Virus record (IMG/VR): IMGVR_UViG_3300047334_000160
Coordinates: 1 to 28,384 of that record
DNA: 28,384 nt
DNA from: a virus
Reading direction: 5' to 3' (one strand)
Shown: piece by piece, positions 1 to 28,384 of the stretch
Position numbering within the stretch: position 1 is the first letter of the stretch
Layout: each line of letters starts with the position of its first letter
Translations under genes and position numbers: made by a program
The notes under the pieces: model-generated
Seen by the model: only the letters and a program-made list of their open reading frames with translations
The model's database searches: none
What the model was told of the DNA's origin: nothing

Positions 1-2
1 GC

Positions 3-1151
3 GCTAACGATTTCATGAACAGGACCATGTTCGTCTTCCCGTTCCGCCATGCCGAGAACGTCGCTGTCGCCGGGTGGTTGGATCGCGGGCTCAAGAATTA
101 CGATCCTCGCACCTACGGCAAGCTGGGTAAATATATCGCCGAAGCCTATAAGGATGTCTTTGATCAGACTAAATTCGCACAAGACGCCTACGAGGCCGGT
201 GCGGGGTTCTGGCGCCCGTCTCAAAAAAACGCGCATTTTTATGAGCAGCTCTTGGATGGCCTGGAGAAGCAGAAAAGCGATCCTGGCCTGCTCAGTCTCG
301 AGCGGTATATAGGTTCGAAGCCTGGCGAGCTCTTAAACCATCTGCTCGAGTCCTCTCACAATGCGCTCGGCGTCGCCAATGATGTGGTGCTGCTTGCCCG
401 CGTCAAAGAGAAGATGGCCGACAACAAAGGCATGTCTCTCAAGCAGGCTGTCAGGGAGGTGCATGAAACCATTGCCTCTTACAGGATACCCTCGGAGATC
501 GTGATCCCCGGCGCACCAGGCAGGGCTATGTCGCAAGCCCTGCAAGGTAAATACGCCTCTCTTGTCGTGCGCTTCACAAGATACCATTACGGCAACGCCG
601 TATCTCTTGTGACGATCCCGGCAAATGTGATTAAAGGCGTTAGGGCGCTCGGCAAGGAAGGCCTAGCCGCCAAGACTGCCCGCCGCCGGGCGACTGAGTC
701 GCTCGCCAAAGCGATCAATTACGCTGTCGCTTACAACGTCATTGCAGGCATTGGTGATCCGCTTGTGCAGGCCATCACAGGCGACAGCAACTCGCGCATG
801 CCGGAATGGGGGCCGCTCGCCTATATCCGTCTGGTCGATGATATGGTTCATGGACGCCTGACGACTCCAGAACAATGGGCCAATGCGCTGCTCCTCGGTG
901 TCGTGTCACCGTCACCGCTTGCCTCGATCATTGTCGATGCCTTCCGGCCCAAGAGCCCCGGTAAGGAAGTTCAGAGCGTCGTGGAGAGAGCCTTCCAGCC
1001 TACGCAACAGATTGAAGAGCTCGCCAAGGGCAACCTAGGAGAGTTCGCCCTCGATGTCCTAGGCCTCGAGGAAAAAGGCCGGATGAATGCGGACGAAAAG
1101 AAGGCCTACCACAAGACCCCTGAGTACAAAGAGGCACATCCAAAGAAATGA
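3..1151 (+). CDS. C-terminal part of a very large phage protein (5' end outside window)
   Basis: The reading frame is open from the first bases of the window (codons for A-N-D-F precede the first ATG at 15), so this is the 3' end of a longer gene. The visible ~382 residues are mostly amphipathic helix with Ala/Gly-rich hydrophobic stretches, for example around residues 230-260 counted from the ATG at 15. The tail is charged and Lys-rich (ends HPKK). This composition, and the position at the end of a late operon, resemble the C-termini of giant internal-virion or 'polyvalent' phage proteins; that is inference, and I see no catalytic motif here. The stop codon overlaps the next ATG by 4 bp (ATGA at 1148-1151), so it is translationally coupled to the ATP-grasp gene. 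It could instead be a structural protein of another class. Confidence 0.6.
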   Translation, partial: ANDFMNRTMFVFPFRHAENVAVAGWLDRGLKNYDPRTYGKLGKYIAEAYKDVFDQTKFAQDAYEAGAGFWRPSQKNAHFYEQLLDGLEKQKSDPGLLSLERYIGSKPGELLNHLLESSHNALGVANDVVLLARVKEKMADNKGMSLKQAVREVHETIASYRIPSEIVIPGAPGRAMSQALQGKYASLVVRFTRYHYGNAVSLVTIPANVIKGVRALGKEGLAAKTARRRATESLAKAINYAVAYNVIAGIGDPLVQAITGDSNSRMPEWGPLAYIRLVDDMVHGRLTTPEQWANALLLGVVSPSPLASIIVDAFRPKSPGKEVQSVVERAFQPTQQIEELAKGNLGEFALDVLGLEEKGRMNADEKKAYHKTPEYKEAHPKK

Positions 1152-2437
1152 GAATACTATCTATCGATCCGTTTGGAGATGCTCTTGACTTGATGCTCCG
1201 GGCAAAAGAGTGCGGGCATCAAGTCAAGATGGCTTTGGGGCCGGACAAGCATTACTCACTTGTCGGCAAGGGCCTCGTTGATCGCGTCTTCGATTACAAG
1301 CCGCAACTCCACTGGGCCGATCTTATTTTCCTCTGTGATAACACCCGTCACTTGGATCACCTTGATGCCTTCCGGCGAGAGTATCCAAAGACCCTCATCT
1401 TCGGACCAACTAAGGGTACAGCTCTTTGGGAGACGGACCGTCTCACGGGGATGGAAATATTCAAGGAACATGGTATCGAGATTCCCTCTTGTAAACAGTT
1501 AAGCTCTTACGCTGAAGCTGTGGCTTATGTCAAAAAGAAAGACGCAAGGCTTGTCTGCAAACCGTGCGGAGACGCGGACAAGGCCCTGTCCTATTGCTCC
1601 AAATCACCCGAGGACATGCTGTTCATGCTTGATAAATGGCATCGCAGCGGGCAATTGAAAGCGAAATTCATTCTCCAGGACTTTGTTCCAGGCATCGAAT
1701 TTGCGGTATCTACCTACGTAGGCCCTCTCGGTTTTGCGGGAGGGTGGTTCGAGAACTTCGAACACAAGAAGCTCATGACCGGAGACAAAGGCCCTGCCAC
1801 AGGTGAAATGGGCACGACCATCCTCTGCACAGATAAGTCGAAGCTTGCCAACAAAGTCCTCAGACCGCTCGAGGACGCGCTTGTCAAGGCAGGCTATACC
1901 GGGTGCATTGACGTGAACTGTATCATCGACGATAAAGGACATCCATGGCCGCTCGAATTTACTAACCGGCCTGGCTATCCTGCGCTAGCTATCGAAACCG
2001 CTTTATTCCCAGAGGACCCTGTTCAATGGATGTACGACCTTCTTGCGGAGGGAGCAACACCGAAATTCACGAAGAACCAAGTGAGTCTTGGTGTATCCAT
2101 GTGTCTGCCGCCTTTCCCTTATCCGAACACGCCGGTAATGCCCGCGATTGGCATGCCGATTTTTGGGATGACTTCCTCAAACAGGAAACACCTGCACCCG
2201 TATCACATACAGAAGAGCACGGTGCCGGAGACGGAGTGGATGTCTGCGGCGGAGTACACTCTGGTCGTGACTGGTATGGCCGAGACAGTCTCAGGAGCAG
2301 CAAAGAAAGCGTACAAGACGATCGATCAATTGAACATCCCAGGCAGCCCGCTTTACCGGATAGACATTGGCAAGCCTCAACAGAAACAGCTTCCGGAGCT
2401 CCACTCCAAGGGGTATGCCCTCGCGTGGAACTATTAG
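1148..2437 (+). CDS. PurD-like ATP-grasp ligase
   Basis: A 429-residue protein with the order of an ATP-grasp enzyme resembling phosphoribosylamine-glycine ligase (PurD). The N-terminal part is Rossmann-like (MRILSIDPFGDALDLML). A nucleotide-binding Lys lies in RLVCKPCGDADKA (about K138), followed by QDFVPGIEF (177-185), then GDKGPATGEMG (212-222), which parallels the PurD signature GDxGPNTGGMG. The metal/ATP-site block LEFTNRPGYP (269-278) parallels EFNxRFGDPE. PurD ligates glycine to phosphoribosylamine in purine synthesis. The substituted residues in both signatures mean the acceptor here may differ, so I call the fold and not the reaction. Length matches PurD (about 420-430). The start overlaps the upstream stop (ATGA), and the end overlaps the next gene by 13 bp. 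Its place among virion genes, not replication genes, is odd. Confidence in the ATP-grasp fold is high; the substrate is unknown. Confidence 0.8.
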   Translation: MRILSIDPFGDALDLMLRAKECGHQVKMALGPDKHYSLVGKGLVDRVFDYKPQLHWADLIFLCDNTRHLDHLDAFRREYPKTLIFGPTKGTALWETDRLTGMEIFKEHGIEIPSCKQLSSYAEAVAYVKKKDARLVCKPCGDADKALSYCSKSPEDMLFMLDKWHRSGQLKAKFILQDFVPGIEFAVSTYVGPLGFAGGWFENFEHKKLMTGDKGPATGEMGTTILCTDKSKLANKVLRPLEDALVKAGYTGCIDVNCIIDDKGHPWPLEFTNRPGYPALAIETALFPEDPVQWMYDLLAEGATPKFTKNQVSLGVSMCLPPFPYPNTPVMPAIGMPIFGMTSSNRKHLHPYHIQKSTVPETEWMSAAEYTLVVTGMAETVSGAAKKAYKTIDQLNIPGSPLYRIDIGKPQQKQLPELHSKGYALAWNY

Positions 2438-2787
2438 ATTACGACGATCTGATCCCGGCCCATCTCAAAGCAGGGGCCATATCCGAACCATCAGAGTTGC
2501 CAGCCGTATCCATAGCGGATGATTTCCAAGGGCTCATGCCGCTTGCTATCAAGGTTGTTCGCGACGCACTGACGACAGACATATCGACTTATGATAAAGA
2601 CAGCTTGGCCGCTGCCAAATTTCAGGTCGATACTGCGCTGCGGCAGTTGAGCATTGCCGCGCGCGTTGATGAGAACGCCGTGCGGCGAACGGAAGTGTCT
2701 ATTTTACCGCGCCTGCTTGCCCGGATTGCGGAGGAAAAAGAGAATCTTGAGAAAGAGAGGTCAAGTATGCGGTCTGCCATTCTATGA
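2425..2787 (+). CDS. small helical phage protein, function unknown
   Basis: About 120 residues from a GTG start at 2425 (AAGGGG lies 11 nt upstream), overlapping the end of the ATP-grasp gene. The frame is open further upstream, but that part is antiparallel in sense to a convincing gene in another frame, so I do not use the ATG at 2026. An ATG at 2536 with AAGGG just upstream is an alternative start. The protein is nearly all helix with a charged C-terminal stretch rich in E, K and R (IAEEKENLEKERSS). It looks like small helical oligomerising phage proteins, and a small terminase subunit is conceivable, but no motif decides this. The last 89 bp overlap a convergent gene on the minus strand. 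Last gene of the left late module. Confidence 0.55.
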   Translation: MELLDYDDLIPAHLKAGAISEPSELPAVSIADDFQGLMPLAIKVVRDALTTDISTYDKDSLAAAKFQVDTALRQLSIAARVDENAVRRTEVSILPRLLARIAEEKENLEKERSSMRSAIL

Positions 2788-3010
2788 TCTGATCGATAAT
2801 AGGCCGTGCTGTTGTGAGCGGCCTCACACGAGTCCCCATAAAAAGGAACCGGTTGCCTTTCCCGCCTCTTGATAGGACATAATCACCGGGTAAAAGATCG
2901 TTTATGAAGACCCTGTACTCAGGATAACACAGACACACGCCATCCGCCTTCCTTGCGGCATCCATACATCCTATGAAATGCATTACCTGCGAACGTATAA
3001 ATCCTTTCAT
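2699..3010 (-). CDS. hypothetical phage protein, last gene of the early operon
   Basis: A 103-residue protein that I do not recognise. Its ATG overlaps the stop of the upstream gene as ATGA (3007-3010), the same coupling used along the whole minus-strand operon; this supports the start. It has three Cys in the first 30 residues (C15, C26, C28, the last two as VCLCYPEY) and a basic, Gly-rich middle (LSRGGKGNRFLFMG). It is predicted to be soluble. Its 3' end runs 89 bp into the convergent late gene that ends at 2787, so the early and late modules meet tail to tail with no visible intrinsic terminator. Confidence 0.55.
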   Translation of the reverse strand: MKGFIRSQVMHFIGCMDAARKADGVCLCYPEYRVFINDLLPGDYVLSRGGKGNRFLFMGTRVRPLTTARPIIDQIIEWQTAYLTSLSQDSLFPPQSGQAGAVK

Positions 3011-3204
3011 GCCGCATCTCCCTTGTCTGCCGTCACAGTGGTTATGACAGCCACCATATTCTTGACCGTAGCCGCTTCACGCGCAAGCAGATTTTCAATC
3101 AAGCATTGCGTTGTGACATAATCCGTTGTGCGGAGCAGGTACCGGATATTCTCGTGCGCTTCAGGACTTAGGAGAAATCTATACAAGACAGGTTTTGCTT
3201 TCAT
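3007..3204 (-). CDS. small protein, possible ribbon-helix-helix type DNA-binding
   Basis: About 65 residues from the ATG at 3204, chosen because it forms an ATGA overlap with the stop of the upstream gene; an upstream in-frame ATG at 3279 would overlap that gene by 79 bp and adds a low-quality basic stretch. The N-terminus (MKAKPVLYRFLLSPEAHENI) has a short strand followed by helices (IRYLLRTTDYVTTQCLIENLLA), an arrangement seen in Arc/MetJ-type ribbon-helix-helix proteins. The C-terminal third is Val/Thr/Ala-rich. It is coupled to the genes on both sides. The DNA-binding role is inferred from a weak resemblance only. Confidence 0.5.
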   Translation of the reverse strand: MKAKPVLYRFLLSPEAHENIRYLLRTTDYVTTQCLIENLLAREAATVKNMVAVITTVTADKGDAA

Positions 3205-3443
3205 TGAGGGGCCTTGCACATCTGAGGATTGGCGCCTTCCACAGCCGCGCGCGAGGCATCTGCTTGGATGCAGCGGCATAGTTTATAGTCTTTCAACGCT
3301 TGCGGCATGCGCTCTCCGCCGATGCGATCAAGCAACGCCTGTACAGCATCATAGCGCTGCAAACAGTTTGCCTTGATGTTGTCGAGCGTGTCTGCCTGCG
3401 CCGCGCCAGCTATCAATAAAGGTATGACTAACAGAATTCTCAT
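3201..3443 (-). CDS. small exported Cys-containing protein
   Basis: An 80-residue protein with a clear N-terminal signal peptide: MR, a hydrophobic core (ILLVIPLLIAG), then an AAQA site with likely cleavage before DTLDN. The mature part is about 62 residues with four cysteines (C27, C56, C58, C76), consistent with two disulfides in the periplasm. There is no lipobox, so it is not an outer-membrane lipoprotein spanin. Its start overlaps the primase-helicase stop (ATGA, 3440-3443) and its stop overlaps the next gene's ATG. A periplasmic role such as lysis help, superinfection exclusion or host-envelope modulation is possible; nothing in the sequence selects one. Confidence 0.65.
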   Translation of the reverse strand: MRILLVIPLLIAGAAQADTLDNIKANCLQRYDAVQALLDRIGGERMPQALKDYKLCRCIQADASRAAVEGANPQMCKAPQ

Positions 3444-6238
3444 TTCCTGATCCTCTCAAAATGAAGCACCTTATTCACTTCCATCGAAGCTTCTACATGG
3501 GCCTCGTGCGCTAGCTCTATACATACACAGAACGTTCTGCCGCTCTTTGGATAACTGGTCCCTTTAGATATACTCTCTTGACGCACGTATATCTTGTGCC
3601 CTGCCGCTATGGCATCGAGCTCAGCCTCACGGGACGATTTGTTGTATTGAGCTAGCCATTTCGCCCATATACCCTGCGGGATCATCAACCTGGAGCCTGT
3701 GTCTGTCTCCTCATACCGGCCAGAGATTTGATGAAGATACGGCTGCGGCAGCCCAGCGCCGACTAGGATCAGCTCACCGAATTTGGACCGGATGAAATCC
3801 TGAATAGGATCGCGGCTTTGTGAGACGCCCTTATCCTCTACGATCTGATCGAGCAACGTCTCTTCGGCCCGTGCGATGATCTTCTCCACGTCAAAGTCCA
3901 GCCTTGTCAGAGTTCGCAGGATTTTACCTCCGGCTTCCGCGCATGTGATCGCCCTCGCAGCGAACCTGGCCGAGTTTGGCAGGTTGAGCCGCGTCATCCG
4001 CTCTTGGTTATTGGCAAGCAGCTTCGCGGCAAGCGCATCCGGGTTCTCAAGATAGGCCTGCACAAGCTTTGGCCCAATCCAGCCATAGTTATTCGTAAGC
4101 GCAGCCCGTAATCTACCAGAATCTTCCTGCGACTTGTCAGGAGACAGGAAAGTCTCAAGCTGAAAGACACGTGCGCTAGGGCCTTCCGTAGCTCCCGTGG
4201 CTTGTCCTAACTTCGCACGAAGATCGAGATTTGATGTCGTCATGAGGAAGGTAGACCAGCCATCTCCTGTGGGGCGCCGTATCCCGTCACGGCTCAAGCG
4301 GGCTCGCGCGGCGCCGTCTGAGAAGGCCAGCACGCGCTGGCGGAGATCATCGTCTTTTTCCTTCTGCACCATCATCTCATCCCATGGGATAGGTAGATTA
4401 CCCGCCGTCTCCCATTGCGTAGCGTTTGCCAGCGCCGTCGAGTTCGACCAGTTTGCCAGTCCGCGCCAGGCTCCCCAGATCGACATGGCTGCAATAAGAG
4501 CTGTCGATTTGCCGTGTCCAGATCCGAACGACCTGAGCACAACAAGCATACCACCCTCGTCTGTCATGAGAGAGTGCAGCGGCGTCCCTGCGGAGAGGAG
4601 CACAAGGAACGCCGCTGCTTCCTGTCCGGGAGCAAGAATTTGGCTGAGGGAGGATCGCCATTCTGCTTCATTACCGGCTGGAGTGTAAAACTGTGCAAGC
4701 GGTTCGGTCATCCGTGAAAGGGCTGTCACCGTCTCTTCTACCTTGCCCTTACGGTATATCTTGTCGCCAAGCATAAAGCCTTGCCGGTTATCGACCCAGC
4801 CAAAACTTTTGCGCACCTGCTCGGCTCTTTTCGTTTCCATCATCATTCCCTTAGCAGCCCTTATGTAGGCGTCCGCAGCCTTCTCATTGTAGATATGCAC
4901 CCTACTAGTAAATTCCGATGATTTGGAGTTGCATAGTTGCGAGGGCAAGGAGAAAGTAGCCCATTCTCCGGTGCGGCCATCTCGTATCTCCCATGTGAAA
5001 TGCTGGGCCAGATCATCCTGAGACCAGCCAGTGCAGTGTAGCTCCTGGCAAATCTTAAACCATGTAGCTGGTTCTCCATCGACCGCTACACTTCTTGCGA
5101 CACACCCCTTCTCGATGTCGTATCCATCTGGAAGCTTGCGTTCCTTGACATCATCTCTTTGACCGCCTCCCCTATCCTGGGATAATTCTTCCGCAGGTTC
5201 TGGAAAGTCCTGGCTTCTCGTTGTGATTTTTCCAAGTGCGATCGGTGAGTTGACTGTTTGCTGGCAGCCATGGCAGCGCCCCTCCCCGATCTCTCGGAAC
5301 TTGTTACACGTGTAGGGGTTTTGGCCAGTTTCGCGGATGCGGCTAAGTCTGCCAGCTGTTTCTTCCTCTCTGTACCGAACCTCTTGCGAAGACCACGCAT
5401 GCGCAAATTTGTCGCCTTCGACGCACTTAGCCAGCACGGCAAGCAAACCTTGCCACGTCGGCTCTTCGATTCTCTCTCCTCGTTGCAGAGCGGACATCTG
5501 AAGACATCCTTCTGCGATTTTTTCGGCGTCAAACAACAGTCCTGAGTAGTCGTGCTCGAAAGGCGTCTCATTGGCTATTTCTCTTTGCCAGGATACACGG
5601 GGAGGTGCTTGCAGAAGTATCCCAGCTCCTCCGGATGCTTCTGGCAATATGTGTTGCACGTGCACGGCGGTGGCGAAGGCCTTGGGGGTGTAGCTTGGCG
5701 CGCTGGGTCGCACAAAACCGACCATTCCACCATTTTTTGAATTAACCGTTCCAATAACACGCGGTCCATTGCTGCTATCTGTTGTTCGCTGGGCATCAAC
5801 TCTGAGACCAGTATTCGCAAGGACCTGTCTGACATTGCGTGAAATTTCTCTCCAATCATCCCATCCTACCCCCTCTGTTAGTGTCCAGATCAGGTGCAGC
5901 CCTCGCCCCGAAGAAATAATTACCGGCGGTGGCAACCCTTTATATATGGCGGTGTTTATTGCATGTATGGCGGTCTCTTGGTCAGGATATGTATCTCCGA
6001 CATCGACATCCGCCCAGAAAGCGCGTGCCTCTCTGAACGAGCCCCCGCGCTTATCTTCGAAACTGGTCAGCGAGATATTCACATCTTTATGTTTGAGCGC
6101 CCAGCTCGCTACCTCTTCCAAGGTAGCGAGCCCCCGGCCTTTATTAGGCTGAAGGCCCTTAGAATAGGCGAAGTAAGGACCTTGCTTCGGCAATATCCTC
6201 CGGAGAAAGGTGAGCGTCTCTGATTTCCCTAATTGCAT
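3440..6238 (-). CDS. AEP-type primase fused to DUF927-like helicase
   Basis: A 932-residue replication protein. The N-terminal part is an archaeo-eukaryotic primase-type domain: the catalytic DxD lies in FWADVDVG (D77, D79), the nucleotide motif in SSGRGLHLIW (about 109-118), and a later motif in RTTDSSNGPRVIGTVNSKNG (about 151-170). A cysteine cluster (C311, C322, C325 in YTCNKF and RCHGC) may bind zinc. The C-terminal half resembles DUF927-type superfamily 3-like helicases, with Walker A GSGHGKST (572-579) and a Walker B-like PWDEM (618-622). It should prime and unwind at the replication fork. The primase domain begins close to the N-terminus, which supports the ATG at 6238 although it lies 80 bp inside the upstream HTH gene and its Shine-Dalgarno is weak. 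Plus-strand ORFs within it are shadows. Confidence 0.85.
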   Translation of the reverse strand: MQLGKSETLTFLRRILPKQGPYFAYSKGLQPNKGRGLATLEEVASWALKHKDVNISLTSFEDKRGGSFREARAFWADVDVGDTYPDQETAIHAINTAIYKGLPPPVIISSGRGLHLIWTLTEGVGWDDWREISRNVRQVLANTGLRVDAQRTTDSSNGPRVIGTVNSKNGGMVGFVRPSAPSYTPKAFATAVHVQHILPEASGGAGILLQAPPRVSWQREIANETPFEHDYSGLLFDAEKIAEGCLQMSALQRGERIEEPTWQGLLAVLAKCVEGDKFAHAWSSQEVRYREEETAGRLSRIRETGQNPYTCNKFREIGEGRCHGCQQTVNSPIALGKITTRSQDFPEPAEELSQDRGGGQRDDVKERKLPDGYDIEKGCVARSVAVDGEPATWFKICQELHCTGWSQDDLAQHFTWEIRDGRTGEWATFSLPSQLCNSKSSEFTSRVHIYNEKAADAYIRAAKGMMMETKRAEQVRKSFGWVDNRQGFMLGDKIYRKGKVEETVTALSRMTEPLAQFYTPAGNEAEWRSSLSQILAPGQEAAAFLVLLSAGTPLHSLMTDEGGMLVVLRSFGSGHGKSTALIAAMSIWGAWRGLANWSNSTALANATQWETAGNLPIPWDEMMVQKEKDDDLRQRVLAFSDGAARARLSRDGIRRPTGDGWSTFLMTTSNLDLRAKLGQATGATEGPSARVFQLETFLSPDKSQEDSGRLRAALTNNYGWIGPKLVQAYLENPDALAAKLLANNQERMTRLNLPNSARFAARAITCAEAGGKILRTLTRLDFDVEKIIARAEETLLDQIVEDKGVSQSRDPIQDFIRSKFGELILVGAGLPQPYLHQISGRYEETDTGSRLMIPQGIWAKWLAQYNKSSREAELDAIAAGHKIYVRQESISKGTSYPKSGRTFCVCIELAHEAHVEASMEVNKVLHFERIRK

Positions 6239-6494
6239 GTCGACGCCCCGGATAAGATCGTTTGCCTATGCCTGACGGCTGTTTTTTAAGTTCAGGTTCA
6301 GCCGCCTCAAGAGCGCGCAATAGAACATGTATAACATGCTCAAGTCCACGCCGGGGATTGGTTTTTCTGTGTAGCCAAAGGCACATGCAATTCTCGGAGA
6401 CGCCAAACCAGCTAGCCAAATCATAGCCGTTCAGGCCCCCTTTTTCTGCGGCTAGGGAAAGCCGCTCCGCAAAGTCTGAGGGCTTTCCCTGCAT
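6159..6494 (-). CDS. small helix-turn-helix (XRE/Cro-like) protein
   Basis: 111 residues. The N-terminal 50 residues fit a lambda-repressor-like helix-turn-helix: helix 1 FAERLSLAAEKG, helices 2-3 GYDLASWFGVSENCMCLWLH. The C-terminus is basic then acidic and has no recognisable domain. The gene starts 1 nt after the stop of the ssDNA-binding-like gene and overlaps the primase start by 80 bp, which could couple their translation. It might regulate the operon or act in replication initiation; the sequence does not say which. Confidence 0.6.
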   Translation of the reverse strand: MQGKPSDFAERLSLAAEKGGLNGYDLASWFGVSENCMCLWLHRKTNPRRGLEHVIHVLLRALEAAEPELKKQPSGIGKRSYPGRRHAIREIRDAHLSPEDIAEARSLLRLF

Positions 6495-6495
6495 G

Positions 6496-7500
6496 TCAGA
6501 GCCCTAAGTCTTTGAGGAAATCGTCGACATCTTCCTCACCGTCCGCCTCAATAGGCGCCTGTGCCGGGGCTGGCGCGGGAGCTTTAGCAGGGGCTGGGGC
6601 TGGGGTGCGCTGGGCCTTCACGCGCGGGGCTTCCTGTTTCTTGGGCATAGGCTCGCCAGGCGGCTCATAGCTCATATCGAACGGCGGTTCAGAAACCCGC
6701 GGAGCCTGTGCGGGCGCGTAAGCAGCCGCCACAAGTTTCTGTGAAGGCTTCCCTAAAGACGCCTCATATTTCTCCTTCCGTTCCTTCGAGCCCCAAAGCA
6801 TATCGACTGCCTCGCCTGACTTCACGAGGTTAAGCAACTCCATACCTTCGTCATTCGAGAGGATCTTGCCGATATATCCGAGCGGTTTGAATGACCAGAT
6901 ATTGTCGTCGATGCTTGCCTGCGTTACGACAGTGCCGAGTGTCACAGTCTCATAACCATATTTTGCCCGTTCGGCCTTACCGAACTCTTCTATCTTATTG
7001 GCATAGACATCCCATTGTTTCTTGATCGAAGCGACCGGGATATTCATGCGATAAAGCCCTGGCTCGCCAAGCACCTTGACGGCGAGCTGCTTGTGCGGGC
7101 GGCAAGCGGTGCTGTCTTCCCCCTTGTCGGTTGTCCGTGAGCCCCATTCCGAGCGCGGACAACCGAGACACCGCTCATGCTGGACCTTTGTCGAGTCCTC
7201 CTCAGGCGTTACCCCGTCGATTGAATAGCATGTCGGCGGACCCTTATTTTCCGCGTCGTATGTACCTTCATAATACCCACGGCTGTTAGGACGCTTCGCC
7301 CCCACGACAATGAAATCAAGCTCGCCGCGGCTCATCGGCCATACAAGGTTGCCATCGACCTTGAGATTGAATTTCTGGCTGGCCGTGTAGATGCTCGGAG
7401 GCATCGATCTGCCAAGAGACTTAGCGTCTTCGAAAACACTAACAGTCTCAGCCGCCAGCATTTTCATGAAATCTGGAATATGTGCTAACTCATTTGCCAT
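6496..7500 (-). CDS. putative ssDNA-binding protein with zinc-type Cys cluster
   Basis: 334 residues. Residues 40-235 form a beta-rich core with four conserved-looking cysteines (C91, C111, C114, C133; HERCLGCPRSEWGS) suited to zinc binding. After residue 260 comes a Pro/Ala/Lys linker, and the protein ends in an acidic, hydrophobic-tipped tail (EEDVDDFLKDLGL). A disordered linker plus acidic tail is typical of bacterial SSB, T7 gp2.5 and T4 gp32, which use the tail to recruit partners. Its place between replication genes agrees. I recognise the general type from phages but cannot name the family, so the ssDNA-binding call is inference. It is probably transcribed from the promoter at 7931-7958 as well as from upstream. 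Confidence 0.6.
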   Translation of the reverse strand: MANELAHIPDFMKMLAAETVSVFEDAKSLGRSMPPSIYTASQKFNLKVDGNLVWPMSRGELDFIVVGAKRPNSRGYYEGTYDAENKGPPTCYSIDGVTPEEDSTKVQHERCLGCPRSEWGSRTTDKGEDSTACRPHKQLAVKVLGEPGLYRMNIPVASIKKQWDVYANKIEEFGKAERAKYGYETVTLGTVVTQASIDDNIWSFKPLGYIGKILSNDEGMELLNLVKSGEAVDMLWGSKERKEKYEASLGKPSQKLVAAAYAPAQAPRVSEPPFDMSYEPPGEPMPKKQEAPRVKAQRTPAPAPAKAPAPAPAQAPIEADGEEDVDDFLKDLGL

Positions 7501-7526
7501 TGACTAATCTTCTCTCTAGTTCCTGG

Positions 7527-7907
7527 TTACGATTTTTTGACCTGTAGTTTCCTGACTGTGCTTGCCTCTATACAGTCCGGCAATCCTTCGTCAATAAAAT
7601 CCCGCACCGCTTCCTTGCGGGATAAAGTATCCGGCAACACGCCATAAGCCTCGTTGTTGAGGACCCACTCTACGAATGATGGTTTATCAACAACTTTGAA
7701 CGTCTCAGGATGTGTGAAGTATGGCGTGCCGTGTTCTGTCTTGACATTGACAACCCCCATTTCATCCATCACCGTCACGATCATACCGTCAATCTTTTTG
7801 AGCTTCTCCTCGAACGGTTTCAGCTCTTCGTCAAGCGCCTTCGTGCGCCTGTCGATCTCATTTTTGATCTTGAAATGAGCTTCTACAAGCTTGTCTATGG
7901 ATGGCAT
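7527..7907 (-). CDS. Gp157-like coiled-coil phage protein
   Basis: 126 residues. The first ~50 form a charged coiled coil (IKNEIDRRTKALDEELKPF). A short beta segment follows (VVNVKTEHGTPYFTHPETFK) and then an alpha-helical C-terminus. This order (long helix, MxEMGxxxxKT turn, beta strands) resembles Siphovirus Gp157-type proteins of replication modules, though at low similarity. The start is supported by AGAGGGAGA upstream and by a promoter ending about 24 nt before the ATG. It is followed by the SSB-like gene after 26 bp. Probable role is an accessory to replication or recombination; uncertain. Confidence 0.55.
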   Translation of the reverse strand: MPSIDKLVEAHFKIKNEIDRRTKALDEELKPFEEKLKKIDGMIVTVMDEMGVVNVKTEHGTPYFTHPETFKVVDKPSFVEWVLNNEAYGVLPDTLSRKEAVRDFIDEGLPDCIEASTVRKLQVKKS

Positions 7908-7930
7908 GTGTCCGTCTCCCTCTTACCATA

Positions 7931-7958
7931 ATGATACTTTTCATTCGATGTGTGTCAA
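7931..7958 (-). promoter_or_regulatory. sigma70-type promoter inside the replication module
   Basis: On the minus strand a perfect -35 box TTGACA (7958-7953) is followed after 16 bp by TATCAT (7936-7931), five of six matches to TATAAT. It sits in the gap between the helicase stop (7962) and the ATG at 7907. It would start transcription near 7924 for the Gp157-like gene, SSB-like gene, HTH gene and primase-helicase. This suggests these genes can be expressed independently of the upstream promoter. Confidence 0.6.
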
Positions 7959-7961
7959 CCC

Positions 7962-9548
7962 CTATATCGCCATTTCTTTCAGTTTTAATATAACACCTTG
8001 CAGACTCTCGTTTCGTTCCAGTTTGTTATACATGTCGATCTCGATACCGCACCCGGCCAGCCGGATGATCCGGCGCACCTGTTTTTGTGCCGGTCCATTG
8101 ATGCGCTGGGCGACTTGCAGATATGTCTCTGTCCGGTCGATAGGCGCATAATGAATGATTGTGCTCGCGCACGTCAAATCTAGCCCTCTTGAAATAGGTT
8201 GTGGATGTGTGTTGAGAACCTTGTCAGGTCCATTGATGAACCTGGTAATCGCCGCTGTCCGGCGCGGCCCGTGCTTGTCCTGCCCTAAGATGCTGACACA
8301 GCCAAACGAGGCGAGCTTCTTATCGAGCATAGTGACGACGGAAGTCAAGGGCGAGCAGACGATGATCTTGCCAGGGATGCGTTCGAGCAGCGTTGTCAGC
8401 GTGTCGAGGCGCGGCCCTGCCTCGATATGATGTGTGTTATGCTCGGCGTCGTAGATCGCCCCGCAAGCGAGCTGAATGAATTTCGTCCTCAGAGAAGCCT
8501 CGTTTACGGCCGGAATATCCTCGCCGCCATCCATCGTAATCAGGAGCTCCTGTTTGAGCAGCTTCATGAGCTGTTTCTGCCTGTCCGTCATTGCCACGAG
8601 CAGAGGCGGCGGTATTTGAACCTCGCTCTCGACAAACCTTTGTCCCCTGCTGATCCGCACGGCCGGACTGAGTAGCTCATCGACCATCGCCTCGGCGCCG
8701 GGCGCCGGGACACGCCGGAAAGGCCCTTTCCTGACTGTGCATCGGTCTTGCCAATCCTGAAAAGGCTCTTTGTAATTGAGATCAATTAATTTTTTAATCC
8801 CATAGGCGTCGACAGGTCCGTTAGGAGTAGGTGTGCCAGTGAGCGCCCAAGCATAGTGCACTCGTTTGCTGACAAGGGTGTATGCGGCTCGCCACTGTTC
8901 AGTCTGCTTATTGCGATAACTCGCGGCTTCGTCGAAGACGGCGAGCTTAATGTCGTCACGCCGAAGGAGGTCCCTTGCAAGCCCTGTGTGTTCTTTGCCA
9001 TGCTTCCCGAACCCTATCTTGAGACCATCGTGGTTTATTAGATAGAAATCGACATCACGCTCAAGCTCTTTTTCACGTTTTGCAGCACTGCCATATAAAA
9101 TAGCACATGAACGCAAGCCCATGAAATTGGAAAAAATCTCAGGCTCCCATGATTTCGACAAAGCCTCTATGTCCGAGACGATCAGACACCGCACACGCGT
9201 CCGCGCACGCCGCATGATCTGATCCGCCGCCCATAGAGCCGATCGAGATTTGCCAGTCCTCATATCCGAGAACACGTAAGAGCGCGGATGAATGATCATA
9301 TGCTTCGACATGATCTTTTGCGTAGGATGCGGCTCCTCCCCTGGACGGCAGGGCCAATCATATTCCCAGACATCAAACGGGGACGGGACATCAAGCCCCG
9401 CCGCCGCAAGCATCAATATGTTATTATAGCGAGCCTCTACACAAGCATGTCCTTTCCGGTATTCAGGCCGGATGTCCAATGGGAGGATTGTCTCCGGCGG
9501 ATAGATAATCAGGCGGTGCTTGTGTGAGTAGATCATATTACGCTTCAC
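7962..9548 (-). CDS. superfamily 2 (SNF2-like) DNA helicase/translocase
   Basis: 528 residues with the ordered motifs of an SF2 helicase: upstream Gln motif PTQKIM (75-80), motif I DMRTGKS (95-101), motif II FDEAA (205-209), motif III LTGTP (236-240), motif V SRGLDL (453-458) and motif VI QVAQRINGPAQ (478-488). Spacing between motifs and the R/Q-rich motif VI match SNF2-type phage helicases that accompany family A polymerases. It should move along duplex DNA or unwind it using ATP. The N-terminus overlaps the preceding small gene by 11 bp. Motifs are intact, so it is predicted to be active. Confidence 0.85.
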   Translation of the reverse strand: MKRNMIYSHKHRLIIYPPETILPLDIRPEYRKGHACVEARYNNILMLAAAGLDVPSPFDVWEYDWPCRPGEEPHPTQKIMSKHMIIHPRSYVFSDMRTGKSRSALWAADQIMRRARTRVRCLIVSDIEALSKSWEPEIFSNFMGLRSCAILYGSAAKREKELERDVDFYLINHDGLKIGFGKHGKEHTGLARDLLRRDDIKLAVFDEAASYRNKQTEQWRAAYTLVSKRVHYAWALTGTPTPNGPVDAYGIKKLIDLNYKEPFQDWQDRCTVRKGPFRRVPAPGAEAMVDELLSPAVRISRGQRFVESEVQIPPPLLVAMTDRQKQLMKLLKQELLITMDGGEDIPAVNEASLRTKFIQLACGAIYDAEHNTHHIEAGPRLDTLTTLLERIPGKIIVCSPLTSVVTMLDKKLASFGCVSILGQDKHGPRRTAAITRFINGPDKVLNTHPQPISRGLDLTCASTIIHYAPIDRTETYLQVAQRINGPAQKQVRRIIRLAGCGIEIDMYNKLERNESLQGVILKLKEMAI

Positions 9549-9786
9549 TCGCTATATTATCATCCGCCATAGTCTTTGGATTAAGCTTTAGTCCGTTGCC
9601 TGTCTTAGGCCAATTATATCCCAACCAGCCATATTTTATAAGTGTATGTACTGTGCCTGATACATCTTTATCATCAAGGTACCAACCACGTAAGTTTAGG
9701 TAATTTTTAAATCTAAGTGGTTGTGCGCTGAGTCTCGGCCAATTAGCCATTACTGTTATCTGTTGTGGTGTAAGTTTTCGGCGCAT
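9538..9786 (-). CDS. small basic phage protein, winged-helix-like
   Basis: 82 residues, unrecognised. The middle (FKNYLNLRGWYLDDKDVSGT followed by VHTLIKYGWLGYNWP) has a helix-helix-strand-turn pattern that could be a winged helix, and the N-terminus is basic (MRRKLTPQQ). A GAGGG Shine-Dalgarno lies just before the ATG. It sits between the VRR-NUC gene (12-bp gap) and the helicase (11-bp overlap), so it is likely co-translated with the replication machinery. Function unknown. Confidence 0.55.
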   Translation of the reverse strand: MRRKLTPQQITVMANWPRLSAQPLRFKNYLNLRGWYLDDKDVSGTVHTLIKYGWLGYNWPKTGNGLKLNPKTMADDNIASEA

Positions 9787-9798
9787 ATCCCTCTGCCT

Positions 9799-10089
9799 CT
9801 ATATTACGTTCTCGTCATGTAACACATCATAGACATCGTGCCAGCTCCGGGCGACGATGCCCAAGCCTCCGGCATCCATTATCTTGCCCAAAACCTTGGC
9901 TTGATGCGTGGTGAGCTTGCCGAACCCGTCCGCCCGCTTGCACTCTATTGCTACGAACCGGCCTTTGATACAACAAAGAATGTCAACGGTCCGTTCCCCG
10001 TAGCCAGTCTGCACAGGCATAAAAATATAAGCCTCAAGCTTCTTCAGCTCCGCTACTATTTCTTTCTTTACGAGTCCCTCTGGGGTCAT
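9799..10089 (-). CDS. VRR-NUC domain nuclease
   Basis: 96 residues covering one complete VRR-NUC (PD-(D/E)xK superfamily) domain. It starts with the typical TPEGLVKKEIVAEL, followed by the catalytic Asp in TVDILCC (D36), the ExK motif in VAIECKR (E49, K51), and the later LTTHQAKVL and AGGLGIVAR. Single-domain VRR-NUC proteins are common in phage replication modules, where they are thought to cut branched or recombination intermediates as Holliday-junction-resolvase-like enzymes. The ATG at 10089 leaves the PEG motif right at the N-terminus, as usual, even though this places the first 56 bp inside the upstream HTH gene in another frame. All expected catalytic residues are present. Confidence 0.85.
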   Translation of the reverse strand: MTPEGLVKKEIVAELKKLEAYIFMPVQTGYGERTVDILCCIKGRFVAIECKRADGFGKLTTHQAKVLGKIMDAGGLGIVARSWHDVYDVLHDENVI

Positions 10090-10264
10090 TTCTTTTCCAT
10101 TTTACAATATGTCCTTGTGCATGAAGCTCGTCCAGCACACGATGCATGCTGCTTGGGCTGCACGCAAACATATCTGTTATATCTTTAACACTAACGCCAT
10201 TGTTATAGTATGTCAAAAGACGCCGTTTTTTCGTCTCGCTCCATGTATCTATCATAATCCTCAT
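10034..10264 (-). CDS. small HTH protein, copy 2 of a tandem pair
   Basis: About 76 residues from the ATG at 10264, which forms an ATGA overlap with the stop of its upstream neighbour. An in-frame ATG at 10273 would overlap more. The core WSETKKRRLLTYYNNGVSV then ITDMFACSPSSMHRVLDEL is a helix-turn-helix. It aligns along its length with the next gene upstream (shared pattern W-x4-KRRLL-x2-Y-N-x-GV and LxELxAxGxIVK). The C-terminus is basic. The last 56 bp are shared with the VRR-NUC gene. Likely a DNA-binding regulator or replication accessory. Confidence 0.6.
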   Translation of the reverse strand: MRIMIDTWSETKKRRLLTYYNNGVSVKDITDMFACSPSSMHRVLDELHAQGHIVKWKRNDPRGTRKERNSSGAEEA

Positions 10265-10527
10265 TTTACCCACACCCTCCTTGCTTTACAACATCCGCGC
10301 CTATCTTTTCTAGGTTTTACAATATAACCGGCAGCCAACAGCTCTTCTAATATGTTATATATGATGCTAGCTCCGCAGCCGAAACTGTCTTTTATCGTGG
10401 ACATAGGCACGCCTTGATTATAGGCATGTAACAGCCTGCGCTTACGGTAGTCATCCCATTCCTTATGTTTCGGTTTGTAGTTATATGGCAGCCCATTCTC
10501 TAAGCGTTCCCGTTCCCTGGTCCTCAT
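10261..10527 (-). CDS. small HTH protein, copy 1 of a tandem pair
   Basis: 88 residues. After a charged N-terminus (MRTRERERLENG) comes a helix-turn-helix core, WDDYRKRRLLHAYNQGVPMS followed by TIKDSFGCGASIIYNILEEL. This closely parallels the downstream gene, so the two are tandem paralogues that have diverged. The tail is Arg/Lys/Cys-rich (DRRGCCKARRVWVK). Both ends are coupled by ATGA overlaps, to DNA polymerase (10524-10527) and to copy 2 (10261-10264). Its target is not evident. Confidence 0.6.
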   Translation of the reverse strand: MRTRERERLENGLPYNYKPKHKEWDDYRKRRLLHAYNQGVPMSTIKDSFGCGASIIYNILEELLAAGYIVKPRKDRRGCCKARRVWVK

Positions 10528-12347
10528 TTATAGGTCTCCGATACCGAGCCCTCACCTTTCATAGGCATGTTAGGCAGCCATTCAGGTGATACACTCATAA
10601 GCGCCTCTATGTAACTGCATACGTCCTGCGCCTGGCTCGACGGTATAACATAGGTCAGATCGTCATGTGTCATCATGGCAGGCCGGAACCCTATCTCTTT
10701 TTTGACCTTGCGCATGATCTCCCGCATGTATGTGGCCTCAAGCATCTGCGCCAAGTCTGCTGCGAATGACCCGCCCCATATTTTCGACCGGCCATGCCGC
10801 CCGTTATTATACCACTGCCTCTCGTGCTGATCCCACTCGATATTATACGGACAGTGTAAACCGTTAGGCAGGACAAGCGCGCCGCGGCAAACCGTAATAG
10901 GAAACCAATCAGGCCAGCCAGATGGCATCCCTTCCCAGCTATAGGTCATGAGAGCATAGAGCGCACTATCATTCGCTGCCCATAGATCGACGACCCGTGG
11001 ATGAGCCTTGCGGTAAGCAGGCATAGCGCGATCCATCATCTCCTCCGTCGCCTCGATCTGCCTGCCTATGCAGTTCTGCCTGAAACGCCGCGTTCCTTGC
11101 CCGAACCCGCCGCCAAGGACCGTGGTCTTAGCGAAGGTCCGCTCGATCTTATCCTTTTTCGTGATGGTCCGTCCGAACAAATACTGGCTGCCAAACTCGC
11201 TATAAATGTCTTTGTCCTGGCGCAAGTCTTCGAGCTTATCCTCTTGGCCTGCCAGTGCGCAAACCAAACGGTATTGGATTTGAGCGGCGTCCACGTTCAC
11301 AATGGCATAGCCTGGCGGCGCCATGAGCGCGCGCCGGAGCCGCGTCTCAGGATCGGATTGTGCTCCCGGCAGGTTCTGCGGGTTCCAATCGCGTCCGGAC
11401 CAACGCGTCGTATGTGTGCCGATATAATTGAGCGGGATAGGCATCGGCCCGCGCCGCGCGCAATCCGCCATCTTGCCAGCGCGCGTCTCAGTCAACGCCG
11501 AACTGGCATCAAGGCGCGCCCGCGCCAAGTCACCCGCGCGGCCCTCTTGCGCCGCCAGCTCCTGCATATAAGGATCTGTGGCCGCGATCGCTGGATTATC
11601 CTTGAGCTTGCCGGGTTTTCTAGGCACCTCCTCACCACACTCATCGAGCAAGGCAACGAACTTGGCAACCGATTTGAGCTCTTTCTCGGTCACGCCCAGC
11701 GCCTCGCGCGCAGCCAGCTTCCTTTCCGCCTCCTCCCTAGCAAGCTTGTCGAGCGCAATAACATCACCAATGACGACCGGCTCACTGAACATCCGCACTG
11801 TCATGTCGATAATATCGAGCTCGCTCCTCGGGAACACTTTGAACTGCTCTCGCGCGATAGCAGCCGTCAGACGGACATCCTGCTCGCACCCTGCCACAAG
11901 CTCGTCTTGCCCTTCTTTGGACATGCCGTTCCAGCGCAACCCCCGGAACGCATCATAGGGCACAGTCTTTTGAGACAGCCCATATCGCTCCGCCATCGCC
12001 TTCAAACTGGCCGATTTACCAGGCCCTGCTATCGCCCGCTCCATCGACATGGTGCAAATGATCTTATAAGGCGAGACGCCATACCGTAGAGACAGAATGC
12101 CAGCATCGAAGGCCGCATTCTGTAATATCAGAATAATACGCTCCCAAGGCATCCTCGCGATACCACGCGCAATTTCATCGGGACCCCTAAGGGTCCTGAT
12201 TTCCTTTCCGCTATAATGCTGTAATGATAGTGTAAGAGCCTCAAACCTGTCATCCCGGATATAGGCCTCTGTCGTCATCTTCCTGAGACTATACTCACTG
12301 TCGTAGTACGTCTCAAAATCGGCGACAAGAATGATCTTATCAGTCAT
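10524..12347 (-). CDS. family A DNA polymerase with 3'-5' exonuclease domain
   Basis: 607 residues, a size typical of phage replicative PolA-type enzymes. Exonuclease motifs: ExoI ADFET (D10, E12), ExoII NAAFD (N77-D81), ExoIII CEQD (D157). The usual Tyr four residues before D157 is Gly153. Polymerase: THTTRWSG and NPQNLP (311-327), motif A NVDAAQIQYR (D353, with Gln358 where most family members have the Glu steric gate), motif B RTFAKTTVLGGGFG (R403, K407, F415), motif C MTHDDL (H561, D562, D563). Both metal-binding polymerase aspartates are kept. The Shine-Dalgarno AGGTGAGGT overlaps the stop of the tiny upstream gene. The stop overlaps the HTH gene by 4 bp. Confidence 0.92.
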   Translation of the reverse strand: MTDKIILVADFETYYDSEYSLRKMTTEAYIRDDRFEALTLSLQHYSGKEIRTLRGPDEIARGIARMPWERIILILQNAAFDAGILSLRYGVSPYKIICTMSMERAIAGPGKSASLKAMAERYGLSQKTVPYDAFRGLRWNGMSKEGQDELVAGCEQDVRLTAAIAREQFKVFPRSELDIIDMTVRMFSEPVVIGDVIALDKLAREEAERKLAAREALGVTEKELKSVAKFVALLDECGEEVPRKPGKLKDNPAIAATDPYMQELAAQEGRAGDLARARLDASSALTETRAGKMADCARRGPMPIPLNYIGTHTTRWSGRDWNPQNLPGAQSDPETRLRRALMAPPGYAIVNVDAAQIQYRLVCALAGQEDKLEDLRQDKDIYSEFGSQYLFGRTITKKDKIERTFAKTTVLGGGFGQGTRRFRQNCIGRQIEATEEMMDRAMPAYRKAHPRVVDLWAANDSALYALMTYSWEGMPSGWPDWFPITVCRGALVLPNGLHCPYNIEWDQHERQWYNNGRHGRSKIWGGSFAADLAQMLEATYMREIMRKVKKEIGFRPAMMTHDDLTYVIPSSQAQDVCSYIEALMSVSPEWLPNMPMKGEGSVSETYK

Positions 12348-12353
12348 CTGACC

Positions 12354-12470
12354 TCACCTGATAACAGATGTGAAAAGACCGTATATGCCGTAGCATACCA
12401 AGCCCATAGAGACCCACAAAGCGGCTATGATCAGCACATACTCGATGGCTATTTTTGTAGACAACCTCAT
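12354..12470 (-). CDS. 38-residue single-pass membrane peptide
   Basis: A short gene below normal length cut-offs. ATG at 12470 overlaps the upstream stop as ATGA; TGA at 12354-12356 lies inside the Shine-Dalgarno of DNA polymerase. The peptide begins MRLSTKIAIE, then has one hydrophobic helix of about 22 residues (YVLIIAALWVSMGLVCYGIY), ending GLFTSVIR. Exact coupling on both sides argues that it is translated. A membrane peptide just ahead of the polymerase could anchor replication or interfere with the host membrane; this is speculation. A holin role is less likely at an early-gene position. Confidence 0.6.
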   Translation of the reverse strand: MRLSTKIAIEYVLIIAALWVSMGLVCYGIYGLFTSVIR

Positions 12471-12739
12471 TGTTTCACCTCTGTAATAATAGGCGTATTG
12501 TCGAGTGTGTGTGTCTCGCTCTCGAACTTGTTGAGTATGTTCCGCATATACGCCCGTGAGGCGGGCTTGTCCATGAGCCTAGACGCAATCATCTCACTGA
12601 TCTTGTGCGGGCATGTGTGATCGGTCAGCTCGTCGATAAGCAGGACGCAGCTCTGCCAGGCCTCATACTCATCATGTTTCTTCGTGGCCTCTTTATACAA
12701 GGCGATAACATCCGCTTGTGATAACACTTTATTGGTCAT
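12467..12739 (-). CDS. small hypothetical phage protein
   Basis: About 90 residues starting MTNKVLSQADVIALY at 12739, where GAGAGGGA is well placed; an in-frame ATG at 12754 lacks this. Mostly helical and slightly acidic in the first half, with two Cys (SCVLL and HTCPH), ending NTPIITEVKQ. I recognise no domain. Its leader (ATCCCTCTCAACATAATGT on the plus strand) is nearly the same as the leader of the PPR gene upstream at 13089-13108, suggesting that a translation-initiation segment was duplicated. Confidence 0.55.
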   Translation of the reverse strand: MTNKVLSQADVIALYKEATKKHDEYEAWQSCVLLIDELTDHTCPHKISEMIASRLMDKPASRAYMRNILNKFESETHTLDNTPIITEVKQ

Positions 12740-12758
12740 GATCCCTCTCAACATAATG

Positions 12759-13088
12759 TCAGATAGTATCTGGCTTGCTCAAGTTCGCTCCGGCCAGATC
12801 ATCTATGGTCATGACTGCCTGACGCAAGTCAGCCCCGAAGAGGTTCGCCCCTAAGAGGTTCGCCCCGGACAGGTTCGCCCAGCGAAAATCAACCCCGAAG
12901 AGGTTCGCGCCATGCAAGTCAGCCCCGCGCAGATCAGCCCCGCGCAGATCAGCCCCGAAGAGGTCCGCCTCGGACAGGTTCGCCTCGCTTAAGTTCGCCC
13001 CGCTTAAGTTCGCCCATCGCAAGTAAGCTTTGGACAAGTCAGCACCGGATAGATCGTCCGGATAAGTATGGCCGTGTATAAGTCTCAT
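12759..13088 (-). CDS. pentapeptide-repeat protein 1 (109 aa)
   Basis: The shortest of four paralogues. It opens with MRLIHGHTYPDDLSGADLS, the signature N-terminus of this cluster, then about 18 A(D/N)LxX pentapeptides, which fold as a right-handed quadrilateral beta-helix of about four to five coils. Residues 96-109 (DDLAGANLSKPDTI) cap the helix. No C-terminal domain. Start supported by GAGAGGGAAGGA on the minus strand just before the ATG. Pentapeptide proteins such as MfpA and Qnr mimic DNA and bind gyrase; whether this one does is unknown. Its DNA is a run of imperfect 15-bp repeats. Confidence 0.8.
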   Translation of the reverse strand: MRLIHGHTYPDDLSGADLSKAYLRWANLSGANLSEANLSEADLFGADLRGADLRGADLHGANLFGVDFRWANLSGANLLGANLFGADLRQAVMTIDDLAGANLSKPDTI

Positions 13089-13111
13089 GGTCCTTCCCTC
13101 TCAACATAATG

Positions 13112-13843
13112 TTAGATAACAGCCCCGTCCAAATCAGCCCCCTCCAAGAGAACACCTCGCAAGTCAGCATAGCGCAAGTCGGTATTGCTCAAGTCGGCAT
13201 TGCGCAAGTCGGCATCGTGCAAAGAGACACCGCGCAAGTCAGCCCAGCGCAAATAAGCCACGAGCAATTTGGCTCCTTGCAAGATAGCTCCGGACAAGTC
13301 AGCTCCGAATAGGTTCGTGCCATACAAGTAGGCACCGCGCAAGTCAGCCCAGCGCAAATTAGCCCCGAACAAGTTAGCTACGGACAAGTCGGCACCGCGC
13401 AAGTCAGCCATACGCAAGTCGGCACCGCGCAAGTCAGCATAGCGCAAATTAACCTCGAGCAAGTTAGCTCCGGCCAAGTCAGCCCCGGACAAGTCAGCCC
13501 CGGACAAGTCAGCCCCGTACAATTTCGCACCGCGTAATTTAGCTCCGGACAAGTTAGCCCCGGACAAGGCAACCCCGTACAAGTCAGCTTTGCGCAAGGC
13601 AGCCATACGCAAGTCAACTTTGCGTAAGTCAGCCATACGCACGTCAGCTTTGCGCAAGTCCACCCCGGACAAGTTAGCCCCGTAAAAGTCAGCTCCGCGC
13701 AAGTCAGCCCCGGACAAGTTAGCCCCGGACAAGTTAGCCCCGGACAAGTACTCTTTGGACAAGTTAGCCCCGGACAAGTCCGCTTTGGACAAGTCCGCTT
13801 TGGATAGATCGTCAGGGTACTCCGTACCGTTTATAAGTCTCAT
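13112..13843 (-). CDS. pentapeptide-repeat protein 2 (243 aa)
   Basis: MRLINGTEYPDDLSKADLS is followed by about 46 pentapeptides to the C-terminus, roughly eleven beta-helix coils. It contains more varied repeats than the other copies (RMADLRKVDLRMAALRK, SNTDLRYADLRG), with many Arg at the variable position. That suggests it is older or under different selection. No separate C-terminal domain; it ends EGADLDGAVI. A GAGAGGGAAGGA Shine-Dalgarno precedes the ATG, and the 38-bp palindromic element lies 26-63 bp upstream. The long ORFs on the opposite strand are by-products of the repeat. Confidence 0.85.
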   Translation of the reverse strand: MRLINGTEYPDDLSKADLSKADLSGANLSKEYLSGANLSGANLSGADLRGADFYGANLSGVDLRKADVRMADLRKVDLRMAALRKADLYGVALSGANLSGAKLRGAKLYGADLSGADLSGADLAGANLLEVNLRYADLRGADLRMADLRGADLSVANLFGANLRWADLRGAYLYGTNLFGADLSGAILQGAKLLVAYLRWADLRGVSLHDADLRNADLSNTDLRYADLRGVLLEGADLDGAVI

Positions 13844-13868
13844 GGTCCTTCCCTCTCAGTAGGCTCGT

Positions 13869-13906
13869 CAGTGCCGGTTCTCCCGGACAGACGCGGCTAG
13901 CCGCGT
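13869..13906 (-). repeat. 38-bp palindromic leader element, copy a
   Basis: On the plus strand it runs CAGTGCCGGTTCTCCCGGAC followed by AGACGCGGCTAGCCGCGT. It contains the perfect 16-bp palindrome ACGCGGCTAGCCGCGT (13891-13906) and a CCGG-N5-CCGG mini-hairpin. On the minus strand it lies in the 5' leader of PPR gene 2 and directly after the 56-aa gene. No U-run follows, so it is not a standard intrinsic terminator. It may be an operator or an mRNA structure. Confidence 0.8.
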
Positions 13907-13912
13907 TTCGCC

Positions 13913-14083
13913 TTATTTGGGTGCGCAGTATACGACTGTATCAGTCTCCCTATTATAACTGGCTTGTGTCTGGAGCCCGTTCATAGCCTGTGCGCACGTT
14001 GCCTGGCTGTTGAACGTAACAGATGAGGCTGCTACAGAGCCGTTATGGTTATACATCAGGATTATCATTACCCACTCAATCAT
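13913..14083 (-). CDS. 56-residue protein with hydrophobic N-terminus and CxxA motif
   Basis: Short gene. The ATG at 14083 has GGAG six nt upstream and overlaps the 39-aa gene by 8 bp; TAA is at 13913-13915. The peptide starts MIEWVMIILMYNHNGS (a short hydrophobic segment) and continues with VTFNSQATCAQAMNGL, ending TDTVVYCAPK. The pattern F-x-S-x2-x-C-x2-A and a terminal YCxPK occurs in many small phage and bacterial proteins, where the two Cys probably pair. Function unknown. Well-spaced ribosome site and coding-like sequence support it. Confidence 0.6.
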   Translation of the reverse strand: MIEWVMIILMYNHNGSVAASSVTFNSQATCAQAMNGLQTQASYNRETDTVVYCAPK

Positions 14084-14195
14084 CTAAATCTCCGTTGTTA
14101 TCTCTATCATAGTCCCTATCATCCCAGAGTGCCTTGAGGCTGAACACGATCATAGCCCCAAGATTCGCCAGTAATATCACACCCAATATAAACAT
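14076..14195 (-). CDS. 39-residue membrane peptide with acidic tail
   Basis: Short gene starting at 14195, 1 nt after the stop of the 210-aa gene, with AGGGAG seven nt before the ATG. The peptide is MFILGVILLANLGAMIVF (one transmembrane helix) followed by SLKALWDDRDYDRDNNGDLD, a strongly acidic cytoplasmic or periplasmic tail. TGA is at 14076-14078, overlapping the 56-aa gene start. Hydrophobic helix plus acidic tail is a non-random composition. Role unknown. Confidence 0.6.
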   Translation of the reverse strand: MFILGVILLANLGAMIVFSLKALWDDRDYDRDNNGDLDD

Positions 14196-14196
14196 A

Positions 14197-14829
14197 TTAC
14201 GCTCCCTGTCTGCTCAATGCTTCGATCTGCGGTTTCAGCCTCGTCACAATCTCTTGAGGGATGTCCGCGCCGTACTTAGCCTCAAGCAGGCTAAGAACCT
14301 CCCGCAAGGATGCCCGGCCACACGGCTTATCGAGCATCCATACCGGATATGCCCTGATGTCCGTCTCTATCGTCTGCAAGCGCGGTGCCGAAACTGTCTG
14401 CGTTTCTTGTATGGCTTCATCAGGCGTTGTTACTATTACTGGTCTATTACGCTCTCTAGCTTTCTTACGTTCGGCCATGATCGAGAATTTGTCCGCGAAC
14501 GCCCTCTGCTTATCCGATAGCTCGCGATATCCGGACGTCACCTCAACACAAAACTCGCGCCATTTCTCTTCGTCGATCTTAGCCATGTCGCCCAGAGGCC
14601 TGGCGATATCGAGATCGATCATGACCTTACCACCAGCACTGTCTGCACGCATAACCTCAGGAATAGGCCGCTTGGACTGCGTCCGCCACTGCACGAACAA
14701 GTTCTCGCTGACCAGGAAGTCACGGGCAACGAACTGTTCCCAAGCCGCCTTGCGATAACCATCACGCACAATGACGACGCCACATGCCCATTGGAAATAT
14801 TCCGTCAATTTATTATTTGTTCTACGCAT
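14197..14829 (-). CDS. hypothetical phage protein (210 aa)
   Basis: 210 residues that I cannot assign. Start supported by GGAGG seven nt upstream. The N-terminal third has aromatic and basic residues (YFQWACGVVIVRDGYRKAAW, VARDFLVSENLFVQW); the middle is helical and charged (KWREFCVEVTSGYRELSDKQ, MAERKKARERNR); the C-terminal part (SLREVLSLLEAKYGADIPQE) looks like a small helical domain. It could be a nucleic-acid-binding or regulatory protein. It sits between PPR genes and starts a sub-cluster of tiny genes downstream. Confidence 0.55.
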   Translation of the reverse strand: MRRTNNKLTEYFQWACGVVIVRDGYRKAAWEQFVARDFLVSENLFVQWRTQSKRPIPEVMRADSAGGKVMIDLDIARPLGDMAKIDEEKWREFCVEVTSGYRELSDKQRAFADKFSIMAERKKARERNRPVIVTTPDEAIQETQTVSAPRLQTIETDIRAYPVWMLDKPCGRASLREVLSLLEAKYGADIPQEIVTRLKPQIEALSRQGA

Positions 14830-14842
14830 ATCACTACCTCCG

Positions 14843-15031
14843 TCACGGCCAAATCCTCATTGGATAAAGTCTAGCATGCCTGGCATAATACACCGATGCT
14901 ATTATCTTTTCCCGCTCGTACCAAGCTTTTATGCGCTCATTGCTCTTGACAAATTGCTGCGCAAGCAATGCCCAGTGATAATCTATTACATGAGCATTAT
15001 ACTCTATTGGGTTGTGTTCAATAAGTTTCAT
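14843..15031 (-). CDS. small hypothetical protein (62 aa)
   Basis: 62 residues beginning MKLIEHNPIEYNAHVIDYHW, aromatic- and His-rich, ending with a basic stretch (YYARHARLYPMRIWP). AGGAG lies six nt before the ATG, and the ATG overlaps the upstream stop as ATGA (15028-15031). No known domain. Probably translated with the 87-aa gene. Confidence 0.6.
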   Translation of the reverse strand: MKLIEHNPIEYNAHVIDYHWALLAQQFVKSNERIKAWYEREKIIASVYYARHARLYPMRIWP

Positions 15032-15291
15032 TTCGTTCTCCTAGCTGTTTTAGCCTCTGTTTTGCGGGCATGCTCTTTCCAGAACTGCTTTTCCAGGTAA
15101 TGCTCGCGCATAAACAAGAAGTGCCGTCGTGTGTAGCAGTGCTCATCATGCTGCTTTGGCGCGGCCTTATAGGCGGCCACCGACTCGGCAATCTGTTTAG
15201 CTTGCCAGTGCATATATCTGATTTCATTCGGCCGTAGCGGTTCCTTCGATAAACAAGAGTTTCCTCCCTGAGGTGGAACAGCATATTTCAT
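15028..15291 (-). CDS. small basic hypothetical protein (87 aa)
   Basis: About 87 residues from MKYAVPPQGGNSCLSKEPLR at 15291. This start is chosen because it makes an ATGA overlap with the stop of PPR gene 3; an in-frame ATG at 15354 would overlap that gene by 67 bp. The protein has a helical middle (HWQAKQIAESVAAYKAAP) and a Lys/Arg-rich C-terminus (KEHARKTEAKTARRTK) and may bind nucleic acid. Also coupled to the 62-aa gene downstream. Confidence 0.6.
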   Translation of the reverse strand: MKYAVPPQGGNSCLSKEPLRPNEIRYMHWQAKQIAESVAAYKAAPKQHDEHCYTRRHFLFMREHYLEKQFWKEHARKTEAKTARRTK

Positions 15292-16187
15292 GAATATGCC
15301 TCCGCTTCGCCGCGGGTAAGGAAAAAGTGAATTCCCGCCCCGCACTCGTTCCACCGGTCCTCATCAAATGGCTGTGTAGGCCGCACTGTCTCGCCTACTT
15401 TATATATGAAACTAGCATCATGCTTGGCGAGGCCCTCGCCCTCCAAGACAACAGCATACTCAGCGCGGCATTTGCGCCCTGTAGCATTGTGGCGTTTCGC
15501 ATCTGAGGGAATGAGAAGTTTACAGATAACCCCACTCATAAGCACTTTGTAGCCTATAATATCACCCTCTGGCGTTATGAGAGTGGTGTTATACACCGTC
15601 TGAGGTATGTTCATAGCCCCGGATAGTTTAGCCCCGGACAAGTTGGTACCGGACAAGTTGGTATCGCTCAAGTCAGCACATTGCAAGTTAGCACCGGCCA
15701 AGTTAGCACCGGACAGGCTAGCCCCGCCCAGGTTAGCCCAGTGCAATTTGGCATCGCTCAAGTCAGCCCAGGACAAGTACGCTTTGGACAGGCTAGCCCT
15801 GCGCAAGTTAGCCCATTGCAAGTTAGCACCGGCCAAGTTAGCACCGCTCAATTTGGCATCGCTCAAGTCAGCCCAGCGCAATTTGGCATCGCTCAAGTCC
15901 GCTTTGGACAAGTTAGCACCGGACAAGTCAGCCCCGCCCAGGTTAGCCCAGTGCAATTTGGCACCGCTCAAGTTCGCTTTGGACAAGTCAGCCCCGGACA
16001 AGTCAGCCCCGGACAAGTTAGCCTCGCACAGATCGGCACCGCTCAAGTTCGCTTTGGACAAGTCAGCCCCGGACAAGTCAGCCCAGGACAAGTACGCTTT
16101 GGACAAATCAGCCCAAGACAAGTACGCTTTGGACAAGTCAGCTTTGGATAGATCGTCAGGGTACTCCTTACCATTTATAAGTCTCAT
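15288..16187 (-). CDS. pentapeptide-repeat protein 3 with C-terminal DUF5758-type domain
   Basis: 299 residues. MRLINGKEYPDDLSKADLS opens about 36 pentapeptides (residues about 12-190). Then comes a separate ~108-residue domain (192-299) starting MNIPQTVYNTTLITPEGDII, with the blocks ATGRKCRAEYAVVLEGEG and WNECGAGIHFFLTRGEAEAY. I recognise this as the DUF5758-like domain that follows pentapeptide repeats in many phage proteins; its function is not known. The domain is about 85% identical to that of protein 4. GAGAGGGAAGGA precedes the ATG and the 38-bp element lies 26-63 bp upstream. The stop overlaps the 87-aa gene. Confidence 0.88.
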   Translation of the reverse strand: MRLINGKEYPDDLSKADLSKAYLSWADLSKAYLSWADLSGADLSKANLSGADLCEANLSGADLSGADLSKANLSGAKLHWANLGGADLSGANLSKADLSDAKLRWADLSDAKLSGANLAGANLQWANLRRASLSKAYLSWADLSDAKLHWANLGGASLSGANLAGANLQCADLSDTNLSGTNLSGAKLSGAMNIPQTVYNTTLITPEGDIIGYKVLMSGVICKLLIPSDAKRHNATGRKCRAEYAVVLEGEGLAKHDASFIYKVGETVRPTQPFDEDRWNECGAGIHFFLTRGEAEAYS

Positions 16188-16212
16188 GGTCCTTCCCTCT
16201 CAATAGGCTCGT

Positions 16213-16250
16213 CAGTGCCGGTTCTCCCGGACAGACGCGGCTAGCCGCGT
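16213..16250 (-). repeat. 38-bp palindromic leader element, copy b
   Basis: Identical to copy a over the 38 bp, including the perfect palindrome ACGCGGCTAGCCGCGT at 16235-16250. It lies between the stop of PPR gene 4 (16262) and the start of PPR gene 3 (16187). The flanking bases (CTCGT before and TTCGCCTTAT after) are also the same as at copy a, so the shared segment is longer than the palindrome. Confidence 0.82.
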
Positions 16251-16261
16251 TTCGCCTTATC

Positions 16262-17611
16262 TCAATATGCCTCCGCTTCGCCGCGGGTAAGGAAAAAGTG
16301 AATGCCTGGTGCGCACTCGTTCCACCGGTTCTCATCGAATGGTTGTGTAGGCCGTACTGTTTCGCCTATTTTATATATTGAATTGGCATCATGCGCGGAG
16401 CGGCCTTCGCCCTCCAAGACAACAGCATATTCGGCGCGGCATTTGCGCCCTGTTGCGTTGTGACGTTTCGCACCGGCGGGAATAAGTAGTTTGCATATAA
16501 CACCGTTAGCCAGCTTCTTATAACCTATAATGTCCCCCTCCGGCGTTATGAGAGTGGTGTTATACACCGTTTGAGGTATGTTCATAGCCCAGTTCAAGCA
16601 GGCACCGGACAGGTTAGCCCAGCGCAAATCGGCACCGGACAAGTTAGCCAAGCTCAAGCAGGCACCGGACAAGTCCGCTTTGGACAAGTTTGCCCCTGAC
16701 AAGCCGGTCTTGGACAGGTTAGTCCCGGACAAGTCCGCTTTGGACAAGTCCGCTTTGGACAGGTTAGTCCCGGACAAGTCCGCTTTGGACAAGTCCGCTT
16801 TGGACAAGTTCGCTTTGGACAAGTTCGCCAAGCTCAAGCAGGCACCGGACAAGTTCGCTTTGGACAGGTTAGCCCAGCGCAAGCCGGTCTTGGACAAGTC
16901 CGCTTTGGACAAGTTTGCCCCTGACAAGTACGCTTTGGACAGGTTAGCCCCGGACAAGTCAGCCTTGGACAAGTCAGCCTCGCGCAAGTCAGCCCCGTAC
17001 AAGTACGCACCACGTAATTTAGCTCCGGACAAGTTCGCTTTGGACAAGTCAGCCCCGGACAAGTTAGCCCCGGACAAGTTAGCCCCGGACAAGTCAGCAC
17101 CGGACAAATTAGCCCCGGACAAGTTAGCCCCGGACAATTCAGTCCCGTACAAGTTCGATTTGGACAAGTTCGCTTTGGACAAGTTAGCCCCGGACAAGTC
17201 AGCCCCGGACAAGTCAGCCCCGTACAAGTCCGCTTTGGACAGGTTAGCCCCGGACAAGTCAGTCCCGGACAAGTCAGTCCCGGACAAGTTAGCCCCGGAC
17301 AAGTCAGCCCCGGACAAGTTAGCCACTGACAAGTTAGCCCCGGACAAGTTTGCCCCTGACAAGTCCGCTTTGGACAAGTCCGATTTGGACAAGTCCGATT
17401 TGGACAAGTCAGCCCTGGACAAGTCAGCCCCGGACAAGTCATCCCCGTACAAGTTAGCCCCGGACAAGTCAGCCCCGGACAAGTCAGCCCCGTACAATTC
17501 AGTCCCGGACAAGTTAGCCCCGGACAAGTCAGCCCCGGACAAGTCATCCCCGGACAAGTCCGCTCCCGACAGATCGTCAGGGTACTCCTTACCATTTATT
17601 ACTCTTGGCAT
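16262..17611 (-). CDS. pentapeptide-repeat protein 4 (449 aa) with C-terminal DUF5758-type domain
   Basis: The largest paralogue. I start it at 17611 (MPRVINGKEYPDDLSGADLS) because GAGAGGGA sits five nt before this ATG; an in-frame ATG at 17632 lies in the palindromic leader. About 66 pentapeptides run to about residue 341, predicting roughly 16-17 beta-helix coils. Residues 343-449 are the DUF5758-like domain (MNIPQTVYNTTLITPEGDII to HFFLTRGEAEAY). The coding DNA is a dense array of two main 15-bp units (plus strand CCCCGGACAAGTCAG and CTTTGGACAAGTCCG). Copy number is therefore likely to vary by slippage or recombination, and assembly errors are possible. The 371-codon ORF on the opposite strand is a repeat artefact. 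Confidence 0.88.
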   Translation of the reverse strand: MPRVINGKEYPDDLSGADLSGDDLSGADLSGANLSGTELYGADLSGADLSGANLYGDDLSGADLSRADLSKSDLSKSDLSKADLSGANLSGANLSVANLSGADLSGANLSGTDLSGTDLSGANLSKADLYGADLSGADLSGANLSKANLSKSNLYGTELSGANLSGANLSGADLSGANLSGANLSGADLSKANLSGAKLRGAYLYGADLREADLSKADLSGANLSKAYLSGANLSKADLSKTGLRWANLSKANLSGACLSLANLSKANLSKADLSKADLSGTNLSKADLSKADLSGTNLSKTGLSGANLSKADLSGACLSLANLSGADLRWANLSGACLNWAMNIPQTVYNTTLITPEGDIIGYKKLANGVICKLLIPAGAKRHNATGRKCRAEYAVVLEGEGRSAHDANSIYKIGETVRPTQPFDENRWNECAPGIHFFLTRGEAEAY

Positions 17612-17632
17612 ATTCCCTCTCAACAGGCTCAT

Positions 17633-17708
17633 CAGTGCCGGTTCTCCCGGACAGACGCGGATAGCCGCGTCAGTGCCGGTTCTCCCGGACTGACACGGCT
17701 ATCCGCGT
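17633..17708 (-). repeat. Two tandem copies of the 38-bp element forming a long inverted repeat
   Basis: Unit c is 17633-17670 and unit d is 17671-17708, head to tail. Small changes in the palindromes (GATAGCC in c, GGCTATC in d) make 17656-17679 and 17685-17707 complementary. The result is a ~23-bp stem with one mismatch and one bulge around a 5-nt loop (TTCTC). It lies in the leader of PPR gene 4, directly after the 113-aa gene. No T-run follows on the minus strand. Confidence 0.8.
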
Positions 17709-17713
17709 TTCGC

Positions 17714-18055
17714 CTATTGCTCCTCGATATACTTTTTAGCTATTTCGAGGATCGCGCTATCCAATGGCATGGCATCGCCACCTCTGCCCTTCTTGCGTGC
17801 CCAAACACAAAGCCCATAGAAGTCCGCGTCGACGAGCTCCCCGGCGTCGACAAGACGAGGCCACAGCCAGTCGCTAACCGCCCAAAATGAGACGGCTCCC
17901 CGCTCGCTAAGAGCAATGGCCTTCTCACTCAACTCGAGCATATCCTGATGAAGGTCAGAGTATTTCTGACCTTCGGCCAATGTCTTTATGAGCGGTGTAA
18001 CAAGGCAGAGAACGTGCCTGTCTACGATCTGTGAAGCGGCGGCATTTATGTCCAC
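17714..18055 (-). CDS. hypothetical phage protein (113 aa), GTG start
   Basis: 113 residues starting at a GTG (18055) with AAGGAG seven nt upstream. It is helical throughout (SQIVDRHVLCLVTPLIKTLA, DMLELSEKAIALSERGAVSF), with an aromatic region (WAVSDWLWPRLVDAG). It ends AILEIAKKYIEEQ. No domain recognised. It follows the 47-aa gene after 10 bp and precedes the tandem palindromic element. Confidence 0.6.
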   Translation of the reverse strand: MDINAAASQIVDRHVLCLVTPLIKTLAEGQKYSDLHQDMLELSEKAIALSERGAVSFWAVSDWLWPRLVDAGELVDADFYGLCVWARKKGRGGDAMPLDSAILEIAKKYIEEQ

Positions 18056-18065
18056 GACACTCTCC

Positions 18066-18209
18066 TTAGAAATAGTTGCGGAATAACATGGAGCTGAATA
18101 TCAGCTCCCCTAAGTTCTTGAAATATTCTGGCATCGCGAGCCGCTTGGCAAAGTCGCGATCCCGGTTACGCATCGCGATCGCGACTTTAACAGTGAAATT
18201 TTGTAGCAT
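18066..18209 (-). CDS. 47-residue basic peptide
   Basis: Short gene with ATG at 18209 and AAGGGG eight nt upstream, overlapping the stop of the Cys-rich gene. The peptide is MLQNFTVKVAIAMRNRDRDF followed by AKRLAMPEYFKNLGELIFSS and MLFRNYF. It is Arg-rich in the middle and hydrophobic at the end. The DNA for residues 7-22 holds a 12-bp inverted repeat (AAAGTCGCGATC and GATCGCGACTTT). Function unknown. Confidence 0.5.
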   Translation of the reverse strand: MLQNFTVKVAIAMRNRDRDFAKRLAMPEYFKNLGELIFSSMLFRNYF

Positions 18210-18213
18210 TTTA

Positions 18214-18378
18214 TTACCCCTTGCACGGGCAAGTGCAAGCGCACTTGCACGGCCCCTCCCTAGTGGTTTCTTCGGGAAACACCTCGTAGAACGCGGCGGC
18301 CCTTTGCGCCCGCGCCCGGTTCCCCGCCTTGTTTGCGGCCTTAACAGCCGCTCTCTTTGACTTTTGTTCTTCGGTCAT
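18214..18378 (-). CDS. 54-residue protein with CxCxCxCxC tail
   Basis: Short gene with ATG at 18378 and AGGAGA seven nt upstream. The N-terminal 32 residues are basic and Ala-rich (MTEEQKSKRAAVKAANKAGN, RARAQRAAAFYEVFPEE). The C-terminus is GPCKCACTCPCKG, with five cysteines at every second residue. Such alternating Cys tails can bind metal or carry redox or lipid groups; I do not know the family. The codons for the tail contain a GC-rich inverted repeat (CAAGTGC and GCACTTG). Downstream of operators A and B. Confidence 0.6.
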   Translation of the reverse strand: MTEEQKSKRAAVKAANKAGNRARAQRAAAFYEVFPEETTREGPCKCACTCPCKG

Positions 18379-18404
18379 TTTATTTCTCCTGTTTGGTTAA
18401 TGAC

Positions 18405-18427
18405 GTGTAACACGTCAAGTATTACAC
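18405..18427. promoter_or_regulatory. operator-like 23-bp dyad, copy A
   Basis: GTGTAA-N11-TTACAC with inner sequence CACGTCAAGTA. The arms match over 10 of 11 positions around a central C. It lies between the 84-aa and 54-aa genes. Its centre is 33 bp (about three helical turns) from copy B, which suits cooperative binding on one DNA face. Confidence 0.65.
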
Positions 18428-18437
18428 TAAGAGTAAT

Positions 18438-18460
18438 ATGTAATACGTCAAGTGTTACAT
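18438..18460. promoter_or_regulatory. operator-like 23-bp dyad, copy B
   Basis: ATGTAA-N11-TTACAT with inner sequence TACGTCAAGTG, the same core as copies A and C. It overlaps the stop codon of the 84-aa gene. With copy A it forms a two-site array. Confidence 0.65.
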
Positions 18461-18702
18461 ATTACTATTCTGTTGCAGTTCGACCCAGGAATTGGGTCGG
18501 TTGGAAGTGGATGATAGAGGAAATACACCCCTGCCATGCAGTGTTCCTGCTGGCCGTTTATATTATTTGTCTTAAACACGGGCTTCCGCCCGCCGGAGTC
18601 TGGCTTTACGAAAAAGCCAGCTCCTTCCGGGCGCTGCACAAGCAGCCCCTTGATGTGCACATACGCCTTCCCGAAATCTGAAGAGCGCTGAATGAAAGCC
18701 AT
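18448..18702 (-). CDS. first gene of the early operon, 84-aa hypothetical protein
   Basis: 84 residues from MAFIQRSSDFGKAYVHIKGL at 18702, preceded by GAGGAG. An in-frame ATG at 18765 lies inside the promoter and is rejected. It is mixed alpha/beta with Gly/Lys-rich loops (VKPDSGGRKPVFKTNNINGQ) and ends NRIVICNT. No family recognised. As the promoter-proximal gene it should be the first and most abundant early product. Confidence 0.6.
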   Translation of the reverse strand: MAFIQRSSDFGKAYVHIKGLLVQRPEGAGFFVKPDSGGRKPVFKTNNINGQQEHCMAGVYFLYHPLPTDPIPGSNCNRIVICNT

Positions 18703-18736
18703 ATTATTTTCTCCTCTGTTTGGATTTGATAAGTGT

Positions 18737-18765
18737 AATATAATAGCACTGGTGTAATACGTCAA
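18737..18765 (-). promoter_or_regulatory. early sigma70-type promoter
   Basis: On the minus strand -35 TTGACG (18765-18760) is followed after 17 bp by TATATT (18742-18737), each five of six consensus matches. Predicted start is near 18730, with GAGGAG and the ATG at 18702 following. The -35 box lies inside the dyad of copy C, so a bound repressor would block RNA polymerase. Confidence 0.65.
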
Positions 18766-18774
18766 GTGTTATTT
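18752..18774. promoter_or_regulatory. operator-like 23-bp dyad, copy C, over the early promoter
   Basis: GTGTAATACGTCAAGTGTTA then TTT. The left half and core match copies A and B; the right half is degenerate (TTATTT instead of TTACAT). It covers the -35 box and part of the spacer of the early promoter. Confidence 0.6.
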
Positions 18775-19049
18775 TGACTTATTTTCGTGGCCGGTCACGA
18801 ACTCGCATGTGCTTGGAGGCGTTTGAGTGTAATTTGCAGAGGCAAAATACGAGCTAAGTGTAATAAGAGATCGCTAAGCTGTATATAAATATGCGATTCG
18901 GTGTGTAATTTTTAAGTCGCCGCAAATATCTTTTTGTATACAGCTTGTAGAGGGAGATTGCAAAAATAATACTTTTAAGCTGTATTTTAAAAAGTAAAAA
19001 GGTGGCCTTTTTTGGCATTTTGAAAAACAGAGACGTAAGTTTTTTTTAG

Positions 19050-19172
19050 AAAAGTGTAGTAGGAAATTCATTTTTTATAATACATTCTATAATATATAAT
19101 ATATTACACTGATAGTGATATTAGGTGTATTATGAAAAGTATTATAAAAAATGAATTTCGTACTACACTTTT
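19050..19172. repeat. 34-bp inverted repeat with 55-bp AT-rich spacer
   Basis: Arms 19050-19083 and 19139-19172 are complementary at 33 of 34 positions. The arm begins AAAAGTGTAGTAGGAAATTC and ends TTTTTTATAATAC; the single mismatch is the second G of AGG. Each arm carries one TGTAGTA motif. The spacer contains TATTACAC and a small CACT-GAT-AGTG dyad, so the whole could form a cruciform or a paired protein-binding site. Confidence 0.85.
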
Positions 19173-19489
19173 TGCCATTTTTTAAAATTTCGCGAGGGTT
19201 ATATTTTTTTAGAGACTCACTAATTGTATATATATATATAGATAGAAAAGTATAGTAGATTTTGTTTTCCCTTTAATTTCAATGTGTTAGCCACAATTTC
19301 CGGTTTTTGGCAGTGTAGTAAATCCTTTATAAACGAGGTATAAGTTTGTTACATGTAAAAAGCGATTTTTAAAAATTTAAGTGTAACACGGTTTTCACTT
19401 CTCGCATATTTTTATACAGCAAGCCAGTTTACATGTAACACTACTACAGACATACTATTCACGGCAGCTCGGTCTCGCGATTGAGGTTT

Positions 19490-19514
19490 TGTAGTATGTA
19501 ATGTGTAGTATGTA
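19490..19514. repeat. direct repeat GTAGTATGTA x2
   Basis: GTAGTATGTA occurs at 19491-19500 and again at 19505-19514, separated by ATGT. Both copies contain the GTAGTA core found in the inverted repeat and elsewhere in this region. It may be an iteron pair. Confidence 0.5.
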
Positions 19515-19687
19515 GCAGAGGAAGTTGGGGTAAACGGGTTGGCGGTCGGATTGGTGAAAATAAACTACCCCCGCTCTAAAACCGCGTCTAATTTTCAAAA
19601 TCATGTATTACACTGTTAGTATCACCGGCGGCCCAAACCCTAATTGCCTGACAGCAAAGATTATGATACTCAAAGTTTGGAGGCCGC

Positions 19688-21664
19688 ATGAGTCACGATA
19701 AACAACTGATCGACATCGCTGTTGAGTTCAACAACAACCCTTGCCTTGCGCATCGTGTTATATTTCCACATAGACATAGTGCCAAGACATCTGCCGCGCA
19801 CGACGAGCTGATACGGTTGTTTCATGATCAAAGCGTGCAGAATGTCATAGGGTTGTGCTTTCGCGGTTTCGGTAAATCCACACTTGCTGAGGAAACCGTC
19901 GTGCTGGAAGCGGCCAGCGGGCTCGTAAAGAACGTGATTGTGCTGGGGGAGTCTTACACAAGAGCCTGCGAGCGCCTCAGATCGATCCGGCGAGAGCTGG
20001 AGAACAATGAGTGGATCGCCGCCATCTATGGCCCGCAAATGGGGGACACCTGGTCTGAGTCAAAGCTCGTGCTTGCCAATGGCACTGCCATAACCGCGCA
20101 AGGACAAGGCATGGCTTTGCGCGGGATGAAACACGACACAAGCAGACCAGATCTTATTTTCATTGACGATCTTGAAAGCGAAGAGACTGTCGGCACTCCA
20201 GCGGCCCGGGAAAAGCTGAGCGACTGGTTCTACAAGGACCTGATGCCGGTCAATATGCGCGCCCGCAAGCTCATAACGGCGACGCCGCTCGACCCAGAAG
20301 CGCTTGTCGTAAAGCTGTCCAAGGACCCTGCTTATAAGACTTTGAAAGTGCCGATTGATTACATTGATGAGAACGGAGTGCGGCAGGCCACGTGGCCAGA
20401 ACAGTTTCCCCTGGAGATCATTGACGATCTAGAGGACAAATTCAGACGTGCCGGAAAACAAGCGGCGTTCGCGCAGGAATACAGGGTGCAGGCTGTAGAC
20501 CCTGCTACAAAATTGTTCAGGCATAGTATGTTTAAATGCGATCCATCGCTCAAACATACATGGGAGCCTGTCTACATAGTTTATGATCCTGCCAGGACTA
20601 ACAAGACAACAAGCGCAACAACAGGCTATGTAGTTGCTTCATGGGTAGGACGCAAGCTAATCATATGGGAAGCGGGTGGTGAACGGTGGATGCCATCCGA
20701 GATGATAGAGCACATGTTCGCGATGGAAAGAAAGTATGAGCCTATCGTTATAGGAGTGGAAAAGGACGGGTTGTCGGAATGGATCGAGGAGCCTATCAGG
20801 CAGGAACAGATCAAGCGGAGCCTCGTCATCCCTGTCAAGGCCATCAAGGCGCCGCGCGACAAATTGAACTTCATTCAGAGTTTGCAGCCATTGATGGTCT
20901 CTGGTTCGATAGTGTTTGCCGGAGACCCTGGTGATCAATGGGTTGTAGATACCATCAATCAGTTTTTGTCATATCCATCCGGGGCCATAGACGTGCCGAA
21001 CGCGATGGCGTATCTTCTGAACGATCAAGTGAAGCAAGGGACTCCTGTTTATGATGACGCTAGCCAAGCACATATCGCTGAACATCTGGCTCTACGGCCT
21101 GGGCCTGTCCTGCTTGGAGTTAATGCTTCAGCGTTTGGTTCGACAGCTATATTGTGCCAGTACAAAAACTCGATATTGACAATACTGAACTCATGGGCTT
21201 TACCCGGGGATGCGGGACAAACCATGAGGCCCATCCTTGAAGAAGCGCAACTCTACGCCGGTCGATCTCTCACGGTTAGTGCCCCTCCGGATAACTTCGA
21301 TACCAGGAACTCCCTGGGACTGCGTGCAGCCCTGCGCGGCCTTGCAGAGCTACGCAGAGGTGGTGATGCGGTGCGGGGCCGAGAAGTTATACGAGGGTTG
21401 TTCCGATCGGAGGTGGCTGGTGCCGCTCGATTGCTTATCGGGCCCGACGCCACCTGGGCAAGACGCGCCATATTTGGAGGTTACGCGCGTCTGGATGGAA
21501 AGGTAGACCCGGCGCCAGGGCTCTACGCGACCCTTATGGAAGGGCTGGAGAGCATTATGGCTGGGGTGAGCCAGCAGTCTGAGGATACGCAGCAGATGAT
21601 TGCCGTAGACCCGCGCAGCGGGATGCGGTATCAGACGGCGGCATTGGAGAGAGGGCGTCGATGA
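19688..21664 (+). CDS. terL: terminase large subunit with extra C-terminal domain
   Basis: 658 residues. ATPase: Walker A FRGFGKST (58-65), Walker B LIFIDDLE (156-163), coupling motif TATP (197-200). Nuclease (RNase H-like): VYDPA (D300), GVEKDG (E358) and GAIDVPNAMAYLL (D435). It packages phage DNA into proheads by ATP-driven translocation and cleaves the concatemer. About 200 residues follow the usual end of the nuclease (from about 452) and look like a second, degenerate RNase H-type fold (GPVLLGVNASAFGSTAILCQ, TILNSWALPGDAG). Start supported by GGAGG four nt before the ATG. The stop overlaps the next gene (ATGA). No small terminase gene is recognised next to it. Confidence 0.9.
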   Translation: MSHDKQLIDIAVEFNNNPCLAHRVIFPHRHSAKTSAAHDELIRLFHDQSVQNVIGLCFRGFGKSTLAEETVVLEAASGLVKNVIVLGESYTRACERLRSIRRELENNEWIAAIYGPQMGDTWSESKLVLANGTAITAQGQGMALRGMKHDTSRPDLIFIDDLESEETVGTPAAREKLSDWFYKDLMPVNMRARKLITATPLDPEALVVKLSKDPAYKTLKVPIDYIDENGVRQATWPEQFPLEIIDDLEDKFRRAGKQAAFAQEYRVQAVDPATKLFRHSMFKCDPSLKHTWEPVYIVYDPARTNKTTSATTGYVVASWVGRKLIIWEAGGERWMPSEMIEHMFAMERKYEPIVIGVEKDGLSEWIEEPIRQEQIKRSLVIPVKAIKAPRDKLNFIQSLQPLMVSGSIVFAGDPGDQWVVDTINQFLSYPSGAIDVPNAMAYLLNDQVKQGTPVYDDASQAHIAEHLALRPGPVLLGVNASAFGSTAILCQYKNSILTILNSWALPGDAGQTMRPILEEAQLYAGRSLTVSAPPDNFDTRNSLGLRAALRGLAELRRGGDAVRGREVIRGLFRSEVAGAARLLIGPDATWARRAIFGGYARLDGKVDPAPGLYATLMEGLESIMAGVSQQSEDTQQMIAVDPRSGMRYQTAALERGRR

Positions 21665-21972
21665 GCGTGGTTGAGAAGATTTTGGAAGAGCGGGCTAAGA
21701 CGCATGGGATGTTTGTGGATCATGCGTCGATCACGCAGCAAATAAAGACCTTGCTAGGAAGCCATAGTAATAAATTGTCGGTTGTCCAAAAGGAGGCGTT
21801 GGACATGATCGCGCATAAGATCGGGCGCATCCTTGCCGGGGACCCTAACCATAAGGATCACTGGGACGACATCGCCGGGTACGCAACGCTTGTCAGCAAA
21901 GAGCTCGCGCAAAGACCAGACATACCGGTTGATCGACAGCCGGTTGACAAATACAAACAGTTTAAGGTATGA
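21661..21972 (+). CDS. DUF6378 family phage protein
   Basis: 103 residues matching the DUF6378 pattern: ILEERAKTHGMFVDHASITQ at the N-terminus, VQKEALDMIAHKIGRILAGD in the middle, then HKDHWDDIAGYATLV. This all-helical family is frequent in phages; the conserved E/H/D residues recall MazG-like NTP pyrophosphohydrolases, but the activity is not established. ATG overlaps the terminase stop by 4 bp. A strong terminator lies 40 bp after its stop, so terminase and this gene form a two-gene unit. Confidence 0.75.
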   Translation: MSVVEKILEERAKTHGMFVDHASITQQIKTLLGSHSNKLSVVQKEALDMIAHKIGRILAGDPNHKDHWDDIAGYATLVSKELAQRPDIPVDRQPVDKYKQFKV

Positions 21973-22011
21973 AATAAGCAGTTCAGCCACCCTCCGTTGA
22001 CTTGACTTTAC

Positions 22012-22048
22012 AACGCCTATTGAGCATAAAACTCGATAGGCGTTTTTT
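22012..22048 (+). terminator. intrinsic terminator after the terminase unit
   Basis: Stem AACGCCTATTGAG (22012-22024) pairs with CTCGATAGGCGTT (22032-22044), 12 of 13 positions, around loop CATAAAA, and is followed by TTTTTT (22043-22048). This is the best Rho-independent terminator in the window. It would separate packaging from the portal/structural genes, so portal expression needs readthrough, antitermination or a promoter nearby (TTGACT at 21997 and 22002 with CATAAA at 22025 is a weak candidate). Confidence 0.85.
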
Positions 22049-22060
22049 ATGGAGACACGC

Positions 22061-22339
22061 ATGGCAGTGCCCGCATATGTTCTTGGAGCCCTTAATGCTT
22101 TTGCGGTGATCGCCAAAGCGCAAAACCCTGTCGATACCTCGACGCTGTCCGTGCTTGAGCAGGTTGCGCAGATGCTCGACTTCGCGATTGGAAGCAACTC
22201 TCTTTACACGAGCGCCACGACTTCCACGACGGCGATTGTAACAGCCTCGTTCTACCCGCCGCAGAATGCGACTGTGCAGCCTATCGATACGTCGCTCATT
22301 GGCGGCGTTGGGCCGGGCCAAGCAGGCAGTGCGTGGTAA
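22061..22339 (+). CDS. small structural-type protein (92 aa)
   Basis: 92 residues from MAVPAYVLGALNAFAVIAKA at 22061, where GGAGA is correctly placed; the ATG at 22049 is the one that contains that site. Ala/Thr/Ser-rich, with a helical N-terminus and a beta/loop C-terminus (ATVQPIDTSLIGGVGPGQAG). No domain recognised. The position just before the portal gene suggests a head or connector accessory, or possibly a regulatory protein. Confidence 0.55.
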   Translation: MAVPAYVLGALNAFAVIAKAQNPVDTSTLSVLEQVAQMLDFAIGSNSLYTSATTSTTAIVTASFYPPQNATVQPIDTSLIGGVGPGQAGSAW

Positions 22340-22344
22340 TCTGA

Positions 22345-24504
22345 ATGGACAAAGAGGCGGAAGACAACGACCGCCTCACGGAGGCGCCAGACAAGCCGCG
22401 TAAGACGCGCGGCAAGAAGAACGGCGCGCGGGCAAGGAACGATAACCTTGCCGGAGATGAGGACATTGTAGAGCACCTTGAAAAGCTCTATGACGACATC
22501 GAGGCAGGCTTCGAGGCGGAAGCCGACAGGCACACGGACATCGTTGATAACTGGAAGATGTACCGGTGCGAGCTGGACGCGCATCAGCTCTTCAACGGGC
22601 GGAACCAGCTCTATTTGCCTTTAGTCTATGACGCCACGCGGGCGCGGGCGACCAGGTTCACGAACCAGCTCTTTCCGCAAAATGGCAAGCATGTCGAGTG
22701 CACGACGGCGGACGGTACGCTACCACGTGCCGCTTTGGCGATATTGGAGCGGCACATCGACAAGGCCCGGTTGCGGGAGCTGGCTCCCGCCATGTTCATT
22801 GCCGGTGATTTGGAGGGCAACTACAATCTCTATGTGCAGTGGCAGGACAAGAAGCGCTACGTTACCAAGCGCGTGAGCAAGCCTGTCGAAGTGGATGAAG
22901 GGGTTCCTGCCGGTAAGACCGAGGACGTGGAAGAGGAAGAAATTTCCGAGGGAGGTCCCTTGGTCGACATCATCCCTGATGCGGACATCTGCATCCTGCC
23001 AGCAACGGCTTCCGGGCTTGACGACGCCATAGCGCAGGGCGGATCGGTGACGATCGTCAGGCGGTGGAACAAAGCCAGGATCAAGCAGGCCATCAAAGAC
23101 GAGGAGATCGGCGAGGACGAGGGCGAAGAGCTGCTCGAGAACATGCGTAAAGAGGAAGACGGGAAATATCTGGACAGCGCCAAAGCGGCAACCAAGGCCG
23201 CAGGGCTTCGTAAGGACGGGCGCGGTAAATGGGCGCTTGTTTATGAGACATGGACAAACTTGGAGGTGGACGATGAGGAACGCCTATGCCAAATATTCTT
23301 CGCTGGCGCGGACAAAATTCTCAAGGCTAGACGCAATCCGCTTTGGTCTGACAAGCTCCCTCTCTTATCTGTCCCGGTGCAAAGACAACCTGGCTCAGCG
23401 AAGGGACAGGCCCCGGTCGCCGCAGTGGCCGACATGCAGTATTATGCGAACGATGTCCTGAACGAGACGGCGGACGCGGTTAATTATGCGCTATTGCCCA
23501 TTATAACACGCGATCCGGAGAGTCAGACGGCTCCTATGGTTCTTGCACCTGGTGCGATATGGAACATAGGGCCGGACAAAGTCGGGACTTTAAAGTTCCC
23601 GGAAATATGGAAGGAAGGTTTTGAAATCCTGGCTGACCTTCAAGCCAAGGTAAACCAGACATTGTCCGTCAGTCCGGCCATGATAACCCAGCCGCCGGGT
23701 GGAGCTAAGGCAAAGAAGAACCAGGCTGAGATAGCCCAGCAGCAGCAGGTCGAGTTGCTGACGACAGCCGATGCGGTGACCGTGGCCGAACAAGGCATAT
23801 TCACGCCGCTTGCCAGCCTCATGCTCGACATGGACTACCAATATAGGGACACTAAACTTCTTGTCAGGCAGTATGGGCCCATGGGCGCGTCGGCCATAAG
23901 CGAGGAGGTGCCTCCTTTGCAGAACGATGCGCGGTTTGTCGTGCGGTGGTGCGGAGTCGAGGCGGCGCGAGGCGCCCAGCAGATACAGCAGAAGATCGCT
24001 CTCATGGGCATCCTCAGGGCGCTCCCGCCCGCGAGCTACCCTGATTATACCCTCGACATGCAGCCGATGATCGTGGACGTGGTAGAGAGCACGTGCGGGC
24101 CGCAGCAAGCCAGGCTTACCCTCAAGGATCATCGTTCGCAGCTCAGCGTCGATCCGGCGATCGAAAACAGCATGATGGACGATGGGCTGTTCGTGGACGT
24201 GCATCCGTCCGATAATGACCAGGAGCATATTGCGGCGCACACAGGGAAATTGAAGTCCGAGGGAGATCCGGCGGGGCTGCTTCTGCCGCACATCAACAAG
24301 CACGCGCAGCAAGCGATGGTCAAAGTCGCCGCGCAGAAAATGGCGCTCTCGGGGGGCGGACAGCAAAAAGGCCAAGGCCAGCCGAACCAAACACCGCCCG
24401 GTGCGCAGCCGCGCGGACCGCAAGGCGTTCAGCAGCCTGCAGGGGCTATACCTCAAGATCAAATGAAGGACGCATCGGTGATGCCTCGTAAGGAGATGCA
24501 GTAA
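22345..24504 (+). CDS. portal (head-tail connector) protein
   Basis: 719 residues, in the size range of P22-like and podoviral portals. The N-terminus is highly charged and disordered (first ~40 residues). Then come AEADRHTDIVDNWKMYRCEL and RNQLYLPLVYDATRARATRF, typical of the portal core, with conserved-type segments GDLEGNYNLYVQW and VAAVADMQYYANDVLNETAD, and the helical clip/stem part FEILADLQAKVNQTLSVSPA. The tail is Gln/Gly/Pro-rich (GGGQQKGQGQPNQTPPGAQP). It forms the dodecameric ring through which DNA is pumped. Position after the terminase agrees. The stop shares one base with the next ATG. Confidence 0.85.
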   Translation: MDKEAEDNDRLTEAPDKPRKTRGKKNGARARNDNLAGDEDIVEHLEKLYDDIEAGFEAEADRHTDIVDNWKMYRCELDAHQLFNGRNQLYLPLVYDATRARATRFTNQLFPQNGKHVECTTADGTLPRAALAILERHIDKARLRELAPAMFIAGDLEGNYNLYVQWQDKKRYVTKRVSKPVEVDEGVPAGKTEDVEEEEISEGGPLVDIIPDADICILPATASGLDDAIAQGGSVTIVRRWNKARIKQAIKDEEIGEDEGEELLENMRKEEDGKYLDSAKAATKAAGLRKDGRGKWALVYETWTNLEVDDEERLCQIFFAGADKILKARRNPLWSDKLPLLSVPVQRQPGSAKGQAPVAAVADMQYYANDVLNETADAVNYALLPIITRDPESQTAPMVLAPGAIWNIGPDKVGTLKFPEIWKEGFEILADLQAKVNQTLSVSPAMITQPPGGAKAKKNQAEIAQQQQVELLTTADAVTVAEQGIFTPLASLMLDMDYQYRDTKLLVRQYGPMGASAISEEVPPLQNDARFVVRWCGVEAARGAQQIQQKIALMGILRALPPASYPDYTLDMQPMIVDVVESTCGPQQARLTLKDHRSQLSVDPAIENSMMDDGLFVDVHPSDNDQEHIAAHTGKLKSEGDPAGLLLPHINKHAQQAMVKVAAQKMALSGGGQQKGQGQPNQTPPGAQPRGPQGVQQPAGAIPQDQMKDASVMPRKEMQ

Positions 24505-26225
24505 TGCCATCGATCATAAGCAATCCTGTGCTGCCTATACCGCTGGCAAAGACGGCCACTCCGAACGAGATGCTTGGCACGCTGAACCAGCTTATCAATG
24601 CGGTGAACAATCCGGTCTCAGAGTCGCCCATAAACTATATGCAAGTGCCAGCCGGAGCCTCCGCGCTCTTCAGCGTCGTCCAGCCTTTGGGATATACAGG
24701 TCCGTGCCTGCGCGTGCAGAGGTCTTCGGACAATACGCAGCTCGATATAGGCTGGTCTCCGCAGAATGTGAACGGCAATTTGTGGAGCGTCGTCGATTGG
24801 CCGACCGCAGATGCGTTCGCGGCAGGCAGCACATTGACCGTTGTGACCTGGTATGACCTGTCTGGAAACGGGGCGAACGCCGTATCAGGAACTAACACGC
24901 CGCAATTCTCGCCTTATTCTAACTTCAATTCTTGCAGGCCCATAACGTTCAACGGACTAGGGTCTTCCGTGGCGCCTGTTAGGTATAATTTTGATGCGCC
25001 TGTCAGCGTCACTACAGGGCAGTTCACTCTATATATGGTGGCAGCGCCGCGTAATATGTGGTGGCAGTATTCGTTTGGGGGGTTACAGTCAGCTCCAGGC
25101 GGCACTGACGTTGCGACGACATACGGAGGAAGATCGGCGATCAGCCCATTGAACGTATGGAACAATGCTGCGGGGCAGCACATAGGAGCTACAGGCACAA
25201 ACGCGGCAAAATTCTTGCCTAGCAGTTATTGCACACTGTCTTTCTCTGGCAGCGGAGCGGCACAGCTCAACACAAATCAGTTTACGATAACGCCGCTGGT
25301 GTCGCAGATTGCTGGAAATCTTTGTATAGGCGCTTCTTCCAGTACAGGGCCTCTTACAGGTTATGATTTTACAGGCGACATGTTCGTCGTGGCGCTATAT
25401 CCTGCCAATCATACGCAAGCACAACAAACTCAATATAATCTAGCGCTGGGCTCGCCATTACAGCCTGCTTATAAAAAATATATAAACATGGTGTATAGCG
25501 GGTGTAGTTTCGTAGGCAGCTACAATCAGACATTCGCTAGGCTACTGCCTTGGCAAGCAGGCTTCGGACGCTTGCCTTCCGAAGATGGCAACGGTAATTT
25601 TCTACATCCATCAAGACCTAATGTAAACATTTTCAATATGGGGTATCCTGGTGTAACGCTAGCTACAGAGTACGCTGATTATACATACTACGCAGCAAGT
25701 CTGTATAATGCGTCGGCCCAACAGAATATCTATATTATGTCAGAGCCTACCAATGATATATCGGTAGCTACATATACATCGCAGGCAAATGCGTACGCTT
25801 CTATGGCTACATTATTTACAGGCACTACATTGCCTTTTGTAAATGCTTTGATGCTTGCTGGGTATAACAACATAATAGTGCCTACCATCATTCCTCGCAC
25901 AGGCTTTGTATCTGGGTCAGGCAATTACTATGAAGATGCCAGGCTTTATTATAATTGGCTTGTGCGAACGAGTTTGAGCAATGCGACGCCAGCACTCAAC
26001 CAAGCCTCGTTTACAGGTGGCACAAACATGGCGGTGCCAGATGCGGGAACGGCATATATAGCGAATGGGTATAGGTGCTCAGATAGAGCCAATATACCCC
26101 AGTTTGCTACGAGCAGCGCCAATTTGAACCCCGCGGTGTTCTCTTCAGACAATATTCATCCTAACGACTTGGGGTATAACCTGATGGCGGGTTGCGATCT
26201 GCGGGAAATATTTTCGTTCGTATAG
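24504..26225 (+). CDS. tail fibre/spike-type protein with C-terminal SGNH esterase-like domain
   Basis: 573 residues. Residues 1-50 are helical and may attach to the virion. Residues ~50-315 form a beta-rich jelly-roll-like domain with VVTWYDLSGNGANAV, as seen in arabinofuranosidase-B-like and LamG-like modules of phage fibres. Residues ~325-573 resemble SGNH hydrolases: block I SGCSF (nucleophile candidate S335), block II GYPG (380-383), block III EPTND (414-418) and block V SDNIHP (D549, H552). The usual GDS is GCS here. Such domains deacetylate surface glycans and help adsorption. AAGGAG precedes the start. The 3' half is more AT-rich than the portal gene, which suggests domain exchange. 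Confidence 0.75.
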   Translation: MPSIISNPVLPIPLAKTATPNEMLGTLNQLINAVNNPVSESPINYMQVPAGASALFSVVQPLGYTGPCLRVQRSSDNTQLDIGWSPQNVNGNLWSVVDWPTADAFAAGSTLTVVTWYDLSGNGANAVSGTNTPQFSPYSNFNSCRPITFNGLGSSVAPVRYNFDAPVSVTTGQFTLYMVAAPRNMWWQYSFGGLQSAPGGTDVATTYGGRSAISPLNVWNNAAGQHIGATGTNAAKFLPSSYCTLSFSGSGAAQLNTNQFTITPLVSQIAGNLCIGASSSTGPLTGYDFTGDMFVVALYPANHTQAQQTQYNLALGSPLQPAYKKYINMVYSGCSFVGSYNQTFARLLPWQAGFGRLPSEDGNGNFLHPSRPNVNIFNMGYPGVTLATEYADYTYYAASLYNASAQQNIYIMSEPTNDISVATYTSQANAYASMATLFTGTTLPFVNALMLAGYNNIIVPTIIPRTGFVSGSGNYYEDARLYYNWLVRTSLSNATPALNQASFTGGTNMAVPDAGTAYIANGYRCSDRANIPQFATSSANLNPAVFSSDNIHPNDLGYNLMAGCDLREIFSFV

Positions 26226-26239
26226 AAGGAGTGTAGACT

Positions 26240-26734
26240 ATGCCTATCAATCTGTCGAATTTCGTAGGACCGAATGAAGTAACTTCTTGGTACGATCTTC
26301 TTATTGAGCAGATCAACGCTACCCAATCGCCAAGCGCAGGAATTACTGTATTCGGTAATACAGGGTCTATAACTTTGCCTGCGGCGGCAATATGCTCGGG
26401 ACGAGACATATCTTATTGCGACCTGGTAGGCACTCTAACAGCCAATCAGACGCTAACTACAGACACAGCAGCCAATATCGTCAGTTTGTTACAGGGTATC
26501 TTTGGACCTGGTGTGACGCTGTCTGGAACGACCTGGTCGTTACGGATTATAAACGCGAGCGCAGGGGCGTTCTCCTGGACGCTTGCTGGCGGTACTGGTG
26601 TTACTGTTCAGACGGCAGGCGGTGACGCAACATCCTTGGCTATCGCGCAAAATACCTGGCGTGATTTCATGGTCAGTATTGCTAGCTCAACAAGCGTCTA
26701 TATGTACTCAGTAGGCACCGGCACCATATCATAA
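26240..26734 (+). CDS. beta-rich structural protein (164 aa)
   Basis: 164 residues. The first ~25 residues (MPINLSNFVGPNEVTSWYDL) form an N-terminal helix similar in feel to the start of the neighbouring tail genes. The remainder is Thr/Ser/Gly/Ala-rich beta sequence (GTLTANQTLTTDTAANIVSL, TLAGGTGVTVQTAGGDAT), typical of virion decoration or fibre domains. AAGGAG lies eight nt before the ATG. No enzyme motif. Confidence 0.6.
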   Translation: MPINLSNFVGPNEVTSWYDLLIEQINATQSPSAGITVFGNTGSITLPAAAICSGRDISYCDLVGTLTANQTLTTDTAANIVSLLQGIFGPGVTLSGTTWSLRIINASAGAFSWTLAGGTGVTVQTAGGDATSLAIAQNTWRDFMVSIASSTSVYMYSVGTGTIS

Positions 26735-26743
26735 GAGGGCTTT

Positions 26744-27055
26744 ATGGCTTTAGCATCTTTAAACCCTACAGCCAGTCTTACTCTTTCCTGCGGAAAGACA
26801 TCCTCGGCCGCCGCGATCCCCACAACGGGGTCGCCGACGACCATGGTCGTCACGAACATCCCTGCGCCTGGCAATGAGACTGGCAACGTGGCATTTGTTC
26901 AAATGGGAACTTCCAGCTCGGTGCTAGCATCTGATCTGACCTCGTATCCGGTCCTGGCCGGCCAGTCGGTAGTCTTGACCATTGGGAGTAATACATATAT
27001 AGCGGCAGTCACTCAGTTCGGCGAGACGCAATTAAATATTACTGTAGGAACTTAG
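26744..27055 (+). CDS. small beta-rich virion-type protein (103 aa)
   Basis: 103 residues, Thr/Ser/Val-rich and predicted as an Ig-like or decoration fold (MALASLNPTASLTLSCGKTS, NIPAPGNETGNVAFVQMGTS). Only two hydrophobic strands near the end (VLTIGSNTYIAAVTQF). GAGGG precedes the ATG. Function is inferred from composition and neighbours only. Confidence 0.55.
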   Translation: MALASLNPTASLTLSCGKTSSAAAIPTTGSPTTMVVTNIPAPGNETGNVAFVQMGTSSSVLASDLTSYPVLAGQSVVLTIGSNTYIAAVTQFGETQLNITVGT

Positions 27056-27058
27056 TTC

Positions 27059-27343
27059 ATGCCTTTTATCAAAGCGGACCCGAACGACCATGATATGCTC
27101 ATTACTATTGTCCGGGACGTGTCGCACATACGAGGAGGTATGGACGAGCTTAAAACACAACATAGCAAGATGATAATCCGTCTTGAAAATCTGGAACGTG
27201 AAGTCGCCGAGAAAATATCTAAGATAGAGCAACAAGCCATAACCAAGGCGAGCATAACGACTTTGTTCGGTATGACCGTGGGGGCGTCCAGTTTGATCGC
27301 GGCGGTGATTAGCTGGTTTCACGGGGGCATGACGCGTGGCTAA
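27059..27343 (+). CDS. coiled-coil protein with C-terminal transmembrane segment (XhlA/holin-like)
   Basis: 94 residues. Residues ~15-62 are a heptad-like coiled coil (MDELKTQHSKMIIRLENLER). Residues ~65-87 are one transmembrane helix (ITTLFGMTVGASSLIAAVIS), followed by a short HGGMTRG tail. This order matches XhlA-type hemolysin/holin accessory proteins and some spanin-like lysis factors. No endolysin is visible in the window, so a lysis role is inferred only. The GTG-started next gene overlaps it by 8 bp. Confidence 0.6.
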   Translation: MPFIKADPNDHDMLITIVRDVSHIRGGMDELKTQHSKMIIRLENLEREVAEKISKIEQQAITKASITTLFGMTVGASSLIAAVISWFHGGMTRG

Positions 27344-27632
27344 CATACCTCTCTTCATCGATCTTCCGATCACGGAGTTGTTGGAGAGACTCAATCTGCT
27401 TATCATCGACATCAACGCGGAGATCGCAGCACTAAACAATGCGGCGAACGCGGCGCAGCTTAATGTCTATTCAGTGGCAGGGTTGCCTTCCAGCCCGTCG
27501 TTAGGCGCTATTGCTTTTGCCACGAACGGAAGGAAGATTGGGGAAGGCGCGGGTAGCGGCACAGGTGTTCCGGTTTATTATTCCTTGGGACAGTGGAGAA
27601 CGTTTTCAGATGACAGCCCTGTTACGGTTTAG
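27336..27632 (+). CDS. small structural-type protein (98 aa), GTG start
   Basis: 98 residues from a GTG at 27336, overlapping the previous stop by 8 bp. The N-terminal half is a helix (ITELLERLNLLIIDINAEIA); the C-terminal half looks like the short fibre-tip module found in phage tail proteins (GAIAFATNGRKIGEGAGSGT, VPVYYSLGQWRTFSDD). Likely a minor virion or tail-tip protein. Confidence 0.6.
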   Translation: MANIPLFIDLPITELLERLNLLIIDINAEIAALNNAANAAQLNVYSVAGLPSSPSLGAIAFATNGRKIGEGAGSGTGVPVYYSLGQWRTFSDDSPVTV

Positions 27633-28041
27633 CGTTCTATTCTGTCTATGGGCAGGCGTGGCGGCGGCACAGGTTGCCCCGCAAAACCCTAATCTATTCT
27701 GGGCTACGCCGAGCACAGGGACAGGATATCTGGGGCTGCGGGCGATTGCTCCACAGGATTTTAATTCAGGCACAGGGGCGAGCGGCTCCACGTGTCTGAG
27801 CGGGCTTATGACTTGGATCGCCTGCACCGGATCGTCTGTCATAAACACCGGCGCGCAAGGTCAGATAGCGTATTATGCGGCGGCAGGCACCACGCTGAGC
27901 CCCTTGTCGGCTGGCACCGCAGGGCAGTTTTTGCAGTCTAACGGGGCGGGGGCGGCGCCGACTTGGGGAACGAGCACTACGTCAGCCTATGAACAGGCCG
28001 CAAACACAATTGCAGTTCTCCAAGCGTTCGGAGGTTTATGA
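27610..28041 (+). CDS. exported structural-type protein with signal peptide (143 aa)
   Basis: 143 residues from MTALLRFSVLFCLWAGVAAA at 27610. A clear signal peptide (hydrophobic core LLRFSVLFCLWAGVA, AxA-type site, QVAPQNP after it) is followed by Gly/Ser/Thr/Ala-rich repeats (GTGYLGLRAIAPQDFNSGTG, GTAGQFLQSNGAGAAPTW) that resemble phage tail-fibre sequence. An in-frame ATG at 27511 would bury the signal peptide, so I reject it. The start is 22 bp inside the previous gene. Its stop overlaps the next gene as ATGA. Confidence 0.65.
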   Translation: MTALLRFSVLFCLWAGVAAAQVAPQNPNLFWATPSTGTGYLGLRAIAPQDFNSGTGASGSTCLSGLMTWIACTGSSVINTGAQGQIAYYAAAGTTLSPLSAGTAGQFLQSNGAGAAPTWGTSTTSAYEQAANTIAVLQAFGGL

Positions 28042-28384
28042 TGCTCAGATGGTTACTCGGGTTTTTATTGTTTGCCTCAGAGGCATTGGCGACGACTCCT
28101 AATAGTATAATAACCCCGCAAACTATTTCTCCGGCATACCAGCAGTTTATCGGCGGCACCGATGCCCCAGGCACACCGAAGACCGTATTTACTGCGGGAT
28201 CTAGCGGCGCGAAGTGTTATGGCGGTTACGCAAACACAAATGATAGCACAGCACACAACATATTCTTGCAGATAAACCACTCACCATTTACACTCAATAT
28301 AACCGGTGTTACAGTACCTGCGAATACGGTGTTAGGCACACCTACTGCTTTGATAACAGCTACCTCATGGCCTGGGTTGCCTGT
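28038..28384 (+). CDS. exported protein with signal peptide, truncated by window end
   Basis: ATG at 28038 overlaps the previous stop (ATGA). The frame stays open to the window end (115 codons visible). It begins MMLRWLLGFLLFASEALA, a signal peptide with an ALA site, then TTPNSIITPQTISPAYQQFI. The mature part is rich in Thr, Asn, Gly and Pro with beta character (HSPFTLNITGVTVPANTVLG). It pairs with the previous gene as a second exported, structural-looking protein. Function unknown. Confidence 0.65.
   Translation, partial: MMLRWLLGFLLFASEALATTPNSIITPQTISPAYQQFIGGTDAPGTPKTVFTAGSSGAKCYGGYANTNDSTAHNIFLQINHSPFTLNITGVTVPANTVLGTPTALITATSWPGLP

Follow-up and report, generated by a model that had tools for sequence, protein, structure and literature searches.

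The putative origin of the crenarchaeal plasmid pRN1 is a stem-loop that is required for replication and whose fold, but not its sequence, is conserved; the stem measures 21 nt, carries a large loop and adjoins the replication gene (PMC4234260). In RSF1010, the ssiA and ssiB hairpins are bound by the AEP primase RepB' as a priming site; each ssi spans ~40 nt, made up of a short hairpin and a single-strand tail that carries a GTG start motif (PMC4434180). A fold that persists while its sequence changes usually marks a functional hairpin, and similarity searches miss such elements. To our knowledge, hairpins of this kind have seldom been described in the control regions of dsDNA phages. The new finding here, from three viral lineages so far, is that pairing is conserved while sequence is not, with operator-like sites as anchors.

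The window analysed here is a linear IMG/VR virus record of 28,384 bp. Its sequence confirms what the first-pass annotation had described, namely inverted-repeat arms at 19050-19083 and 19139-19172 that are complementary at 33 of 34 positions across a 55-bp spacer. In fact, the symmetry carries on inward, giving arms of 58 nt (19050-19107 on the plus strand, 19115-19172 on the minus strand) that are 83% complementary and separated by 7 nt. The next-longest close inverted repeat in the 28.4-kb window is much shorter, at 25 nt, and the ungapped score is 33, whereas 40 dinucleotide shuffles of this AT-rich region reach at most 12 (mean 9.1, sd 1.0). A GTGTAGTA site forms the left foot of the stem (19054-19061, plus strand) and recurs inverted at the right foot (19161-19168, minus strand); it is kept as GTGTAGTA in the related virus L006 and as GTGTAGCA in L007. 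The apex, CACTGATAGTGATATTAGGTGTATTAT (19107-19133), is conserved in L006 and partly in L007. No intrinsic terminator was called at the palindrome.

Relatives gathered by the terminase large subunit (TerL) and by control-region patterns were the same five virus contigs, with TerL 95-99% identical. The comparison covers five lineages: the window, L006, L007, L004 and L005/L009, L009 being the virus of L005. In three of these (window, L006 and L007) a palindrome spanning 111-123 bp lies at exactly the same place, with largely different arm sequences. The outer pairs are intact at 37 of 42 positions in the window, 42 of 42 in L006 and 33 of 42 in L007; the whole L006 palindrome is paired at 44 of 44 positions around a 33-nt centre. 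In pairwise comparisons over the outer 30 pairs, the lineages differ at 12, 18 and 21 positions, of which 11, 12 and 16, respectively, are paired in both lineages (permutation p ≤ 0.0001); most changes are double and compensatory. Arm identity between lineages is 26-57% ungapped over 42 nt, or 49-68% gapped, compared with 88-91% in the left flank and 71-75% at the 4-fold sites of TerL. The arm sequence is at least as free as synonymous sites, with complementarity retained, and the only conserved sequence is that of the stem ends, plus the apex in the window and L006. Because the letters differ between relatives while the two halves stay complementary, evolution seems to preserve the hairpin and not its sequence. 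The first-pass annotation had taken a lack of conservation of the arms in close relatives as speaking against its reading of the palindrome; such a lack misleads here, since the arm sequence is indeed not conserved while the pairing is, in three lineages.

Several other origins of the palindrome could be discarded. Independent contigs carry the same palindrome (L003/L011, nearly the same virus in another record, 98.7% over 11.2 kb) or an equivalent one (L006, L007), which rules out an assembly artefact. Transposon or MITE ends are ruled out by a position and flanks that are alike in three lineages with arms that differ, and no target duplication is visible by eye. The examined DNA of the distant PolA relatives L015-L020 holds no comparable palindrome, phage and plasmid records yielded no DNA resembling the control region, and no copies were found in bacterial genomes. 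A 16-base pattern, AAAGTTGGGGTAAACG, also matches other viral contigs; none of the ten inspected has such a palindrome, which makes the pattern unspecific.

Pairing could also persist without function if template switching during replication keeps perfecting a quasi-palindrome, so that the arms drift together and selection, for operator function, acts on the end sites alone. Template switching is documented to make imperfect inverted repeats perfect (PMC3820800), the arms here diverge beyond 4-fold degenerate sites, as an elevated local mutation rate predicts, and two lineages have no palindrome at all. The conserved end sites, however, and their covariation with the promoters (see below) do not follow from such a process. 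Long palindromes are usually unstable in bacteria, and yet this one occupies the same place in three lineages. We therefore regard maintenance by template switching alone as improbable; were it the case, the locus would be a natural record of that process.

The palindrome lies in a gene-poor region of ~18.70-19.69 kb. Leftward of it, on the minus strand, are a Family A DNA polymerase (PolA, 10524-12347), an SNF2/DEAD-type helicase, a DUF927 primase-helicase and pentapeptide-repeat genes, and rightward are TerL (19688-21664, plus strand) and the portal gene; the gene-lacking stretch between divergent operons reported earlier is thus borne out. Cumulative GC skew reaches its minimum near 18.5 kb, so that the suggested skew check does give a turn in the control region, although gene orientation confounds the support that this lends. 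At the left end, the first plus-strand gene shows a slightly negative third-position skew; a leftward fork would produce this, but the signal is weak and likewise confounded by orientation. An outer inverted motif is formed by TCGCATATTTATATACAGC on this strand (18878-18896, left member, minus orientation) and TCGCATATTTTTATACAGC (19402-19420, right member, plus), which is 95% complementary to it, and similar pairs occur in relatives. We note that this outward-facing TTTTTATACAGC pair, which frames the control region, is also present in the palindrome-less L009 (11743-11774 and 12170-12201).

Other features were recorded elsewhere in these genomes. Four pentapeptide-repeat genes, two with a C-terminal DUF5758, form one early operon (12759-17632, minus strand), and their number and arrangement vary among relatives. 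A GC-rich 25-nt hairpin upstream of one of them (17655-17708) is repeated before two more (16203-16257 and 13860-13917). Near the left end, an ATP-grasp gene (1148-2437, plus strand) is phosphoribosylglycinamide synthetase-like, with GARS_A above its cut-off.

To the left of the palindrome, a non-coding flank (18805-19045) containing ACAGAGACGTAAGTTTTTTT is 88-91% identical in L006 and L007. Two leftward ORFs over this flank were rejected as genes: one of 54 aa (18854-19018) is interrupted by in-frame stops in both relatives, and the similarity of one of 65 aa is what 88-91% DNA identity gives. The hairpins themselves fold far better than shuffles, both as RNA and as DNA, and of the two strands it is the plus strand that folds better in all three palindromes. 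A rightward plus-strand transcript over the 250-bp flank and the palindrome might fold into a long double-stranded hairpin and act as a non-coding RNA, an RNase III site or a regulator of neighbouring transcripts. Covarying stem pairs with conserved ends and apex are the classical RNA pattern, the flank is conserved yet non-coding, a plus-strand stem within it keeps G-U pairs, and the plus-strand mismatches in the palindromes are G-T 13 times and A-C twice. That excess, however, does no more than hint at plus-strand RNA or single-strand DNA, because the G+T-biased composition of the strand already predicts ~60% G-T and some mismatch positions are common between lineages; moreover, plus-strand single-stranded DNA would give the same signal. 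No promoter was detected that would drive transcription across the palindrome, and Rfam gave no match above gathering score. An RNA function is, in our judgement, unlikely.

The stem ends tie the palindrome to a second feature of the region. The TGTAGTA motif pointed out in the first-pass annotation is real but part of something wider: as GTGTARTA it has ten copies in the window, against 0.69 expected, and all ten fall within 18420-19613. The control regions of the five lineages (5.6 kb) contain the core AGTGTAA 39 times, compared with 11 copies in 58 kb elsewhere. The AGTGTARYA field of the window (18405-19615) contains 14 GTGTAA/GTGTAG cores, at 18405, 18422, 18733, 18752, 18827, 18858, 18903, 19054, 19104, 19163, 19313, 19381, 19503 and 19608. 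A sigma-70-type early leftward promoter, TTGACG-17-TATATT (18737-18765, minus strand), carries a GTGTAATA site over its -10 (18733-18740) and another, 19 bp away, in its spacer (18752-18759), and a like promoter with sites placed likewise is present in five of five viruses. The site recurs upstream of TerL, and iteron-like tandem arrays occur in L006 (18-bp) and L004 (16/21-bp). Since the sites overlap promoters in five viruses and form tandem arrays, a virus regulator very probably binds AGTGTARYA; two weakly HTH-like early proteins, encoded at 6159-6494 and 10261-10527, are candidates.

The stem ends, GTGTAG[T/C]A, match this site. In L007, moreover, the variant GTGTAGCA occupies both arms and both promoter-like site pairs, and one of these pairs also satisfies the strict promoter pattern; GTGTAGTA occurs nowhere in the contig. 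The shared variant ties the palindrome ends to the protein that would read the promoters. These observations could be explained by regulation alone, with one repressor or activator binding the stem-foot sites, the apex and the promoter sites, and a cruciform or looped DNA deciding between early transcription to the left and late transcription to the right, with no direct part in replication. The placement of sites on the early promoters and upstream of TerL and the variant common to the arms and promoters of L007 speak for this, as does a gene that separates the operator-bearing promoter from the control region in the two palindrome-less lineages. Binding at the stem ends, however, leaves the covariation of 20-35 bp of non-site stem unexplained, and the 33-nt non-palindromic centre of L006 would make extrusion from duplex DNA harder, whereas a single-stranded substrate would fit it better. 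A purely regulatory element is thus possible but rather doubtful.

No palindrome was found in the control regions of L004 and L005/L009. L009 nevertheless shares the replication genes of the window (PolA 91%, helicase 95%, primase 84%), and L004 has 97% identical TerL, its contig being too short for replication genes. An obligatory origin would be expected in all close relatives with shared replication genes, and on sequence grounds the palindrome is not one, because L009 has the same PolA, helicase and primase without it. The earlier proposal of a control or origin role therefore divides: a control region is supported by a site that overlaps the early promoter, iteron-like arrays in relatives and the turn in skew, while the palindrome as the origin itself is not supported, L009 and L004 having none.

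At the map place of the palindrome, these two relatives carry a gene for a charged, coiled-coil-like protein of 343-366 aa, located between the operator-bearing promoter and the control region (L009:10655-11686 and L004:1842-2942, both minus strand). The protein has no family match, and the gene is absent from the examined DNA of the other viruses. The part of the control region common to all five lineages is the right half. It includes CCTTTAATTTCAATGTGTTAG (19270-19290, plus strand), which adjoins an AT-rich tract at ~19220-19247, and a block upstream of TerL, AAGTTGGGGTAAACG...CTCTAAAACCGCG...TTTTCAAAATCATG (19522-19605, plus strand), also written GTTGGGGTAAACGGG...AAACTACCCCCGC...CTCTAAAACCGCG; the latter is possibly, as a guess, a packaging site. 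Because all five lineages have them, the palindrome-less ones included, the TerL-upstream block and the AT-rich tract that adjoins CCTTTAATTTCAATGTGTTAG are better candidates for a core function than the palindrome. A perfect DnaA box, TTATCCACA, directly follows the conserved TTCAATGTGTTAG block in one virus only (L006:4488-4496).

The primase-helicase (3440-6238, minus strand) combines AEP-like motifs, DxD (77-79) and SGxGxH (110-115), with a DUF927 helicase-type domain. Both motifs are invariant across the homologues, three of which match the PriS and Cch1 models. The structure model (pLDDT 43) is too poor to use, and the AEP assignment draws on the motifs and profile matches. We tentatively propose, as a plausible reading held with less than even confidence, that the palindrome is a hairpin-forming element in a composite early-promoter and replication-control region, serving as a single-stranded loading or priming site for the AEP-type primase-helicase. 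A virus-encoded DNA-binding protein would read AGTGTARYA at the promoters, the iteron-like arrays and the hairpin foot; upon opening of the AT-rich region, the palindrome would fold as a single-strand hairpin; and this hairpin, as a structure-specific loading or priming site, would couple early regulation to replication by the AEP-type primase-helicase and PolA. We favour a hairpin that is loaded or primed as a single strand because AEP start sites at hairpins are known from pRN1 and RSF1010. Since two lineages have replaced it, the palindrome would be a modular aid and not an origin that the virus cannot do without. The conserved pairing and the shared site are observed; every further step of this mechanism is our inference. 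The broader claim, that a hairpin with free stem sequence but preserved pairing, bound at its foot by the protein that controls the early promoters, links early transcription to the priming of replication as a modular structural switch in a tailed dsDNA phage and gave way to a coiled-coil gene in some relatives, is a long shot at present.

Comparison with known systems places the proposed hairpin among several types of element. Protelomerase sites of N15-like phages are long palindromes that need a symmetrical centre. The palindrome described here is ruled out as such a target because its centre is not palindromic: the window has a 7-nt loop flanked by mismatched inner arms, and L006 has 33 unpaired nt. 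A protelomerase gene was not seen either. Iteron-type plasmid and phage regions differ in that the window has no single regular array and no identified initiator gene, and has a long hairpin in addition. Template-switch quasi-palindromes resemble the locus as imperfect inverted repeats whose arms grow more alike, but leave the conserved operator ends and the position in three lineages unexplained (PMC3820800). With RSF1010 ssi, the palindrome would share the use of a hairpin as an AEP-type priming site, although at >110 bp it is considerably longer (PMC4434180). The likeness to pRN1 extends further, to a ~100-bp hairpin in non-coding DNA, a fold kept without sequence, here in three lineages, and an AEP primase-helicase encoded by the element, recognised in this virus by motifs and PriS/Cch1 matches and not by fold (PMC4234260). 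In contrast to pRN1, the stem is 42-58 nt long, lies ~13 kb from the primase gene, has operator-like ends, is missing in some relatives and is known from sequence alone; its absence in L009 argues against a strict need for the stem-loop in replication. If the hairpin does act as a loading site for the AEP primase-helicase, initiation in the style of pRN1 and RSF1010 would extend to tailed phages.
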